From assembly GCA_902612345.1 (NCBI GenBank), contig CACMDE010000002.1:32769-96768 (forward strand): a stretch of 64,000 bases of DNA. Direction: 5' to 3'. A program made the translations under genes and the position numbers. The notes beneath the pieces are model-generated. The model had not been told where the DNA came from. It made no database searches and was given only the letters and a program-made list of their open reading frames with translations. Within the stretch, counting starts at the first letter, position 1. Each line of letters begins with the position of its first letter. Positions 1 through 64,000 of this stretch are shown piece after piece. Source of the stretch: an uncultured Pelagibacteraceae bacterium (lineage in GTDB: Bacteria; Pseudomonadota; Alphaproteobacteria; Pelagibacterales; Pelagibacteraceae).

Positions 1-2275
1 TTCTGTGCAAGTAGATGATTTTGCAAATAAATATTCTCTTAATAAAAACGTTGATATTGAATTTAATAGGAATGGAGAAAGATATTCATTTTTAAAATGG
101 GGACAACAAGCATTCGATAATTTTAGAATTGTTCCTCCAGGAACGGGTATTTGTCATCAAGTAAATCTAGAATATTTATCCAAAGTAGTATGGAATGCTA
201 AGTCAGAAAATGATGAATATATTTTTCCAGATACTTTAGTTGGAACTGATAGTCATACGACTATGGTTAATGGTTTATCAGTACTTGGTTGGGGAGTAGG
301 AGGTATAGAAGCTGAGGCTGGCATGTTAGGACAACCAATTTCTATGCTTATTCCAGAGGTTATTGGTTTTAAATTAACAAATAAATTACCTGAAGGAACC
401 ACTGCTACAGACCTTGTTTTGACTGTTGTAAAAATTTTACGAGACAAAGGAGTAGTTGGAAAATTTGTAGAATTTTTTGGTTCAGGATTAAAAAATTTAA
501 GTTTAGCTGATAGGGCAACAATTGCAAATATGGCTCCAGAATATGGGGCTACTTGTGGTTTTTTTCCTATAGATGATGAAACATTAAAATATCTTAAATT
601 TTCTGGAAGAGATGAAAAAACATTAAAAATAGTAGAAGCTTATGCAAAAGAACAAGGTTTATGGACAAGTAATGATATAGAATTTACTGATATTGTTGAG
701 CTAGATATGTCAACTATAGCTCCTACAATTTCTGGCCCAAAGAGACCTCAAGATAAAGTATTACTTACTGAAGCCAAAATTTCATATGAAAAAAATTATA
801 AAGAAATAACAAAAAGACAATCAGAAAAAGTATCCGATGTCTCTGGAGCAAATTTTAAACTTAAAGACGGCTCTATTGTAATAGCGGCAATTACATCATG
901 TACAAATACTTCAAACCCGAATGTTTTAATAGGAGCCGGACTTGTTGCAAAAAAAGCTATAGAAAAAGGGCTAAAGGTGAAGCCATGGGTAAAAACTTCA
1001 TTGGCACCAGGATCTCAAGTTGTAACTGATTATTTAAAAAAATCTGGATTAAATACATATTTAGACCAACTTGGATTTAATCTCGTAGGATATGGGTGCA
1101 CCACATGTATTGGTAACTCAGGTCCATTACCTGAAAATATTTCAAATTCAATTAAAACTAACGACATTTATGCAGTTTCCGTTTTATCGGGTAATAGAAA
1201 TTTTGAAGGAAGAATTTCTCCACTTGTAAAAGCAAATTATTTAGCTTCACCTCCATTGGTTGTTGCATATTCTTTAGCAGGTTCTATGAAAGTAGATCTA
1301 TATAAGGACCCTTTGGGTCAAGATAAAAATGGTAAAGATGTATATTTAAAAGATATTTGGCCTACTAATAAAGAAATAGAGGAAGTTTTATTTAACTCAT
1401 TAAATCCTGAAATGTTCAGAGAAAGATATTCAAATGTTTCAAAGGGTCCACAACAGTGGCAAAAAATTAAAACAAAAGAAAGTAGCATCTATGATTGGGA
1501 TGACAATTCTACATATGTTAAAAAGCCACCTTTTTTTGAAAACCTTTCCCAAACACCTGAAGGTTTTAAAGCAATAAAGGATGCAAGGCCATTATTAATA
1601 TTGGGTGACAGTGTAACAACTGACCATATATCACCTGCAGGCAATATTCAAAAGGAAAGTCCTACAGGTGAATATTTTATGAAACATCAGGTGCTTCCAA
1701 AAGATTATAATTCTTATGGTTCAAGAAGAGGTAACCATGAAGTAATGATGAGAGGAACATTTGCAAATATTAGAATTAGAAATGAAGTTGCACCAGACAC
1801 AGAAGGGGGCTTTACTAAATTATTTCCAGAAAATAAAGTTATGCCAGTTTATGATGCAGTAGTAGAATATAAAAAGAGAGGAACTGATCTTGTAGTAATT
1901 GGTGGTAAGGAATACGGCACTGGTTCTTCAAGAGATTGGGCAGCTAAAGGTACAAAATTACTGGGAATAAAGGCTGTGATTGCAGAAAGTTTTGAGAGAA
2001 TACATAGATCAAATTTAATAGGAATGGGTGTATTACCCCTACAGTTTATAAATGGTTTAAATAGAAAAAATCTTAATTTAAATGGGCCAGAATTATTCAG
2101 TATAAATAAATTAGAAAATGGAATTAAACCATCAGAGGAAGTGGAGTTAGAAATAAAATACAATAGTGGTGATATAAAAAAGATTAAAGTACTGTCAAGA
2201 ATAGACACCTCTAACGAGTTGGAGTATTATAAGAATGGTGGAATTTTACAATATGTTTTGAGGAATATGATTTAG
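1..2275 (+). CDS. acnA: aconitate hydratase, 5' end outside window
   Basis: Aconitase A of the TCA cycle (citrate to isocitrate through a [4Fe-4S] cluster), cytoplasmic. The frame is open from base 2, reading S-V-Q-V-D-D-F, which matches the 'HSVQVD' stretch inside the family. The GTG at base 5 is therefore internal, and about 130 N-terminal residues of a roughly 890-residue enzyme lie upstream. Cluster cysteines are visible in ITSCTNTSNP and GYGCTTCIGNSG, and the swivel-domain motif in GGKEYGTGSSRDWAAKG. It ends one base before the next gene. No internal stop or frameshift was seen. The assignment is secure. Confidence 0.97.
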   Translation, partial: SVQVDDFANKYSLNKNVDIEFNRNGERYSFLKWGQQAFDNFRIVPPGTGICHQVNLEYLSKVVWNAKSENDEYIFPDTLVGTDSHTTMVNGLSVLGWGVGGIEAEAGMLGQPISMLIPEVIGFKLTNKLPEGTTATDLVLTVVKILRDKGVVGKFVEFFGSGLKNLSLADRATIANMAPEYGATCGFFPIDDETLKYLKFSGRDEKTLKIVEAYAKEQGLWTSNDIEFTDIVELDMSTIAPTISGPKRPQDKVLLTEAKISYEKNYKEITKRQSEKVSDVSGANFKLKDGSIVIAAITSCTNTSNPNVLIGAGLVAKKAIEKGLKVKPWVKTSLAPGSQVVTDYLKKSGLNTYLDQLGFNLVGYGCTTCIGNSGPLPENISNSIKTNDIYAVSVLSGNRNFEGRISPLVKANYLASPPLVVAYSLAGSMKVDLYKDPLGQDKNGKDVYLKDIWPTNKEIEEVLFNSLNPEMFRERYSNVSKGPQQWQKIKTKESSIYDWDDNSTYVKKPPFFENLSQTPEGFKAIKDARPLLILGDSVTTDHISPAGNIQKESPTGEYFMKHQVLPKDYNSYGSRRGNHEVMMRGTFANIRIRNEVAPDTEGGFTKLFPENKVMPVYDAVVEYKKRGTDLVVIGGKEYGTGSSRDWAAKGTKLLGIKAVIAESFERIHRSNLIGMGVLPLQFINGLNRKNLNLNGPELFSINKLENGIKPSEEVELEIKYNSGDIKKIKVLSRIDTSNELEYYKNGGILQYVLRNMI

Positions 2276-2920
2276 ATGAGCGAAGAAAGTCAAATAATTT
2301 CAAGCGATCAAAATAATACAGGTATAAAAAGTGTTTTATTAAATAATAAAAAATTAATTATTATTTTTTTTACTATAATTTTAATAATTCTTTTTTCCTA
2401 TTTTTTTTATAATGATTATAAAAAAGATATTAAGTTACAAATATCAGAAAAATATAATTTAGCCTTAATTGATTATAATAAAAATAATTCACCAACATCT
2501 ACATCAGTTATGAAGAATGTAATAATGGCCAGGGATACAACTTATTCACCATTAGCCTTATATTTTTTATTAGATAATGATTTGTTAAAAGACAAGCAAG
2601 AGATTAATAGATATTTTGATGTTTTAATTAATGAAACTAATTTGGAAACAGAAGTAAAAAACTTAATAATTTACAAAAAAGGTTTATACAATTCAAATAG
2701 TGCAACTGAAGAAGAGTTATTAAATATTTTTAAACCCTTAATAAATAATGATAACTTATGGAGATCCCATTCATTATATATAATTGCTGAGTATTTTTTC
2801 TCAAAAGATGAAAAGCAAAAATCAAAAGAATTCTTTGAAAAGATTTTAGAAATGGACAATTCAAATCCACAAATAAAAATTGAAGCACAAAAAAGACTAC
2901 AAAGAGATTTTGGTGTATAA
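2276..2920 (+). CDS. membrane-anchored YfgM-like tetratricopeptide protein
   Basis: 214 residues. A cytoplasmic N-terminus of about 25 residues is followed by one strongly hydrophobic segment (about residues 27-47). The rest is a helical domain whose C-terminal part (HSLYIIAEYFFSKDEKQKSKEFFEKIL) reads like a TPR unit. The N-in anchor plus TPR-like domain directly before bamB matches the YfgM-BamB neighbourhood known in many Proteobacteria, where YfgM works with SecYEG and periplasmic chaperones. The start ATG directly abuts the aconitase stop. Sequence identity to YfgM is weak by eye, so the call depends on topology and position. Confidence 0.65.
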   Translation: MSEESQIISSDQNNTGIKSVLLNNKKLIIIFFTIILIILFSYFFYNDYKKDIKLQISEKYNLALIDYNKNNSPTSTSVMKNVIMARDTTYSPLALYFLLDNDLLKDKQEINRYFDVLINETNLETEVKNLIIYKKGLYNSNSATEEELLNIFKPLINNDNLWRSHSLYIIAEYFFSKDEKQKSKEFFEKILEMDNSNPQIKIEAQKRLQRDFGV

Positions 2921-4217
2921 AAAAATTTCATTTATAATTGTTTTATTTTTATTCACCCAATGTTCTTTAGACACTAAAACAGGTTTATGGACTAAACCTG
3001 AAATTATAAATAAAACTGATAAAAAAGAGGACAAGTTAGAGGAAATTTTTGGTTCCAAAGAAATCTTAAAAAAAGAGCTAAATCCAAATTTAAAAATTAA
3101 AATAAATAGCCCATATGCTAAAAATTCTTTTGTAAATAATCTTACAAATAATTCAGGATACATAAATTTTGATAGCGAATTTAATGAAATTTCTAAATTT
3201 AAATTCAAGAAAATTAAAAATTTTAGTTATATAAATCCAGATCTTTTAATAGGTAAAGATAATTCACTAACGTTCTTTGATAAAAAAGGTGCAATCTTAA
3301 AATTTGATCAAAGCTCTAAATTGATATGGGAAAAAAATCACTACGATAAAAAGGATATTAAGCAAAACCCATCTATTAACTTTGCATCAAATGGTAAAAT
3401 TTTGATAGCATCGGATAACATTGCAAATATATATGCAATGAATTATTTGACAGGAGATTTGTTGTGGAAAAATTTAAATACAGCATCTTTTAACTCAGAA
3501 ATTAAAATTTATAAAGATAAGGCTTTTTTAATAGATTTTGAAAATGTAATTAAATGTATTTCAATTAAAAATGGAAAAGAAATATGGAAGTTTGGAACAG
3601 AAAAATCATTTATAAAATCACAAAGGAAGCTCTCTCTTATAATTCAAAATGGACTAGTTATTTTTATGGATACCTTTGGGGATATTAATGCTTTAGATGT
3701 TAATTCAGGAAATTTGGTTTGGCAATCACAAACAATTAATGAAAATATTTTTGAGGGATCTTTTTTATTAAAAAGTTCAAGATTAGTTTCTGACGAAGAC
3801 ACAATATTTGTATCAAATAATCAAAATAAATTTTTTGCTATCGACTCTAGAAATGGCCTGATAAAATGGGAACAGTCAATTAATTCAAATCTTGAACCAA
3901 CAATAATTGAAAACTTAGTATTTACAGTTTCAATGGAAGGTTATCTATTTATTATAGACAAACTTAAAGGGAATATATTAAGATCTACTTATATTTTTGA
4001 TAATATTAAAAACAAAAAAATTTATCCATCTGGATTTGTTGTTGCCAAAAATTATATATTTGTAAGTTTGAGTAATGGAAGGATACTAAAGGTAGAAATT
4101 CAAGATGGCAAAACAAAAGATATTATAAAAATCGATGGAGATAAAATTTCAAGACCATATATTCTCAATAAAAAAATGTATATCTTAAAAAATGATGCAA
4201 TTGTAAAAATAGAATAA
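2913..4217 (+). CDS. bamB: outer membrane protein assembly lipoprotein BamB-like (PQQ-type beta-propeller)
   Basis: Beta-propeller lipoprotein of the BAM complex that inserts outer-membrane proteins. The open frame extends back to 2880, but the likely start is GTG at 2913 (or TTG at 2910). This places a signal peptide first (VYKKISFIIVLFLFTQC) with a lipobox ending at Cys, and gives a short overlap with the upstream stop. The rest shows repeated PQQ/WD-like blades such as 'YAMNYLTGDLLWKN', 'CISIKNGKEIWKFG', 'ALDVNSGNLVWQS' and 'AIDSRNGLIKWEQ'. The length of about 434 residues fits alphaproteobacterial BamB. It is followed by a TAATG junction to the next gene, not by der as in many relatives. 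Confidence 0.85.
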   Translation: MYKKISFIIVLFLFTQCSLDTKTGLWTKPEIINKTDKKEDKLEEIFGSKEILKKELNPNLKIKINSPYAKNSFVNNLTNNSGYINFDSEFNEISKFKFKKIKNFSYINPDLLIGKDNSLTFFDKKGAILKFDQSSKLIWEKNHYDKKDIKQNPSINFASNGKILIASDNIANIYAMNYLTGDLLWKNLNTASFNSEIKIYKDKAFLIDFENVIKCISIKNGKEIWKFGTEKSFIKSQRKLSLIIQNGLVIFMDTFGDINALDVNSGNLVWQSQTINENIFEGSFLLKSSRLVSDEDTIFVSNNQNKFFAIDSRNGLIKWEQSINSNLEPTIIENLVFTVSMEGYLFIIDKLKGNILRSTYIFDNIKNKKIYPSGFVVAKNYIFVSLSNGRILKVEIQDGKTKDIIKIDGDKISRPYILNKKMYILKNDAIVKIE

Positions 4218-4648
4218 TGTTGCTTGCTTTATTAGAAAAACTTGGTCGAAAAAAAATAGTTTTAGATAGAGGTCCATCACATCCAAATTACAAAGAAGCA
4301 AAACCATGGATGAATAGATACTATGTTTTGTTTAGAAATCGACCAAGATGGTTTCCATTTAACATTTTAATTCATGAAATGTTAGATGATGATCATGGAG
4401 ATGGTGTCCATAATCATTTATTTCCATTTATAACAATTATTATTAGAGGTGGATATTATGAAACACTTAAGGACGGTAAGTATTGGAGACCACCTGGATA
4501 TATAGGTTTTAGATCAGCGAATACATTTCATAGAGTTGATTTAAAACCTGGAACTAAACCGCTCACTATTTTTTTTTCAGGACCTTTTGGATTAAGAAAA
4601 GGACCCAGATCAGAGTATGGCATAGATTTTAAAACTAAAATAAAATAA
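4217..4648 (+). CDS. small cupin-like protein
   Basis: 143 residues, starting in a TAATG overlap with bamB. A single jelly-roll domain is suggested by 'DGVHNHLFPFITIIIRGGYYE', 'KYWRPPGYIGFRSANTFHRVDLKPG' and a final 'TIFFSGP'. The HNH cluster, the RGGYYE glutamate and the later FHR histidine would fit a cupin metal site (H-x-H, E, H). The substrate cannot be told from the sequence. It ends one base before the convergent gene, so the two genes meet tail to tail with no room for a terminator hairpin. Confidence 0.6.
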   Translation: MLLALLEKLGRKKIVLDRGPSHPNYKEAKPWMNRYYVLFRNRPRWFPFNILIHEMLDDDHGDGVHNHLFPFITIIIRGGYYETLKDGKYWRPPGYIGFRSANTFHRVDLKPGTKPLTIFFSGPFGLRKGPRSEYGIDFKTKIK

Positions 4649-4649
4649 T

Positions 4650-5096
4650 TTATCTGTAAGGATTATAAGCCCATTGCAGAATTGCCTGCCTTTGTCTTTT
4701 CCTGCAATCCAAATTTCCTTTTTCACAATTTTTTTCAATTGCAGTGACATGCCTTCTAAAGTTTTTCCATCTTTTTATTTGAGTTACGTCAACATTAGGT
4801 AAACGTCTTCCCATTGTAAATCTACAGTACCATTGAAACCAACCTAGTGGGTCCTCCTTAAATATCCATCCTTTTTCTATCCAATGTTGTCTCGAAAGTC
4901 CTGCTCTTACTTTGAATCTATTTAAACTTACATCAAAATTTCTACTTAATTTAGCATTTATAAACCAATTTTTTGGATATTCTTTAACATTATTTCCAAA
5001 ATATGATCCACCAAAGACCCCTAACTCTAACATTTTTTTTGGAGTTAATTCTGGCTTAAATATTTTATAAATATCTTCTTCTTTTAATTTTTTCAT
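4650..5096 (-). CDS. conserved hypothetical protein, Trp/Arg-rich
   Basis: 148 residues, not recognised as a named family. It contains an aromatic, basic core (DPLGWFQWYCRFTMGRRLP, then TQIKRWKNFRRHVTAIEKNC) and ends with QRQAILQWAYNPYR. No signal peptide or membrane segment is apparent. The regular pattern of Trp, Arg and Gly suggests a real, conserved soluble protein. I have the impression that proteins with an 'FQWYCRF..GRR' core exist in other bacteria and in eukaryotes, but could not verify this. It is the last gene of the minus-strand run beginning with gmaS, five bases beyond the stop of the lyase gene. Confidence 0.6.
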   Translation of the reverse strand: MKKLKEEDIYKIFKPELTPKKMLELGVFGGSYFGNNVKEYPKNWFINAKLSRNFDVSLNRFKVRAGLSRQHWIEKGWIFKEDPLGWFQWYCRFTMGRRLPNVDVTQIKRWKNFRRHVTAIEKNCEKGNLDCRKRQRQAILQWAYNPYR

Positions 5097-5100
5097 AAAT

Positions 5101-6240
5101 TTAAATTAATTGTTTAATACCTTCATTAAGTAATTTTTTGTAAAGCTTTTCATCTGCATCTCCTTCACAACCTATTAAAAGAATATTGGATGTTTCATTT
5201 AATTCTAACTTATCTTTGACAATTTTATCTTCAGAAGCTGCTATTAAACTAATTATACCAGGGGTTGAACATTCCCCTGCAATTATTGGTTCATCACAAA
5301 AATATTTTTGTTTAAGCATAGCAACTGTTTGAGCTACATATTTATCTGTTATACTAATACAATTATTTACCGCATCTTTTAATATCCTCCAAGGAACTAA
5401 AGAAACTTCCCCACATGACATCCCGCCCATAATACTTTCTTTTTTGATATCTATTTTTTGCATTTTACCGACCTCCACACTTTGTAAAACACAATCTGCT
5501 GTTTCTGGCTCAACTACTATAATTTTTGGGATTCTTTTGAAATATTTGGCAATACCAGCAATTGCACCTGAAGCCATTCCTCCTACACCTGCTTGCAAAA
5601 AAACATGGGTTATATATTGATCTGTTTGGTTTGAAATTTCTTTTATCATAACCGAGTATCCTGCCATGGTTAGTTTTGGAACTTCTTCATATCCTTCCCA
5701 TGCAACATCCTGTATTATTTCCCAACCATTCATCTTTGATTGTTTAATACATTCTTTTAATGATGTCTCATAATTACCTTTTACTCTTATAACATCTGCA
5801 CCAAAACTTCTCATTACATCAGCTCGTGCCTCACTAACAAACTCACTAATAAATATTTTACAATTTAAACCAAGTCTTTGTACTCCCCAAGATACCGACC
5901 TACCATGATTGCCCGCTGTAGCAGTTGAAACAGTAATTGATTTATTTCCTTTTGTAATTTTTTGGACAGCATATGCGCCTCCTAAAGCTTTAAATGATTT
6001 TAAATGAAATCTTTTTGATTCATCCTTGTAAAAAATATTATTCAAATTCAATTTTTTTGATAGTTTATCTAATTTTACTAAAGGCGTTGGCTTATAATTT
6101 TCCCAGCCTGATATTACATCATATGCATCAGTAACATTATCTTCTCCACACACATTAAGAATTTTATCTCTTTTAAAATCATAATTTTTATTATTAATAA
6201 ACTTAGAAAATTTCCAACCGAATACTTCAGTATCACTCAT
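5101..6240 (-). CDS. diaminopropionate ammonia-lyase-like PLP enzyme
   Basis: Fold-type II PLP enzyme, 379 residues. The Schiff-base lysine is probably K84 in HLKSFKALGGAYA. The Asn loop is TATAGNHG (about 107-113), and the phosphate-binding loop is QAGVGGMASG. The overall pattern, including QDVAWEGY, matches diaminopropionate ammonia-lyase (YgeX), which makes pyruvate and two ammonia. Two differences stand out: a region of about 18 residues between the lysine and the Asn loop of E. coli YgeX is missing, and the loop Asp (TDGNHG in YgeX, Asp120) is Ala here. The true substrate is therefore uncertain. It lies six bases after gmaS and is probably co-transcribed, so an amino-group-releasing role in methylamine or amino acid catabolism is plausible. 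Confidence 0.7.
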   Translation of the reverse strand: MSDTEVFGWKFSKFINNKNYDFKRDKILNVCGEDNVTDAYDVISGWENYKPTPLVKLDKLSKKLNLNNIFYKDESKRFHLKSFKALGGAYAVQKITKGNKSITVSTATAGNHGRSVSWGVQRLGLNCKIFISEFVSEARADVMRSFGADVIRVKGNYETSLKECIKQSKMNGWEIIQDVAWEGYEEVPKLTMAGYSVMIKEISNQTDQYITHVFLQAGVGGMASGAIAGIAKYFKRIPKIIVVEPETADCVLQSVEVGKMQKIDIKKESIMGGMSCGEVSLVPWRILKDAVNNCISITDKYVAQTVAMLKQKYFCDEPIIAGECSTPGIISLIAASEDKIVKDKLELNETSNILLIGCEGDADEKLYKKLLNEGIKQLI

Positions 6241-6246
6241 TAGTTG

Positions 6247-7572
6247 TTAGCAATCTAGACTATTATTTCTTTCCCAGGTTGTTACAGGAGATCTTTTATC
6301 AAACCTTTCTTCATTATCAAAGGACTCGATCTCTTGCTTTTTTAGTTTCACATAGCTTGCAATTACTTTTTCTCCAAAAGCCTCTTTTAATATTTTACTA
6401 TTTTCTAAATTTTCCAAAGACTCCTCAAGATCATTTGGAAGCCTTTCTAAATTTGGATAATTTTTATGATCTTTATACATATTACAAAATAGTGGTTCTC
6501 CTGGATCAATTTTATTATTTATACCATCTAGACCTGCCGCCATTACACCTGCTTGAAGTAAATATGGATTTGACGATCCATCCATCAATCTAAGTTCAAA
6601 TCTTCCTGGATCAGGAACTCTTATCATATGAGTTCTGTTGTTGCCGGTATAGGAAATACTACTTGGTGACCAGCTAGCTCCAGATTTTGTTGGTGGTGCA
6701 TTAATTCTTCTATAACTATTAATTGTTGGATTAAAAAATGCAGCCAGAGAAGTTGCATTTTTAATTATTCCACCTAAAAAATTATAAGCTAACTTGCTTA
6801 AACCTAATCTATCTCCTTTTTCTAAGAATTTATTTGATTTCCCATCCCATAAAGAAATATGAGCATGACAACCATTTCCTGTTAAATTTTCAAATGGTTT
6901 AGGCATAAAAGTTGCTCTTAATCCATGTTTTTCAGCCAATGATTTAACCATAAATTTAAAGAATGTATGTCTATCAGCTGTAATTAAACTGTCTGAATAG
7001 TCCCAATTCATTTCAAATTGTCCATTAGCATCCTCATGATCATTTTGATATGGGTTCCATCCAAGCTCAATCATACAATCACAAATTTCTTTAATTAATT
7101 CATACCTTCTCATCAATGCAGATTGATCATAGCAAGGTTTTGATTGAATATCTCTAGGGTCCGATATTGATTTTCCATCTTCTGATAATAAAAAATATTC
7201 ACATTCTACACCTGATTTCATTTTTAAATTTCTTTTAGATAATTTTTCGATTTGTTTTTTAAGCATTATTCTTGGAGATGCATCCACAGGTTTTCCATCC
7301 ATCCATAAATCTGATGCTAACCATCCCACCTCTGTATTCCACGGTAAAATAATTAAACTATCTGGATCAGGAATCGCAAACATATCAGTGTCTGCGGGAG
7401 TCATATCTAACCAAGTAGCAAAACCAGCAAAGCCAGCTCCATTTTTTTGCATTTCACCAATCGCTCTTGCAGGAACAAGTTTAGATCTTAAAACTCCAAA
7501 CAAATCTACAAAGCTTATAAGAAAGTATTTTATTTTTTTTTGTTTTGCAATTCTTGAAAGATTTTTTGACAT
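6247..7572 (-). CDS. gmaS: gamma-glutamylmethylamide synthetase
   Basis: Glutamine-synthetase-fold ligase that couples methylamine to glutamate with ATP, the entry step of the N-methylglutamate pathway. At 441 residues it matches the expected size. The N-terminal stretch (YFLISFVDLFGVLRSKLVPARAIGEM, GAGFAGFATWLDMTPADTDM) and the central blocks (YQNDHEDANGQFEMNWDYSD, GNGCHAHISLWDG, RRINAPPTKSGASWSP) agree closely with GmaS of marine Roseobacter strains as I remember it. GS catalytic motifs (E-F/H-E, NGxHxH, R-x5-R) are in place. Two bases separate it from the stop of a 52-residue membrane protein gene. A terminator hairpin lies between that small gene and the amt unit, so gmaS may be expressed both by read-through and from its own start. 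Confidence 0.88.
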   Translation of the reverse strand: MSKNLSRIAKQKKIKYFLISFVDLFGVLRSKLVPARAIGEMQKNGAGFAGFATWLDMTPADTDMFAIPDPDSLIILPWNTEVGWLASDLWMDGKPVDASPRIMLKKQIEKLSKRNLKMKSGVECEYFLLSEDGKSISDPRDIQSKPCYDQSALMRRYELIKEICDCMIELGWNPYQNDHEDANGQFEMNWDYSDSLITADRHTFFKFMVKSLAEKHGLRATFMPKPFENLTGNGCHAHISLWDGKSNKFLEKGDRLGLSKLAYNFLGGIIKNATSLAAFFNPTINSYRRINAPPTKSGASWSPSSISYTGNNRTHMIRVPDPGRFELRLMDGSSNPYLLQAGVMAAGLDGINNKIDPGEPLFCNMYKDHKNYPNLERLPNDLEESLENLENSKILKEAFGEKVIASYVKLKKQEIESFDNEERFDKRSPVTTWERNNSLDC

Positions 7573-7574
7573 TT

Positions 7575-7733
7575 TTAAAAAAAACTTTTTATTATATCTT
7601 TGTAATATATTAAGTTTACTACCACAATTATAATTATTGCAATTATAACGCCATACTTGGCTTTAGGCCAAGCAAGCCTAGCCATTTTACTTGGAGTTTT
7701 ATTCTCTTGTTCTTTATGATTATTTTTTTCCAT
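7575..7733 (-). CDS. small single-pass membrane protein, 52 aa
   Basis: Short ORF found by reading the minus strand between gmaS and the amt terminator. It starts MEKNNHKEQENKTPSK, continues MARLAWPKAKYG, then has a strongly hydrophobic Ile/Val segment (about residues 28-42) and ends in a basic tail YYKDIIKSFF. The stop is two bases before the gmaS ATG. A polar N-terminus, one membrane helix and tight spacing to gmaS make it a credible gene, though no family is recognised. No strong Shine-Dalgarno lies upstream (the sequence there is TTTAAAAG). A role next to the methylamine ligase or Amt is inference only. Confidence 0.6.
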   Translation of the reverse strand: MEKNNHKEQENKTPSKMARLAWPKAKYGVIIAIIIIVVVNLIYYKDIIKSFF

Positions 7734-7741
7734 CTTTTAAA

Positions 7742-7765
7742 GAGGGCGCATTTTAATGCGCCCTC
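7742..7765 (-). terminator. hairpin terminator after the amt unit
   Basis: Perfect 10-bp GC-rich inverted repeat (GAGGGCGCAT / ATGCGCCCTC) with a 4-base loop, unusually GC-rich for this genome. It lies 12 bases past the stop of the 73-residue gene. On the minus strand it is followed by CTTTAAAAG, only a short T-run, so termination is probably partial and read-through into the small ORF and gmaS is possible. Confidence 0.8.
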
Positions 7766-7777
7766 AAGACCTATTAT

Positions 7778-7999
7778 TTACCAGTCAGGTGTGTTGCTTT
7801 TCCAGTCATCTTTTCCAGGTCTTCTTCTTGCGATATCATTCATTTTGTTAGACTCTTGCATGCTTGAAACAACATGCCAGCCTATCCAAATCACAATACC
7901 AACAATTACAAGAATACCTTCGGATCCAACGCCCGGGTAAACTGCCCCTGCAACTTCAGAGGCACTTAGATGATCTATCCAATTACTTACTGTAGCCAT
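7778..7999 (-). CDS. small membrane protein next to Amt, 73 aa
   Basis: 73 residues with one central hydrophobic segment (GILVIVGIVIWIGWHVV, about residues 28-44), an N-terminal part ATVSNWIDHLSASEVAGAVYPGVG and a basic C-terminus (ARRRPGKDDWKSNTPDW). A very strong ribosome site (AAGGAGGT) overlaps the amt stop region, so it should be translated well and in step with amt. It is not recognised as a named family. The pairing with the transporter and the terminator right after it suggest an Amt accessory or partner, but that is inference. Confidence 0.75.
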   Translation of the reverse strand: MATVSNWIDHLSASEVAGAVYPGVGSEGILVIVGIVIWIGWHVVSSMQESNKMNDIARRRPGKDDWKSNTPDW

Positions 8000-8010
8000 A
8001 GTTAACCTCC

Positions 8011-9411
8011 TTACCTTGAAGATGATGCGACGGCTTTTTCATCAGTATTCGCATCCTCTAATATTTGATAATCTAGACCTGCTAATTCTACTTCTCTTGG
8101 GATTCTTAATTTACCCATACCGTGAAGTACTCTAGCAATTATGTAGCCAGGTAAAAACCCTAGAACGAAGAACATAATTATTGCCCCAATAAACATTCCT
8201 AATGGATTTATTGCTGCATAAGTTGATCCATCCCACATAGCTCCAACACTGTAACCAGATGATGGATAACCATTTAGAACAAACCCACAAATAACCAGTC
8301 CTACGAAACCAGCATAACCGTGAACAGCAACTGCTCCAACAGCATCATCAATTTTGAACTTACGTTCAACCCAATAATGCAGTTTGTAAGCAACCCATAC
8401 ACCAATCATTGCAATTATCATTGCTTGTATTGGGTGATATAAGTCGTTACCTGCTGAGGCTGTTATTACTCCTGCTAGTCCACTTGAATATGTCCAGAAA
8501 GGATCACCTTTAGATATAACATATCCAGCCAACAATCCTCCAGATAATGACATCAAGAAGTTAAATGTAATACCACTTAATGTAGTTGGCGTTACATAAA
8601 TATTTGTTGCTGTCCAGAATGTTAGTCCTTCTATTCCATATTCAGGTCCTAAATCATAGATTGGAATATTACACGCTGCATAAAAACCCCAGAAACCAGT
8701 ATAAATTAAAAATAATCCTACTGTTACTAACCAAGGATTTCTTGGTCCTATATTTCTAGGTTCTCCGCTAGATGAGAATTTTCCAATTCTTGGTCCTAAT
8801 ACACATAGAATTCCAAGAGCAAATCCTCCTGCTATTGCGTGAATTACTCCCGATGCATAAGCATCGTGATAACCTAATATTTTTAACATCCAACCGTCGA
8901 AATGCCATCCCCATGCAGCATCTATGGTCCAGAATACCGAACCAATAGCTATTGCCAAGATACCAAATGCAAATGTTGTAATTCTTTCAATTACAGCACC
9001 TGAAACGATTGAAGCTGCTGTCCAAGAAAATAATAGAAATGCTGCCCAGAACACACCGCTTATGTGGTCGTTAAGGTTTATTGCCATTAAATCACTTGTA
9101 GCAGTATACCAAGTTGCACTAAATGCGGACTCGTCCGTAATTAATGCTGCACTTTCGTTCATAATTGAAGGTGCTAAACCCGGTCCTGTTGGAAACGCCC
9201 AATATATCCACCAACCAAAAAAGAACCATGTTATTGTAACCAGTGGTATTAACATTGTATTCTTCATCAATGTATGTTGGTGATGTTTATATCTAGAGGC
9301 TCCAACTTCATACATACAGAAACCTACGTGAATTAGGAACATAAGTACTACAGTTACCCAATAGTAGAATTCAGTAAATATGGTCGTCAATGCACTAAGT
9401 TGATCAGTCAT
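8011..9411 (-). CDS. amt: ammonium/methylammonium transporter
   Basis: 466-residue Amt/MEP/Rh family channel of the inner membrane, with about 11 hydrophobic segments. Typical motifs are seen: WTIDAAWGWHFDGWMLKILGYHDAYASGVIHAIAGGFALG, FNFLMSLSGGLLAGYVISKGDPFW and AVAVHGYAGFVGLV with pore histidines. It is longer than E. coli AmtB in the mature form and has a distinct 'MYEVGASRYKHHQHTLMKN' start. The ribosome site AGGGAGG sits seven bases before ATG. Its place inside the gmaS/mgs block suggests import of methylamine as well as ammonium, which is an inference. The C-terminal tail is cytoplasmic and short. Confidence 0.93.
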   Translation of the reverse strand: MTDQLSALTTIFTEFYYWVTVVLMFLIHVGFCMYEVGASRYKHHQHTLMKNTMLIPLVTITWFFFGWWIYWAFPTGPGLAPSIMNESAALITDESAFSATWYTATSDLMAINLNDHISGVFWAAFLLFSWTAASIVSGAVIERITTFAFGILAIAIGSVFWTIDAAWGWHFDGWMLKILGYHDAYASGVIHAIAGGFALGILCVLGPRIGKFSSSGEPRNIGPRNPWLVTVGLFLIYTGFWGFYAACNIPIYDLGPEYGIEGLTFWTATNIYVTPTTLSGITFNFLMSLSGGLLAGYVISKGDPFWTYSSGLAGVITASAGNDLYHPIQAMIIAMIGVWVAYKLHYWVERKFKIDDAVGAVAVHGYAGFVGLVICGFVLNGYPSSGYSVGAMWDGSTYAAINPLGMFIGAIIMFFVLGFLPGYIIARVLHGMGKLRIPREVELAGLDYQILEDANTDEKAVASSSR

Positions 9412-9589
9412 CGTGCTTTCCTCCCTTTAATTTACAAATTTAAGAATGCTTTGAAAAAATTTCCACATACCTAAACTTTTTATTAAATTTATTTTATTGA
9501 AAAAATAATAACAACAGTAAAAAGGTGCATTTTAATTGATAAAATTAATTATTAATCAACTAAAACTAGAACTGAATAATTTTTTGATT
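9412..9589 (-). promoter_or_regulatory. amt leader and likely promoter region
   Basis: 178-base AT-rich gap between the stop of the 136-residue gene and the amt start. It is the only sizeable space in the minus-strand run, so a separate amt promoter is expected here. Candidate elements such as TTGTTA near 9515 are not distinctive in such AT-rich DNA. No riboswitch-like structure and no strong terminator was seen. Confidence 0.35.
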
Positions 9590-10000
9590 CTAAAATTTTC
9601 TATATGCTTTTTTTAGATCAACTAAAGGATGATTAGGAGACATTTGAAATTTTACCAATAATTCTCTAGCAATCATATCTCTGTCTTGCTGATTATTAGG
9701 TAATTTAATTTTTTTAGGTATTGTTACCCAACCATTTGCGTTTCTATCAAATACTGCTGGCCTGTCTTCTTCATATCCCATATGCACATCTTCTAACCAG
9801 TTGAGATCATCCCAACCCATCGCTTCTATATATTTTTTCAAGAAAGGAGTTAATCTAGCGTAATCAGGTAACAGGTTAACATCGTAACGATAACCAATAG
9901 TTTGACCAATCATTTTTTCTCTAGCAGTTTCTTTTTTCTTTCCTAATTGACCTTTTACTTCTTTTTCTTTTTTCTTTGATTTATTTTTTTTCTTTGCCAT
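9590..10000 (-). CDS. conserved hypothetical protein following mgsC
   Basis: 136 residues. A lysine-rich N-terminus of about 30 residues (MAKKKNKSKKKEKEVKGQLGKKK) precedes a compact domain with many Trp and Asp residues (YIEAMGWDDLNWLEDVHMGYEED, WVTIPKKIKLPNNQQDRDMIARELL). No membrane segment or known motif was seen. It starts eight bases after the stop of the FMN-binding synthase subunit and shares with it a MAKKK start, so the two are probably co-translated at similar levels. It could be an accessory subunit of the N-methylglutamate synthase complex, an inference based only on position. Confidence 0.65.
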   Translation of the reverse strand: MAKKKNKSKKKEKEVKGQLGKKKETAREKMIGQTIGYRYDVNLLPDYARLTPFLKKYIEAMGWDDLNWLEDVHMGYEEDRPAVFDRNANGWVTIPKKIKLPNNQQDRDMIARELLVKFQMSPNHPLVDLKKAYRKF

Positions 10001-10008
10001 TTAATTTC

Positions 10009-11406
10009 CTATATTTTATGGAAGTCATCAACTCCAACAGTATGATTAGTTCCTGATAATGGAACTTTAGCAAGCGCAGAAGCTTCCATTGTTAAAGCCG
10101 CCATATCTTCAGGTTCTAAAGAGTGTATATTTGTTTTACCACAAGCTCTTGCGAGAAGTTGCGCCTCTAAAGTCATTGCATGTAAATAATTGTATACTCT
10201 TAAAGCTGCTTCATCTGGATTTAATCTTTTTCTTAATTTTGGATCTTGTGTTGCAACACCTACTGGACATCTTCCAGTATGACAATGATAGCAATGCCCT
10301 GCTGGAACACCCATTTCTTTTTCAAAATTTGACTCAGGTATTTCTTTATTACAATTTAAAGCCACCATTGCCCCAGTTCCTATTGCTATTGCATCTGCTC
10401 CTAAAGCAAGTGCTTTTGCCATATCTGCGCCATCTCTAACACCACCGGCATATATCAATGTAACTTTTCCAGTTTTTCCAACATCATCTATTGCTCTTCT
10501 TGCTTCCCTTATAGCGGCAATTCCTGGTATACCTGTGTTTGCCGCAGCGATATGTGGACCAGCTCCAGTTGATCCTTCCATTCCATCAAGGTATATTGAG
10601 TCAGGATCACACTTGGCCGCCATACGCACATCGTCATATACTTTTGCAGCACCAAGTTTCAATTGTATTGGTACTTTATTTTTTGTTAATTCTCTTAGTT
10701 CTTGAACCTTTAATGCAAGATCATCTGGTCCTAGCCAATCAGGGTGTCTTGCAGGTGACCTTTGGTCAATACCAGCTGGAAGTGATCTCATTTCAGCTAC
10801 TTGATCAGTAACCTTCTGACCCATTAAATGTCCTCCCATACCAACTTTTTGACCTTGTCCTATAAATACTTCTATACCATCCGCAAGTTGAGCATGATGT
10901 GGATTAAAACCATATCTAGATTGAATACATTGGTAGTACCATTTTTCTGAATATCTTCTCTCATCTGGTATCATTCCACCCTCACCAGAGCATGTGGCAC
11001 TTCCAGCCATAGTAGCACCTCTTGCTAAAGCTGTTTTAGCTTCATATGATAATGCTCCAAAGCTCATCCCTGTAATATAAACTGGTATATCCAATTCAAT
11101 TGGATTTTCACATCTTGGGCCAATTACAGTTTTCGTTTCACATTTTTCCCTGTAACCTTCAATTACAAATCTTGTTAAAGTTCCTGGTAAAAATACCAAG
11201 TCATCAAATGTAGGAATTTTTTTCATTAAAGCCATTCCTCTCATTCTGTATCTTCCAAGCTGAGCTTTTATATGAATGTCATCAATTACCTCAGGTGTAA
11301 AAATTGAATTATAACCTAATAAACTTTTATTTCTTTTTGAAAACTCACTTTTGCCATTTCCGTTAGAATGACCATTAGATTTTCCATTTTTCTTCTTTTT
11401 TGCCAT
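10009..11406 (-). CDS. mgsC: N-methylglutamate synthase, FMN/Fe-S (GltB domain 2-like) subunit
   Basis: 465 residues of the glutamate synthase central/FMN domain family (GlxD type). In the methylamine pathway MgsABC makes N-methylglutamate. Visible features are the flavin barrel (YITGMSFGALSYEAKTALARGA, QLKLGAAKVYDD, YLDGMEGSTGAGP, TLIYAGGVRDGADMAKALALGADA) and the [3Fe-4S] ligands in GHCYHCHTGRCPVGVATQ. The N-terminus is a Lys/Asn/Gly/Ser-rich tail of about 25 residues. One base separates it from mgsB. The same three-gene set is annotated GlxBCD in other genomes. Assignment to methylamine rather than ammonia metabolism rests on the neighbouring gmaS, tdm and mgd genes. Confidence 0.88.
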   Translation of the reverse strand: MAKKKKNGKSNGHSNGNGKSEFSKRNKSLLGYNSIFTPEVIDDIHIKAQLGRYRMRGMALMKKIPTFDDLVFLPGTLTRFVIEGYREKCETKTVIGPRCENPIELDIPVYITGMSFGALSYEAKTALARGATMAGSATCSGEGGMIPDERRYSEKWYYQCIQSRYGFNPHHAQLADGIEVFIGQGQKVGMGGHLMGQKVTDQVAEMRSLPAGIDQRSPARHPDWLGPDDLALKVQELRELTKNKVPIQLKLGAAKVYDDVRMAAKCDPDSIYLDGMEGSTGAGPHIAAANTGIPGIAAIREARRAIDDVGKTGKVTLIYAGGVRDGADMAKALALGADAIAIGTGAMVALNCNKEIPESNFEKEMGVPAGHCYHCHTGRCPVGVATQDPKLRKRLNPDEAALRVYNYLHAMTLEAQLLARACGKTNIHSLEPEDMAALTMEASALAKVPLSGTNHTVGVDDFHKI

Positions 11407-11407
11407 T

Positions 11408-12262
11408 TTATATAGCTCCTTTTTTCTCAGTTGGTTCTAAAGCGTCGTAATTCCATAATTTTTTTCCAGCTACTACTTTTGTCATTTTAGAAAAATCAAA
11501 ATTTTCACCGATCTCTGCTACTTTAAGTTTTCTTTTTAACCAATCCATATCACTTTTTGTCATAGGCGACTCTACAGCATCACTTCCAAAAGAACCTATT
11601 TTTCCACCTACATAAATAGTTCCATCATACATAGAATCTCCAAGGTTTATCCCAACATCTCCCAAAATTATTATTCTTCCTCTTTGCATCATGAATCCTG
11701 TGAATGCTCCTGCATCTCCACCAATAATTATTGTTCCGCCTTTTTGGTCAATACCAGTTCTTGCACCAACACTTCCTTTGCAAATAAGGTCTCCACCTCT
11801 TATTGCTGCTCCAAAACACGATCCAGCATTTTTTTCTATAACAACTTTTCCAGCCATCATATTCTCTGCACATGACCATCCAACTCTTCCATTTATTCTT
11901 ACAGTAGGACCATCAATCGAGCCAACTCCAAAATATCCTAAACTACCTTCAAAGATCAAATTTAGTTTATTAAGTATCCCTACACCTAAACTATGTTTTC
12001 CTTGAGGATTTTTAATAACTATAGTTCCATAGCCTTGACTCATTAAATCATCTATTTTTCTATTCGCTTCTTTACAATCTAAATCTTTAACATCAAGATC
12101 AGTTCTTTTATTAAAATCTACATCATATGTTCCCCAGTAGTAGAAATTTTCAGCCTCATCAGGATTAAAGAATTTTTGTTGAGTTTTCCCAGTTAAGACT
12201 TCAGTATGAAGTCCCATTGATTGGGCTTTTGTTTTTTTTTCTGAAGTTTTTAAATTCGCCAT
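11408..12262 (-). CDS. mgsB: N-methylglutamate synthase, GltB C-terminal (GXGXG helix) subunit
   Basis: 284 residues of the glutamate synthase domain 3 family, a right-handed beta-helix with G-x-x-G-x-x-x-G repeats (for example 'GGTIIIGGDAGAFTGFMMQRG', 'GRIIILGDVGINLGDSMYDG', 'GTIYVGGKIGSFGSDA'). In stand-alone form it is the GlxC/MgsB subunit. It overlaps the end of the amidotransferase gene by 13 bases and nearly abuts mgsC, so the three subunits form one translationally linked unit. An N-terminal region of about 90 residues precedes the repeats. It has no catalytic residues of its own in the family and probably has a structural role. Confidence 0.87.
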   Translation of the reverse strand: MANLKTSEKKTKAQSMGLHTEVLTGKTQQKFFNPDEAENFYYWGTYDVDFNKRTDLDVKDLDCKEANRKIDDLMSQGYGTIVIKNPQGKHSLGVGILNKLNLIFEGSLGYFGVGSIDGPTVRINGRVGWSCAENMMAGKVVIEKNAGSCFGAAIRGGDLICKGSVGARTGIDQKGGTIIIGGDAGAFTGFMMQRGRIIILGDVGINLGDSMYDGTIYVGGKIGSFGSDAVESPMTKSDMDWLKRKLKVAEIGENFDFSKMTKVVAGKKLWNYDALEPTEKKGAI

Positions 12263-13191
12263 ACCTTTACCTCTCCATCGAATGGATCATAAGTATCTAT
12301 TTCTTGTGGAAGAATCGATCTTATTGCAATTTCCTCTGATCCCATTGCTACTAAATCATCTGACTCATAAAGAACTAATGGTTTTGCAGCCATTGTATCT
12401 TTAGCCATACCTAATGAATCTTTAGTCGCAACAAAGTACGTGAACACTCCATCTAAACCAGTTAACGAGTCTTTCATCCCTTCTTCTAAAGTTGCACCAT
12501 TTCTCATTTTTTCAGCAAGATACACCGCTATCAACTCTGAATCACATTCAGACATAAATCTCATGCCTTTATTTTCAAGAACTCTTCTATTATTCCAATA
12601 ATTAGTTAATTGACCATTGTGGACAACCGACACATCACTAAAGGGATATCCCCAAAAAGGGTGGGCTGATTTAATGTCTACACCTGACTCAGTTGCCATT
12701 CTTGCATGTCCAATAGCATGAGTACCTTTAACATCACCTAATCCATATCTTTCAGAAACTGCTGTGGCATCACCTAAATCTTTTATTAATTCTAAAGATT
12801 TACCTATTGATAGAATTTCTACTCCATTGATGCTTTCAATTTTTTTAGAAAACTCCATCAAATCTTTATCAAATTGCATCTCGTACCTGTAAGAGTAAGG
12901 AGTTAATTTTTCGTCCTTTATTATATTTGCTCCCAGTTCTTTTAACATCTCATCGACAAGTTTTTTTCTTTCATCGTAAACGCTCGCATCTTCATTAACT
13001 GAAGTACTACCTTCCCCAACATTCTCTCCAACTTTAAATCTCATAATGAAATTTATTCCGTCATTTTCAGCATAAAGAGCATAACCAGTTGAGTCAGGTC
13101 CTCTATGCTTCAGTGCTTGAAGCATTTGTTGCAACTCACTTCCCACGTTTGAAGATTTTCCTCTATGAATTAAACCAGCAATTCCGCACAT
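12250..13191 (-). CDS. mgsA: N-methylglutamate synthase, class II amidotransferase subunit
   Basis: 313-residue Ntn-type glutamine amidotransferase. The catalytic Cys2 is exposed after Met removal (MCGIAGLIHRG). Further family motifs are LKHRGPDSTGYA, IGHARMATES, PFSDVSVVHNGQLTNYWNNRR and SECDSELIAVYLAE. In glutamate synthase this domain releases ammonia from glutamine. In MgsA the matching reaction is thought to release methylamine from gamma-glutamylmethylamide for the other subunits. It ends inside the start of mgsB, and the upstream GS-family gene ends about 20 bases before its start. Confidence 0.88.
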   Translation of the reverse strand: MCGIAGLIHRGKSSNVGSELQQMLQALKHRGPDSTGYALYAENDGINFIMRFKVGENVGEGSTSVNEDASVYDERKKLVDEMLKELGANIIKDEKLTPYSYRYEMQFDKDLMEFSKKIESINGVEILSIGKSLELIKDLGDATAVSERYGLGDVKGTHAIGHARMATESGVDIKSAHPFWGYPFSDVSVVHNGQLTNYWNNRRVLENKGMRFMSECDSELIAVYLAEKMRNGATLEEGMKDSLTGLDGVFTYFVATKDSLGMAKDTMAAKPLVLYESDDLVAMGSEEIAIRSILPQEIDTYDPFDGEVKVWRI

Positions 13192-13211
13192 ATATTTTTC
13201 CTTTTATATTT

Positions 13212-14681
13212 TTAAGGCAAACAGTCAAGATAAGTATCAAGATCCCATTGTGTTGTTGCACCCAAGAATCTTTCCCACTCATCATTTTTATACCAATGAA
13301 ATACTTTATACATTTCATCTGGCAACGCTGATTTTATAACCTCGTCCTCTGATAATCTTTCTAAAGCTTCTCCTAAGCTTAATGGAAGTTTTTTAACATC
13401 TTTTCCAGCTTTCTGAGCTTCATAAATATTTCGTGACTCAGGTTTTGCAGGAACCATTTTTTTTGTAATTCCCTGATCACAAGCCTTAAGTAATGCTGCA
13501 CCTAATAAATAAGGATTGTGCATAGAGTCTACTGATCTATATTCAAAACGACCTGGCGCAGATACTCTTAATCCGCAAGTTCTATTTTGATAACCCCAAT
13601 CAGCATAAACTGGTGCCCAGAAACCTTGATCCCACAATCTTCTATATGAGTTTACTGTTGAAGATCCTAAAGCTGTTAATGCAGGCAAATGTTTCATTAT
13701 TCCAGCGATTGATTGTAAGCCAATTTTTCCTGGTAGTTGCATATCCTTTGTATCAGGCATAAATGTATTTGTACCACCCGAGACATAGCTGAATACTTCT
13801 TCTACTCCTGGTAATTTTTTATTACCCAGCCTATTTACTGAAATTTTTCCACCTTTCCATAATGACATATTTGTGTGACAACCACTTGCTGAAACTCCCA
13901 TGAATGGCTTTGTCATAAAACAAGCTATTAAGTTATGTTCCCTTGCAACCTGCGCACATATTTGTCTATATGTAGAAAGTCTATCCGCATTTCTTAAAAC
14001 ATTATCATATGTCCAATTCAATTCTAATTGCCCAGGCGCATCTTCATGGTCACCTTGAATCATATCTAATCCCATAGCTTTCGCATATTCAATTACCTTC
14101 ATAAATACCGGTCTTAGTGACTCAAATTGATCAATGTGATAACAAAAAGGCTTAGAAAAACCTTTTCCAGTTGGGGTTCCATCCTGATTTCTAGTTAACC
14201 ACATCATTTCAGGCTCAGTACCAACTCTTAGCTCTAAACCATGTTTTTTTTGGAATTCATCCATGAAAATTCTTAAATTTCCTCTACAATCGGATGTTAA
14301 ATGACCACCTGGATTATTTCTCTCTTCTCTATTTCTAAAACAAGTTACAAAAACTCGTCCAACTCTTTTATCCCATGGCAATTGACAGAAAGTTTCTGGA
14401 TCTGGAATACCAACTAACTCCATTGCTTCAGGTCCATATCCAATATAATTATTATGACGATCTAAAAATAAGTTAGCTGTTGCTCCGTATACTAATTGAA
14501 ATCCTTTTTCGGCAGTTCTTTCCCAGTGATCTGCTGGAATTCCTTTTCCTACAACTCTTCCTGTTACAGAAATAAATTGATAGTAAATATAAGTTATTCC
14601 TAATTCGTTAATTTTTTCTCTTACTTTCTTTACAAGCTTGTCTCTACCTGGACGGTTAACATGTTTTTCTAGATCGGTCAT
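13212..14681 (-). CDS. second glutamine-synthetase-family ligase (GlnT/type III-like)
   Basis: The open frame reaches 14708, but ATG at 14681 is preferred because a GGGGG-containing ribosome site lies just before it; this gives 489 residues. GS signatures are present: GTEPEMMWL, GDHEDAPGQLELNWTYD, SGCHTNMSLW, STVNSYRRLW and RVSAPGRFEYRSVDS. It is clearly a different subfamily from gmaS in this window and resembles the GlnT-type ligases that accompany GlxBCD sets. It probably makes glutamine or a gamma-glutamylamide for the adjacent MgsA amidotransferase, but the amine substrate cannot be read from sequence. A 67-base gap separates it from the upstream oxidoreductase. Confidence 0.82.
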   Translation of the reverse strand: MTDLEKHVNRPGRDKLVKKVREKINELGITYIYYQFISVTGRVVGKGIPADHWERTAEKGFQLVYGATANLFLDRHNNYIGYGPEAMELVGIPDPETFCQLPWDKRVGRVFVTCFRNREERNNPGGHLTSDCRGNLRIFMDEFQKKHGLELRVGTEPEMMWLTRNQDGTPTGKGFSKPFCYHIDQFESLRPVFMKVIEYAKAMGLDMIQGDHEDAPGQLELNWTYDNVLRNADRLSTYRQICAQVAREHNLIACFMTKPFMGVSASGCHTNMSLWKGGKISVNRLGNKKLPGVEEVFSYVSGGTNTFMPDTKDMQLPGKIGLQSIAGIMKHLPALTALGSSTVNSYRRLWDQGFWAPVYADWGYQNRTCGLRVSAPGRFEYRSVDSMHNPYLLGAALLKACDQGITKKMVPAKPESRNIYEAQKAGKDVKKLPLSLGEALERLSEDEVIKSALPDEMYKVFHWYKNDEWERFLGATTQWDLDTYLDCLP

Positions 14682-14748
14682 TTTCCCCCTTAACTTTTTT
14701 AGATACAAAAAGTTAGCTGAAAAAAATTTATCTGTCTACGAGATAAAC

Positions 14749-16074
14749 CTAACTCCACGGGAACGGACTGTTCGAAGTAGGGTGTAATTCACCTTTCGCG
14801 TATCGATTGAATCGAAAAGGCTTTAACAATTCACTTTCAGTACCTAAAATCTCTTGTGCAACTAAGTGCCCAACACCAATCATTTTATAACCATGATTAG
14901 CATCTGCTATCATATAAACATTTTCACAAAATCTATCGAAAATTGGAAAAGAGTCTGGAGTTAAACACCCCAAACCTCCAGATGGTCCTCTTCTATATAA
15001 ATTAGATTTTCCCTCAAATCTTTTTTGGCAATGAGCTAAAGCTGAAGACCACATTACTGAAAATTGATCTGTGGTTTGAAATTCTGCTGACTCTATACCG
15101 TATGGATCAACATTTACTTGATCAAAATGTTTTTTTACGATGTAAGGAGAAGTTCCACCTTGAACACCTAATCCTTCAATATCTGGTTTATAATAAATAC
15201 CCCATAGTTTATCTGTAATAAGTTTTCCATCTACATCTGAATAAAGTGGTGCGTCAGTGTCGACGTGAATTACTGGAGGCTGTTTACCATCATTAGTTTT
15301 TAAATAATCAGCAGGAACTCCCAAAACTCCCTCTTGTAAAAACCAATAAGTCCACATGTCTGTTGTATGTAATTTTCCATCTTTACCTTTAACTTCAACA
15401 GTTTTAGGTAAATCTAGCATGTTCCAAAAATCTCTTGCCCAAGGTCCTGCTCCAATAACTACTTGATCACAATCTATTATACCTTGATCTGTTACTACTC
15501 CTGTAACAGCATTACTATTACTTCCTCTTTTAAAACCACTTACTTTAACACCCTTGTGAACATTAACTCCACCATTGTTAGCTTTTTTTTCTAAAGCTTT
15601 AATTGAGTCTTTATTAAACGCATACCCACCTTTTTTTTCGTGGAGGACCGATGTTATATTTTTTGCTTGCCAATCATCGAAGATGCCTTGCATATATTTC
15701 ATACAATCTTTTTCACCTTCAATAAAAACTGAGTCGTAACCAATATCTTGTTGTTGTTTATAAATACTTGCAACATCATTATGCATAACTTCAGGCGAAA
15801 TTTGCATGTATCCTACTGGATTATATCTAAAATTTTCTTTATCACTTTCCCAAACTTCAACTGAGTGAGCCATCAATTGTCTCATTGCTGGTTGGAAATA
15901 ATTGTTTCTAACAACACCACAAGCAATACCACTTGCTCCTGCCGCAGTATCTTTTTTTTCTAAAACAACAATATCGTTTGGATTTTTATATTTTTCTGAG
16001 AGTTTCCAAGCAGTACTCAGACCGTGAATTCCTCCACCGATTATTACTACTTTTGCTTTTGTCGGTAATGACAT
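14749..16074 (-). CDS. FAD-dependent oxidoreductase (DAO/sarcosine-oxidase-beta-like)
   Basis: 441 residues. An N-terminal Rossmann motif VVIIGGGIHGLSTAWKL is followed by EKKDTAAGASGIACGVVRNNYFQPAM and a C-terminal flavin motif (GGLGCLTPDSFPIFD, ADANHGYKMIGVGHLVAQEILG). The fold belongs to the DAO family that oxidises secondary and tertiary amines such as sarcosine or dimethylglycine. It sits between the GS-like ligase and the tdm/MarR pair, where an enzyme acting on dimethylamine, the Tdm product, would be expected. No DmmABC-type dimethylamine monooxygenase is in the window. Activity on a methylated amine is plausible; the exact substrate is unknown. Confidence 0.8.
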   Translation of the reverse strand: MSLPTKAKVVIIGGGIHGLSTAWKLSEKYKNPNDIVVLEKKDTAAGASGIACGVVRNNYFQPAMRQLMAHSVEVWESDKENFRYNPVGYMQISPEVMHNDVASIYKQQQDIGYDSVFIEGEKDCMKYMQGIFDDWQAKNITSVLHEKKGGYAFNKDSIKALEKKANNGGVNVHKGVKVSGFKRGSNSNAVTGVVTDQGIIDCDQVVIGAGPWARDFWNMLDLPKTVEVKGKDGKLHTTDMWTYWFLQEGVLGVPADYLKTNDGKQPPVIHVDTDAPLYSDVDGKLITDKLWGIYYKPDIEGLGVQGGTSPYIVKKHFDQVNVDPYGIESAEFQTTDQFSVMWSSALAHCQKRFEGKSNLYRRGPSGGLGCLTPDSFPIFDRFCENVYMIADANHGYKMIGVGHLVAQEILGTESELLKPFRFNRYAKGELHPTSNSPFPWS

Positions 16075-16165
16075 AATGAAACATTATTATTTGTGTTAAG
16101 AAAGAATATATTATTTTTTATATATAATTTATATAAGTGTTGACACTCAACTAATGATTGTTAGT
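16075..16165 (-). promoter_or_regulatory. promoter region with palindrome AGTGT-TG-ACACT
   Basis: 91-base spacer upstream of the FAD oxidoreductase. It holds an inverted repeat at 16136-16147 (AGTGT, TG, ACACT), about 60 bases before the start codon. On the minus strand a TTGAGT element overlaps the repeat and a TATATA box follows about 18 bases later, giving a plausible promoter with an overlapping operator. The MarR-like gene next door is an obvious candidate binder. The evidence is short and circumstantial. Confidence 0.35.
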
Positions 16166-16516
16166 CTAAAAGCTCAAGTTATTTAGGGTCTTAAGGTAAT
16201 CGTTAAACTCGTTAATAAAGTCAGGGGTAGGTATCACATACTTTTTTCTATGATCTTTGCCTTTTTTTTCTAAAAGAAAAAAGTTTTTATCACAAGCTTC
16301 TTTTATCATTAGCGCAGATTTTGGACGGGATGTCTTAAAGAGTTTTGTTTTTAACTCTTCAACAGATAAGCTTTGTTCATATTTATAAGCATGCATTACA
16401 ATTAACATCATATGGTAATGAGAAGGAGACTTTCTAAAAAAATAATTGCTTGATGTATGAGATAGCCTCATTTGATCTTCCCAAAATTCTAACAGATCTT
16501 TTTTCAATTTAGGCAT
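16166..16516 (-). CDS. MarR-like winged-helix regulator
   Basis: 116 residues with a small winged helix-turn-helix layout: LSVEELKTKLFKTSRPKSALMIKEACDKNFFLLEKKGKDHRKKYVIPTPDFINEF. The 'D-x-R-K-K-Y-V-x-P-T' segment is the typical MarR wing. The N-terminal part (MRLSHTSSNYFFRKSPSHYHMMLIVMHA) would form the dimerisation helices. It begins four bases after the tdm stop, so it is co-transcribed with the TMAO demethylase and probably regulates the TMA/TMAO genes. It is shorter than a typical MarR (about 140 residues). The ligand is unknown. Confidence 0.65.
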   Translation of the reverse strand: MPKLKKDLLEFWEDQMRLSHTSSNYFFRKSPSHYHMMLIVMHAYKYEQSLSVEELKTKLFKTSRPKSALMIKEACDKNFFLLEKKGKDHRKKYVIPTPDFINEFNDYLKTLNNLSF

Positions 16517-16520
16517 ATAT

Positions 16521-18857
16521 TTAAGATCTTACTTTTGTTTTGTCAGGATCGTAGAAAGGAAATTTAACAACTTTTGCCGATATTCTTTTTTGATGTCCAT
16601 CAATTTTACCTACTTCAACTTCAGTTCCAATCTCAGCATATTGATGATCAATTCTACATAATGCTACATTTTTATTGAGTACAGTTGAAAAACATGCACT
16701 TGTTACAATCCCTACTTGAGCCCTTCCTACATGAACACAATCTCCATGAGTAGCAGGTTCTTTAGCAATCAATTCAAGACCTACCAATTTTTTTTGTGGT
16801 TTTGCTTTTCTTTCAACTAAAACTTTTTTTCCAATAAAATCATCTTCTTTTGTTTTTAAAGGAACTGCAAAACCAATACCTGCCTCAAAAGGATCTTGTT
16901 GACCATCAAATTCATTTCCAAATAATATTAAACCAGCTTCTATTCTAAGTTTGTCTAATGCAGCAAACCCTGCTGGAATTAATTCGTCATTTTTTCCTGC
17001 ATTCAATAATTTATCCCAAACTTTAGGAGCATCTTTAGGGTGGCACCAAACTTCATAACCTAATTCTCCTGTATATCCAGTTCTAGATATAACTAAGGGA
17101 ATGCCATTTAAATCATCCATTCTGCATATAGTAAATCTGAACCATTGCAGCTCATCAATTGTTGGCTGAGTTGGAGGAGTAAAAATTAATTTATTTAAAA
17201 TTTTTCTACTATTTGGACCCTGAATAGAAACGTTGCTAATTTGATCAGTTGAATTTTTAATGATTACTTTGTAATTTTTTTTCTTCGCAACTTCTTTTAA
17301 CCATTCTCCTCCGTATTCATCACCACATATCCATCTATAACCAGTATCACTTAATTTTAATAAAGTTCCATCATCAAACATCATTCCATTTTCATAACAC
17401 ATTGCTGAATACACAACTTGTCCTACAGAAAGTTTTTTTATATTTCTTGTTAGAGTGTAATTCATTAATTCTTCTGCATCTGGTCCTAAAATTTCAAATT
17501 TTCTTAGAGAAGATAGGTCAATTAATACAGCTTGCTCCCTACATGCGTTGTATTCATTAACCAAACCACTTTTCGTATAATCATTTGGTAACCAAAAACC
17601 TCTTGCGTCTACAAAATTTCTAGTAAGTTTAGATGTTCTTTCATAGAAACCTGAGTGTTTGGTAAGTTTTTTTTCTGAATCTGTTTTCATTCTAAATGCA
17701 AAAGATTTTTTAAATTGTTTTTTTCCGTCATAAGTTCTAACAAAAATATCTGTAGGATTCCATGAATTACATGCATCAATATCACTTGGACATGCTGAAG
17801 TACCAACAGTTATATCTTTCAAAGCTTTAAATAAAACATAATCTCCAGGTCTTGCAAAAGATTCATCAGATATTACCGAGTTTAATCCGCCTGCTGAAGT
17901 ATTAAAAAATAAGTTTATTGCATGCCAACCTTTTTTTTTTTGAACTCCATATTGTTCCATTGCATTACTTAAATTATCTGAACAATTTGCATGTCCAAAA
18001 TAACCCGCATCTTCATAATATTTTGAGGTACATGCCAAATTGAAAGTATCGTGTCTTCCAACTGTATCTCTTATAACTTCTACTAATGGCTGATGATCAG
18101 TATCATAAAATTTAGAAAATAAACCTGGTCCTGGAAAAGTATGACCCATAAAAGTCCTTGTAGTTTGCCAGTCCAATCCTTTTTCTATTTTTTTATCTAA
18201 TTTTTGAGTATCAAATGCTACAAAGTCAGAACATTGTCTCCCAGTTGGTGTAATAACTTGAATATAGTCTCCTTCTTTTACTTCATATGAAATTGCTGTA
18301 GTTCTATCAATATTCTGTTCATGCTTTGGGTCGTATACAGGATCTGGAATTATAGATAATTCTTTGTCATTTATTACATTTGCTCTTTTAATAAATATTG
18401 TTAAATCTGTTACAGGATTTTGTTCGTGTACCAACATATCTTCTCCTGGAGCGGCAAAAATAACGTAACACTTATCTTTTGATTTAAAATTTATTTTATC
18501 GCCTGAAATTGAGTCCTTATTAAAAATCAATGAAGATTTTGAATTAGTAATATCTAAATTTCTTTTTTTAAGTTGATGGTTTGCAATTAAAGAACTTTCA
18601 TCTTTGCTAGTTAAGATTTTTTTTATTTCTGAATTTTTTGAATTTTCTTTAAGATTTAATATTCCAAGATCAGATTTTCCATCTTTATCAAATACAACAA
18701 TTTCACAAACTTGATTTCCTTCATCATTAATGATTTCAATTTCATCATCAGGAAAAATTTGTAAGCCGGTTAGTCCTCCACCATTAATTACATGACGCTC
18801 AACTCCAGGTGGTAATACATTTAAACCCGGTTCTTTAATATCGAAACTTGTTTTCAT
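16521..18857 (-). CDS. tdm: trimethylamine N-oxide demethylase
   Basis: 778-residue two-domain enzyme that splits TMAO to dimethylamine and formaldehyde. The N-terminal half (about residues 1-370) is a DUF1989 domain, with conserved segments FMGHTFPGPGLFSKFYDTDHQP, ACTSKYYEDAGYFGHANCSDN and TVGTSACPSDIDACNSWNPTD holding the probable zinc ligands. The C-terminal half is a GcvT-type THF-binding domain (LIDLSSLRKFEILGPDAEELMNYTLTR, ISRTGYTGELGYEVW, AGLILFGNEFDG) that can trap the formaldehyde as methylene-THF. Domain order and size match Tdm. The gene is divergent from tmoX across a short shared promoter region and is followed by the MarR-like gene. Confidence 0.92.
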   Translation of the reverse strand: MKTSFDIKEPGLNVLPPGVERHVINGGGLTGLQIFPDDEIEIINDEGNQVCEIVVFDKDGKSDLGILNLKENSKNSEIKKILTSKDESSLIANHQLKKRNLDITNSKSSLIFNKDSISGDKINFKSKDKCYVIFAAPGEDMLVHEQNPVTDLTIFIKRANVINDKELSIIPDPVYDPKHEQNIDRTTAISYEVKEGDYIQVITPTGRQCSDFVAFDTQKLDKKIEKGLDWQTTRTFMGHTFPGPGLFSKFYDTDHQPLVEVIRDTVGRHDTFNLACTSKYYEDAGYFGHANCSDNLSNAMEQYGVQKKKGWHAINLFFNTSAGGLNSVISDESFARPGDYVLFKALKDITVGTSACPSDIDACNSWNPTDIFVRTYDGKKQFKKSFAFRMKTDSEKKLTKHSGFYERTSKLTRNFVDARGFWLPNDYTKSGLVNEYNACREQAVLIDLSSLRKFEILGPDAEELMNYTLTRNIKKLSVGQVVYSAMCYENGMMFDDGTLLKLSDTGYRWICGDEYGGEWLKEVAKKKNYKVIIKNSTDQISNVSIQGPNSRKILNKLIFTPPTQPTIDELQWFRFTICRMDDLNGIPLVISRTGYTGELGYEVWCHPKDAPKVWDKLLNAGKNDELIPAGFAALDKLRIEAGLILFGNEFDGQQDPFEAGIGFAVPLKTKEDDFIGKKVLVERKAKPQKKLVGLELIAKEPATHGDCVHVGRAQVGIVTSACFSTVLNKNVALCRIDHQYAEIGTEVEVGKIDGHQKRISAKVVKFPFYDPDKTKVRS

Positions 18858-18980
18858 TAAATGCTTATATTTAAATAATAATATAAAACTATTTATAATT
18901 TTTATATATAAAAATATTGATTGATCTTTTTATTAATAACGCCTTTAATTAAATTACTTAATATTAAGGAAAGGGGAAAA
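18858..18980. promoter_or_regulatory. divergent tdm / tmoX promoter region
   Basis: 123 bases of very AT-rich DNA between the tdm start (-) and the tmoX ATG at 18981 (+). It must carry both promoters. TmoX has a clear purine-rich ribosome site (AAGGAAAGGGG). Candidate boxes (TATATAAAA, TTGATTGATC) are present, but -10/-35 pairs cannot be assigned with confidence in such AT-rich sequence. Shared control of demethylase and transporter is likely. Confidence 0.5.
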
Positions 18981-19934
18981 ATGAGAAAAATAATATCATT
19001 TTTATCTGCAGTAATAATTTCAGCCGTTTCTTTTGCTGGAATTGCTAACTCGGCAGATAGTAAAAAGCCCATCGTAATCCCAACTCATAACTGGTCAAGT
19101 CAAATTGTAATGGCTTACGTTATTGGTGGAATTATGGAAAGCATGGGTAACAACGTAAAATACGTAAATGCTGACTCACAAGCAGTATACGAGTCAATTA
19201 GAATTGGTGACGTAACTATATCTCACGAGGTATGGGAATCTGCTTTTGGTAAATCATTCACAACAGCTCTTGATAAAGGTGGATTGCTTGACTGGGGAGA
19301 CCATGAGGCAAGAACACTAGAGGATATGGGATATCCTAATTGGGTTGCTGAAAAAGGATTATGCCCAGGTCTACCAGACTGGACTGCTTTAAAAAATCCT
19401 GACTGTGCAAAAAACTTTACAACACCTGACTCTCCGGATGGAAAAGGAAGAATGTTGGAAGGTCCACAAACTTGGCACGGTGACTTAATTCCTCAAAGAG
19501 TTGACGCTTTAGGTTTAGGAGATCTTTGGTGGGTTAAATTTGCTGGAAGTGCGGATGCACTTTGGGCGGAATTAGCAGCTGCTGAAAAAGAAGGAAGAGG
19601 AACAATCATCTTTAACTGGACACCTAACTTTACAGATGGTGCTGGTTTTACATTTATCGACTTTCCTCCATATACAGCTGGTTGTAGACCAGAAGATGGT
19701 GGAGATGGAAAATGTGGTTCGCCAGATGGTTATTTGAAAAAAGCAGTAAATGCTGATTTTCCTAAAACTCATCCAAAAGCTGCAGCTATGTTTAAAAAAT
19801 TATCATTTTCTACAAGTCAAATTGGAGCAATGGCTGCTTTAGTAGACGTTGACAAAATGACTCATGAAGATGCAGCTAAGAAATGGCTGAAAGATAATAA
19901 AAAAGTGTGGGAAGAATTTACACACGATCATTAA
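18981..19934 (+). CDS. tmoX: TMAO ABC transporter, substrate-binding protein
   Basis: The frame can be read from 18921, but ATG at 18981 follows a strong ribosome site and begins a clean signal peptide (MRKIISFLSAVIISAVSFAGIANS-ADS), giving 317 residues. The mature protein is of the OpuAC/ProX quaternary-amine-binding type, Trp-rich in places expected to form an aromatic cage (THNWSSQIV, HEVWESAFG, QTWHGDL, LWWVKFAG, FNWTPNF). Periplasmic. Its place between tdm and tmoWV identifies it as TmoX, although glycine betaine or choline binding by a multi-substrate protein cannot be excluded. A strong terminator directly follows, which should raise its level over the membrane parts. Confidence 0.9.
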   Translation: MRKIISFLSAVIISAVSFAGIANSADSKKPIVIPTHNWSSQIVMAYVIGGIMESMGNNVKYVNADSQAVYESIRIGDVTISHEVWESAFGKSFTTALDKGGLLDWGDHEARTLEDMGYPNWVAEKGLCPGLPDWTALKNPDCAKNFTTPDSPDGKGRMLEGPQTWHGDLIPQRVDALGLGDLWWVKFAGSADALWAELAAAEKEGRGTIIFNWTPNFTDGAGFTFIDFPPYTAGCRPEDGGDGKCGSPDGYLKKAVNADFPKTHPKAAAMFKKLSFSTSQIGAMAALVDVDKMTHEDAAKKWLKDNKKVWEEFTHDH

Positions 19935-19956
19935 GGTCAGATTAATAAAAATAATT

Positions 19957-19994
19957 AAATCTCCCCTGACATCTGTTAGGGGGGATTTTTTTTT
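19957..19994 (+). terminator. rho-independent terminator after tmoX
   Basis: A 14-base stem (AAATCTCCCCTGAC / GTTAGGGGGGATTT, two G-T wobbles) with loop ATCT, followed by a run of T residues. It lies 23 bases after the tmoX stop and is the clearest intrinsic terminator in the window. It probably makes tmoX mRNA far more abundant than tmoWV mRNA, as is common for binding-protein genes. Confidence 0.92.
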
Positions 19995-20015
19995 AATTTT
20001 GTGTAAAATATTGAA

Positions 20016-20393
20016 ATGAAAAATTATCTCATAAGTATAATTTTAAGTTTATTAATTTCATCAATTGTTTTTGCTCGTAGTACTGGCTGCAAAGAAGGCA
20101 ATTGCGAAAATGGTTATGGTAAATGGGTTTATACAGATAAAACAACTTACGAAGGTGAGTGGGTAGGTACAAAAAAAAATGGTCAAGGAGTTGAGACTTG
20201 GCCAAATGGATATATTTATAATGGTGAGTTTAAAAATAGTGAATGGAGTGGACAAGGTATTTTAACTTTCCCTGATGGATCAACATACGATGGGGAATGG
20301 GCCAATGGTTTTATGAATGGTCAAGGAACTTTTACTTGGTCTGATGGTACACAAAAAAGTGGAATTTGGAAAAATGGAAAGTTACAAGAATAA
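20016..20393 (+). CDS. exported MORN-repeat protein
   Basis: 125 residues. A signal peptide (MKNYLISIILSLLISSIVFA) is followed by a Cys-x4-Cys segment (STGCKEGNCENGYG) and about four MORN repeats: YEGEWVGTKKNGQGVETWPNG, YNGEFKNSEWSGQGILTFPDG, YDGEWANGFMNGQGTFTWSDG, then a partial one. MORN repeats usually bind lipids or proteins. It lies inside the tmo cluster between tmoX and tmoW but has no evident tie to TMAO uptake. The stop overlaps the next start (TAATG). The exported location is inferred from the signal peptide. Confidence 0.85.
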   Translation: MKNYLISIILSLLISSIVFARSTGCKEGNCENGYGKWVYTDKTTYEGEWVGTKKNGQGVETWPNGYIYNGEFKNSEWSGQGILTFPDGSTYDGEWANGFMNGQGTFTWSDGTQKSGIWKNGKLQE

Positions 20394-20944
20394 TGTTAAA
20401 AGAAAATTACCAAAATAGAATTAAAGAATTACCAGAATCTGTCAAGCAGTTTGTAGGCTTAGTCATAGTAACAATTATAATAATTTCATTTTTTTTTATT
20501 TTAAATGTCATGTTTGGAGAAGGTGACGAATTAGTCGAAAAAATGAAAATTGAAGAAGAGAGAATTGCACAAGAAAAAAAACTTAGTGAATTAATATCAA
20601 AACTTCCATCAGGAATATTGGTAACTTTTGATGGTACAGATCATTATAAATTAACCGATGAGATATATGAGCAGGTTTGCAAAGCAACAAAGCTTATACC
20701 ACAACGTGCGATTATGGGTGCAAATTTTCTTAATTTTAGAGCACATGAAATTTATACAATAAATGGAAACAAAATAGATGATACATTTGTAAAATGGGAT
20801 AAAGAAAAAAATAAATGTTTTGCTGGTTTTACTGTCAGTGGAGACAATGTAGGAGTAAACGAGTCAATTACTGTTAGTGGAGAGGCATTGAGCTTTTTAA
20901 GTACAGGAATTGATACAAGAGTATATTTTATAAAAAACTTTTAG
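20393..20944 (+). CDS. single-pass membrane protein of unknown function
   Basis: The longer frame begins at 20366, but ATG at 20393 overlaps the MORN gene stop (TAATG) and gives a natural 183-residue protein. A hydrophobic helix at about residues 20-42 (FVGLVIVTIIIISFFFILNVMFG) is followed by a short charged coiled-coil-like stretch (EGDELVEKMKIEEERIAQEKKLSEL) and a soluble, probably periplasmic, domain of about 115 residues (GILVTFDGTDHYKLTDEIYEQVCKATKLIP...). It is not recognised. It appears to form a two-gene unit with the MORN protein. An AGGAGGAA sequence overlaps its stop without a start codon at usable distance downstream. Confidence 0.7.
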   Translation: MLKENYQNRIKELPESVKQFVGLVIVTIIIISFFFILNVMFGEGDELVEKMKIEEERIAQEKKLSELISKLPSGILVTFDGTDHYKLTDEIYEQVCKATKLIPQRAIMGANFLNFRAHEIYTINGNKIDDTFVKWDKEKNKCFAGFTVSGDNVGVNESITVSGEALSFLSTGIDTRVYFIKNF

Positions 20945-21008
20945 GAGGAAAATAGTAATTAAATAGATTTAATTTTATTCTAATTTCATATAATTTAATT
21001 ATTAATTT

Positions 21009-22040
21009 ATGCCAGAGCCAGTTATTAAATGTGAAAATGTTTATAAAATTTTTGGGGCAAATGCAGAAAAAATGCTTCAAGAATCAAATGGTAATGTTGA
21101 TGCTAAAACTTTCCAAGATAATGGATGCATTGTGGGTGTCAATAATGCTTCATTTGAAGTTTCAAAAGGAGAAATGTTGGTTGTAATGGGCCTATCAGGT
21201 TCAGGCAAATCAACATTGTTAAGATGTATATCCAGATTGACAGATGCAACAGGTGGAAAAATTTTTATTGAAGGCCAGGATCTTCTAAAATTAAATAATA
21301 AAGAACTTATAGACCTTAGAAGAAATAAAATGGGAATGGTTTTTCAAAGTTTTGCTTTGCTGCCTCATAAAACAGTAGTTGAGAATATTGCTTTCCCACT
21401 TCAAATTAAGGGGATTAAAACTGAAGATAGTATTAGCAAAGCAATGGATATGGTTAAATTAGTTGGCCTTGATGGAAGAGAAAATTATTTCCCAAGAGAA
21501 CTTTCAGGTGGTCAACAACAAAGGGTGGGAATAGCAAGATCCTTGGCAGTGGAACCTGACATATGGTTTTTAGATGAACCTTTTTCTGCTTTAGACCCTT
21601 TAATTCGTAAAGAAATGCAAGATGAGTTTTTAAGACTTCAAGAAAAATTACAAAAAACAATTATGTTTATTACACATGATTTTGATGAAGCTTTAAAACT
21701 TGCTGACCGTATTGCAATTATGAAAGATGGTATAATTGAGCAATTAGACACTCCTGCAAAAATTGTTTTAAATCCTGCGACTGAATATGTGAGAAAATTT
21801 ACTGAAGAAGTGCCAAGAGAAAAAGTTTTATTAATAGAAGATGTAATGGATACATCAAATATAGAGAATTTAGGTGATTTAAAGGTTTCAAAAGATGAAG
21901 TCATAGAAAATGTTGCTGAAAAAATACTTTCTCAAGAAAAATCAGTGGCCGTTACAGATGAAAACAATAAAGTAATCGGTTTTATCAATCCTACAAAAAT
22001 AATTAACACGGTTTTTGGAGGAAGAAAAAATGGTAAATAA
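21009..22040 (+). CDS. tmoW: TMAO ABC transporter, ATP-binding protein
   Basis: 343-residue ABC ATPase of the glycine betaine/proline class (ProV/OpuAA). Walker A is GLSGSGKST, Q-loop FQSFALLPHKTV, signature LSGGQQQRVGIARS, Walker B IWFLDEPFSALDP and H-loop THDFDEA. An insertion near residues 17-45 before Walker A (EKMLQESNGNVDAKTFQDNG) is typical of this class. The C-terminal part (from about 270) resembles a partial CBS-like regulatory region (VAVTDENNKVIGFIN). The permease starts three bases after it. No clear ribosome site precedes the ATG. The same ATPase could also serve the orphan permease near 47.4-48.3 kb, which has none of its own. Confidence 0.9.
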   Translation: MPEPVIKCENVYKIFGANAEKMLQESNGNVDAKTFQDNGCIVGVNNASFEVSKGEMLVVMGLSGSGKSTLLRCISRLTDATGGKIFIEGQDLLKLNNKELIDLRRNKMGMVFQSFALLPHKTVVENIAFPLQIKGIKTEDSISKAMDMVKLVGLDGRENYFPRELSGGQQQRVGIARSLAVEPDIWFLDEPFSALDPLIRKEMQDEFLRLQEKLQKTIMFITHDFDEALKLADRIAIMKDGIIEQLDTPAKIVLNPATEYVRKFTEEVPREKVLLIEDVMDTSNIENLGDLKVSKDEVIENVAEKILSQEKSVAVTDENNKVIGFINPTKIINTVFGGRKNGK

Positions 22041-22043
22041 AAC

Positions 22044-24197
22044 ATGGATTACTTAAAAAAATATCCGAAATTATTTCAATGGTTATTTTTATTAATCATA
22101 TTTTTTGCTTTATGTTTTTCTATCGATGTTCCTGAAACATACAAATTTATAAGAGGACAAGCAGAATTTGTAAAAGACCCAAATCAAAGTACATATGTTT
22201 TTTTAGGTAAAGAAGTAAGGTATTACGCTTTTGATGTATTTTGGAGACTACCACCACTTCTTGGATGGCTACCTATTTGGATCAATGATTCATTATTTTT
22301 TTTAATGAATGAGTGGATGCCAATGGAATTTTGGAATGAAGATACACAAGAATACAAAACTAGACCACTAGTATTAGAAATATCAAGAACCTTAACTTCA
22401 TTTATGACATTTTTAATATTTTTAATTAGAGAAACTTTATTAGGTGGACTTGAAACAATAGTAGCGTTTACTAGTTGGGATTGGATTGATAAAAATCCTT
22501 GGGCAGAGTTACCAGGTCTACCTTGGACAATTGTCGCTGCTGGTTTTGCTATACTTGCATACAAATTAAGTGGTAAAGGTTTAGCAATATTTGCTGGTTT
22601 AGTAATGGTTTATATTTCTATATTTGGTCAGTGGAAGCCATCAATGCAAACATTATCTTTTATATTAGTAGCAGCACCATTGTCATTTATATTTGGTTTA
22701 GGATTAGGTGTAGCAGCGTATAAAAGTAAACGTGTTGAAAAAGCTTTGTATCCCATACTTCTAGTTATGCAAACAATGCCACAATACGCTGTATTAGTCC
22801 CAGCACTTGTTCTTTTTGGAGTGGGAGATCATGCCGCTGTAATTATAACTATGATTGTTGCTGTACCTCCAATGATACTTTTAACTTTATTAGGTTTAAG
22901 AGCAGTACCTCCTGAAGTAATTGAAGCAGGGAGAATGAGTGGATGTAATAATTGGCAATTGATGACTAAAGTTTTAATTCCAACTGCACGAAGAGATATC
23001 CTAATAGGAGTGAACCAAGTAATAATGGTTTGTTTTTCTATGGCAGTTATTTCAGCTTTTATAGGTGCAAAAGGTTTAGGATTTAATTTATTATTAGCTT
23101 TAAACCAGTTAAATATTGGGTTAGCCTTAGAAGCTGGACTTTGTATTAGTTTAATTGCAATTCTTTTAGACAAAATGTCTTTGGCTTGGGCAAATAAACA
23201 AACAGATTATTTTGGAAATCTGACATTTTTTCAAAGAAACAAAAATCTTTTGTTTTTTTCTGCATCAGCAATTATTGGAATAATACTTGCTTATGTTGGA
23301 ACTTTTATATTCAAAGATACATTTAATTATCTATTTGAAGTTCCACATAATAAGGGAATATCAACAGCAGATTTTTGGAATAAAGGTGTTGACTGGATTT
23401 TTGATACTTTTTTTGTATATATAAAAGCATTTAATACCTGGCTAATCGTAGAAGTCCTTCAGCCAATGCGAGCTTTATATTTAAGAATGCCTGCTGTAGC
23501 GACATTAGTTTTAGTTGTAGGAGCAGGATATTTAATTGGTGGAATTCGTTCTGCTTTAGTTGTTTTTGCATTAACTTTATTTATAGCTTTAAGTCCGTGG
23601 TGGGATAGAGCCTTGGTTACAACCTACATGGCAACCTTTGGAGTAATTATGTCTTGTACAATTGGATTTACGGTAGGAACTTTATGTTTCCAAAGCAAAC
23701 GTGCTGCTGCTTTTATGCTTGGTGTATGCGATATATTTCAAACATTCCCATCTTTTGTTTATCTGATACCAGTTATGATGCTTTTTGGAATCACTGATAC
23801 ATCTGTATTGATAGCTGTTATAGTTTACGCAACAATACCTGCAACAAGATATACAATTGAAGGATTAAGAAGTGTTCCAGCAGGTCTACACGATGCGGCA
23901 ACAATGTCAGGAGTAAATAAATTCCAAAGATTAACAAAAATAGAATTTCCATTAGCATTTCCACATATGATGCTTGGTCTTAATCAAACTATAGTTTTTG
24001 CTTTGTTTATGGTGATAATTGGAGCATTTATAGGAACAGAAGACTTGGGACAATATATCCTTAAAGCGCTTTCGGATAAAAACGGAGCTGGAATAGGATT
24101 AACGCTTGGTATTTGTGTAGCATTTATAGGTTTGATATTTGATAACTTGATTAGAACCTGGGTAGGACAAAGAAAAAAACACCTAGGCATTGATTAA
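22044..24197 (+). CDS. tmoV: TMAO ABC transporter, fused double permease
   Basis: 717-residue inner-membrane permease with two BPD_transp_1 domains in one chain. The two EAA loops are EAGRMSGCNNWQLMTKVLIPTARRDILIG (about residues 293-321) and DAATMSGVNKFQRLTKIEFPLAFPHMMLG (about 613-641). About a dozen or more hydrophobic segments are apparent. The duplicated architecture is the form described for TmoV, whereas ProW/OpuAB permeases have one domain. Glycerol kinase follows after five bases, so the operon continues into sugar-alcohol genes. Confidence 0.9.
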   Translation: MDYLKKYPKLFQWLFLLIIFFALCFSIDVPETYKFIRGQAEFVKDPNQSTYVFLGKEVRYYAFDVFWRLPPLLGWLPIWINDSLFFLMNEWMPMEFWNEDTQEYKTRPLVLEISRTLTSFMTFLIFLIRETLLGGLETIVAFTSWDWIDKNPWAELPGLPWTIVAAGFAILAYKLSGKGLAIFAGLVMVYISIFGQWKPSMQTLSFILVAAPLSFIFGLGLGVAAYKSKRVEKALYPILLVMQTMPQYAVLVPALVLFGVGDHAAVIITMIVAVPPMILLTLLGLRAVPPEVIEAGRMSGCNNWQLMTKVLIPTARRDILIGVNQVIMVCFSMAVISAFIGAKGLGFNLLLALNQLNIGLALEAGLCISLIAILLDKMSLAWANKQTDYFGNLTFFQRNKNLLFFSASAIIGIILAYVGTFIFKDTFNYLFEVPHNKGISTADFWNKGVDWIFDTFFVYIKAFNTWLIVEVLQPMRALYLRMPAVATLVLVVGAGYLIGGIRSALVVFALTLFIALSPWWDRALVTTYMATFGVIMSCTIGFTVGTLCFQSKRAAAFMLGVCDIFQTFPSFVYLIPVMMLFGITDTSVLIAVIVYATIPATRYTIEGLRSVPAGLHDAATMSGVNKFQRLTKIEFPLAFPHMMLGLNQTIVFALFMVIIGAFIGTEDLGQYILKALSDKNGAGIGLTLGICVAFIGLIFDNLIRTWVGQRKKHLGID

Positions 24198-24202
24198 ACT
24201 CT

Positions 24203-25681
24203 GTGAAAAAATTTCTTGTTGCCATTGATCAGGGAACAACATCTTCAAGAGCAATTTTGTTTGATACTAGTGGCAATATAAAATTTACACAACAGCAAGA
24301 ATTTAAACAATATTTTCCTAAAAATGGCTGGGTAGAACATAATCCAAATGAGATTTGGGAAACTACACTTTCATCATTAAAAAAAGTAATTCAAAAAGCA
24401 AAAAAGCTAAATGGTAAAATCTTAAGTATTGGCATTACCAATCAAAGAGAGACTACAGTTCTATGGAATAAAAAAAATGGAAAGCCAGTTTATAATGCAA
24501 TTGTTTGGCAAGATAGAAGAACACAAAATTATTGTAAAATTTTAAAAAAAAATAATTTTGAAAACAAAATCAGAAAGAAAACTGGTTTATTTATTGATCC
24601 ATATTTTTCAGCTACAAAAATAAAATGGATATTAGATAATGTAAAAAAAACTAAATCATTATTAAAATCAAATAATTTATTGTTTGGTACAATTGATACA
24701 TTTTTAATTTGGAAACTTACTAATGAACATAAGCATTTAACAGAGACTACTAATGCCTCAAGGACGATGCTTTTCAACATTCATACAAATAAATGGGACA
24801 ATGAGATATTAAAAAAACTAAAAATACCTTACAAAATTTTACCAAAAGTACAAAATTCTGCAGATAATTTTGGAACAACAAATAAAAAAATTTTAGGTAA
24901 AGAGATACCTATTTCTGCTGTTCTTGGAGATCAGCAATCTGCAGCTGTTGGACAAGCTTGTTTTGAAAGTGGTTCAACAAAAAGCACATACGGAACTGGA
25001 GCATTTGTGATTATGAACACAGGATCTAAAAAAATTTATTCTAAAAATAAATTATTAACCACAATTTGCTATACACTGAATGGTAAAAACACTTATGCAT
25101 TAGAAGGCTCGATATTTATAGCTGGAGCCGGAGTTCAATGGTTGAGAGATAAAATAAAGTTGATAAATAATGCATATGAAACTGAACAAATTGCTAAATC
25201 AAAAAAAAATAATGAGGGTGTTTATATTGTTCCTGCATTTAGTGGAATAGGAGCGCCGTATTGGAGGTCAGACGCAAGAGGATTGATTACAGGGCTAACT
25301 AGGAATAGCGATTGGAAAAGTTTAGTCAGGGCAGTTGTAGAGTCTGTCGCGTATCAAAGTTTTGATTTATTTGAGTCTATGAAAAAAGACGGGCTAAAAC
25401 CAAAAATAATTAAAGTAGATGGTGGAATGGTAGCAAACAATTGGTTTGCACAGTTTTTATCAGATACGATTAATTTAAAAGTAGTAAGACCAAAAGTTTC
25501 AGAAACTACTGCATTAGGTGTAGCACTATTAGCAGGATATCAAATTAAAGAATTCAAATCTTTAAATGAAATTAAAGTTAAATGGAAAAAAGATAGAGTT
25601 TTTTCTCCAAAACTTAACAAATCTTTGAGAAATAAGTTATTGCAAGGTTGGAGACAAGCAATTAGAAAAACTTTAGCATAA
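24203..25681 (+). CDS. glpK: glycerol kinase
   Basis: 492-residue FGGY kinase, glycerol + ATP to glycerol-3-phosphate. The diagnostic N-terminus is AIDQGTTSSRAILFD. Further motifs are WVEHNPNEIWE, VWQDRRT, YGTGAFVIMNTG, EGSIFIAGAGVQWLRD, PAFSGIGAPYWRSDARGLITGLTR and KVDGGMVANNWFAQFLSD. It starts with GTG at 24203, five bases after tmoV. Length matches the family (about 500). No GlpF facilitator is adjacent. It is probably co-transcribed with tmoWV and paired with the next gene, which together would take glycerol to dihydroxyacetone phosphate. Confidence 0.93.
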   Translation: MKKFLVAIDQGTTSSRAILFDTSGNIKFTQQQEFKQYFPKNGWVEHNPNEIWETTLSSLKKVIQKAKKLNGKILSIGITNQRETTVLWNKKNGKPVYNAIVWQDRRTQNYCKILKKNNFENKIRKKTGLFIDPYFSATKIKWILDNVKKTKSLLKSNNLLFGTIDTFLIWKLTNEHKHLTETTNASRTMLFNIHTNKWDNEILKKLKIPYKILPKVQNSADNFGTTNKKILGKEIPISAVLGDQQSAAVGQACFESGSTKSTYGTGAFVIMNTGSKKIYSKNKLLTTICYTLNGKNTYALEGSIFIAGAGVQWLRDKIKLINNAYETEQIAKSKKNNEGVYIVPAFSGIGAPYWRSDARGLITGLTRNSDWKSLVRAVVESVAYQSFDLFESMKKDGLKPKIIKVDGGMVANNWFAQFLSDTINLKVVRPKVSETTALGVALLAGYQIKEFKSLNEIKVKWKKDRVFSPKLNKSLRNKLLQGWRQAIRKTLA

Positions 25682-25689
25682 TTTAAAAC

Positions 25690-26661
25690 ATGAAAAATAT
25701 ACTTATAATTGGAGCAGGAGCTATGGGGGCAGCATTTTCAGTTCCTTGTATGGATAACAGACATAAAGTTACATTGTCAGAACCATATAATTTTAAATTA
25801 ATTAAAAAAATAAATTCAAATAAAAAATATCATCCATCTTTGAAATTAAAATTACACAATAATTTAATTGTAAAAAATTTTTCAAGTGAATTATTAAACA
25901 AAAGATGGGATCTAGTAGTTGTAGCGGTTAGTTCTATTGGAATTGATCTTGTTAGGAATTGTTTAAAAAAATTAAAATTCAGCTCAAAAATATTAGTATT
26001 AACTAAAGGTTTAAAATATGACAAGATTTCAAAAAAAATAATTACAATGTCCGAACAGCTTAATAAAGAAACGAGAAAATTTGATATATCAGTATTAAAA
26101 GGACCTTGTTTAGCAAAAGAGTTAGCTAGAAAAATAAAATCTAGCACTATTATTGCAAACAAAGATATTAAAAAAGCAAAATCAATAGGAAATTTAATCT
26201 CAACTAAATACTATAATATAGAATATTCGAGAGATGTTAAAGGTGTAGAGATATGTTCTGCGATTAAAAATATTTATTCTATGTTAATTGGTTCGGGAGA
26301 AGGTTCAAACACTTCATCCTCTATATTTACAAAATCTATTAACGAAATGATGTACTTAACAAAACATTTTAAAGGAAAAGAAGAAACTGTTTATGGTTTA
26401 GCTGGTGTTGGAGATTTGTATGTAAGCGCTGTAGGTGGAAGAAATAGTAAGATGGGTGAGTTTTTAGGTAAAGGTTTTACATTTAAAAATGCTAAAAAAA
26501 AATTTATGCCAAATGATACTGTTGAAGGAGCAGAGCTTGCTAGAGAAATTGGTAGATATATTTTAAAAAAAGTTAATAAGAAGAAAATACCTTTAATGAT
26601 TGATTTATTAAGATCAATTTTAAAAAATAAAAAATTGAATATTAGATGGCGAAATAAATAG
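25690..26661 (+). CDS. gpsA: NAD(P)-dependent glycerol-3-phosphate dehydrogenase-like
   Basis: 323 residues. The Rossmann motif IIGAGAMGAAFS replaces the usual GAGxWGTA. Other family signs are LTKGLKYD, LKGPCLAKELA, the catalytic-lysine region EICSAIKNIYSML, GVGDLYVSAVGGRNSKMGEFLGKG and DTVEGAELAREIG. It is the soluble GpsA type and not the membrane GlpD type. It ends nine bases before the convergent tmm stop. Directly after glycerol kinase it probably oxidises glycerol-3-phosphate in catabolism, although GpsA usually works in the biosynthetic direction. It diverges enough from housekeeping GpsA that a paralogous role is possible. Confidence 0.82.
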   Translation: MKNILIIGAGAMGAAFSVPCMDNRHKVTLSEPYNFKLIKKINSNKKYHPSLKLKLHNNLIVKNFSSELLNKRWDLVVVAVSSIGIDLVRNCLKKLKFSSKILVLTKGLKYDKISKKIITMSEQLNKETRKFDISVLKGPCLAKELARKIKSSTIIANKDIKKAKSIGNLISTKYYNIEYSRDVKGVEICSAIKNIYSMLIGSGEGSNTSSSIFTKSINEMMYLTKHFKGKEETVYGLAGVGDLYVSAVGGRNSKMGEFLGKGFTFKNAKKKFMPNDTVEGAELAREIGRYILKKVNKKKIPLMIDLLRSILKNKKLNIRWRNK

Positions 26662-26670
26662 AATTAATAT

Positions 26671-28011
26671 TTATTTTTTAGGCTGATCCAAAAATACTTT
26701 TAAAGTGTCATCCATTGCTGTTGCCCAAGGAGTGTGATGGATTGGGGCGACTGACCCAGTAACTGGAGAAGAAAAAGATTTATTCCTGTAGGTCATAATG
26801 TCTTCTACTTTATGATGCTCCCATTCTTTGAAGTGTTTTCTAATTAATTCAAAATCAATGTTTGGATAATCTGATAACCCATGAAGCTCTTTTGTATATT
26901 CAGTTTGAAAATCAATCATCTGATCTGGATTTTCTAATTTTTCTTCCATAGCTACCCATTTGTTAATATCTTTTTCAATTTCATTATTATCAGGCATTTT
27001 TACTTTTCCCATAACAACATCTCTTACATACCATGCCTGACAATCAAACATATTAAATGTATGGAATTGGTCTTGCATTCCTAAATATAATAATTTGTGA
27101 TTGTCTTGCCAAACTACACCTTTATATAATTTTGGTGGATATAATCTGTTTCTAGTTTTTAGTTTTAAGTCTTCAGACAAGAAAGGGAAGTGATGAAGAT
27201 ATCCTGAGCATAATATAATTGCATCTGCCTCTTGTTCGTGTCCATCTTTAAATATTGCTTTTTTTCCATCTAATCGATCAAGATGAAAAACTTCTGTTAC
27301 ACCATTAGGCCATTTAAATCCCATTGGATTATGTCTGTAACCAATCGTGACAGTTTTGGCTCCATATTTATGACATTGCAGAGCAACATCTTCAGCCGAA
27401 TAACTGCTACCTAACACAATTACATTTTTTCCTCTAAACTCCTCTGCATCTCTAAAATCATGTGAATGCATTATTCTTCCAGGAAAAGAACTCATACCCG
27501 AGTATTCAGGAATATATGGTACAGAAAAATGTCCTGATGAAACAACAACATAGTCAAAGTTTTCTTTCACTAATTTGTTATTTTTTTTGTCATTTGAAAC
27601 AACTTCAAATTTGTTTCCATCATATTTCACACTGGTTACAGTTGTATTAAATCTTACTTTGCTTTTAGAATTACCTTTTTTAACTCTACCTAATATATAA
27701 TCATAAAGTACTTCTCTTGGAGGAAATGAAGGAATAGGCTTTCCAAAGTGTTCATCAAAAGAATAATCAGCAAATTCTAAACATTCTTTGGGTCCATTTG
27801 ACCAAAGATATCTGTACATACTATTAGGAACTGGATCACCATATTCGTCTGAGCCTGTTCTCCAACTATAATTCCATAATCCACCCCAATCACTTTGTTT
27901 TTCAAAAGCGACTACTTCAGGAATTTTTTCACCTTTTTTTTCAGCTTGTTCAAAAGCTCTTAACATCGAAAGACCACATGGCCCTGTGCCTATGATTGCA
28001 ACTTTTGTCAT
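26671..28011 (-). CDS. tmm: trimethylamine monooxygenase
   Basis: 446-residue class B flavin monooxygenase that oxidises TMA to TMAO with NADPH and O2, and may also act on dimethyl sulfide. FAD motif VAIIGTGPCGLSMLRAF; the extended segment FEKQSDWGGLWNYSWRTGSDEYGDPVPNSMYRYLWSNGPKE is highly characteristic of Tmm. FMO fingerprint FPGRIMHSHDF; NADPH motif VIVLGSSYSAEDVALQ; C-terminal FNMFDCQAWYVRDVV. It is monocistronic on the minus strand, convergent with gpsA and divergent from the amidotransferase gene. It supplies TMAO internally, complementing import by TmoXWV. Confidence 0.94.
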   Translation of the reverse strand: MTKVAIIGTGPCGLSMLRAFEQAEKKGEKIPEVVAFEKQSDWGGLWNYSWRTGSDEYGDPVPNSMYRYLWSNGPKECLEFADYSFDEHFGKPIPSFPPREVLYDYILGRVKKGNSKSKVRFNTTVTSVKYDGNKFEVVSNDKKNNKLVKENFDYVVVSSGHFSVPYIPEYSGMSSFPGRIMHSHDFRDAEEFRGKNVIVLGSSYSAEDVALQCHKYGAKTVTIGYRHNPMGFKWPNGVTEVFHLDRLDGKKAIFKDGHEQEADAIILCSGYLHHFPFLSEDLKLKTRNRLYPPKLYKGVVWQDNHKLLYLGMQDQFHTFNMFDCQAWYVRDVVMGKVKMPDNNEIEKDINKWVAMEEKLENPDQMIDFQTEYTKELHGLSDYPNIDFELIRKHFKEWEHHKVEDIMTYRNKSFSSPVTGSVAPIHHTPWATAMDDTLKVFLDQPKK

Positions 28012-28070
28012 ATTTATTTATTATCTTATAAGTAAAATAAAAAAATTAAAATATAATTTTCATTTAGACT

Positions 28071-28853
28071 ATGAAAAAAATTCTAATTGTTGAAGGTAAC
28101 CTGAGAGAAGAAAATCAAAATTTTTCTACTTCTGGTATACAAACTCATACTCAAAGTCTTCAAGATACCTTAGCCAATTTTACAAATGAACTTGATATGG
28201 ATGTAGTAAACCCATCATCAGATGAAGATATTGATAAAAAAGTAAAGGAACTTAATAAATATAATGGCTTAATATGGGGTGGTAGTAGTTTAAACATCTA
28301 CAATGATACTCCTGAAATAAGGAGACAAATTCAATTTATGAAAGAATGTCAAAAAAAAGTAAAAAATATTCTAGCTATTTGTTGGGGCATGCAAGTAGCT
28401 GTTACAGCAGCTGGAGGAGTTGTAAAAAAATCATCTAATGGAGCTCATATAGGAATTGCAAATCAATTAGTAATAAACGAACAAGGATTAAAACATCCAT
28501 TGTACAGTGGAAAAAAAAATAATTTTAATACACCAGCATTTAATTTTGATGAAGTAGCTACACTTCCAGAAAATGGTGTTTGCTTAGCATCAAATAAAAT
28601 AAACAAAGTTCAAAGTATGTATTTTAAAATAAATAATAATAATATTTGGGGTTTACAGTATCATCCCGAAATCACTTATCAAAAAATGATACAACTTATA
28701 AAGTTTAGAAAAGATAGATTAATTGAAACAAGGAAAGTGTTTGCCAATCATGACCAAGTTGATGAACATATTTCTTTTATAGAAAAAGAAATATCAATTT
28801 CTGACAATCAACAGAGAATGATTGAATTAAAAAATTGGTTGAATTCTTTTTAA
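28071..28853 (+). CDS. class I (GATase1) glutamine amidotransferase-like protein
   Basis: 260 residues of the stand-alone triad amidotransferase family (GuaA-N-like). The nucleophile is Cys104 in [10 protein letters not shown], and the His-Glu pair is in [10 protein letters not shown]. An oxyanion-type loop is [10 protein letters not shown]. The C-terminal tail of about 50 residues is charged. Such proteins (the YfeJ type) have poorly known roles and often hydrolyse gamma-glutamyl amides. Given the tmm neighbour and the gamma-glutamylmethylamide pathway, hydrolysis of a gamma-glutamyl compound is an attractive idea but unproven. Its stop overlaps the fhs stop by four bases. Confidence 0.78.
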
Positions 28854-30529
28854 AATAGACCTTCTATTTCACCTTTGTCATTGAGCTTGATAGAGTCTGC
28901 TGCAGGTACTCGTGGTAGTCCTGGCATTGTCATTATTTCTCCACATACAACAACAACAAATTCAGCTCCTGATGATAAACGAACTTCCCTTACTGGAAGC
29001 ACATGACCAGTTGGAGCACCTTTTAAATTTGGATCTGTAGAGAAACTATATTGAGTTTTTGCAATACATACAGGAAGTTTTCCATAACCTTTTTCCTCAA
29101 AATCTTTTAGCTGTTGTCTTACTTTTGTATCTGCAACTACTTCGCTTGCGTGATAAATTTCTTGAGCAATTTTTTCAATCTTTTTAAACAAACTTAATTT
29201 ATCTTCATATAGGTACTTAAATGTATTTTTATTGTCTTCACAAATTTCTACAATGTTTTCAGCAAGCTCTGTCGCACCTTCTCCTCCGTTTGACCAATGG
29301 GTACATTTTGATGCTTTTACACCTTGTGTTTTACAAAAGTCTAATAATGTATTCATTTCTTTATCTGTATCAGTGATAAAATGATTTACTGCAATAGTGA
29401 CTGGAATACCAAATTTTCTTGTGTTGTTAATATGCCTTTCTAAATTGACTAATCCTTTATTCAGAGCATCTACATTTTCATTTTTTAATTCATCTTTCGA
29501 AACCCCACCATGCATTTTAAGCGCTCTAATTGTTGCTACAATAACTACACAATCCGGTTTAATTCCGGATTTTCTACATTTTATATTTAAAAACTTTTCA
29601 GCACCAAGATCGGCACCAAAACCTGCTTCAGTAACAACAAAATCTGCTAATTTTAAACCTGCTTTAGTTGCAATTACCGAATTACATCCATGAGCAATAT
29701 TCGCAAAAGGACCTCCATGAATAATCGCAGGATTATTCTCTAATGTCTGAGTTACATTTGGTCTAATTGCATCTTTTAAAAGAACAGTCATTGGACCTTG
29801 GGCATTTAAATCTTTTGCATAAATAGGTTTTTTATCTCTAGTATAAGCTATTGTTATATTTCCAATTCGATTTTCCAAATCTTTTAAATCATTAGCAAGG
29901 CAAAATATTGCCATTATCTCAGACGCCACAGTTATGTCAAACCCATCTTGTCTAGGATATCCATTTGCAACACCTCCTAAATCAACAACTATTGATCTAA
30001 GCGACCTATCATTCATATCCATTACTCTTTTCCAAACTACTCTTCTCACGTCAATATTAAGTTTGTTGCCCCAGTAAATATGATTATCAATTAACGCAGA
30101 CAATAAATTGTGAGCAGACGTAATAGCATGAAAGTCTCCAGTAAAATGTAAATTAATTTGTTCCATAGGAACTACTTGTGCATATCCACCACCTGCTGCA
30201 CCACCTTTCATTCCAAAAGAAGGTCCTAAACTTGGTTCTCTTAGACAAACAATTGATTTTTTTCCAATTTTATTTAAACCGTCATTTAAACCTACAGACG
30301 TAGTTGTTTTTCCTTCTCCAGCTGGCGTAGGTGTAATTGCAGTAACAAGAATTAATTTTCCATCTTTTGTACTTTTTTGTTGATCAAGATACTCTAAATT
30401 AATTTTGGCAATGTGTCTGCCCATTGGGCTAAAAGCTTTCGGATCATCTGGAACATTTAATACCTCAAGGATTTCCTTAATAGGTTTCATATTTGCCGCT
30501 CTTGCTATTTCAATATCAGATTTAGGCAT
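28850..30529 (-). CDS. fhs: formate-tetrahydrofolate ligase
   Basis: 559 residues, ATP-dependent interconversion of formate and 10-formyl-THF. The P-loop is [14 protein letters not shown]. Other family segments are [53 protein letters not shown] and [32 protein letters not shown]. The size matches the family. It lies between tmm and mgdABCD, so it belongs to the C1 arm that handles methyl groups released as methylene/formyl-THF, yielding formate and ATP or formyl-THF for purines. Divergent start with mgdA over 116 bases. Confidence 0.97.
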
Positions 30530-30645
30530 TTTGTCTCCTCATCTACGAAACGAATTAGTATAGTCTTTTATATATATTTAAACTTCTAAAAAATATATAT
30601 ATAAAAAATAAGAAATAATTACTTTTAATTGGATAAAGTTATTAC
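30530..30645. promoter_or_regulatory. divergent fhs / mgdA promoter region
   Basis: 116 AT-rich bases between two divergent starts. A run of alternating T/A repeats (TATATATATTTAAAC, AATATATATATAAAAA) near 30567-30608 offers several -10-like boxes on both strands. No GC-rich hairpin or recognisable riboswitch was seen. On the minus strand fhs has a GAGGAGAC-type ribosome site. Confidence 0.45.
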
Positions 30646-31902
30646 ATGCAGAAATATTCTGTTTTTAGCTTGATTAAAAATGCGTTTTCAGACCATATGA
30701 ATTGGGAGGTGGCCTGGAAAGATCCAACTCCAAAGAAAGAGTATGATGTAATCATAATCGGTGGTGGTGGACATGGTTTAGCTACAGCATATTATTTAGC
30801 AAAAGAGCATAACATAACAAATGTTGCAATAATCGAGAAGGGTTGGATTGGCGGAGGAAATGTTGGAAGAAATACAACAATAATTCGTTCAAACTTTATG
30901 TACGATGCTAATGGACGGTTTAATGAATTTGGAATGGAATTATGGAGGAACCTCAGTCAAGAATTAAATTTTAATGTAATGTTTTCTCCAAGAGGAATAA
31001 TCAACCTTGCACACTCTGATGCTCAAATGAATGCTTATGCTAGAAGAGGCAATTCAATGAGATTAAATGGAATTGATGCAGTTTTATTAGGAAGAGAAGA
31101 AGTAAAAAAACATATCCCAATGGCAGACTTTTCTGACGATGTGCGCTTTCCAATTTTTGGAGGATTAATGCAACCAAGCGCTGGTACAGCAAGACATGAT
31201 GCAGTTGCATGGGGATATGCAAGACAAGCTGACTCAATGGGTGTAGATATTATTCAACATTGTGAAGTTGAGGGATTTAATATTACTAATGGAAAAATTA
31301 CTGGAGTAAGGACCTCAAAAGGAGAAATTAACGCAAAAAAAGTTGGGTTATGTGTAGCTGGAAGTACAAATATTCTTGCAGAAAAACTAAATATGACACT
31401 ACCAATTGAAACACATTGTCTTCAAGCTTGTGTTTCTGAACCAGTAAAACCTTTACTTGATGGAGTGGTTACATTTGGTGCTGGTCATTTTTATATAAGC
31501 CAGTCTGATAAAGGTGAAATGGTAATGGGCGGAGATTTAGATGGTTATAATAGTTACGCACAAAGAGGAAATCTTCCAACTATACAACATGTTTTAACAG
31601 GTGGTTTAGCTTTGTTTCCATTTTTAAGTAGACTTAAAATGCTTCGAACGTGGGGAGGAATAATGGATATGTCAATGGATGGCTCACCTATTATTGATAA
31701 AACACATATCGATGGATTATATTTAAATTGTGGATGGTGTTATGGTGGATTCAAGTCTACTCCTGTTTCGGGTTGGACTTTTGCTCATACAATTGCACAA
31801 GACAGACCACATGAATTAAATTCAGAATTATCTTTAAATAGATTTTCAACTGGGTATCTTTTAGATGAAAAGGGCATTGGGACAAAAACTTGGATAGGTT
31901 AA
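30646..31902 (+). CDS. mgdA: N-methylglutamate dehydrogenase / sarcosine oxidase beta-type subunit
   Basis: 418 residues of the heterotetrameric sarcosine oxidase beta (SoxB) family. The FAD motif is YDVIIIGGGGHGLATAYYLAK, followed by EKGWIGGGNVGRNTTIIRSNF, a hallmark of SoxB/MgdA. C-terminal flavin segment: WGGIMDMSMDGSPIIDKT and NCGWCYGGFKSTPVSGW. First gene of a four-gene B-D-A-G operon. In methylamine utilisers the same architecture is called MgdABCD and oxidises N-methylglutamate to glutamate, passing the methyl group to THF. Sarcosine oxidation by this particular copy cannot be excluded from sequence. The tmm/fhs/gmaS/mgs context favours N-methylglutamate. Confidence 0.85.
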   Translation: MQKYSVFSLIKNAFSDHMNWEVAWKDPTPKKEYDVIIIGGGGHGLATAYYLAKEHNITNVAIIEKGWIGGGNVGRNTTIIRSNFMYDANGRFNEFGMELWRNLSQELNFNVMFSPRGIINLAHSDAQMNAYARRGNSMRLNGIDAVLLGREEVKKHIPMADFSDDVRFPIFGGLMQPSAGTARHDAVAWGYARQADSMGVDIIQHCEVEGFNITNGKITGVRTSKGEINAKKVGLCVAGSTNILAEKLNMTLPIETHCLQACVSEPVKPLLDGVVTFGAGHFYISQSDKGEMVMGGDLDGYNSYAQRGNLPTIQHVLTGGLALFPFLSRLKMLRTWGGIMDMSMDGSPIIDKTHIDGLYLNCGWCYGGFKSTPVSGWTFAHTIAQDRPHELNSELSLNRFSTGYLLDEKGIGTKTWIG

Positions 31903-31905
31903 ATT

Positions 31906-32172
31906 ATGCTTTATATTAAATGCCCTTATTGCGGGATGAGATCGCAGAATGAATTTGCTTACGGAGGAGACGCTTCAGTCAAACGACCAGAATTAAATAA
32001 AGATGTAACAGATAAAGAATGGGATGACTTTGTTTATAATAGAAAAAGCTTAAGAGGAAAACATATAGAACTTTGGCACCATGTTTCAGGTTGCAGGCAA
32101 TGGTTTAAAGCTCAAAGAGATACAGCTACTCACGAAATTTTCAAAACCGCAACGATGAATGAAGAAATATAA
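31906..32172 (+). CDS. mgdB: N-methylglutamate dehydrogenase / sarcosine oxidase delta-type subunit
   Basis: 88 residues of the SoxD family. The structural zinc site is visible as CPYCG near the N-terminus plus WHHVSGCRQWF, giving C-x2-C...H...C. Other conserved stretches are FAYGGDASVKRPE and RDTATHEI. It is the small subunit that stabilises the complex. It begins three bases after mgdA and overlaps mgdC by a TAATG junction. Confidence 0.87.
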   Translation: MLYIKCPYCGMRSQNEFAYGGDASVKRPELNKDVTDKEWDDFVYNRKSLRGKHIELWHHVSGCRQWFKAQRDTATHEIFKTATMNEEI

Positions 32173-35168
32173 TGTCTCAGGAATTTAGAATTAAAGAAAA
32201 AGGGTACATTAATAGAAATAAAACTATTAATTTTAAGTTTAATGGCAAAAATTATACTGGATATGAAGGAGATACTTTAGCATCTGCTCTTTTAGCAAAT
32301 GGAGTCCATTTAGTTGGAAGAAGTTTTAAATATCATAGACCTAGAGGTTTTTTTGCCGCCGGAGTAGATGAGCCAAATGCAAAATTACAAGTTGAATTAA
32401 ATGGACATTCCGAACCAAATGTTAATGCAACAGAAATTGAGTTAGTAGAAGGTATATCAGCCACTAGTCAGAATTGTTGGCCGTCTGTAGAGTTTGATAT
32501 TGGTGCAATTAACAATTTACTTAATAAATTTTTTCCCGCAGGTTTTTATTACAAAACTTTTATGTGGCCCAAGAGTTTTTGGTACAAAATTTATGAACCA
32601 TTTATAAGAAAAGCTGCCGGACTAGGGGTTGCGTCTATAGAAAAGGATAGGGAGAGGTATGAACACAAATTTGAATACTGTGATTTACTTGTAACAGGCT
32701 CTGGACCGGCTGGCCTCGCAAGCGCATATGCAGCAGCAAAAAGTGGAGCAAAAGTTATTTTAGCTGAAGATAAGCACAGATTTGGCGGATCACTTTTGAT
32801 GGATGATGTGAGTATTGATAATTTATCTGGAAAAGATTGGACGGATAAAATTGTTTCAGAACTAAAAGAAATGCCAAACGTAACAGTAAAAAATCGTTCA
32901 CAAGTTTTTGGCTACTACGACCATAACATGCTTGTTATGTTTGAAAGAACAGGAGACCACCGCGAAAAAAAATCAGAATTTACACCAAGACAAAGACTTT
33001 GGTACATAAGATGTAAAGAGGTAATACTTTCAACTGGATCAATAGAAAGACCGATTGTTTTTGGAAACAATGATACACCTGGAGTTATGCTTTCATCAGG
33101 AGCAAAAGAGTACATGAAAGTTTATGGAGTTCTTGTCGGTAGAAAACCAATTATATTCACAAATAACGATAGCGCATATGAAACTGCTATAGAATTTAAA
33201 AATAATGGAGTCGAACCTTTAATCTTAGACACAAGAAAAGAGCAAAATTCAGATTTAATTAATGAGGCAAAAAATAAGGGTATTAAAATTAAATTTAATC
33301 ATGCTGTTATTAAAGCAAACGGCTACAAAAAAGTAAAATCTGCAATTATTGGTGAATTATCAGATGATAAAACAGAATATAAAAATACTAATAATGTAGA
33401 ATGTGATTGTATTTGTGTATCTGGATTTTGGACACCATCAGTTCACTTGGCATCACAATCAGGAAATAAATTAAAATTTGACAAAGAAATTGACTCTTTT
33501 ATACCAGATAAATCAAAACAAAATGAAATAACAGTTGGAGCAGCAAATGGAGATTTTACTCTAAAAAATACATTAAATGCTGGTTTTAAAGCAGGAAACG
33601 AAGTTTCAAAGAAAATAAATAATAAAGATGTAGCAATACAAGTTCCAAACGTTACAGAAAAAAATCATAAGGTTCATGATAAATTTTGGTGCTCACCTTT
33701 GCCAAAAAATCTTAAAGCAAAAAGATTTGTTGATTTTCAAAATGACGTTTCAGTTACAGATATAGAAATTGCTCTTAGAGAGGGGTATAGGTCAATTGAG
33801 CATGTAAAAAGATATACCACGCTTGGTATGGCAACTGATCAAGGAAGAACAAGTAATTTAAATGGTCTTCAACTTGTTTCTAATATTGAAAATAAAATTG
33901 TTCCAGAAGTTGGACATACTACTTTTAGACCACCATTTACTCCAGTGACTATTGGTACAATTGTTGGTAGAGAAGTAGGAAAACACTTTATGCCAACAAG
34001 ATTAACCCCAATCCATGAATGGCATGTTAAAAATAATGCAGTGTTTGTTGATGCTGGAGCTTGGAAGAGACCTAGATATTATAAAATTGGCAACGAAACA
34101 ATGTTAGATGCAGCAAACCGTGAAGCAAAAAACGTAAGAGACAAAGTTGGAATTTGTGATGTAACAACATTAGGAAAGATTGATGTTAAAGGACCAGATG
34201 CAGCTGAATTCTTGAATAGAGTTTATACAAATGCTTGGATGAAACTTCCTGTAGGTAAAGCAAGATATGGAGTAATGCTTAGAGAGGATGGAATGGTAAT
34301 GGATGATGGTACTACAACACGAATAGCAGAAAATCATTATCATATGACCACAACAACAGCTCAAGCTGCAAATGTACTGTCTCACTTAGAATATTATCTT
34401 CAAATTATTTGGCCAGAATTAAATGTAAATGTAGTTTCAACAACTGAACAATGGGCAGGCGCAGCTTTGGCAGGACCTAAGTCTCGAGATGTTTTGGCTA
34501 AACTCTTTCCAAATTCTAATGTTTCAAATGAGACTTTGCCATTCATGGGATATATGGAAGCAAATTTATTTGGAATACCAGCAAGAATTTTTAGAATCTC
34601 TTTTTCAGGCGAGCTTGCTTATGAAATAAATGTTCGATCGGATTATGGAATGTTTATGTGGGAAAAAATTATGGAAATAGGCAAAGAGTACGGAATTCAA
34701 CCATATGGTACAGAGGCATTGTCCACATTGAGAATAGAAATGGGACATGTTGCTGGGCCTGAATTAGATGGAAGAACTATACCTTATGATGTATCCCTTG
34801 AAGGAATGGTTTCAAAGAAAAAAGATTTTATAGGAAAAAGATCTTTAACAAAATTAGCTTTCAATCAACAAGATAGACAGAAAATTGTAGGATTGATTCC
34901 ACTTGATAGAAAAACTAGTATTCCTGAAGGATCACATCTTGTTTTAGACAAGAACGCGAAACTACCAAATCCAAAACTAGGACATGTGTCATCTTCATGT
35001 TGGAGTGTTGAAAATAATAATCCGTTTTCATTAGCGATCATAAAAGATGGGAAAAACATGATTGGTAAAAAATTATTCGCAGTATCACCACTAAAAAATA
35101 AATCTATAGAGGTCGAAGTAATCTCGTCTCATTACGTTGATCACGAAGGAAAGAGGGTAAGATCGTGA
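32172..35168 (+). CDS. mgdC: N-methylglutamate dehydrogenase / sarcosine oxidase alpha-type subunit
   Basis: 998 residues, the large SoxA-type subunit. The N-terminal domain (about residues 15-110) has the 2Fe-2S-ferredoxin-like fold of the family (FNGKNYTGYEGDTLASALLANG, RSFKYHRPRGFFAAG). A FAD/NAD domain starts near residue 174 (LLVTGSGPAGLASAYAAAKSG). The C-terminal half is a GcvT-like THF-binding domain (NVRDKVGICDVTTLGKIDVKGPDA, ISFSGELAYEINV, TLRIEMGHVAGPELDGRT). The latter accepts the methyl group from the amine as methylene-THF. It ends in a GTGA overlap with mgdD. Confidence 0.9.
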   Translation: MSQEFRIKEKGYINRNKTINFKFNGKNYTGYEGDTLASALLANGVHLVGRSFKYHRPRGFFAAGVDEPNAKLQVELNGHSEPNVNATEIELVEGISATSQNCWPSVEFDIGAINNLLNKFFPAGFYYKTFMWPKSFWYKIYEPFIRKAAGLGVASIEKDRERYEHKFEYCDLLVTGSGPAGLASAYAAAKSGAKVILAEDKHRFGGSLLMDDVSIDNLSGKDWTDKIVSELKEMPNVTVKNRSQVFGYYDHNMLVMFERTGDHREKKSEFTPRQRLWYIRCKEVILSTGSIERPIVFGNNDTPGVMLSSGAKEYMKVYGVLVGRKPIIFTNNDSAYETAIEFKNNGVEPLILDTRKEQNSDLINEAKNKGIKIKFNHAVIKANGYKKVKSAIIGELSDDKTEYKNTNNVECDCICVSGFWTPSVHLASQSGNKLKFDKEIDSFIPDKSKQNEITVGAANGDFTLKNTLNAGFKAGNEVSKKINNKDVAIQVPNVTEKNHKVHDKFWCSPLPKNLKAKRFVDFQNDVSVTDIEIALREGYRSIEHVKRYTTLGMATDQGRTSNLNGLQLVSNIENKIVPEVGHTTFRPPFTPVTIGTIVGREVGKHFMPTRLTPIHEWHVKNNAVFVDAGAWKRPRYYKIGNETMLDAANREAKNVRDKVGICDVTTLGKIDVKGPDAAEFLNRVYTNAWMKLPVGKARYGVMLREDGMVMDDGTTTRIAENHYHMTTTTAQAANVLSHLEYYLQIIWPELNVNVVSTTEQWAGAALAGPKSRDVLAKLFPNSNVSNETLPFMGYMEANLFGIPARIFRISFSGELAYEINVRSDYGMFMWEKIMEIGKEYGIQPYGTEALSTLRIEMGHVAGPELDGRTIPYDVSLEGMVSKKKDFIGKRSLTKLAFNQQDRQKIVGLIPLDRKTSIPEGSHLVLDKNAKLPNPKLGHVSSSCWSVENNNPFSLAIIKDGKNMIGKKLFAVSPLKNKSIEVEVISSHYVDHEGKRVRS

Positions 35169-35743
35169 GCAGCATTTCTTCTTTAAAAAATATCCATAAA
35201 TTAGGATTATTTGGTGATTGCATTAATAAAAACGAAAATCAGATAATTAAAATAAAAGAGATTAAGAATATAAATCTATTTCAAGTTGTAAAATATAAAA
35301 ATTCTAAAGTAAATTTATCAAATCTTGAAATAGATGGAGTAAAATTATCTGAAAGTCTTAAAACTTCGAATAATTCATCTACTAGAATTATTTGGATGGG
35401 TCCGAATAATTGGTATATTTTTTCAATCAAAGATATTACTGAAGATTTAAAAATTTTTAAAGACACAGATTTTGCAATTACTGATCTTTCACAATCAAGA
35501 TCAATTATTGAGCTTCAAGGTGATATGGCTTACGAAGTTTTAAAAAAAGGTTCTCCTTTGGATATAAATAAATTAAAACCAGGTGATTGTGCTAACACTG
35601 TTTATAATGGAATCACAATTACTTTAGATTTTATTTCAAAAGATCCAAATATAATTAGAATATTTGGTTTGAGAAGTTTTGGAGAATCATTGTACCATTC
35701 AATAACTGATTCTAGTCTAGAGTTTGGTTATAAATCTGTTTAA
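35165..35743 (+). CDS. mgdD: N-methylglutamate dehydrogenase / sarcosine oxidase gamma-type subunit
   Basis: 192 residues with the SoxG-like pattern: LSESLKTSNNSSTRIIWMGPNNWYIFS, DLSQSRSIIELQGDMAYEVLKKGSPLDI and PGDCANTVYNGITITLDF. It starts with GTG overlapping the mgdC stop (GTGA). It completes the B-D-A-G order of the heterotetramer. The gamma subunit contacts the THF-binding domain of the alpha subunit in the family. One base separates its stop from the convergent gene. Confidence 0.85.
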   Translation: MSSISSLKNIHKLGLFGDCINKNENQIIKIKEIKNINLFQVVKYKNSKVNLSNLEIDGVKLSESLKTSNNSSTRIIWMGPNNWYIFSIKDITEDLKIFKDTDFAITDLSQSRSIIELQGDMAYEVLKKGSPLDINKLKPGDCANTVYNGITITLDFISKDPNIIRIFGLRSFGESLYHSITDSSLEFGYKSV

Positions 35744-35744
35744 T

Positions 35745-36428
35745 TTATTTAGCGCCTAATTTTAAATTTCTAGGAATTGCAATATCCATCAATTTTGGAT
35801 CAGGTAAATTTAGGTTGTTCATAATATCAGCATATTCATCAGCTGTTTTTACTTGAAGTCTTGGATTATTATTTTTCTCCTTTTCAATAGTACTAAAAAA
35901 TTTTCCATTATAATCATGCGCTGGATAAACTTTAGTTTGATTAGGTAATTTTAATAATATATTAAAAATTGAATTATATGAGTCGTAAGGATTTCCATTT
36001 TGAAAGTCAGTCCTGCCAGTTCCATTAATTAAAAGTGTATCTCCAGTAAAGACTCTGTCCTGCATAAAAAAACTAAAACTTTCATAAGTATGGCCTGGTG
36101 TGTAGAGTGCTCGAATTTTTAAATTGTCAAGAGTTATCATTTCCTGATCTTTTACTTTAATCGATACTACATCTGCCGGGGTTTTGTCTCCCATGATGGT
36201 TTCACAATTTGTTTTATCTTTCAGTTCTGACATACCTGTTATATGATCTGCGTGTATGTGAGTATCTATCACTTTCACTAATTTTAAATTAAGTTTATTT
36301 AATAGATTTATATAAACATCAACATGTTCTAATACAGGATCAATAATTAAAGCTTCTCTTCCAGAACCAGATGAAATTAAGTATGTATATGTAGATGAGG
36401 TTTTATCAAATAGCTGTTCAAAAATCAT
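35745..36428 (-). CDS. ETHE1-type persulfide dioxygenase (MBL fold)
   Basis: 227-residue metallo-beta-lactamase fold protein. Metal motifs are THIHADHITG, TPGHTYES and FTGDTLLINGTGRTDFQNGNP; the last is the ETHE1/persulfide dioxygenase signature. The terminal His is in VYPAHDYNG. Such enzymes oxidise glutathione persulfide to sulfite and use one iron. With methanethiol oxidase and DddP-like genes elsewhere in the window, a role in clearing sulfide-derived persulfide is plausible. It is transcribed alone, divergent from the small lipoprotein gene. Confidence 0.85.
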   Translation of the reverse strand: MIFEQLFDKTSSTYTYLISSGSGREALIIDPVLEHVDVYINLLNKLNLKLVKVIDTHIHADHITGMSELKDKTNCETIMGDKTPADVVSIKVKDQEMITLDNLKIRALYTPGHTYESFSFFMQDRVFTGDTLLINGTGRTDFQNGNPYDSYNSIFNILLKLPNQTKVYPAHDYNGKFFSTIEKEKNNNPRLQVKTADEYADIMNNLNLPDPKLMDIAIPRNLKLGAK

Positions 36429-36538
36429 ATCTTATAATATTCATTATTTAAGAATAATAAAGATATTGTCCAAATTAGGCAAAATAGTAATTTCTCTGTT
36501 GAGTTGAATCAAAAATATATATATTGATTCTGCAGGGA

Positions 36539-36877
36539 ATGAAAAAACTATTATTTAATTTATTTATTTTGATTTTTTTAACCGGATGTTTTCAAACTAC
36601 AGCAATGGTTGGACCAACAATGACACTTGTATCAACCGGAAACTTTGGCCATGCTTTAGGAACTTTTGTAACAAATACAGCTGTTGAAAAAGAAACAGGT
36701 ATGCAAACACACCAATTGCTAGTTAAAAAGGTTGAAGAACAACATATAAAGCAAGAAGATTCTAAAATTAATGAAGAATTGTCAAAAATATTAGAAGATA
36801 ATATTCAAAATAAACAATTAGTAATTTTGTTACAAAATAATATAAAAAAAACTAAAAAAATAATTGATTCAAATTAA
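36539..36877 (+). CDS. small lipoprotein of unknown function
   Basis: The frame begins at 36524, but ATG at 36539 is preferred: CAGGG lies just upstream and the lipoprotein signal then starts cleanly (MKKLLFNLFILIFLTGCFQ, Cys near residue 17). This gives 112 residues. The mature part has a Gly/Thr-rich segment (MVGPTMTLVSTGNFGHALGTFVTNTAVEKETGM) and a long charged helix with coiled-coil character. No family is recognised. Its stop overlaps the stop of the convergent gene by nine bases. Confidence 0.72.
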   Translation: MKKLLFNLFILIFLTGCFQTTAMVGPTMTLVSTGNFGHALGTFVTNTAVEKETGMQTHQLLVKKVEEQHIKQEDSKINEELSKILEDNIQNKQLVILLQNNIKKTKKIIDSN

Positions 36878-37303
36878 ATTTAATTTGATTAAATTTTCTT
36901 GACCTGTTTCTTTACACCATAGTTCATAACTTTCACATATACGCCAAAGATGATTAAATGCTCTTTGAGAAATTTCCAAAGGAAAATGGCTTTTTGCATA
37001 GTATAATTCAGGGTACTGAATTAATTGTTTAATCATTGTATTTTTTTGTATTTCCAAAAGTCTTATAGTCTCAGAGGGTATTTTTTTACCTGTATCTTTA
37101 TCAATAAAATTATTTTTTTCTAAATTATTAAACCATTCGTCATGAAATTTTCCTGAACTAATTTTTTTATAAATTTGAGAACCGATAAATCTTTCAAAAG
37201 CTTCTATATTGTTTAAATTATTATTTTTTTTTAATTTCAATATTTCTAAATAAATAGTTTCAGCGACATAAAGGACGTATGGTTTATCAGTACTTAAATT
37301 CAT
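36869..37303 (-). CDS. hypothetical protein, 144 aa
   Basis: 144-residue soluble, alpha-helical protein without a recognised motif. Features seen: a Lys/Asn-rich stretch (LKLKKNNNLNNIEAFERFIG), a central DTGKKIPSETIRLLEIQKNTMI and a C-terminal aromatic part (FPLEISQRAFNHLWRICESYELWCKETGQ). It has normal base composition and starts four bases after the GNAT gene's stop, so it is likely co-transcribed with it. Function unknown. Confidence 0.6.
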   Translation of the reverse strand: MNLSTDKPYVLYVAETIYLEILKLKKNNNLNNIEAFERFIGSQIYKKISSGKFHDEWFNNLEKNNFIDKDTGKKIPSETIRLLEIQKNTMIKQLIQYPELYYAKSHFPLEISQRAFNHLWRICESYELWCKETGQENLIKLNLI

Positions 37304-37306
37304 AAT

Positions 37307-37762
37307 TTAAATATTTTTAGAATAATAGCAGGAGTTTGTATCTGTTTTATAATGAGCAAATGGCTCACACGTTTTAAAGCCAGATTTTTCAAAAAGTTTT
37401 CTTGCAGGTTCAAAAAAAATCCCTGCACCAGTCTCTAAACTAATTTTATTTATTCCATTTTTTTTTGCTTCTATTATTAGATGATCAAGAAGCTTGATAC
37501 CATACCCCTTACCTCTAAATTCATCAGCTATTCTAATAGATTTGAATTCTCCATGATTTTTTTCTAAAAACTTAAGCGCGCCACATCCAATCAATTTATC
37601 TTCTTCCCAAATACTCCAAAATTTAATACTTGGAACTTTTAAGCCTTCTATATCTAAAACATGTGTACTTCCCTCAGGTGAATTAGATCTGAGCTGATAA
37701 AAATGATAATGTAAAAGTGTATTTACACTTGGATTATCAAAGTTATTTTCTATTGATTTCAT
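37307..37762 (-). CDS. GNAT-family N-acetyltransferase
   Basis: The open frame reaches 37801, but ATG at 37762 (MKSIENNFDNP) gives the usual GNAT beginning; two earlier Met codons are possible. 151 residues from that start. Motif A is IRIADEFRGKGYGIKLLDHLIIEAKKNG (R/Q-x-x-G-x-G/A). Preceding strands are KFWSIWEEDKLIGCGALKFL and a following SLETGAGIFFEPARKLFEKSGF. The order and spacing resemble the YsnE-type acetyltransferases. Substrate unknown. It is divergent from the SRAP gene. Confidence 0.8.
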   Translation of the reverse strand: MKSIENNFDNPSVNTLLHYHFYQLRSNSPEGSTHVLDIEGLKVPSIKFWSIWEEDKLIGCGALKFLEKNHGEFKSIRIADEFRGKGYGIKLLDHLIIEAKKNGINKISLETGAGIFFEPARKLFEKSGFKTCEPFAHYKTDTNSCYYSKNI

Positions 37763-37812
37763 AAATCTGAAAAACATATAATCTAAAAATAAATTAAACA
37801 AAGAATTTTTTT

Positions 37813-38436
37813 ATGTGTGGAAGATTTGTAATTACCAATCCAGTAGCGAAAACAAAAAGAATTGTAAAAACGGCAATTAAAGTGGAAGATACTGAAAACT
37901 ACAATGCCCACCCAACACAGAATCTTCCAGTTATAAAAAAATATATAAATGGTAACACGCTAGAGTTGCTAAAATGGGGTATAATTCCATCCTGGTCAAA
38001 ACAAAAAGATTTTAAACCACTTATTAATGCAAGACTAGAAACGATTGATGAGAAAATATCATTTAAAAAACATATTAAAGTACATAGATGTATCGCTGTA
38101 GCTGACGGATTTTATGAGTGGAAAAGAGATGGAAAGGAAAAAACCCCTTTTTACTTTCTAAGAGATGATAAAAAAATGATCTTTATTGCAGGAATTTTTT
38201 CTGGCAATCAGTTTTGTTTGATCACAGAACAAGCATCAAAGAATGTAAATGAAATTCATCATAGACAACCTGTAATTTTAAATGAGAAAGATATTAATAA
38301 TTATTTAAATTTACAAATAGATGGATCAAATTTTTTAAGGGAAGCAAACAAACCTAGCTTGGGATTCTACGAAATTTCAAAAGATGTTAATAAGCCTACA
38401 AATAATTCAATATCTTTAATACAAAAAATCAAATAA
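37813..38436 (+). CDS. yedK: SRAP-family abasic-site DNA-protein crosslink protein (YedK-like)
   Basis: 207 residues. The catalytic Cys2 (MCGRFVI) forms a thiazolidine with abasic sites in single-stranded DNA. Other family residues are in YNAHPTQNLPVI, WGIIPSW, INARLETI, VADGFYEWKR and IHHRQPVIL (the catalytic His). It protects abasic sites at replication forks. The length fits the bacterial family (about 220). The MCGRFV start fixes the initiation codon. Confidence 0.92.
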   Translation: MCGRFVITNPVAKTKRIVKTAIKVEDTENYNAHPTQNLPVIKKYINGNTLELLKWGIIPSWSKQKDFKPLINARLETIDEKISFKKHIKVHRCIAVADGFYEWKRDGKEKTPFYFLRDDKKMIFIAGIFSGNQFCLITEQASKNVNEIHHRQPVILNEKDINNYLNLQIDGSNFLREANKPSLGFYEISKDVNKPTNNSISLIQKIK

Positions 38437-38449
38437 TCTATTTTTATAT

Positions 38450-39502
38450 TTAAAAAATATTTTCTATTGGTTCCACTTGTCCTATATTAAATATAATAGC
38501 ATCATCAGGACTGTATCCAAATTGATTGGCTGAATCTTTAAATCTTTTTGCAGGCTCAAGTATTGGCTCTAAAGATAGAACAACAGTTCCCCAATGCATT
38601 CCTAACATTTTTTTACTATTTAAATCCCTTCCTATTTGAAGCGCTTCCTCAGGATTTGTATGATATATTGATTTATCTTTAACGGGTGCCATTGGATAAA
38701 AATTATATGCTCCAATGTTTATTAAAGTTAAATCTATCGGCCCATATTTTTTTCCCAGAGCTTTATAAATATTTCCATAGCCAGTGTCACATGCAAAAAA
38801 TATTTTCTTCCCCTGATATTCGATTATAAAACTGCCCCAAAGTGTTTTATTTGTATCCCACAAACTTCGTTTTGACCAATGCACAGCTGGCACTAAAGTA
38901 ACTTTAAGATCATTTATTTTGATCTCATCATACCAATCCATTTCATCTACATTTCGATAGCCATTACGTGTGAAATATTTTCCTAGTTTCAAAGGTGCAA
39001 GCACTTTAGCTTTTTTATAGGGAAATCTTTGTATTGTTCTTGTGCTTAAATGATCATAATGATTGTGTGTAAGTAAAAACAAATCTACTTCGGGTAATTC
39101 ATTTAATTCTAAAGCAGGATCTACAAATCTTTTTGGGCCAAATATTAATGGACCCATATTTTTTTCAAATACAGGATCAGTTATAATTGTTGTTTTTCCT
39201 AATTTTATTAAAAAGGTGGCATGACCTATCCAAGCAATATAGTTACCTTTTTTATATTTATTTAAATTACTTATTACTTCGGTCTTATTTATAACGTGAT
39301 CATCTGGAACTGTAGTATCAAGTTTTTTCTTTTCTTCATTAAATATTTTAAAACTCCAATTAAAAGAAGAATCCCTGACAGGCGAACCTTCTGGATTTCT
39401 AAATGATCCATCAGACATATGGTGATATGGTTTTTTATCCATAGCAAACAAATTATTTGAGTAGTTTAATAAAATAAATAGAAAAATTAAAAATTTTGTC
39501 AC
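38450..39502 (-). CDS. NAPE-PLD-like metallo-beta-lactamase fold hydrolase
   Basis: 350 residues. A hydrophobic signal peptide (KFLIFLFILLNYSNNLFA) precedes a domain with WIGHATFLIKLGKTTIITDPVF, THNHYDHLS (metal ligands), VPAVHWSKRSLWD, FFACDTGYG and GMHWGTVVLSLEP. This set is that of N-acylphosphatidylethanolamine phospholipase D-like proteins, which suggests a phospholipid phosphodiesterase. The exported location is inferred. The gene ends 13 bases from the SRAP stop and follows purK closely, so it may be transcribed with purEK. Confidence 0.75.
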   Translation of the reverse strand: MTKFLIFLFILLNYSNNLFAMDKKPYHHMSDGSFRNPEGSPVRDSSFNWSFKIFNEEKKKLDTTVPDDHVINKTEVISNLNKYKKGNYIAWIGHATFLIKLGKTTIITDPVFEKNMGPLIFGPKRFVDPALELNELPEVDLFLLTHNHYDHLSTRTIQRFPYKKAKVLAPLKLGKYFTRNGYRNVDEMDWYDEIKINDLKVTLVPAVHWSKRSLWDTNKTLWGSFIIEYQGKKIFFACDTGYGNIYKALGKKYGPIDLTLINIGAYNFYPMAPVKDKSIYHTNPEEALQIGRDLNSKKMLGMHWGTVVLSLEPILEPAKRFKDSANQFGYSPDDAIIFNIGQVEPIENIF

Positions 39503-39506
39503 ACGC

Positions 39507-40553
39507 TTACTTTTGAATAACAGTTAAATGACCCATTTTTCTATTTACTTTAATTTCTTTTTTTCCATAATCAAAAAAGAATTCATTATCAGAATATTTT
39601 TTAGATCGGTATGAGACAATTTCTTCACCAATAATATTTATCATTCTTGCATCATATAATTTTTTTAACTCTTGCTTTCCTAATCCACAGATCGCTCTTA
39701 TATGATTTTCAAATTGACTTATGTTATATGCATTTATTGTTAAATGACCTGAATTGTGAACTCTAGGTGCAATTTCGTTAACATATAAATTATCATTTTT
39801 ATCTATAAAATATTCTATACATATTGTTCCCAAATAATCTAAATCATCAGCAATTATTGATGCCCAATCTTTTGCTTTTGATACTATTTTTTCATCAATT
39901 TCAGCAGGTATTTTAGAATATTTTAATATTTGATTTTCATGCTCGTTTTCAATTGGCTCATAAACCGAGTGAATAGAATGACCAAATCTAGTCAATATAA
40001 TTGAAAATTCTTTTTTTAAATTAATCATTTTCTCTAAAATATATTCTTGGGAAAAATCAATATTTAAATTTTCTAAATCTGAAACGTTGTTTAATTTATA
40101 TTGACCTTTACCATCATAACCAAGCCTACAAGTTTTAAGAAGTCCAGGAATTAATTTTATATTTGCGTTAAGATCAGATTTTTCTCTAATTGATACATAT
40201 CTAGTAGTGCTAATATTACATTTATTTACAAAATCTTTTTCGTATAGTCTGTGCTGTACTATTTTATTTATTGCTGGTTTTGGTTTAACTTCTTTGAATT
40301 GATTAATTAAATCTAATGTTTCAAAAGGAATATTTTCAAATTCATAAGTAACGAGATCTACTTTATCAATAAAATACTGTATTTTTTCTTTATCTTTGTA
40401 ATCACCAAAAATAAAATCATTTGCATAAACTTGTGCAGGAGCATCTTTATCATCACAATAGATAACAGTTTTTATATTTAGATTTTTTGCACCTAAACAT
40501 AATAGACTTCCAAGTTGACCACCGCCTAAAATTCCAATAGTTAGCTCTGACAT
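39507..40553 (-). CDS. purK: N5-carboxyaminoimidazole ribonucleotide synthase
   Basis: 348-residue ATP-grasp enzyme of purine synthesis. The N-terminal motif is GILGGGQLGSLLCLG. Other features are TYEFENIPFETL, KTCRLGYDGKGQYK, CIEYFIDKNDNLYVNEIAPRVHNSGHLTINA and SQFENHIRAICG. Slightly shorter than E. coli PurK (355). It starts six bases after purE in the standard purEK arrangement. Confidence 0.95.
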   Translation of the reverse strand: MSELTIGILGGGQLGSLLCLGAKNLNIKTVIYCDDKDAPAQVYANDFIFGDYKDKEKIQYFIDKVDLVTYEFENIPFETLDLINQFKEVKPKPAINKIVQHRLYEKDFVNKCNISTTRYVSIREKSDLNANIKLIPGLLKTCRLGYDGKGQYKLNNVSDLENLNIDFSQEYILEKMINLKKEFSIILTRFGHSIHSVYEPIENEHENQILKYSKIPAEIDEKIVSKAKDWASIIADDLDYLGTICIEYFIDKNDNLYVNEIAPRVHNSGHLTINAYNISQFENHIRAICGLGKQELKKLYDARMINIIGEEIVSYRSKKYSDNEFFFDYGKKEIKVNRKMGHLTVIQK

Positions 40554-40559
40554 ATTTAA

Positions 40560-41060
40560 TTATTTAGGTTTTTTTTTTACAGATTTAGTTTGTTTGGATC
40601 TTAATTGATTAAATCTTGATTTAATTTTTTTATCACTTATTGCTAAGATCGAAGCTGCGTATAAAGCAGCGTTTATTGCACCGTCCTTGCCTATTGCAAC
40701 TGATCCAACAGGAATTCCTTTAGGCATTTGAACTATAGATAATAAACTATCCAATCCTTTTAATTTTTTACTTTCTATCGGAACTCCAATTACTGGTATA
40801 GGAGATATTGCAGCTACCATGCCTGGTAAGTGAGCAGATCCACCAGCTCCAGCAATTATCACAGAAATATTATTTTTTTCAGCACTTAAAGCAAAATTGA
40901 ATAATCTTTTAGGTGTTCTGTGAGCAGAAATAATTTTTATTTCAAATCTAATTTTTAAACTTTTTAAAACTTTTTCAGCATATTTCATAGTTGCATAGTC
41001 TGATTGACTGCCCATAATGATTGATACTAGAGGTTTATTTTTTTGAGGCATTTTATTCAT
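40560..41060 (-). CDS. purE: N5-carboxyaminoimidazole ribonucleotide mutase
   Basis: 166 residues. The class I PurE motifs are IIMGSQSDYATMKYAEKVL, ISAHRTPKRLFNFA, IAGAGGSAHLPGMVAA and MPKGIPVGSVAIGKDGAINAALYA. A basic C-terminal tail (RSKQTKSVKKKPK) extends the usual end slightly. First gene of purEK and divergent from the M19-like gene with a 40-base gap. ATG at 41060 or the Met three residues later could start translation. Confidence 0.96.
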   Translation of the reverse strand: MNKMPQKNKPLVSIIMGSQSDYATMKYAEKVLKSLKIRFEIKIISAHRTPKRLFNFALSAEKNNISVIIAGAGGSAHLPGMVAAISPIPVIGVPIESKKLKGLDSLLSIVQMPKGIPVGSVAIGKDGAINAALYAASILAISDKKIKSRFNQLRSKQTKSVKKKPK

Positions 41061-41100
41061 TTAATAGCAAATATTTTTAATCTAATATACCTTTAATAAT

Positions 41101-42069
41101 ATGAATTATAAAATTGATAACCTCCAATATTGTAAATGGTCAAGAGAAGTATTTCAAATTAATAGAGATGCTGGATTAGATGCTGTACATGTTACAGTTG
41201 TCTATCACGAAGATTTTGACGAATTCAATTCTAGAGTTAATGAATGGAATTCATTTTTTAAAGATAATTCCGATCTTATATTTTTAGGAAAATCTTACAA
41301 AGATATAGAAAAAGCCAAAAAAGAAAAAAAAACTGCAATATTTTTTGGTTTTCAAAACTGTTCACCCATAGAGGATGATATTGGTTTAGTTGAAAAAGTT
41401 TACGATCTTGGTTGCAGGTTCATGCAACTGACATACAATAATCAATCTTTGTTAGCCACAGGATGTTTTGAAAATGATGATAGTGGAGTTACAAATTTTG
41501 GAAAAGAAGTAATCAAAGAAATGAATAGAATTGGAATTGTAGTTGATATGTCTCACTCGGCAGAAAAAAGTACAATAGATGCAATTAATATAAGTCAAAA
41601 ACCAATAGCAATTACTCATGCAAACCCAAGTTTTTGGTATGCAGCTAAAAGAAACAAATCAGATGAGTTACTTAAAATTTTATCTAAAAATGATGGAATG
41701 TTGGGACTGTCTTTATATCCTCATCATCTAAAAGATGGAACAAATTGCTCATTAGAAAGTTTTTGTGAAATGGTTGCGAAAACTGCAGATCTTATGGGCG
41801 TAGAAAAAATAGGAATTGGATCAGATCTTTGTTTGAACCAACCCGACTCTGTTGTTGAATGGATGAGAAATGGTACTTGGGCAAAAGCAAAAAATTTTGG
41901 TGAAGGTACAAAAAGTAATTCAGGATTTCCAAAACAACCTGATTGGTTTCTCGATGCAAGAGGATTTTCTAACTTGGAAAGTGGTTTATCCAATATTGGA
42001 TTTAGTAAAAATGAAATTAACGGAATTCTTGGAGATAATTGGTTTAATTTTTATAAAAGAATAAATTAA
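41101..42069 (+). CDS. membrane-dipeptidase (M19)-family protein with altered metal site
   Basis: 322 residues with the renal-dipeptidase TIM-barrel pattern: MQLTYNNQSLLATGC, VVDMSHSAEKSTIDAI (His), IAITHANPSFW (His) and IGIGSDLC (Asp). The usual N-terminal D-G-H-x-D metal motif is absent (the protein begins MNYKIDNLQYCKW), and the bridging Glu position reads FFGFQNCSP, with Gln. Half of the binuclear zinc site is therefore missing or rebuilt. Similar 'FQN' variants may form their own subfamily. It starts a tightly coupled operon (TAATG) with three proteins of unknown role, so ordinary dipeptidase activity is doubtful. Confidence 0.78.
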   Translation: MNYKIDNLQYCKWSREVFQINRDAGLDAVHVTVVYHEDFDEFNSRVNEWNSFFKDNSDLIFLGKSYKDIEKAKKEKKTAIFFGFQNCSPIEDDIGLVEKVYDLGCRFMQLTYNNQSLLATGCFENDDSGVTNFGKEVIKEMNRIGIVVDMSHSAEKSTIDAINISQKPIAITHANPSFWYAAKRNKSDELLKILSKNDGMLGLSLYPHHLKDGTNCSLESFCEMVAKTADLMGVEKIGIGSDLCLNQPDSVVEWMRNGTWAKAKNFGEGTKSNSGFPKQPDWFLDARGFSNLESGLSNIGFSKNEINGILGDNWFNFYKRIN

Positions 42070-43727
42070 TGAAAGTTCAATTAAGATCACCAAAAGAAAT
42101 AATGAAGCTCTCAAGATTAGGTTGCTTTCATCAATCTAAACTTTCATTTTTAAGATCATTTTTGGAGGAATTTAAAGACTGGAATTACTCAAGGGATTTA
42201 TTTGAATTAAATAGAGAAGGATATGGTAGAGCTGTATATTCTTTTTCTAAAAATAATAGGACATATTCTTTAGTTTGTTTTGCAAATGAACTTAAAGATG
42301 ATGAAAGATCTGATAGAGTTATTGCAACAAAATGGGATGCTGCATTTGTATTGCACGATGGTATTCCAACTACGCAAGATATTGAAAGACTCTCTAAAAA
42401 TGTACCAAAGCAAGAAGTTGGAAGGTTAAGCTACAAAGAGTTAACCCTTTCAAGAGCAAACAGATCAGTAAGATTATTTAATGAGGTTGTAGAAAGTCTT
42501 TCTAATGGAAGGCAACCTGATAAAAAAGTTTTATCTAATGTTGGATATTTATATAGAACCACAGCAGTCTATGGATCTGGAAAATTTGGTTTAGCCGATA
42601 GATTTAGAGTTAAAAATCGTTCAGAAATTAAAGGTCCATTCAGATTAGAAATGATGTTGGTTTATTTAGTAAGACAATTTACATTTGATCAAATTAATCA
42701 TATTGCTAAGAATAAAAATCCAGAAAAATTTGTAGAACTTGATAAAGAAATTGCAAAAGGTCTTGGAATTGGTAATTCAACTGGACTTGGCATGGCTCCA
42801 TTTATAGTAAATCATCCAACTTTGCTAAACAATTGGGTTTTGGCTAGAGAAACCATTTTGAAAAAAATTAGAGAAGTTGAAGATGTAAATAAAAATCAAT
42901 TCAATACTTTTCTAAACTGTCTAAAGAAATCGATTACAAATGTTGAAAACTGGAATACTGACAGCGATTTTCAAAAAAATAAGATAGTAGAGTTATTAAA
43001 AGATCTAAAAAAAACTATCAATTATTTGGATTCAGTCGACATTAATCAAAAATTTTTGTTCAATGAAATTTATAAATGGGCTGAAAAAACAGTATGCGAC
43101 GAATGTTTAGAATATTTAGTGTCAATTTTTATGGAACCATTTGATGGAATAGTAAATAAATTTAAGGATAAGATGAGTTCAGATGAAGATAAATATTTTA
43201 CAATACCTACTGAAAGAAAAATATCCGAACTAAGAGATATTCTTGAAAAAAATTATTTTGATATTTTAAAACTAGACTTTACTCAAAAAGAAAATAACCA
43301 TAATTTTTGGTTTATATCAAAAAACAAAGAAGAACCGCGCCTTGGTAGCAGATTTGAGGTTAGTGGATCTGAATTAGAACAACCTCTGGCAATCGCAAGA
43401 GACATAAAAAAATTATATGAAAGAGTTATAGTTACAAAAAATAGTTTATCTATTGCAGAATTTTTAATAGAAAATGATGATTTGAGACATGTGGTTAGAA
43501 GAGCATTTATAATTGAAAAATTTCCTTACTCTGAAATATTAGATAATACTATTGGAGAACATTTAATGCCAATAGACATGCTAAGATTAAAATTGTCATT
43601 TTTTGGAGCAATTAAATTTGATCCAAGATCAGATAAATGGTTAAGAATTTGTATGTTTCAAGGTGCTCCTCTTCCAAATCAATTACATAACTTTGATGAT
43701 AAATGGGTTTACGAAACTTTAAATTAA
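42069..43727 (+). CDS. conserved protein of unknown function, 552 aa
   Basis: 552 residues, not recognised. No signal peptide or membrane helices are apparent. Stretches that look conserved include ELNREGYGRAVYSF, DRVIATKWDAAFVLHDG, GRLSYKELTLSRANRSVRLF, LYRTTAVYGSGKFGLADR, GPFRLEMMLVYLVRQFTFD and GIGNSTGLGMAPFIVNHP. The middle part (about 270-400) is helical and charged; the end is DMLRLKLSFFGAIKFDPRSDKWLRICMFQG. The start overlaps the dipeptidase-like stop (TAATG) and the next gene begins directly after its stop, so it belongs to a dedicated four-gene unit. It looks like an enzyme rather than a structural protein, but the sequence alone gives no reaction. Confidence 0.7.
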   Translation: MKVQLRSPKEIMKLSRLGCFHQSKLSFLRSFLEEFKDWNYSRDLFELNREGYGRAVYSFSKNNRTYSLVCFANELKDDERSDRVIATKWDAAFVLHDGIPTTQDIERLSKNVPKQEVGRLSYKELTLSRANRSVRLFNEVVESLSNGRQPDKKVLSNVGYLYRTTAVYGSGKFGLADRFRVKNRSEIKGPFRLEMMLVYLVRQFTFDQINHIAKNKNPEKFVELDKEIAKGLGIGNSTGLGMAPFIVNHPTLLNNWVLARETILKKIREVEDVNKNQFNTFLNCLKKSITNVENWNTDSDFQKNKIVELLKDLKKTINYLDSVDINQKFLFNEIYKWAEKTVCDECLEYLVSIFMEPFDGIVNKFKDKMSSDEDKYFTIPTERKISELRDILEKNYFDILKLDFTQKENNHNFWFISKNKEEPRLGSRFEVSGSELEQPLAIARDIKKLYERVIVTKNSLSIAEFLIENDDLRHVVRRAFIIEKFPYSEILDNTIGEHLMPIDMLRLKLSFFGAIKFDPRSDKWLRICMFQGAPLPNQLHNFDDKWVYETLN

Positions 43728-44339
43728 ATGAGATCTTTAAGTGAAATTGATACTATTTCTAAACGTGCTTTAAGAGCCAAAGGTTTCAGTTGGGGAACTT
43801 CTGAAGAAATGGGTAAAAGTATAAAGCAATTAGAATTATTTGGTTTGCCAGGATTAAAAAATCTTAATCAATATTTAAAGATATATGATCAAAATAAATT
43901 TCAACAAATTAAACATGTATCTAAAAATAATATATCTGAAAATAAATTTCATTGTCCAATTAGTTCAGGAATAGGTTTTCTTGATCAAATCAAATCTTTA
44001 GAAAAAATGAATTCAGTAGAGTTTAATAAAATTGCATATCCAATTTTATTTTTATCTTTTGTAAGTAGAGCGTCTGAAGTTTTAGGTAAAAAAATATTAC
44101 TAAAAATGGATGAAAAAGAATTTATTTTAAACTTTAATCAAAGTATATTTGGTAACTATCATAAAAATGAAATTTGGGAAAACGCAAATAATATTTTTAT
44201 TAACTTTTTAGATAATAATAACTCCTTTAGTGAAACAGAGTGGAAAGAAATGACAAAATTTGCAAATGAAACTTTTGTAGATGAAAGTGACGAGTTAAAA
44301 GAGAAATCAGCTGGCGCAGGATTAACAGATAATGATTGA
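43728..44339 (+). CDS. DUF3726-like protein
   Basis: 203 residues. The N-terminal part (SLSEIDTISKRALRAKGFSWGTSEEMGKSIKQLELFGLPGLKNL) resembles the start of the DUF3726 family as I remember it: a small helical domain with G-x-x-W-G-x-x-E-E. No catalytic motif is known for the family. It directly abuts the 552-residue gene and overlaps the start of the 51-residue gene by eight bases. It has lower sequence complexity towards the C-terminus. Function unknown; partner of the two upstream genes by context. Confidence 0.6.
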   Translation: MRSLSEIDTISKRALRAKGFSWGTSEEMGKSIKQLELFGLPGLKNLNQYLKIYDQNKFQQIKHVSKNNISENKFHCPISSGIGFLDQIKSLEKMNSVEFNKIAYPILFLSFVSRASEVLGKKILLKMDEKEFILNFNQSIFGNYHKNEIWENANNIFINFLDNNNSFSETEWKEMTKFANETFVDESDELKEKSAGAGLTDND

Positions 44340-44487
44340 TGAGGACAAAATTAATTATAATGATGAGTTTGATAATTGTTGTGAAGAATGTAAAAAAGAA
44401 GATGAAAGTGTCAAACAAAATCTATTACTAATCGGTTACAAAATTTGCAATTCTTGCAAAATATCAAAAACTATTTTTCCAATATAA
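44332..44487 (+). CDS. small Cys-pair (putative zinc-binding) protein, 51 aa
   Basis: Short ORF overlapping the end of the DUF3726-like gene by eight bases. The translation begins MIDEDKINYNDEFDN and contains CCEEC and, about 20 residues later, CNSC, i.e. two C-x2-C pairs as in a small zinc ribbon; it ends KISKTIFPI. Coupled start and paired cysteines argue that it is real, completing the four-gene unit from 41101. No family recognised. It stops five bases before the convergent membrane-protein gene. Confidence 0.6.
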   Translation: MIDEDKINYNDEFDNCCEECKKEDESVKQNLLLIGYKICNSCKISKTIFPI

Positions 44488-44491
44488 TAAT

Positions 44492-45070
44492 CTAAGTAAG
44501 TGTAGCTGAACTTCCTACAAAATTTGAAGCTACATAGAGTATAAATATTATTAATGGAGCTAATGCTATTAAAGAGGATTTAAATATATTCTTGTAATTA
44601 TAAACTGAGTTAATTCCAATAATTAAACATACATTGTACCAAATATATGTAACAAAAATTAAAAATAAAGTAGATTGACTAAAAGCTAAACAGTTAAAAA
44701 TCAAAGGAGTTTGAGCCATACCCATTAAAATTAAAGTTTTTCTAAAATTGCAATTTGTATTTTTACTTGGAAAAATAATAACGCCAACAAAATGAATATA
44801 AAAAGATTTAATTACCCATGTAACAAACGAGGTTAATAAAACTATTTTTAAAGATGGACCCTCAACTTTTCCTAATGCAAAATAAGAACTCATTAGTTCT
44901 AAAAATGCTGAATTTGGAATTATACTTATTAATGAGTTGATCAGTACAATTATTATTGCAAAATATATTGCAGCTTCTCCAAAATTATTTTTATTAAAAA
45001 AGTAATTTTTATTTAATTTTAAAGTATTGAGGTAAATATTAATTAGTTGATTTAAAATCATCATTCTCAT
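44492..45070 (-). CDS. Yip1-like multi-pass membrane protein
   Basis: 192 residues with about five hydrophobic segments (for example AAIYFAIIIVLINSLISIIP, TLFLIFVTYIWYNVCLIIGI and SSLIALAPLIIFILYVASNF). The organisation, with the conserved 'MGMAQTPLIFNCLA' helix and 'YIWYNVCLIIGINSVYN' region, resembles bacterial Yip1-domain proteins. Function unknown. Its start lies inside the 3' end of a 40-residue ORF on the same strand, suggesting coupled translation. Confidence 0.6.
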   Translation of the reverse strand: MRMMILNQLINIYLNTLKLNKNYFFNKNNFGEAAIYFAIIIVLINSLISIIPNSAFLELMSSYFALGKVEGPSLKIVLLTSFVTWVIKSFYIHFVGVIIFPSKNTNCNFRKTLILMGMAQTPLIFNCLAFSQSTLFLIFVTYIWYNVCLIIGINSVYNYKNIFKSSLIALAPLIIFILYVASNFVGSSATLT

Positions 45071-45161
45071 TCTTTTTTTCTGCTTTATAAGAAACTATCA
45101 AAGGAAATATTATTAAAAAAAATATTATCACCACGCATAATACAATCATAGCAATATTCAT
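45039..45161 (-). CDS. small single-pass membrane protein, 40 aa
   Basis: Short ORF read on the minus strand upstream of, and overlapping by 32 bases, the Yip1-like gene. It begins MNIAMIVLCVVIIFFLIIFP, continues LIVSYKAEKKNENDDFKSTN and stops. One membrane helix followed by a charged tail is a typical small membrane protein form. The coding evidence is limited to its composition and overlap; a chance AT-rich ORF is possible. Confidence 0.45.
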   Translation of the reverse strand: MNIAMIVLCVVIIFFLIIFPLIVSYKAEKKNENDDFKSTN

Positions 45162-45210
45162 AAGTAAATTGTTTATTATAGAAATACTTGATGATTGTCG
45201 ATGATAAATT

Positions 45211-45241
45211 TTTTGAGGGGAGTAGATCTATCCCCTCAAAA
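45211..45241 (-). terminator. hairpin downstream of the GcvT-type demethylase operon
   Basis: Perfect 11-bp inverted repeat TTTTGAGGGGA / TCCCCTCAAAA with loop GTAGATCTA. It lies ten bases past the demethylase stop. The G-rich stem stands out in this AT-rich DNA. There is no long T-run on the minus strand beyond it, so it could act as a weak terminator or as a 3' end stabiliser. Confidence 0.65.
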
Positions 45242-45250
45242 TGTTATGTA

Positions 45251-46609
45251 CTAACCCTTTACTACTTCTCTAGTGTTTGCGTTAAATGATTCTTTAAATG
45301 GTATGTCAACAACCACTGCATCGACAGGTCGTCCTGGTTTGTCTGAATACTTTTCAGGCAAATGAACTTTATACTTAGTTCCTACTTTACCTTTGGGAAA
45401 CCCGTTAGCATTTAAGGTTCCATCAAAAGGTACATAACCCATTGCAATATTAGTTTTCTTTTCAGGATGCCACCAAGGTGAAGTTACAAAACCAACTGGT
45501 TCACCTCCATCACCATTTGAAATTAACCAAAAATCTGGCGCATAATCATCAATAGGTTTGCCACCTAATTCCATACCAACTAATTGAAGTTTGTATGGTT
45601 TTTTGCCAGCTTTAATTTCTGCACCCATAGCTTCCAAAGCTTTTTTACCTACATAATCTGCTTTTTTATTCCATTCACCTTTTCCTGAAAGTGAAACTTG
45701 ATAACCAAGATTACATTGATAAGGATTGTGTTGATGGTCCATATCTTGACCCCAAGATAAAATACCTGCTTGAATTCTTCTGTGATGAGCTGGTGCAATT
45801 ACCATCAATTTATGTTTTTTTCCTGCATCAAGAACAGCATTCCACATGTCCTCAGCATACAAAGTAGACTCTCTTAGATATATTTCATATCCAGCTTCTC
45901 CTGAGAAACCTGATTGGGAAATTATACAACTTCTTCCACCAATTTTAGCTGAAGCTAGTCCATAAAAAGGAATATCATCAAAGTCAACTTGATCACCACA
46001 AAGATCTTGCATTAGTGCTTTAGATTTTGGACCTTGTATTTGAACTGGAGACACATCTATTTCATTTATTTCACAGTTAAATCTATTATCCGAGTTAACA
46101 CCTTGTAGATACATCCCTATATCACTATCAGATAATGAAAACCAAAACTCATCTTCTGAAATTCTTAATAGTATAGGATCATTCAAAACTCCTCCATACT
46201 GATTGCATAAGATTACATATCTTGCTTTCATAGGTGAAATTTTTGTTGCATCTCTTGTAATCACATAATCAACAAATTTTTCTGCATCGGGACCTTTGAC
46301 TTGTATTTGCCTTTCAACAGCTACGTTCCACATTGTTACATGATTTACAATTGCATCATATTCAACCATTGCTCCACCATCTTCAGGTTTTACATACCCC
46401 CTCGGATGATAAATACGATTGTACACAGTTGCTCTCCAACAACCTTCTTTCATTGATAAATGCCAATAAGGTGACTTTCTTACTCTTGTTGAAATTAGCA
46501 TTTCTACTTTTGTTGGTCCGCTTTGTCTTAAATTATAAGGGACCTTTCTGTCAGATTGATCCACTGACGTTACATGTCTCATTTTATTATAATCAAACTC
46601 TTTAGACAT
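45251..46609 (-). CDS. GcvT-family THF-dependent demethylase (DmdA/LigM-like)
   Basis: 452 residues. The N-terminal domain carries the segment HVTMWNVAVERQIQVKGPDAEKFVDYVITRDA and the glycine-cleavage-T pattern IISQSGFSGEAGYEIYL, GILSWGQDMDHQHNPYQCNLGYQVSL. This set is shared with DMSP demethylase DmdA and with the aromatic O-demethylase LigM. At 452 residues, with a C-terminal extension (PVGFVTSPWWHPEKKTNIAMGYVPF, PVDAVVVDIPF), it is nearer LigM in length than DmdA (about 370). It overlaps the MetF-like gene by eight bases and shares an operon with a quaternary-amine-type transporter. It probably moves a methyl group from an unidentified substrate onto THF. Confidence 0.75.
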   Translation of the reverse strand: MSKEFDYNKMRHVTSVDQSDRKVPYNLRQSGPTKVEMLISTRVRKSPYWHLSMKEGCWRATVYNRIYHPRGYVKPEDGGAMVEYDAIVNHVTMWNVAVERQIQVKGPDAEKFVDYVITRDATKISPMKARYVILCNQYGGVLNDPILLRISEDEFWFSLSDSDIGMYLQGVNSDNRFNCEINEIDVSPVQIQGPKSKALMQDLCGDQVDFDDIPFYGLASAKIGGRSCIISQSGFSGEAGYEIYLRESTLYAEDMWNAVLDAGKKHKLMVIAPAHHRRIQAGILSWGQDMDHQHNPYQCNLGYQVSLSGKGEWNKKADYVGKKALEAMGAEIKAGKKPYKLQLVGMELGGKPIDDYAPDFWLISNGDGGEPVGFVTSPWWHPEKKTNIAMGYVPFDGTLNANGFPKGKVGTKYKVHLPEKYSDKPGRPVDAVVVDIPFKESFNANTREVVKG

Positions 46610-47330
46610 ACTTGTTCTCCATCAACCACTTGTTAGTTTCCTTCAAGCCGCCGAATGTATAAATGTGGAAGTTATCAGTGTGCGATTTAACCTTCCCAAT
46701 TAAATCATTTGGGTCTTTAGGTTTCATTAAATCTAACGCCTTACTAAAATTAGATTTAAGAAAGTTTAAGGAATTTTTTGCCCCAACTATATTTGCAAAC
46801 TTTATTATGCTTGTAATTTTTAAAGGTCCAGTAATTCCAACATGAACTGGTACTGATTGTTTAGATATAAAATCTATGATTGGCTGAGGGTCTAGTAACC
46901 ATTGAGTAACTATATAGTCAGCATAAGGCTTTTTATCATTCATAGCTTTTTCCAATTTTGAGTCTGATATATCAGGACTTCCTTCTGGGTGTCCAGCAAT
47001 TCCAATCCTCATATCCTCAAAATAACCAGTTTCTAGAAGCTGGAAAGAACTATCAAATTGTCCAATTGGTTTTCTACTACCACCAATTACTAAAACTTGC
47101 TTAGTCCCGCCATCTTTGCATCTAGAAATGTATTCTTTAAGTTGTGTTTCATTCTCAATTGATCTAGCAGGAATATGAGGAATTGGGTTAAATCCTTTTT
47201 TAACCAATTTTTCAGCCTGATCAGCTGTTTCCTTAAAATCACCTCCTGGTAAAAGAGTAATATATACATCTCTTAAAGCTGGTAATGTTTCAAGGTCAGT
47301 AGATGGACTAATCTCAATTGAAAAATTCAT
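46602..47330 (-). CDS. methylenetetrahydrofolate reductase-like protein
   Basis: 242 residues of the MetF barrel family: FSIEISPSTDLETLPAL, VYITLLPGGDFKETADQAEKLVKKGFNPIPHIPARSI, QVLVIGGSRKPIGQF, RIGIAGHPEGSPDISDSKLEKAMNDKK, YIVTQWLLDP and VHVGITGPLKI. It is shorter than E. coli MetF (296). Paired with a methyl-THF-forming demethylase it would oxidise 5-methyl-THF to methylene-THF, as in the ligM-metF pair of sphingomonads. The start codon sits 40 bases downstream of the permease stop, and its stop overlaps the demethylase start. Confidence 0.82.
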   Translation of the reverse strand: MNFSIEISPSTDLETLPALRDVYITLLPGGDFKETADQAEKLVKKGFNPIPHIPARSIENETQLKEYISRCKDGGTKQVLVIGGSRKPIGQFDSSFQLLETGYFEDMRIGIAGHPEGSPDISDSKLEKAMNDKKPYADYIVTQWLLDPQPIIDFISKQSVPVHVGITGPLKITSIIKFANIVGAKNSLNFLKSNFSKALDLMKPKDPNDLIGKVKSHTDNFHIYTFGGLKETNKWLMENKYV

Positions 47331-47371
47331 TCGAGATCTTTATTTATTTTACAATAACTGTCTAGATAATT

Positions 47372-48256
47372 TTACTTTCTCTGACCTCTATGTTTTTGGA
47401 TCCTTCTACCATACTCTTGAGTGACCCTATCGAATACAATTGCTAAAGCGACAATTGCTAGTCCATTAAACAAACCAAGAGCTAAGTATTGATTAGACAC
47501 AGCTCTTAAAATTGGCACTCCTAGCCCTTTTACTCCAATCATAGATGCAATCACTACCATGGCAAGAGCCATCATGATTGTTTGGTTTACTCCAGCAAAT
47601 ACCGTTGGTAACGCTAAGGGTATTTGGACCGATTTTAATTTTTGGACTGTTGTGGCACCAAATGCCTCACTAGCCTCCAAAGTCTCTTTATCTACCTCTC
47701 TAATACCGAGATTGGTTAACCTTATTATTGGAGGCACCGCATAAACACAAACTGCTATTAGTCCGGGAACTTTTCCAATTCCTAACAACATTAATATTGG
47801 AATAAGATAAACGAAGCTAGGAATTGTTTGCATCATATCTAAAACTGGAAGTATTGCTCTTTCAGCCCTTGCAGACCTAGCCATAACAATTCCTATTGGA
47901 ATTCCAAATACGATACAAATGATTGTGCAAACAGTAATGATAGCAACAGTTGCCATACAGTCTTCCCACATGCCAAAGTAGCCAATTAATAAAAATGCAA
48001 TTGCACTTCCTACTACAAGTTTCCAACTTCTTGAACCTAACCAAGCTAAACTACAAATTACTGCAATTATTATAATCCATGAAGTTGATAATAACAATTT
48101 TTCTAAAGATACTAAAAAAAATAATAATGGATCAAAAAAAGCTTCTATTCCGTCTCCATATTCTCTTGAAAAATTTCTAAACGCTAAGTCTATACCTTTT
48201 CTTAGCTCCATTTGTGAACGTCTACCTAGTTCAGGAAATTCAGTGAAAAATTCCAT
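47372..48256 (-). CDS. quaternary-amine-type ABC transporter permease
   Basis: 294-residue single-domain permease of the ProW/OpuAB family. About seven hydrophobic segments are seen, and the EAA loop reads EASEAFGATTVQKLKSVQIPLALPTVFAGVNQ. Other conserved parts are LDMMQTIPSFVYLIPILMLLGIGKVPG and ASMIGVKGLGVPILRAV. No ATPase gene lies in this cluster, so it must borrow one from elsewhere, possibly TmoW in this window. An intercistronic hairpin separates it from the binding-protein gene. Confidence 0.88.
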   Translation of the reverse strand: MEFFTEFPELGRRSQMELRKGIDLAFRNFSREYGDGIEAFFDPLLFFLVSLEKLLLSTSWIIIIAVICSLAWLGSRSWKLVVGSAIAFLLIGYFGMWEDCMATVAIITVCTIICIVFGIPIGIVMARSARAERAILPVLDMMQTIPSFVYLIPILMLLGIGKVPGLIAVCVYAVPPIIRLTNLGIREVDKETLEASEAFGATTVQKLKSVQIPLALPTVFAGVNQTIMMALAMVVIASMIGVKGLGVPILRAVSNQYLALGLFNGLAIVALAIVFDRVTQEYGRRIQKHRGQRK

Positions 48257-48271
48257 AATTATTTTTTCTAT

Positions 48272-48301
48272 TAACGAGCCTATTTAAAAATAGGCTCGTT
48301 A
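48272..48301 (-). other. intercistronic hairpin between binding protein and permease genes
   Basis: Perfect inverted repeat TAACGAGCCTATTT / AAATAGGCTCGTTA with a 2-base (effectively about 6-base) loop. It lies in the 56-base gap between the two ABC genes. No T-run follows on the minus strand, so it is more likely an mRNA-stabilising or processing stem that keeps binding-protein mRNA high relative to the downstream genes than a full terminator. Confidence 0.7.
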
Positions 48302-48312
48302 GATTTAAGTTT

Positions 48313-49332
48313 TTATAAACTTTTTTTGATTTTTTTTGCAGCTGATGAAGATACCCATTTAGTCCACACATCTTCATGTTTAATTAAAAATTCAACTGCC
48401 GCATCAGATCCTTTTGCTTGGTTATCAGCCATATATACAAGCATTCCATTCATCACTTCACCAGGAAATACTCTTTTTTCAACATAGCTTAAAGCTTCTT
48501 TACCGCCAGTTTTTGCAAAATTAGCTGTTACAATAGAATTAACTTCTGATTTTGTCCAAGCTGTAGGTTTTGGATTTGCACAATCTTGCTCTGCAAGTGT
48601 TATGCAATTATCCCAGTTATCTCTTCCAGCAAATGGCACACCAAAATCAACTGATTGTAAATTATATTTTCCAACCATTGATGTAGGGTTCCAATAATAT
48701 CCAAACCAAGGTTCACCAGAGTCAGATGCTTTCGCAATAGATCCGTCTAAACCTGCAGCAGAACCTGGATCAATTAATTTCCAACCTTTTTTTTCCATTT
48801 CAAATGCTCTAAAAAGATTTGCGTTAGCTAACTGACATCCCCAACCAGCAGGACATCCCATGAAAGCACCTTTTGATGGATCTTCTTTATCAGGAAATAA
48901 ATCAGGACGTTCTAATATTTGCACTGCTGTCATACCTTTAAGTTCTGGGTGTTTTTTTAAAGCTGCTGGGTTTAACCACCATCCTTCACCAAGACCTGTA
49001 ATTGGTGCACCATTAGCAATAATTAATCTTTTTTCACTTACTGCTTTTTTTAATGGTGTGTAAACTGCATTAGCCCATTGTTCTGGGTTCATGTCAGGTG
49101 AGCCTTTATCATTCATCGAAGTAAAAGTTGGCATAGTAGCACCTGGAACAAGTTCCACGTCACAACCATAACCCTCTTCTAATATAATTTTATCAACGTT
49201 GGCCATTAATTCAGCTGACGCCCAGTTTTGCTCTGCAATAACTAGTTTTCCACATTTAGCATTTGCAATTCCAGAAAAAGATGTGAAACCAAGTATTACT
49301 AAAGCGGAAATAATTATGTTTTTTATTTTCAT
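48313..49332 (-). CDS. quaternary-amine-type ABC transporter substrate-binding protein
   Basis: 339 residues. Signal peptide MKIKNIIISALVILGFTSFSGIANA-K. The OpuAC-like domain contains KLVIAEQNWASAELMANVDKIILEEGYGCDVELVPGATMP, PDMNPEQWANAVY, GLGEGWWLNP and EPWFGYYWNPTSMVGKYN, with Trp residues likely forming the ligand cage. Six cysteines in the mature form suggest disulfides. Preceded by an AAGGGAGA ribosome site. Its sequence clearly differs from TmoX, so another methylated ligand is probable: a betaine, DMSP or similar compound destined for the demethylase two genes downstream. Confidence 0.87.
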   Translation of the reverse strand: MKIKNIIISALVILGFTSFSGIANAKCGKLVIAEQNWASAELMANVDKIILEEGYGCDVELVPGATMPTFTSMNDKGSPDMNPEQWANAVYTPLKKAVSEKRLIIANGAPITGLGEGWWLNPAALKKHPELKGMTAVQILERPDLFPDKEDPSKGAFMGCPAGWGCQLANANLFRAFEMEKKGWKLIDPGSAAGLDGSIAKASDSGEPWFGYYWNPTSMVGKYNLQSVDFGVPFAGRDNWDNCITLAEQDCANPKPTAWTKSEVNSIVTANFAKTGGKEALSYVEKRVFPGEVMNGMLVYMADNQAKGSDAAVEFLIKHEDVWTKWVSSSAAKKIKKSL

Positions 49333-49625
49333 ATTCTCCCTTTAATTAATTAATTAATGATTGTTATGAGAACATATCTAACAGAAAAATGCAAACTTGT
49401 TACAACCTTTAGTTGTAGACAAATTGTTTTGCAAATCCTTGTTTTCAAATGTAATCTTTAAATTGATGTCTAAAGGAGTTTATAATTTTATAAAAAAATT
49501 CTGTGTTCTTGGATATTTTGCTTTTGAAGATTTATATTTAAACAGACATCACTACAGATTACATTCAAATTATTTTCAGAGCTAATAATCTTTTTTTTAA
49601 AAATTGAAAATTTAAAGGAGGATTA
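49333..49625 (+). promoter_or_regulatory. structured leader and attenuator-like region before bhmT
   Basis: 293 bases between the divergent ABC gene and bhmT. An imperfect hairpin at 49391-49437 has nested stems (GCAAAC.., TTGT/ACAA, ACAAC/GTTGT). Its apical sequence CCTTTAG (49406-49412) is complementary to CTAAAGG (49470-49476), allowing a pseudoknot. TGATGTC (49464-49470) can instead pair with GACATCA (49545-49551). A weak AGATTA/TAATCT stem followed by eight T residues (49556-49598) could act as an attenuator. A clear AAAGGAGG ribosome site precedes the ATG. This resembles a ligand-sensing leader; SAM-binding riboswitches are known before this gene in SAR11, but no exact motif match could be shown. 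Confidence 0.4.
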
Positions 49626-50672
49626 ATGACAAAAGATTTAATAACAAGATTAAATGAAGGACCTGTTCTTTTTGCAGAGGGGTATTTGTTTGCAATGGAA
49701 AGAAGAGGATATTTGTCAGCAGGCGCATTCGTTCCAGAAGTAGTTTTAGAGCATCCTGAAGTTGTTTCTCAATTGCATAGAGAATTTATTCGGGCTGGAA
49801 GTGATATTGTCCAAGCATTTACATATTATGGGCATAGAGAAAAATTACGTATAATTGGTAAAGAAGATTTATTAGAACCGTTACAAAAAAATGCTCTACA
49901 AATAGCAAAAGATGCAAGAGATGAGTTTAAAGATCTTGATTTATTAGTCTGCGGTGATGTAGCTAATACAAATATTTATGATCCAAATGATAAAAAAAGC
50001 CATTCTCAGTGTCAAAAAATGTATGAGGAACAAGTTGCGTGGGCAAAAGAGGCTGGTGTAGATTTCATAGTTGCTGAAACGATTAATTGGACTGAAGAGA
50101 TGAAAATTGCACTTAAAGCTATAAAGGATGAAGGCTTAATTGCAGTGGCAAATTTTTCTATAAAAAAAGGTGATAAAACAAGAGAAGGACATACACCGGG
50201 TGAAGCATGCAAAATAATGGAGGATCTTGGAGCTGATGTAGTAGGGTTAAATTGTTATAGAGGACCAAAGATGACAATGAAACTTTTACCAGAAATTAGA
50301 GAAAAAGTTTCCTGTCACGTTTCTGCTTTACCAGTTCCATATAGAACAACCGAAGAAGAGCCAGGTTTTTTAAATCAAACAGACCATGGTTGTGATTGTA
50401 TACCTGGAGGAAATGCCTTTCCTGTTGCGTTAGATAATTTGTATTGCAACAGATTTGAAATGGCTCAGTTTGCAAAGGATTGCGAAAAACGAAAAATAAA
50501 TTTAATTGGTATTTGTTGTGGAGCAGAACCTCATCATGTTAGAGAAATGGCAGTTGCCTTAGGTAGAAAACCAATAGCATATAAATATTACCCAAATATG
50601 AGCAAACATTTTTTACATGGAACAGACAAATCTTTAAAAGAGATAAATACAAGTATGAAAAATAAATATTAA
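49626..50672 (+). CDS. bhmT: betaine-homocysteine S-methyltransferase
   Basis: 348-residue zinc-dependent methyltransferase (homocysteine S-methyltransferase fold) that transfers a methyl group from glycine betaine to homocysteine, giving methionine and dimethylglycine. Zinc ligands are in VGLNCYRG and IGICCGAEPHHVREMA. The N-terminal segment LFAEGYLFAMERRGYLSAGAFVPEVVLEHPE and IVQAFTYYGHREKL are typical of BHMT. The ATG follows a strong AAAGGAGG site. It overlaps the dimethylglycine dehydrogenase gene (TAATG), which removes its by-product. SAR11 needs reduced sulfur and methyl donors, which fits this locus. Confidence 0.93.
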   Translation: MTKDLITRLNEGPVLFAEGYLFAMERRGYLSAGAFVPEVVLEHPEVVSQLHREFIRAGSDIVQAFTYYGHREKLRIIGKEDLLEPLQKNALQIAKDARDEFKDLDLLVCGDVANTNIYDPNDKKSHSQCQKMYEEQVAWAKEAGVDFIVAETINWTEEMKIALKAIKDEGLIAVANFSIKKGDKTREGHTPGEACKIMEDLGADVVGLNCYRGPKMTMKLLPEIREKVSCHVSALPVPYRTTEEEPGFLNQTDHGCDCIPGGNAFPVALDNLYCNRFEMAQFAKDCEKRKINLIGICCGAEPHHVREMAVALGRKPIAYKYYPNMSKHFLHGTDKSLKEINTSMKNKY

Positions 50673-53077
50673 TGGAAAAAAATGCAAAAGTAGTAATTAT
50701 TGGAGGTGGTGTAGTTGGTTGTTCTATACTTTACCACCTTTCAAAATTTGGATTAAAAGATTGTATTCTTTTAGAGAGGAACGAGCTTACGTCGGGATCT
50801 TCTTGGCATGCTGCTGGAAATGTGCATGTAATTTCTAACGACCCAAATATTTCAAGAATGATGGCTTATACTATAGGTTTATATAAAGAGATTGAAAAAG
50901 AGTCTGGTCATTCTGTAGGTTTTAAACCAAGTGGTGGATTTTATTTAGCATCTAATGAAACTTGGGCCGATTATTTGAAAAGAGAGAGATCAAAAGCTCG
51001 ATATATGGGTCTTGATCAAGAGTTTATCTCTCTTGAAGAGGTTAAAAAGAAAAATCCATTAATTGATCCTTCAAGATATCTTTTGGCTCTTTGGGATCCA
51101 ATAGATGGTGAAGTCGATCCATCTGGAGTCACTTACGCATTTGCAAAAGCAGCTAAAGTTTATGGTGGAAAATATTATACTCATACAGTTGTTAAGGATA
51201 CTAAACAAAGACAAGATGGATCATGGGATGTTATAACTGAAAAGGGAAATATTAATGCAGAAATAGTGATTAACGCTGGAGGTTTATGGGCTAGAGAGGT
51301 TGGTCAATTAGCTGGTTTAAATTTACCAGTTCAACCCATGGAGCATCATTATTTAATTACTGAGGCAATCCCAGAAATAGAAGAAATGGGAGATCAAAGA
51401 TTACCAATAGGAACAGACTTTGAGGGAAACATTTATTTTAGACAAGAAGGCAAAGGAATGTTGCTCGGGACATATGAACCAAAATCTACACCTTGGAAAG
51501 TAGAGGGAACACCAATGAATTTTGGTCATGAATTATTAGAACCTAAGCTTGATAATATTCAAGATAGATTAGCAATTGGTTTTGAGAGGATGCCGGCACT
51601 ACAAAAAGCTGGAATTAAAAATATAGTTAATGGACCTTTTACTTTTGGTCCAGACGGAAGTCCTCTAATTGGACCTGTTCCAGGTTTAAAAAATTATTGG
51701 GTAGCAGTAGGTGTAATGGCTGGTTTTTGCCAAGGGGGTGGTGTTGGAAAATGCATTGCTGAGTGGATTATAGACGGCGAACCTTCAATAGATGTCTGGG
51801 CAATGGACGTTGCAAGATTTGGAAATTATGCATCTCCTCAATATGGAACAATTAAATCTTCTGAAAACTATGAAAGAAGATTTATTATGACTTTTCCTAA
51901 TGAGACTTTGCCAAAAGGAAGAAAACAAAAAACTACAGCCCTTTATGATAGATTTGTACAACAAGGTGCAGTCATGGGAGATAGTTTTGGTTTAGAAAAT
52001 GTATTGTGGTTTGCTAAAAATAAAGAAGATGCATTTGAAGAACCAACTATCAAAAGATCAAGATCGCACAATTATGTTTCAAAAGAGGTAATAAATGTTA
52101 GAGAAAATGTTGGAGTGATAGAGGTTGCAAATTTTTCTAAACATGAATTCAAAGGACCTGATGCTAGAAAATTTTTAGATCATATTTTAGCAGGAAGGTT
52201 GCCCAAACCTGGAAGAATTTCTTTATCACCAATGCTTTCTTATAGAGGAAAATTGTATGGTGATTTAACAGTAGCATGTTTTGATGAAAACGATTTTATG
52301 GTTTTTGGTTCTGGTGCTGCACAAGAAATGCATAGACGATGGTTTGAAAGTCATATTAATAAATTTAATTTGTCATATAACAATAGATCAGATGAATTTC
52401 ATGGCTTATCGATTGCTGGACCAAGATCTAGAGAGTTACTTCAAAAAATAACAAGAGAGGATGTTTCAAATACAAATTTAAAATTTAGGGACTCTAGACA
52501 TATGTTTGTGGGAGGAGTTCCTGCTATTGTAAATAGAATTTCTTTTACTGGAGAGTTAGGTTATGAAATTTATGTAGCTCCTCATTTTCAGCTAAAACTT
52601 TATGAAGAAATTATGGAAGCTGGGAAAGAATTTAATATAAAACCATTTGGTGGAAGAGCGCTAATGTCAATGAGATTAGAAAAAAATTGGGGTGCATGGA
52701 CACTAGACTATAGACCTGATTTTACCGCAAAAGAGACTGGTTTAAATACATTTATAAATTGGGATAAAGAGTTTATTGGAAAAGAAAATGCTAAAAAAGA
52801 TAATAGCTCAAATCAACTTGTTCCTTTAATTGTTCAAACAAATGATATCGATGTAACTAACAATGAGGCCGTTATGAAAAAAGATAAAAGTATAGGATAT
52901 GTTACTTCAGGCGGTTTTGCGCATTATGTTAATAAAAGCATTGCTTTTTCTTATGTGAATAAAAATGAAATACAATCTGATAAAGGAATTCAGATAGAAA
53001 TTAATGGAGATTTGTTTAATTGCTCAATAATTAAAGAACCCCTCTATGATCCAAGCGGACAAAAGATGAGAAGCTAA
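50672..53077 (+). CDS. dimethylglycine dehydrogenase-like FAD/THF enzyme
   Basis: 801 residues. N-terminal FAD domain (VVIIGGGVVGCSILYHLSKFG), with the covalent-flavin His in SGSSWHAAGNVH. C-terminal GcvT domain (about 430-800): VGVIEVANFSKHEFKGPDARKFLDHIL, ISFTGELGYEIYVAP and ALMSMRLEKNWGAWTLDYRPDF. This is the domain order of dimethylglycine/sarcosine dehydrogenases, which hand the methyl group to THF. Directly after bhmT it is best read as dimethylglycine dehydrogenase yielding sarcosine. A sarcosine dehydrogenase role cannot be excluded. Confidence 0.9.
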   Translation: MEKNAKVVIIGGGVVGCSILYHLSKFGLKDCILLERNELTSGSSWHAAGNVHVISNDPNISRMMAYTIGLYKEIEKESGHSVGFKPSGGFYLASNETWADYLKRERSKARYMGLDQEFISLEEVKKKNPLIDPSRYLLALWDPIDGEVDPSGVTYAFAKAAKVYGGKYYTHTVVKDTKQRQDGSWDVITEKGNINAEIVINAGGLWAREVGQLAGLNLPVQPMEHHYLITEAIPEIEEMGDQRLPIGTDFEGNIYFRQEGKGMLLGTYEPKSTPWKVEGTPMNFGHELLEPKLDNIQDRLAIGFERMPALQKAGIKNIVNGPFTFGPDGSPLIGPVPGLKNYWVAVGVMAGFCQGGGVGKCIAEWIIDGEPSIDVWAMDVARFGNYASPQYGTIKSSENYERRFIMTFPNETLPKGRKQKTTALYDRFVQQGAVMGDSFGLENVLWFAKNKEDAFEEPTIKRSRSHNYVSKEVINVRENVGVIEVANFSKHEFKGPDARKFLDHILAGRLPKPGRISLSPMLSYRGKLYGDLTVACFDENDFMVFGSGAAQEMHRRWFESHINKFNLSYNNRSDEFHGLSIAGPRSRELLQKITREDVSNTNLKFRDSRHMFVGGVPAIVNRISFTGELGYEIYVAPHFQLKLYEEIMEAGKEFNIKPFGGRALMSMRLEKNWGAWTLDYRPDFTAKETGLNTFINWDKEFIGKENAKKDNSSNQLVPLIVQTNDIDVTNNEAVMKKDKSIGYVTSGGFAHYVNKSIAFSYVNKNEIQSDKGIQIEINGDLFNCSIIKEPLYDPSGQKMRS

Positions 53078-53706
53078 TGGCTCAAAAAGATGTAGGAAAT
53101 AAAGTACCAATTTATAAATTAAAAAAAACAGATGAAGTAATGAAGTATTACGATGAGTGGGGAGAAGAAAATAAATATGATAAAGATATGGTTGATTGGA
53201 ATTATACAGGTCCAAAAGAAACTTCAGAAATTTTTAATAAATATGCAAATGATAAAAACATTAAAATTTTTGATGCTGGATGTGGTACTGGTTTAGTTGG
53301 TGTTGAATTAAAAAAACTTGGTTTTGTCAATTTTTATGGAGCCGATCTTTCACAGAAACTTTTAGATTTAGTACCCTCTGGACTTTATAAATCTTTAGAA
53401 AAAGTTGATTTAAACCAAAAAATTAATCATGAAGACAACACTTATGATGCAGTTATGTGTGTTGGAACATTTACTTTTGGACATGTTAAACCTCCAGCAC
53501 TAGATGAGTTTATAAGAATTACAAAGAATTCTGGTTTAATTTGTTTTACAATTAATGAAGGAATCCACGAGGAGTATGGTTTTGATAAAAAATTAGATGA
53601 ACTTAAAAAAAAAAATAAATGGAAAGAGATTGAATTTTTTAAGTCGGATTATATTGCAAGTAAAGATGTAAATGCGTGGCTTGGTTTGTATAAGGTTATA
53701 AAATAA
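53077..53706 (+). CDS. class I SAM-dependent methyltransferase
   Basis: 209 residues. SAM motif I is IKIFDAGCGTGLVGVEL (about 62-78), followed by FYGADLSQKLLDLV, YDAVMCVGTFTFGHVKPPALDEFIRI and GLICFTINEGIHEEYG. This order is that of the small Methyltransf_11/25 type enzymes. TAATG overlaps on both sides. It lies between dimethylglycine dehydrogenase and a Rieske oxygenase, so the methyl acceptor could be a small amine or acid of the same pathway. The acceptor is unknown. Confidence 0.85.
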   Translation: MAQKDVGNKVPIYKLKKTDEVMKYYDEWGEENKYDKDMVDWNYTGPKETSEIFNKYANDKNIKIFDAGCGTGLVGVELKKLGFVNFYGADLSQKLLDLVPSGLYKSLEKVDLNQKINHEDNTYDAVMCVGTFTFGHVKPPALDEFIRITKNSGLICFTINEGIHEEYGFDKKLDELKKKNKWKEIEFFKSDYIASKDVNAWLGLYKVIK

Positions 53707-54881
53707 TGTCTGAAATTTATGAAATAGTTGATAAAAAAAAGTTGGATGTTGTAAGCAATCCAATTGAAGAGTCACATGGACTTCCAAATGAATGTTATAC
53801 AAGTGAAAGATACACAGAAGTTGAAAGAAAAAAATTATTTGAAGACAAATGGGTGGTTGTTGGAGTATCAAGCAGCATTCCAAAAAAAGGTGATGCAAAA
53901 CCTTTTGATCTTTTAGGAATTCCGTTAATTATTTTAAGAGATAAAGAGGATAAAGTAAGAGTATTTCATAACGTATGTAGTCATAGAGGATATAAAATTT
54001 TGCAAAAAGCATGTAAAATTAAAACTGTTCTCAGATGCCCTTATCATTCCTGGTCATATGATACAAAAGGTAATTTAATTGCTACACCTCATATAGGTGG
54101 AATGAATAAACATGATTGTGAAAAATTTGATAAATCTCAAAGTAGTTTAAAAGAGGTAAAATCATACGTATGGCTTGATATGATATTTATTAATTTAAAT
54201 GAAAATGAAATAGAGTTTGAGGATTACATTAAACCATTGAGTGATAGATGGGAAAAATTTTGGCCAGTTAAAGATAGAGAATTAATGGTTTATTCAAATG
54301 ACTATGGATATTTTAATTTAAATGCGAAATGTAACTGGAAATTTGCTATTGAAAATTACTGTGAAAGTTATCATTTACCGTGGGTACATCCAGGCTTAAA
54401 TTCTTATTCAAAAATTGAAGATCATTACCACATTCAAGGATTGCCCAATCGTTTCGCTGGACAAGGAACAAAAGTTTATAATCCAAGACTTAAAGGTAAA
54501 GAAAAATTTCCATGTTTTCCTAATTGGCCCAAAGATCAAGAACACATTGCAGAATATATTGCGTTATTTCCAAATGTGATGCTTGGATTACATAAAGATC
54601 ATTTCTATGCTTACTGGTTAGAACCAGTAGATTATAAGTATACAAAAGAGCATATGGAAATTTATTATGTGGGAGAAAAAGCTGCAAATTCTAAACAATT
54701 TAAATCTCTAAGAAAACAAAATTATAAATTATGGAAAAGTATTCAAACAGAAGACCTCAATATCATTGAGGGAATGCAGGATGGAAGAAATTCACCATCA
54801 TATAATGGTGGAAATTTCTCACCAATAATGGATAATCCGACTCACCATTTTCACAAATGGGTAGCTAAAAATTTGGAGTAA
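53706..54881 (+). CDS. Rieske non-haem iron oxygenase, alpha subunit
   Basis: 391 residues. The Rieske [2Fe-2S] ligands are C91 and H93 (CSHRGY) and C111 and H114 (CPYHSW). The catalytic iron site is AIENYCESYHLPWVHP (H222, H227). The residue three before the first His, normally the bridging Asp, is Glu219, as in carnitine-type Rieske oxygenases. This fits a quaternary-ammonium substrate (glycine betaine, carnitine, choline or stachydrine). Reductase and ferredoxin partners are not adjacent. It lies downstream of bhmT and dimethylglycine dehydrogenase and upstream of L-carnitine dehydrogenase. Confidence 0.85.
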   Translation: MSEIYEIVDKKKLDVVSNPIEESHGLPNECYTSERYTEVERKKLFEDKWVVVGVSSSIPKKGDAKPFDLLGIPLIILRDKEDKVRVFHNVCSHRGYKILQKACKIKTVLRCPYHSWSYDTKGNLIATPHIGGMNKHDCEKFDKSQSSLKEVKSYVWLDMIFINLNENEIEFEDYIKPLSDRWEKFWPVKDRELMVYSNDYGYFNLNAKCNWKFAIENYCESYHLPWVHPGLNSYSKIEDHYHIQGLPNRFAGQGTKVYNPRLKGKEKFPCFPNWPKDQEHIAEYIALFPNVMLGLHKDHFYAYWLEPVDYKYTKEHMEIYYVGEKAANSKQFKSLRKQNYKLWKSIQTEDLNIIEGMQDGRNSPSYNGGNFSPIMDNPTHHFHKWVAKNLE

Positions 54882-54882
54882 A

Positions 54883-55296
54883 ATGTATAGACCTTTACCT
54901 AATGAATTAACAATAAAAAATTCAAAGATTGAAGGTTTAGGATTATTTGCGACCATAAAAATAAAGAAAAATTCTTTTATTGGTTTAACCCATATTAGAG
55001 ACGAGATGTTTGAAGGAAAATATATTCGAACACCATTAGGGGGTTTTTACAATCACTCCAAGGAATCAAATATAATGAAAATGGTATCTGATGTAATACC
55101 TAAATTTAATTTTGGAGATGAAATTGATCCAATTAAAAAAATTGAACCACTTAAAGATGGAAAAAACGACAGAGAAAATTTATATTTTAATTTAAAGGAA
55201 AAACCAGAAGCAAAGTATATGTTTATCGTATCAACTAGAGATATTGAAGCAGGAGAAGAACTTGTGGCTGATTATACTTTATATACTTTTAATTAA
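54883..55296 (+). CDS. SET-domain protein
   Basis: 137-residue minimal SET domain. Motifs seen are KIEGLGLFATIKIKKNSFIG, GGFYNHSKESN (the N-H-S segment that binds SAM) and STRDIEAGEELVADY (the catalytic Tyr region). Bacterial SET proteins methylate lysines or have unknown targets. It sits one base after the Rieske gene, so it is probably transcribed with the betaine locus. The link to metabolism is unclear. Confidence 0.8.
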   Translation: MYRPLPNELTIKNSKIEGLGLFATIKIKKNSFIGLTHIRDEMFEGKYIRTPLGGFYNHSKESNIMKMVSDVIPKFNFGDEIDPIKKIEPLKDGKNDRENLYFNLKEKPEAKYMFIVSTRDIEAGEELVADYTLYTFN

Positions 55297-55315
55297 TAAA
55301 CATGAGTAATTAAAT

Positions 55316-56551
55316 ATGAGATTTAAAAGAAAGATAGCTCCAGAGACAAAAACAAATCATAAATTTCTTACAAAAAAAAGACTGAGAGAAGATGAAATTA
55401 ATTTCGATAATCTAAGACTATATAGATTAGATAGAGTCAAAAAGGAATTAGAAAAAAATAATCTAGAGGCTTGTATTTTATTCGACCCTGTAAATGTTAG
55501 ATATGCACTAGATACTGTAAACATGAGTGTTTATAATATGCATAATCTAACAAGATATTGTTTTATTCCAGTGCATGGACCAACAATTTTATATGAATAT
55601 TTTAACTGTGAAATTTTGTCAAAACACTTAAATTTAATAGATGAAATAAGGCCAGCAATAACTTGGGATTATTTCAGCAATGGAGATCAAGCAGATTTAC
55701 AATTAAAAAAATGGATTAAAGAAATTAAAGATCTTTCAAATAAATATTTTAAAAGTAAAAAAGTTGCAATTGATGTTTTAAATGGACCTGCGGTTAGTGA
55801 GCTTAATAAAGAAGGTATAAATGTCGTGGATGCAAAATTAATTCTTGAACAAGCGAGAGTAATTAAATCACAAGAAGAACTGAAATGTATGAAATCTGCA
55901 ATAGATGTTGCTGAAATCGGTGTAAGAAAAATGAGAGAAGAGTTAAAAGCAGGAATGACAGAAGATGAGCTTTGGTCAATATTACATAAAACAAACATAG
56001 AATATGGTGGAGAATGGATTGAATGCAGAATACTTTCATCTGGTGAAAGAACCAATCCTTGGATGCAAGAGAGTAGCAATAAGGTAATGCAAAATGGAGA
56101 AATCGTAGCATTTGATACTGATATGGTAGGCCCTTACGGATATTGCGCAGATATTTCTAGAACTTTTGTAGTTGGCCATAAATTTAATGATAATCAAAAA
56201 AAGTTATATTCCATGGCAATGAGTCAGATCGATCATAATTCGAGATTAATTAAATCAGGCATGTCTTTTAAAGAGTTTGTAAGTAAATCTTGGGTATTGC
56301 CAGATGAATATTATGGAAATAGATATTCATGCATGGTTCATGGTATTGGTCTTTGTGATGAATGGCCTCAAATAAGATATCCAACTGATGGAGGAGAGCA
56401 AGGTGGTAGTTTTGAAAAAAATATGACCATTACACTTGAAAGTTATATCGGTAAAGTTGGAGGTAAAGAAGGTGTAAAACTTGAACAGCAATACTTGATT
56501 GGAGAGAATGGACTAGAATTAATGTCCCACCATCCTTTGGAAAATATTTAA
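55316..56551 (+). CDS. M24-family metalloenzyme, DddP-like (candidate DMSP lyase)
   Basis: 411 residues of the pita-bread M24 family. The metal ligands are D269, D279, H342, E375 and E390, with an additional D267 two residues before D269 (FDTDMVGPYGYCADISRTF). That D-x-D...D spacing, plus Y337 and D348 five residues before and six after H342, matches the residue pattern reported for the DMSP lyase DddP (D295, D297, D307, Y366, H371, D377, E406, E421). Other stretches (ILFDPVNVRYALDTVNM, GGEWIECRILSSGERTNPW, MVHGIGLCDEWPQIRYP) also read like DddP. An M24 peptidase of other specificity is still possible. Neighbouring methanethiol and betaine genes suit organosulfur use. Confidence 0.75.
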   Translation: MRFKRKIAPETKTNHKFLTKKRLREDEINFDNLRLYRLDRVKKELEKNNLEACILFDPVNVRYALDTVNMSVYNMHNLTRYCFIPVHGPTILYEYFNCEILSKHLNLIDEIRPAITWDYFSNGDQADLQLKKWIKEIKDLSNKYFKSKKVAIDVLNGPAVSELNKEGINVVDAKLILEQARVIKSQEELKCMKSAIDVAEIGVRKMREELKAGMTEDELWSILHKTNIEYGGEWIECRILSSGERTNPWMQESSNKVMQNGEIVAFDTDMVGPYGYCADISRTFVVGHKFNDNQKKLYSMAMSQIDHNSRLIKSGMSFKEFVSKSWVLPDEYYGNRYSCMVHGIGLCDEWPQIRYPTDGGEQGGSFEKNMTITLESYIGKVGGKEGVKLEQQYLIGENGLELMSHHPLENI

Positions 56552-56961
56552 TGAAAGTTGTTTTGATAATGGGATTACCTGGGTCAGGTAAAACTACACT
56601 TGCAAAAGAATTGGTTCCTTTATTAAATGCAAAATGGTTAAATGCAGACAAGGTAAGAACTGAATATAATGATTGGGATTTTTCAGCAGAAGGTAGAGTG
56701 AGACAAGCAAACAGAATGAGAGATTTAGCTAAAAAATTAAGAGATGATGGAAATTATGTGGTAGCTGATTTTGTTTGCCCAACTAAAGAAGCAAGAAGAT
56801 TATTTGGAGCGGATTTTACAATTTGGATGGATACTATTGAAAAAGGTAGATTTGATGACACAAATCAAATGTTTGTTAAGCCAGAAAATTTCAATTTTAA
56901 AGTAGATACATTTGATGCAAAAAACTGGGCGCAAAAAATTCATAAGGAGATAATCAAATGA
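56551..56961 (+). CDS. APS-kinase-like P-loop kinase
   Basis: 136 residues with Walker A GLPGSGKTT and the CysC-like stretch WLNADKVRTEYNDWDFSAEGRVRQANRMRDLAKKLRDDGNYVVADFVCPTKEAR. It lacks the C-terminal substrate region of adenylylsulfate kinase (normally about 200 residues), so it is probably a kinase with another acceptor. SAR11 cells are known to lack assimilatory sulfate reduction, which makes true APS kinase activity unlikely. It starts in the M24 gene's stop (TAATG) and overlaps the nucleotidyltransferase gene by four bases. Confidence 0.75.
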   Translation: MKVVLIMGLPGSGKTTLAKELVPLLNAKWLNADKVRTEYNDWDFSAEGRVRQANRMRDLAKKLRDDGNYVVADFVCPTKEARRLFGADFTIWMDTIEKGRFDDTNQMFVKPENFNFKVDTFDAKNWAQKIHKEIIK

Positions 56962-57332
56962 CATATAAGTGGGATAATAAAAAACCAACAGCACAAATGT
57001 TGGGAAGATGGCAACCTTTTCATGATGGTCATTATACTTTATTCAAGGAAATAATTAAAAAAACAGGTCAAGTTTGTATTCAAATAAGAGATGTTCAAGG
57101 TGTAGACGATAATCCTTTTGATTTTGAAACAGTTAAAAAGAAAATTGAGGAAAGACTAAACCCTGAATTTGAAGGTAGATTTAAGATTATGCTTGTACCC
57201 AATATAACTAATATTTGTTATGGAAGAGGTGTTGGATATAAAATTGAGGAAATAGTTTTACCTGAGGAAATTCAAAAAATTTCGGCAACCAAGATTAGAG
57301 CAAAAATGCGAGAGGATGGTGATTTAAAGTGA
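56958..57332 (+). CDS. cytidylyltransferase-like nucleotidyltransferase
   Basis: 124 residues of the HxGH superfamily. The nucleotide-binding motif is LGRWQPFHDGHYTLF (H-D-G-H) and the C-terminal one is ISATKIRAKMRE, typical of NMN, pantetheine-phosphate and glycerol-phosphate nucleotidyltransferases. The substrate cannot be assigned. Overlapping ATGA junctions with the kinase upstream and GTGA with the oxygenase downstream suggest that the three gene products act together: a phosphorylated small molecule activated by a nucleotide. Confidence 0.78.
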   Translation: MTYKWDNKKPTAQMLGRWQPFHDGHYTLFKEIIKKTGQVCIQIRDVQGVDDNPFDFETVKKKIEERLNPEFEGRFKIMLVPNITNICYGRGVGYKIEEIVLPEEIQKISATKIRAKMREDGDLK

Positions 57333-58180
57333 ATGAAAGACTTAAATCTATTATTGATTTAGAAAAATATCCAATTCATAATTTAAATTCCTCCATTATT
57401 AAAAAACTTATTAAAAAATGTAAAAAAGAGTTAGCTGAAACTAGTTGTTCAACAATACCTAATTTTATTTTGCCAAAATCATTAGAAATAATGAATTCAG
57501 AATTAGAAAAACAATTAGATGAAGTTTATATGTCAAAAGAAAATATAAATGCTTATTTATATGCAAAAGATGACATAACTTTACCCAAAGATCATCCTAA
57601 AAGAATATTTATGAATAGATATAATGGATATTTAAATTCTGATTGCTTTCCAAAAAACTCTGAAATGAAATATTTGTATGAGACTGATGAATTGTTAAAA
57701 TTTGTATCTGCATGTCTTGGTGTGTCACCAATTTATAGATGGGCTGATCCTCTAGCATGTCATGCTTATAATGTTATGAAGCCAGATGGAATACTTCCTT
57801 GGCATTTTGATAGTTGTGAATTTACTTTGAGTTTAATGATTCAGAAACCTGAAAAAGGTGGAATATTTGAATATTGTCCAAATATTAGAGAGCCAGGTAA
57901 TGAAAACTTTGATGAAGTAAAAAAAGTTATAAATGGTGATAGATCGAGAGTAAAACAATTAAAATTGGAACCAGGAGATCTTCAGATATTTAAAGGAAGA
58001 TTTACATTGCATAGGGTTACAAAAGTAGAAGGTAAGAAATCAAGATACATGTGTATACCTGCTTATGTATTAGACCCATGGAGAGTAAATACTCCAGAAC
58101 ATTCAAAAGCTATATATGGAAAAGTTTTACCAATACATATTGAAAGAAATATAGCTAGATCAGATGGATTAGCTGACTAA
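57329..58180 (+). CDS. Fe(II)/2-oxoglutarate-dependent oxygenase
   Basis: 283 residues. The facial triad is H159 and D161 (WHFDSCEFTLSLM) and H228 (FTLHRVTKV), with R239 as the 2OG anchor. GDLQIFKGR precedes the distal His as in the family. The Asp in H-x-D makes it a hydroxylase rather than a halogenase of the HalD relatives that share the HFD motif. GTG start overlapping the upstream stop (GTGA). The next gene starts immediately after its stop. It could hydroxylate a trimethylated amine; hydroxylation of gamma-butyrobetaine to carnitine would fit the next gene, but this is unproven. Confidence 0.78.
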   Translation: MNERLKSIIDLEKYPIHNLNSSIIKKLIKKCKKELAETSCSTIPNFILPKSLEIMNSELEKQLDEVYMSKENINAYLYAKDDITLPKDHPKRIFMNRYNGYLNSDCFPKNSEMKYLYETDELLKFVSACLGVSPIYRWADPLACHAYNVMKPDGILPWHFDSCEFTLSLMIQKPEKGGIFEYCPNIREPGNENFDEVKKVINGDRSRVKQLKLEPGDLQIFKGRFTLHRVTKVEGKKSRYMCIPAYVLDPWRVNTPEHSKAIYGKVLPIHIERNIARSDGLAD

Positions 58181-59119
58181 ATGATTAACAAAATTGCTGT
58201 AATTGGTGCTGGTGTAATAGGATCTGGATGGGTTTTAAGATTTCTTGCACATAATAAAAAAGTAATTGTTTATGATGCAGACCCAAATTTAAGGAAAAAA
58301 ATTCTTTTAGAAGTTAAAAGAGCATGGCCATTTGTAAAAAAGCTATTTAATAAAAATAAACTAAATTTAAAGAATTTCAGATACGTTACAGATATTAAAG
58401 ATGCATTGAAAAATGTAGATTTTATTCAAGAATGCGCTCCAGAAAATTATAAATTAAAAACTAAACTAATGGAAGTAATAGGTAAATATTCTAAATCTAA
58501 TGCAATTATTTCTTCGAGCTCGTCAGGACTATTACCATCAAAGATTTATTCAAAATGTAAAAATCCATCAAGAACGATAATTGCCCATCCTTTTAATCCA
58601 GTATATATGCTGCCTGGCGTTGAAATTGTTCCAGGAAAAAAAACAAGTATTAAGACTCTCAATAAGGCAAAGAAATTCTATGAGTCCATATCTATGAATC
58701 CAATAATGTTAAAAAAGGAATTGCCAGGTTTTTTGTCTGATAGACTGCAAGAAGCACTATGGCGAGAAGCACTACACATTGTAAACGAGGGGTATGCATC
58801 AACTAAAGATTTAGATAGAGCTATTGAGGATGGACCAGGAATGAGATGGTCATTGATGGGCACTTTTCTTACATTTCATTTGGCTGGTGGAAATGCTGGG
58901 ATGAAACATATGCTAGAACAATTTGGTCCTGCTTTAAAACTTCCATGGACCAAACTAAAAGCTCCAAAACTTTCAAAAAAATTATCAAACAGAGTAATAT
59001 CTGGCACAAGGCAGCAAGCTAATGGAAAATCTGTTACTGAAATTGCAAAAATTAGAGATGAGTATTTACTCAACTTACAAAAAATGAGAAAAAAATATGA
59101 GCTAAGAATAAGAAAGTAG
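58181..59119 (+). CDS. L-carnitine 3-dehydrogenase-like
   Basis: 312 residues of the 3-hydroxyacyl-CoA dehydrogenase fold. The NAD motif is IAVIGAGVIGSGWVLRFL. Active-site regions are IIAHPFNPVYMLPGVEIVPG (His) and SSSSSGLLPSKI. The C-terminal stretch EDGPGMRWSLMGTFLTFHLAGGNAGMKHMLEQFGPALKLPW is diagnostic of carnitine dehydrogenase, which oxidises L-carnitine to 3-dehydrocarnitine on the way to glycine betaine. The usual partner, a beta-keto acid cleavage enzyme (DUF849), is not in the window. The route to betaine would feed the bhmT-dehydrogenase pair upstream. Confidence 0.85.
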   Translation: MINKIAVIGAGVIGSGWVLRFLAHNKKVIVYDADPNLRKKILLEVKRAWPFVKKLFNKNKLNLKNFRYVTDIKDALKNVDFIQECAPENYKLKTKLMEVIGKYSKSNAIISSSSSGLLPSKIYSKCKNPSRTIIAHPFNPVYMLPGVEIVPGKKTSIKTLNKAKKFYESISMNPIMLKKELPGFLSDRLQEALWREALHIVNEGYASTKDLDRAIEDGPGMRWSLMGTFLTFHLAGGNAGMKHMLEQFGPALKLPWTKLKAPKLSKKLSNRVISGTRQQANGKSVTEIAKIRDEYLLNLQKMRKKYELRIRK

Positions 59120-59121
59120 TT

Positions 59122-59481
59122 TTGAAAAAAATAGAAATATTAACCTGTCATTGCAAAAGAGTTGAAATTGAGCTCAATTTAGAAAATGGAGTTGAAGAAC
59201 TAGTAAGATGTAATTGCTCATTATGCAAAAGAAGAGGTTATATAATGGCTAAAATTAAATTAGAAAATTTAAAAATTAAAAAGGGTCAAGATCAATTAAC
59301 TGTTTATAAATTTGGCAAGAAACATCTTGCTGAACACTTCTTTTGTAAAAACTGTGGTATTTACACTCATCATAGATCTTATACTAATCCAGAAAATTAT
59401 GAATATAATGTAGCCTGCATAGACAATTTGAATACTTTTGAATATAAGAATATTCCAGTTTTTGATGGAGATAAATTATAA
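59122..59481 (+). CDS. GFA (CENP-V/DUF636) family protein
   Basis: 119 residues with zinc-binding cysteines LTCHCKRVEIEL, VRCNCSLCKRRGY and FFCKNCGIYTHHRS, the pattern of glutathione-dependent formaldehyde-activating enzyme-like proteins. The start is TTG at 59122, two bases after the dehydrogenase stop. Family members are not proven to handle formaldehyde, although a formaldehyde-related job would suit a demethylation locus. Confidence 0.82.
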   Translation: MKKIEILTCHCKRVEIELNLENGVEELVRCNCSLCKRRGYIMAKIKLENLKIKKGQDQLTVYKFGKKHLAEHFFCKNCGIYTHHRSYTNPENYEYNVACIDNLNTFEYKNIPVFDGDKL

Positions 59482-59486
59482 GATAT

Positions 59487-60260
59487 ATGAATATTTTAAT
59501 AAAAAATTTAAGCCCTGGAGTTAAAAAAGTAATTATAAACGACCCTAAAACTTATAATTCTTTATCCTTTAAAACACTAACCTCGCTACTAAATACTTTT
59601 AAAAAATTAGATAAGGATAATTCTACAAAAGTAATCGTTTTAGAAGGGGCAGGAAAAGGGTTTAGTGCGGGCCACAATTTAAAAGAAGTACGGGGATTAA
59701 AAAAAAGATCAAAATATTTAAAATTATTTAATCTTTGTTCGAAAGTTATGATCCAAATTGTTGAGGGAAGAAAACCAGTAATTGCAAAAGTTCATGGAGC
59801 AGCTTATGCAGCTGGATGTCAATTAGTAGCAAGTTGTGATTTAGCCTATAGTTCAAATAATGCAATGTTTGCTACGCCCGGTGTAAATATTGGTCTATTC
59901 TGTAGTACGCCAATGGTTGCTGTAAGTAGGAAAATTCATAGAAAAAGAATGATGAAGATGCTTTTGACTGGTGAACCGATCAAGGCAAATTTTGCAAAAG
60001 AAATAGGCTTGATTAATGATTATTATTCAAAATCTAAACTTGATAAAGAAGTACTAAAAATTGCAAAAACAATTGCCTCCAAATCAAATTTAACAATTAA
60101 AATTGGCAAACAAGCATTTTATAAACAATTAGAGATGCCTTTGAGAAAAGCTTATACATATACAAGCAAGATGATGACATTAAACATGATGGCCATGGAT
60201 GCTCATGAGGGAATTTCAGCATTTTTAGAAAAACGAAAACCTAAATGGAAAAATAAATGA
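59487..60260 (+). CDS. enoyl-CoA hydratase/isomerase family protein
   Basis: 257-residue crotonase-fold protein: SAGHNLKEVR (oxyanion loop region), AKVHGAAYAAGCQLVASCDLAYSS and PGVNIGLFCSTPMVAVSR. The catalytic Glu positions common to hydratases are not obvious: the helix reads GAAYAAGCQL and PGVNIGL, so the reaction may differ from hydration, as in ECHDC3-like proteins. It precedes the methanethiol oxidase gene with a four-base overlap and has normal codon use for this genome, unlike the genes after it. Confidence 0.8.
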   Translation: MNILIKNLSPGVKKVIINDPKTYNSLSFKTLTSLLNTFKKLDKDNSTKVIVLEGAGKGFSAGHNLKEVRGLKKRSKYLKLFNLCSKVMIQIVEGRKPVIAKVHGAAYAAGCQLVASCDLAYSSNNAMFATPGVNIGLFCSTPMVAVSRKIHRKRMMKMLLTGEPIKANFAKEIGLINDYYSKSKLDKEVLKIAKTIASKSNLTIKIGKQAFYKQLEMPLRKAYTYTSKMMTLNMMAMDAHEGISAFLEKRKPKWKNK

Positions 60261-61615
60261 GCGGTACATCATGTTGTGGACCTGGCTATGCTAGTCCAGC
60301 TGAGGCAATTAAAGCGCCAAGTGAAAAACTTTTATACACAATCGCTATCTATACCGGTACTGGAATCCAAAAACCCGATTACCTTGCTACAGTTGACGTA
60401 AACCCAGATAGTCCCAACTATTCGAAAGTTATTCATCGGCTTGAAATGCCAGGTATCGGAGATGAATTACATCATATGGGATGGAACGCATGTTCTTCAT
60501 GTCATGGTGATGCAGAGATGAGTCGAAAATATCTTCTTGTACCAGGTGTAAGGTCTAATAATATTCATGTAATTGATACGGCAACTGATCCATTTGCTCC
60601 AAGAATTCATAAAGTTATTAAAGGTTCTGAAATTAAATCAAAGACTAATTTGTCGGGTCCACACACAGTCCATTGCTTAGGATCTGAAATAATCATCTCC
60701 TTTCTCGGTAACGCGAAAGGAGAAGCTCCCGGTGGATATTTACATCTGAACAAAGATTTTGAGATAATTGGTCGATGGGAAAGCTCTATGGGAGACATTC
60801 CATTTAGTTATGATTTTTGGTATCAACCACGACACAATGTTATGGTTAGCTCGGAATGGGCGGCGCCAAATACATTTATGCCTGGTTTCGACCTAGAAGA
60901 AGTAGGGCATTTAAAATATGGTCGTAGATTACACATCTGGGATTTTAAAGAGAAAAAACCTATTGAGACAATGTACCTAGGTGAGGATGGTCTAATACCA
61001 TTAGAAGTAAAATTTATGCATAATCCTAATAGTAGTCATGGTTTTTGTGGTGCAGCTCTTAGTTCTAACGTCATCCATTTTTGGAAGTCTAAAGAAGGAA
61101 AATGGGAATGGGAAAAAATTATTGACGTTGATAATGAACCACATCCCGACTGGCCAATCCCAGTGCCTGGAGTAATGTCAGCTATTCTTGTATCTATGGA
61201 TGATAAATATCTTTATCTTAATAATTGGCTTCACGGTGATTTGAGACAATATGATATATCTGATCCTCATAAACCTAAATTAACTGGACAGGTTTGGATG
61301 GGAGGTCTTTTAGGCAAAGCACCTATCGTAAATGGTGTAAAAATTGCAGGAGGTCCACAAATGTACCAGTTATCATTAGATGGAAAACGTATGTATGTTA
61401 CAACATCTTTATTTTCAACTTGGGATAATCAGTTCTATCCTGATATCAGAACTCAAGGGGGATCCATGATTATGGTTGATTGCGATGTTGAGAACGGTGG
61501 TATGAAAATAAACAAGAATTTTATTATTGATTTTGGCAAAGAACCAAATGGACCGAGTAGATGTCATGAAAGTAGATATCCTGGAGGAGATTGTACGAGC
61601 GACATTTGGCTATGA
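60257..61615 (+). CDS. mtoX: methanethiol oxidase / selenium-binding protein SBP56
   Basis: 452 residues of the SBP56/SELENBP1 family, copper-dependent methanethiol oxidases that give formaldehyde, sulfide and hydrogen peroxide. Characteristic segments are SCCGPGYASPAEAIKAPSEKLLY, IGDELHHMGWNACSSCHGD, SGPHTVHCLG, VMVSSEWAAPNTFMPGF, NPNSSHGFCGAALSS, YLNNWLHGDLRQYDISD and PGGDCTSDIWL. No signal peptide is visible, unlike the exported Hyphomicrobium enzyme as I recall it. Codon use shifts here: CGN arginine codons and GC-rich stretches are frequent. Its stop overlaps the ferredoxin start (ATGA). Confidence 0.9.
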   Translation: MSGTSCCGPGYASPAEAIKAPSEKLLYTIAIYTGTGIQKPDYLATVDVNPDSPNYSKVIHRLEMPGIGDELHHMGWNACSSCHGDAEMSRKYLLVPGVRSNNIHVIDTATDPFAPRIHKVIKGSEIKSKTNLSGPHTVHCLGSEIIISFLGNAKGEAPGGYLHLNKDFEIIGRWESSMGDIPFSYDFWYQPRHNVMVSSEWAAPNTFMPGFDLEEVGHLKYGRRLHIWDFKEKKPIETMYLGEDGLIPLEVKFMHNPNSSHGFCGAALSSNVIHFWKSKEGKWEWEKIIDVDNEPHPDWPIPVPGVMSAILVSMDDKYLYLNNWLHGDLRQYDISDPHKPKLTGQVWMGGLLGKAPIVNGVKIAGGPQMYQLSLDGKRMYVTTSLFSTWDNQFYPDIRTQGGSMIMVDCDVENGGMKINKNFIIDFGKEPNGPSRCHESRYPGGDCTSDIWL

Positions 61616-61971
61616 AGCACATTACTATTGCAAACCGCAAGAATAAAACTTTTGAAGTTAAAGGTAATAAATCATTACTTCAAGAATTACGTTCCCAAGG
61701 TGTTGATCTTCCTTATGGTTGCCAATATGGAGGATGCATTACATGTGCAGCAAAACTTATTGATGGTGAAGTAGATCAACGTAATCAGGTCGCCCTTAAT
61801 AATCGACAGATTAATGATGGTTATATAATTTTATGTGTTGCACGCGCAAAAACAGACTGTACGATTGAAATTGGCGTTGAAAGTCATGATAAACTTTATC
61901 GTAATCCTTTTCTTGACCCACTTGAGCCTCATGAGCTAAAAGATGATATTGCAACTCGAAAAAAAAAATAA
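61612..61971 (+). CDS. 2Fe-2S plant-type ferredoxin
   Basis: The frame opens at 61591, but ATG at 61612 overlaps the mtoX stop (ATGA) and starts MKHITIANRKNK; 119 residues. The cluster cysteines are LPYGCQYGGCITCAAKL and the distant Cys in GYIILCVARA. A C-terminal tail of about 30 residues (PFLDPLEPHELKDDIATRKKK) exceeds a minimal ferredoxin. All seven Arg codons are CGN, in clear contrast to the AGA-rich genome. It may pass electrons for methanethiol oxidase or for the Rieske oxygenase. Confidence 0.9.
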   Translation: MKHITIANRKNKTFEVKGNKSLLQELRSQGVDLPYGCQYGGCITCAAKLIDGEVDQRNQVALNNRQINDGYIILCVARAKTDCTIEIGVESHDKLYRNPFLDPLEPHELKDDIATRKKK

Positions 61972-62430
61972 ATGACTTATATGAATCATAAAGAACCTTA
62001 TAGTGATGAATATTTGAGGGATATTTTGAGTTCAGTAAAAACTATTGCAATGGTCGGAGCTAGTCCAGATAAAACAAAATTCAGTTATGGAGTTTTGCGA
62101 GTATTACATGAGACTGGCTATGATATGATTCCAGTTAATCCTCGTCCTGAAATTACTGAAATCCGAGGTTTGAAAGTATATCCTAGTCTTGCTGCAATTG
62201 ATCGACAGGTAGACATGGTAGAAGTATTTAGAAAGCCAGAGGATCTTTACGGAGTTGCCAAGGAAGCAATTGCTATCGGTGCAAAGGTTTTATGGGGACA
62301 GATTGGCGTGATAAATCATGAGGCAGCTATTCTTGCCGAAGAAGCAGGACTTAAAGTGGTAATGAATAGATGTCCAAAAATTGAACTCTTCCGTCCTTTC
62401 TGGAAACCTCGTCTTGATCTTAAAATATAA
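61972..62430 (+). CDS. CoA-binding-domain protein (YccU-like)
   Basis: 152 residues of the CoA_binding_2 family: TIAMVGASPDKTKFSYGVLRVLHETGYDMIPVNPR, VDMVEVFRKPEDLYGVAKEAIAIGAKVLWGQIGVINHEAA and VMNRCPKIELFRPF. The Rossmann fold resembles succinyl-CoA synthetase alpha-N domains. Role unknown. It starts directly after the ferredoxin stop and shares the CGN-rich codon use, so it belongs to the same presumed transferred block. Confidence 0.88.
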   Translation: MTYMNHKEPYSDEYLRDILSSVKTIAMVGASPDKTKFSYGVLRVLHETGYDMIPVNPRPEITEIRGLKVYPSLAAIDRQVDMVEVFRKPEDLYGVAKEAIAIGAKVLWGQIGVINHEAAILAEEAGLKVVMNRCPKIELFRPFWKPRLDLKI

Positions 62431-62445
62431 TATATCAAAATATTA

Positions 62446-63417
62446 TTATCTATTATATTCAACAAATTTTTTAAGAGAATTTTTAAGGAAGTTATCGTAA
62501 TTAATACCTAAATACCTGTTATATTTTTTATTACCAAAAAAGGTTTTATTCATTTTAAAATCAAATGATGGCTCAAAGAAAAATGGTATTGATAATCTTT
62601 TTGATTTATTCCAGAGAACTCTATGATTTGTAGCTTTATATTTGCCATTTGTAAGATATTCTAACGCTAGACCTGTATTTACAACTAGTGCATTTTTATT
62701 AAAAGGCACATCATACCATCTCTTAGTTCTTCTATTTTGAACTTGTAACCCACCTTTTTTATCTTGATGAAGAACTGTAAAAATCCCACTATCTACATGA
62801 GTTTCACATCCAAGTGCTACTCCGTCTTGTTTAGATATTTCAACAGGTTTTTTTTGTTTTGGATAATAATTAAACCTTAAGGTGCTTAAAGTTTTTACTC
62901 TTTGAAATGCAGCTTTTGATAATTCTGGATTTTTCTTAGATACAGAAATAATAATTTTAAATAACATTTCACTCAAATTGAAGATTTTTCCATAATATTT
63001 ATTAATTACCTCAATAGAATTTTTATTTAATGATTTTGAAAGATTTAATTTTTCTATCTTCTTTCTTTTATTTTTTTTAACAAAAAAATTTGAAATCAAT
63101 GGATCTCCAATATCCAATCCCTCTTTACCATTTACATCACTAGGAAAATAACCACGGTAAATATTATCGTTAGATTTATTCCATTTTTTTGGTGCCAATT
63201 TGTATTTATTTTCTACTTTGGAATTAAAAAATTTATGTGCAGTTTTAGTTATATTATGAATTAAATTTTTTTCTATTCCATGACCAACTATTTGGAAAAA
63301 TCCCACTTCAATACAAGCCTTTTGGATTTGTTTAAATATAACATTATTTTTTGAATTTATACTTTCAAGATTAAGTTTTGAAATATTGATCGTAGGTATA
63401 AAATTCTTTTTCATCAT
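62446..63417 (-). CDS. isopenicillin-N-synthase-like 2OG-Fe(II) oxygenase
   Basis: 323 residues. The N-terminal DIOX_N-like segment is IQKACIEVGFFQIVGHGI. The iron triad is H207 and D209 (ETHVDSGIFTVL) and H265 (KATNHRVL), with R274-L-S as the 2OG contact (RLSIPFFF). It resembles the IPNS/gibberellin-oxidase-like group and has unknown substrate. The start overlaps the preceding transporter stop by four bases, so both are probably co-transcribed. Confidence 0.88.
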   Translation of the reverse strand: MMKKNFIPTINISKLNLESINSKNNVIFKQIQKACIEVGFFQIVGHGIEKNLIHNITKTAHKFFNSKVENKYKLAPKKWNKSNDNIYRGYFPSDVNGKEGLDIGDPLISNFFVKKNKRKKIEKLNLSKSLNKNSIEVINKYYGKIFNLSEMLFKIIISVSKKNPELSKAAFQRVKTLSTLRFNYYPKQKKPVEISKQDGVALGCETHVDSGIFTVLHQDKKGGLQVQNRRTKRWYDVPFNKNALVVNTGLALEYLTNGKYKATNHRVLWNKSKRLSIPFFFEPSFDFKMNKTFFGNKKYNRYLGINYDNFLKNSLKKFVEYNR

Positions 63418-64000
63418 CTGTTAGGAGTATTAGATACGATCATTTGATCTCTTACTTTCTCCCTTAAGTAAATATATACACCTGCGCCAATAATTAATGC
63501 AACACCTACAAAAGTTCGTATTGTTGGCACATCATTAAATAATACATAGCCAATTATAATTGCCCAAATAATTAGAGAGTATTCAAATAAAGAAACCACT
63601 GACGGCGATGCAACAGAGTAAGCTGAAAATACACAGTAAAAAGAAACTGCAGCCACAAATCCCATTGCAACAATATATGGCCATGCATAAGTTGGATTTG
63701 TAAACCACTCTCTTAATATGAATTGGAAAGTTGGATCTGAATAAGTATTAAATTGTCCTTTACCAGTGAAAATAAAAAATAAAATACTAATTCCAATTGC
63801 ACCTATATATAAATGAAACATCTGTGAATAAACGTTGTCTTTTTCAGATGTAATCTTTGTTATTGTCATAGATATTGCATAACATAGTGCACATGCGACT
63901 GGTGCTAATTTCATATAATTAAAGTTTTCAGTATCTGGATTTAAAACAATATAAACTCCTATAAATCCAACAAGGATTGCAAGCCATCTTCTTATACCAA
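63414..64000 (-). CDS. EamA/DMT-family transporter, 5' end outside window
   Basis: The frame stays open on the minus strand to the window edge (upstream codons read GIRRWLAILVGFIGVYIVLNP, typical EamA), so the Met at 63914 is internal. Within the window about 195 residues with five or more membrane helices are seen, including AYSVASPSVVSLFEYSLIIWAIIIGYVLFNDVPTIRTFVGVALIIGAGVYIYLRE, the second EamA domain's end. Substrate unknown. It overlaps the oxygenase start by four bases, so it likely moves a compound related to that enzyme. Confidence 0.85.
   Translation of the reverse strand, partial: GIRRWLAILVGFIGVYIVLNPDTENFNYMKLAPVACALCYAISMTITKITSEKDNVYSQMFHLYIGAIGISILFFIFTGKGQFNTYSDPTFQFILREWFTNPTYAWPYIVAMGFVAAVSFYCVFSAYSVASPSVVSLFEYSLIIWAIIIGYVLFNDVPTIRTFVGVALIIGAGVYIYLREKVRDQMIVSNTPNR

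Follow-up and report, generated by a model that had tools for sequence, protein, structure and literature searches.

A SAR11 MetF-GcvTX gene pair that probably demethylates glycine betaine without cobalamin, beside a separately inherited DmpX-like importer cassette

The window analysed here, a 64,000-nucleotide stretch from an uncultured Pelagibacteraceae bacterium, holds in its ORF list four minus-strand ORFs at 45251-49332 whose spacing is operon-like: the intergenic gaps measure 56 and 41 bp, and the MetF-like gene shares 8 bp with the gene for a DmdA-like GcvT-fold protein, termed GcvTX here (Table 1). The preliminary description of this DNA had named a binding protein, a permease, a MetF-like protein and a 452-residue demethylase-like protein as co-directional genes; all four are confirmed as same-strand ORFs, and the conservation of their arrangement across SAR11 loci indicates that they are real genes rather than chance ORFs. 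No ATPase gene adjoins the permease in the window. A divergent BHMT-DMGDH-methyltransferase-Rieske cluster begins at 49626.

Table 1. Genes of the four-gene run and other features of the window considered in the text
Feature	Position	Strand	Basis
GcvTX, 452-aa DmdA-like GcvT-fold protein	45251..46609	-	PF01571 137.8 bits; clade; non-SAR11 neighbours
MetF-like, short and divergent methylenetetrahydrofolate reductase, 242 aa	46602..47330	-	PDB 7xg9 ('methylenetetrahydrofolate reductase') E 7e-33; PF02219 20.3 bits
Permease, DmpW/ProW-like, betaine/DMSP-type ABC importer, 294 aa	47372..48256	-	PF00528 94.6 bits
DmpX-like substrate-binding protein, OpuAC-type, 339 aa	48313..49332	-	PF04069 149.8 bits; PDB 7yle_A
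BHMT-like homocysteine S-methyltransferase, divergent neighbour	49626..50672	+	PF02574 152 bits; BHMT 1lt7 E 1e-45
DMGDH-like FAD/THF oxidoreductase, 801 aa	50672..53077	+	DAO, FAO_M, GCV_T and GCV_T_C domains
Formate-THF ligase Fhs	28850..30529	-	ORF; 58-60% identity to Fhs near GcvTX in L162, L180-L182
SoxB, SoxA, SoxG-like genes, sarcosine oxidase / N-methylglutamate dehydrogenase type	30646..35743	+	ORFs; named by eye
Rieske neighbour of the BHMT-DMGDH cluster	53706-54881		NCBIfam GbcA score below cut-off

One hundred SAR11 loci were retrieved via their GcvTX, 80 of them being the closest relatives from a longer list, and the MetF-GcvTX pair is present in most SAR11 genomes examined. MetF lies immediately upstream of GcvTX in all 95 SAR11 loci with enough sequence (95/95), which supports the earlier proposal that MetF is the partner of a candidate THF-type demethylase; the sequence identities of the two proteins correlate at 0.92. 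The MetF-like protein scores below the PF02219 gathering score of 24, as do its relatives in L155 and L181, whereas those in L151 (29.1 bits) and L174 (51.1 bits) exceed it, and its homology to a methylenetetrahydrofolate reductase is seen against the PDB (Table 1). No canonical PF02219 match was found in its own genome (83% complete), by a search that also misses the divergent MetF-like copy.

GcvTX falls within the GcvT-fold superfamily by its tri-domain fold and its folate-binding GCV_T domain, the PF01571 score lying above the cut-off of 25.6 bits, and below the NCBIfam cut-offs for DmdA (NF009133; 238.2 bits, cut-off 410), GcvT (152.1, 126.6 and 114.4 bits, cut-offs 235.85-459 by model) and LigM and DesA (35.6 and 43.9 bits, cut-offs 580 and 800). 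In our tree 31 GcvTX rows form one clade with support of 100/100, and the DmdA rows sit in an 8-row clade (99/92; three DmdA-type rows used), the nearest among the well-known families. By score and clade, GcvTX is distinct from DmdA at the sequence level, as previously suggested, and the two differ further in an N-terminal motif missing from DmdA and in their gene neighbours. The earlier reading that length and a C-terminal extension set the protein apart holds in part: GcvTX is 83 residues longer than DmdA (369 aa), but the excess is spread over ~31 residues at the N-terminus, ~8 internally and ~44 after DmdA residue 271. The two nevertheless share the GcvT fold and part of the N-terminal region, where residues 40-75 align. 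The aryl-methyl-ether:THF demethylases LigM and DesA, which pass a methyl group from an unactivated donor to THF and have a MetF partner, also share the fold and resemble GcvTX in length, but show only ~18% identity to it in the structure match.

The predicted structure of GcvTX (model pLDDT 71) matches the folds of GcvT (E 1e-27) and DmdA (E 5e-26). YgfZ and Iba57, which share this fold, are also among the matches, so that GcvTX could be pictured as a folate-binding accessory without methyltransferase activity, for instance in the carrier or regulatory role proposed for YgfZ; the invariance of Y131 and D144, which are kept in DmdA and GcvT and which we take to be THF-site positions, and the constant pairing with MetF make this extremely unlikely. 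Up to residue 75 the model stays mostly at pLDDT <50, and this low confidence in the N-terminal pocket segment means that the structure yields no ligand argument.

The binding protein matches 7yle_A in the PDB at 181 bits, its sole match at E 0.001. It keeps seven of the eight pocket residues of DmpX (W35, T64, W84, E113, W152, A153, Y200 and W202, as given in PMC10030565), with Gly165 at the A153 position. Seven of the eight are conserved in all 70 SAR11 binding proteins compared, in which the A153-equivalent residue is N in 49, G in 20 and A in one. The DmpX of HTCC7211 (WP_034399263.1) is described as binding DMSP with a Kd of 100 nM. The seven retained residues suggest that the ligand of the present protein is probably DMSP. 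The nearest NCBIfam models to the permease, those of choline and ProW permeases, score below cut-off. Binding protein and permease resemble the DMSP importer DmpXWV (PMC10030565), but differ in having no adjoining ATPase gene and a Gly for Ala153; they would most likely import DMSP, and possibly glycine betaine, with an ATPase probably borrowed from G000:C2:103687-104682.

All four genes had initially been taken for one dedicated pathway to import, demethylate and oxidise a single unknown compound. The tight, co-directional spacing suits such a unit, as does the recurrence of the arrangement in relatives, where binding protein and permease precede MetF-GcvTX in 56/87 SAR11 loci. They are missing there in the other 31/87, however, and their presence tracks BHMT/DMGDH, which lies beside 51 of the 53 loci with the transporter and 0 of the 30 without it. 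The identities of binding protein and permease correlate closely (r = 0.97), as expected of co-inherited genes, whereas binding protein and GcvTX diverge independently (0.20). In other SAR11 genomes the transporter genes are located elsewhere, with an ATPase behind them, and they also occur in G007, where neither GcvTX nor MetF gave a match. The operon is therefore disrupted in relatives in its transporter half, and a single four-gene unit is highly improbable; the transporter genes look like members of a BHMT-DMGDH module that is inherited apart from MetF-GcvTX.

Among SAR11 loci with 6.5 kb of upstream sequence, BHMT lies beside MetF-GcvTX in 51 of 83. GcvTX and DMGDH1 are within 25 kb of each other in 83 of the 87 genomes that have both on one contig, with 12 further pairs on different contigs and G071 partial; these counts, like the neighbour counts, are inflated by related genomes. 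The genes also tend to be absent together: the 15 SAR11 genomes that lack any GcvTX/DmdA-type match (E 1e-30) likewise show no match for MetF (1e-10) or DMGDH1 (1e-150), and within genus g5 two genomes carry GcvTX, MetF and DMGDH1, on different contigs, and eight carry none. Against this stand three genomes (G044, G068 and G142) that have a DMGDH1 match and no GcvTX or MetF match, with contig ends close by in G044 and G068. Control by a SAM riboswitch has reportedly been published for HTCC1062 bhmT; no Rfam family reached its gathering score in the window, the region upstream of the BHMT-like gene included, so this control is not transferable here. The Rieske protein scores 130.6 bits against the NCBIfam GbcA model NF058607 (cut-off 670).

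The neighbourhoods of GcvTX outside SAR11 bear on its substrate. The 25 loci compared, several of them from close relatives, comprise Alphaproteobacteria, four genomes of another class of the phylum (probably Gammaproteobacteria, the class of named homologues such as that of Marinobacter) and haloarchaeal plasmids. A DMGDH-family FAD/THF protein is found nearby in 17/25 and a MetF-like protein in 15/25, so that 20/25 have one or both and five have neither (L154, L157, L158, L164 and L188). Fhs occurs in 6/25, including L162 (848 bits, cut-off 652), and SoxA/SoxB relatives in 5/25 (L155, L156 and L160-L162). The haloarchaeal genes are variously accompanied by two ~850-aa FAD/THF oxidoreductases, MTHFR, Fhs, FolD, SHMT, DHFR and a BCCT transporter. 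In L180 and L181 the GcvTX locus carries GbdR (497.9 and 500.8 bits, cut-off 480), L-serine ammonia-lyase, Fhs and a DMGDH-like gene; GbdR is a betaine-responsive regulator, and its link to GcvTX comes from this one genus. GbcA scores above cut-off in 1/16 GcvTX-bearing genomes, G784 carrying both, and the argument that GcvTX complements an absent GbcA is weak.

These neighbours point to glycine betaine, and the unknown methylated substrate of the preliminary description is narrowed accordingly on the demethylase side, while the binding protein resembles one for DMSP, a known SAR11 substrate. It is rather improbable that GcvTX acts on another quaternary betaine (proline betaine, carnitine, trigonelline or similar), or on several, and uses glycine betaine no more than incidentally: a pathway leading to glycine and serine would account for the joint presence of DMGDH and sarcosine-oxidase-type genes and for GbdR and serine ammonia-lyase, although the adjoining FAD/THF enzymes are placed only at family level, with no NCBIfam model above cut-off, and Rieske, creatininase-like and M24/creatinase-like genes surround some loci. 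A homarine pathway was also considered, and nothing in the data pointed to it.

Sun et al. 2011 placed SAR11_1265, taken to be the HTCC1062 counterpart of GcvTX, close to DmdA and beside metF, and guessed that it removes the second methyl in the DMSP pathway (PMC3160333). That step would convert methylmercaptopropionate to mercaptopropionate. Alternatively, GcvTX might be an additional demethylase of DMSP, supplied by the adjoining DmpX-like importer, whose presence upstream in over half of the loci is in keeping with this, as is the finding that DmdA (3tfh, 157 bits) is the nearest solved relative of GcvTX by sequence. Against this, GcvTX and the transporter are not inherited as a unit, and haloarchaeal and other proteobacterial orthologues lie beside dimethylglycine genes, not DMSP genes. 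A control set of 6 of the 14 DmdA-like plasmid matches shows a different pattern, with DMGDH in 0/6, MetF in 1/6 and DMSP-type or acyl-CoA genes in 4/6. One control locus of a different clade, L190, adjoins MTHFR, FolD and PurU, so a MetF neighbour by itself is no marker of the GcvTX clade. Moreover, in four SAR11 genomes 92-96% complete (G010, G125, G132 and G133) GcvTX is the sole match at E 1e-30, with no DmdA-like paralogue seen, assembly gaps being possible. A role in the DMSP pathway thus appears unlikely.

We consider it probable that in SAR11 MetF-GcvTX demethylates glycine betaine without cobalamin, as a module standing beside the separately inherited DmpX-like importer cassette; this builds on the observed pairing, clade, neighbourhoods and co-occurrence, from which substrate, reaction and direction are inferred. 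GcvTX would hold THF on its GcvT fold, while a pocket formed partly by the protein's own N-terminal segment would take up glycine betaine. One methyl would pass to N5 of THF with no redox change, as in DmdA with DMSP, whose 5-methyl-THF product is the model here, yielding dimethylglycine and 5-methyl-THF. MetF would oxidise the latter to 5,10-methylene-THF, a compound that dimethylglycine dehydrogenase and sarcosine oxidase would make without this detour. The oxidation of the methyl groups would be completed by FolD, Fhs and formate dehydrogenase. Only a reaction that yields 5-methyl-THF calls for a MetF, which argues for non-oxidative methyl transfer and, within a dimethylglycine/sarcosine pathway, for the betaine demethylation step. 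SAR11 are reported without MetH, MetE or a split methionine synthase, so methyl-THF would have no methionine sink via those enzymes. HTCC1062 is described as oxidising betaine methyl-14C to CO2, a negligible share of the label entering biomass (PMC3160333).

BHMT, whether of the SAR11 or human type, takes the first methyl off glycine betaine, as predicted for GcvTX, and has a fold unrelated to that of GcvT. Its acceptor is instead homocysteine, which ties its flux to methionine. Since BHMT adjoins many SAR11 pairs, it could perform the first step itself, which speaks against the glycine betaine reading. In stationary phase the SAR11_1264/1265 mRNA drops to 0.10-0.20 (PMC5069961), which lends betaine no support, and the haloarchaea H. 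walsbyi and H. utahensis are described as deriving no benefit from betaine (PMC3102087). MtgBCD with MetF2 of Ruegeria pomeroyi carries out the overall reaction predicted here, betaine + THF -> dimethylglycine + methyl-THF followed by a MetF, but employs three proteins and cobalamin in place of one GcvT-fold protein; Pelagibacteraceae are reported there to have no MtgC (PMC12478193).

On balance, we favor GcvTX as a single-protein, B12-free glycine betaine:tetrahydrofolate methyltransferase, a fourth way of demethylation besides GbcAB, BHMT and MtgBCD, common to SAR11, other Proteobacteria and haloarchaea, which with MetF would burn betaine methyls without making methionine. Marine betaine catabolism genes were called poorly characterised in 2025, and SAR11 were proposed to use BHMT (PMC12478193), which would couple betaine use to methionine demand; 'GcvT' and 'aminomethyltransferase' have 0 occurrences in the main text of that paper. 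Haloarchaeal betaine use had been suspected earlier from DMGDH-type and BCCT genes (PMC3102087), and our reading predicts a function for the haloarchaeal genes that carry the annotation 'glycine cleavage system protein T'. It also offers a testable alternative to the 2011 guess of a second DMSP methyl. If true, the THF-dependent route would decouple betaine use from methionine demand, would need no cobalamin, would account for the respiration of betaine methyl groups and would yield a new marker gene.

The co-directional binding protein, permease, MetF-like and 452-residue GcvT-type genes noted in the preliminary description are present at 45251-49332 of the window, within a SAR11 assembly of 1.07 Mb (83% complete). 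Profile searches assign the four minus-strand ORFs to an OpuAC-type binding protein, a permease, a short protein resembling MetF and GcvTX, a GcvT-like protein of 452 aa; the intergenic gaps measure 56 and 41 bp, and one gene pair overlaps by 8 bp. A divergent upstream block encodes BHMT-like, DMGDH-like, methyltransferase, Rieske and SET-domain proteins. No Rfam family reaches the gathering score 5' of its BHMT-like gene, unlike the published HTCC1062 bhmT, which has SAM riboswitches. No ATPase gene adjoins the permease at the locus; the closest ones of this genome are those of a TMAO-type cluster and of a complete importer beyond the window. The Rieske oxygenase is more variable than the enzymes encoded beside it, and its gene shifts position among strains, adjoining BHMT or lying behind the methyltransferase gene (loci L014, L016, L019 and others). 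M24/creatinase-type genes are present in the neighbourhood here and in that of L179 (L179:10244-11482, assigned by Pfam), and could conceivably have a role in creatine or betaine metabolism.

Features of the locus and its surroundings (window positions unless a contig is named)
Feature	Position	Strand	Remark
TMAO/methylamine cluster	8011-36428		named by eye; includes Fhs and sarcosine-oxidase-type genes
Tdm-like	16521-18857		by eye, in cluster
TmoX-like	18921-19934		matches PDB 4xz6, in cluster
ATPase, TMAO-type cluster	21009-22040
Tmm-like	26671-28011		by eye, in cluster
192-aa ORF	44492-45070		behind GcvTX; no match in Pfam or NCBIfam; 27-73% identity among relatives listed, far below GcvTX
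GcvTX	45251-46609	-
MetF-like	46602-47330	-
Permease	47372-48256	-
Binding protein	48313-49332	-
Divergent block	49626-55296
BHMT-like	49626-50672	+
DMGDH-like	50672-53077	+
Rieske oxygenase	53706-54881		carnitine monooxygenase is the closest solved relative; scores 130.6 bits on the GbcA model (cut-off 670)
M24/creatinase-type	55316-56551		by eye
ATPase, complete importer	G000:C2:103687-104682		own genome, outside the window

We compared 100 SAR11 loci, each fetched via its own GcvTX: L001-L080 are the 80 best entries in a longer match list, and L134-L153 are 20 more picked for diversity. MetF lies immediately 5' of GcvTX in all 95 loci having at least 800 bp upstream, and the binding protein and permease lie upstream in 56 of the 87 having at least 3.4 kb. 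Where 6.5 kb was available, BHMT and DMGDH each occur in 51/53 transporter-bearing loci and in 0/30 transporter-free ones. Pairwise identities across 48 loci correlate at 0.97 between binding protein and permease, 0.92 between MetF and GcvTX, and 0.20 between binding protein and GcvTX. In f2, the other SAR11 family, the two transporter genes have an ATPase gene of their own behind them (L166, L169-L171, L173; truncated where the contig stops in L169 and L171) and lie apart from MetF-GcvTX, adjoining BHMT-DMGDH in L166. Genome G133 (L168) carries the entire transporter cluster, ATPase included, at a different place from GcvTX, and genome G007 has binding protein and permease with no match to GcvTX, MetF or DMGDH1 (an 810-aa query, L089:17238-19670). 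These counts, correlations and layouts indicate that MetF-GcvTX is a core pair, and the transporter a facultative, recombining cassette belonging to the BHMT-DMGDH module. The earlier partnership of MetF with the candidate demethylase is supported, whereas a single four-gene pathway is not: the operon disruption it had raised is seen in 31 of the 87 loci, where binding protein and permease are missing beside the pair.

Across SAR11 orthologues, the binding protein and permease cassette is framed by conserved neighbours. In f2 loci L134, L151, L152 and L153, MetF-GcvTX adjoins formate-THF ligase and an acyl-CoA-ligase-like gene of about 550 aa (named by eye), the latter with relatives in 114/147 genomes of the order. 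In L136, an extra 378-aa DmdA-like aminomethyltransferase (9401-10537) directly follows GcvTX, with DMGDH1 further on.

The binding protein has a sole PDB match at E 0.001, 7yle_A (181 bits), which we take to be DMSP-bound DmpX of Roseovarius nubinhibens because its residues at eight positions equal the pocket residues given in PMC10030565 (35, 64, 84, 113, 152, 153, 200 and 202). Seven of these are conserved across all 70 SAR11 binding proteins (the window's and 69 others). The eighth (Ala153 of DmpX; 165 here) is Gly in the window, and Asn in 49, Gly in 20 and Ala in one of the 70, possibly reflecting two ligand preferences. The same paper reports a Kd of 100 nM for DMSP in a DmpX of SAR11 strain HTCC7211. 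Judged from sequence, the ligand of the window's binding protein is most likely DMSP, or possibly glycine betaine. The importer's ATPase is probably that at C2:103687, since in L166, L168, L170 and L173 the gene immediately behind binding protein and permease encodes a relative of it (53-87% identity).

That GcvTX is not DmdA, as previously argued, is supported by its NCBIfam DmdA score (238 bits, cut-off 410); it also falls far under the GcvT, LigM and DesA cut-offs. A 44-row maximum-likelihood tree, in which deeper joins are unsure owing to long branches, unites 31 GcvTX rows (SAR11, other Proteobacteria, haloarchaea) in a single clade (100/100) on a stem of 1.23, to which L164 is sister; DmdA and DmdA-like paralogues form a separate one (99/92). 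The GcvTX clade features an N-terminal segment (residues about 16-29) absent from nine aligned DmdA, DmdA-like and GcvT sequences, and W58, H68 and H275 are each shared by 31 or all of its 32 rows and by none of the nine. Conservation was also viewed in a wider set of 53 sequences. Y131 and D144, conserved in all 32 rows and the nine others, align with the THF-site residues Tyr83 and Asp96 of Thermotoga GcvT. The structure predicted from a 53-sequence alignment (pLDDT 71) is poorly modelled over most of residues 1-75; its fold matches those of GcvT, DmdA, DMGDH and LigM.

Among the 147 genomes of the order, MetF occurs in 117 (E 1e-10) and DMGDH1 or a close paralogue in 120 (E 1e-150); the 15 genomes without a GcvTX/DmdA-type match (E 1e-30) also lack MetF and DMGDH1. 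Within genus g5, GcvTX, MetF and DMGDH1 all occur in G070 and G136, with GcvTX and DMGDH1 on separate contigs, and none in eight genomes. GcvTX and DMGDH1 are both listed for 109 genomes and share a contig in 87, within 25 kb in 83 of these (median 12.6 kb, n=86); the window's own genome, at 32.9 kb, is one of the four exceptions. Three genomes are apparent counter-examples, having DMGDH1 with no GcvTX match (G044, G068, G142); the contig ends 1.1 kb beyond DMGDH1 in G044, and in G068 inside a Rieske gene, where the L148 layout would place MetF next. GcvTX seems to be independent of DmdA, because in four genomes (92-96% complete) it is the single match at E 1e-30.

Beyond SAR11, GcvTX (49-82% identity) was found in 11 of 289 genomes from the class, in four of 398 from the phylum, these of a different class, and in 16 of 30 matched plasmid records, all 16 haloarchaeal; the remaining 14 are DmdA-like (31-35%). 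A non-SAR11 query retrieved gammaproteobacterial homologues in Marinobacter and Woeseia. Within the stretches fetched for 25 loci (all 15 genome loci and 10/16 plasmid loci), a DMGDH-family FAD/THF protein occurs in 17 (L155, L156, L159-L163, L174, L176, L177, L180-L183, L185-L187), a MetF-like protein in 15, at least one of the two in 20 and neither in L154, L157, L158, L164 and L188; several loci are closely related (Haloarcula species, three f194, two g85, two g40), so these are not independent events. Fhs accompanies six and SoxA/SoxB five. Haloarchaeal loci variably add DHFR, FolD, SHMT, dihydropteroate synthase, one or two FAD oxidoreductases of about 850 aa and creatininase-family genes, and one has a BCCT transporter. 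The genes after GcvTX in L180 and L181 are Fhs (joined by MetF in L181), then GbdR, L-serine ammonia-lyase and a DMGDH-like gene. GbdR, above its curated NCBIfam cut-off in both and named there choline metabolism regulator, controls betaine catabolism in Pseudomonas in response to glycine betaine. As a control, six of the 14 DmdA-like plasmid hits show DMGDH in none, MetF in one and DMSP-type or acyl-CoA genes in four. At least three distant groups share the GcvTX neighbour pattern. On a Lichenihabitans plasmid (L190), a DmdA-like member of another clade lies beside MTHFR, PurU, FolD and amino-acid-type ABC transporters, and is possibly a further THF-dependent demethylase with a different substrate.

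In a route otherwise made up of dimethylglycine and sarcosine oxidation, betaine to dimethylglycine would be the missing redox-neutral step. According to PMC12478193, SAR11 lack MetH, MetE and split methionine synthase; 5-methyl-THF would therefore not reach methionine through any of these, and MetF would work on it in the oxidative direction. The same paper reports a MetF2 as the protein induced most strongly in R. pomeroyi on betaine, choline and carnitine. In HTCC1062, methyl-14C betaine is oxidised to CO2 with negligible biomass incorporation (Sun et al., PMC3160333), which fits better with betaine methyl respiration than with transfer of the first methyl to methionine, in an assay that pools the three methyl groups.

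Betaine demethylations already described, according to PMC12478193, are GbcAB, BHMT and MtgBCD. The predicted reaction would match MtgBCD in outcome and resemble DmdA in chemistry, but on the comparisons made here GcvTX lies outside both families. Its presumed HTCC1062 counterpart, SAR11_1265, was earlier guessed to perform a second DMSP demethylation (Sun et al. 2011, PMC3160333). The literature excerpts examined hold no prior proposal of a GcvT-family betaine demethylase, although one may exist elsewhere. We propose that GcvTX is a GcvT-fold THF-dependent demethylase, an enzyme of known kind, with a new substrate.
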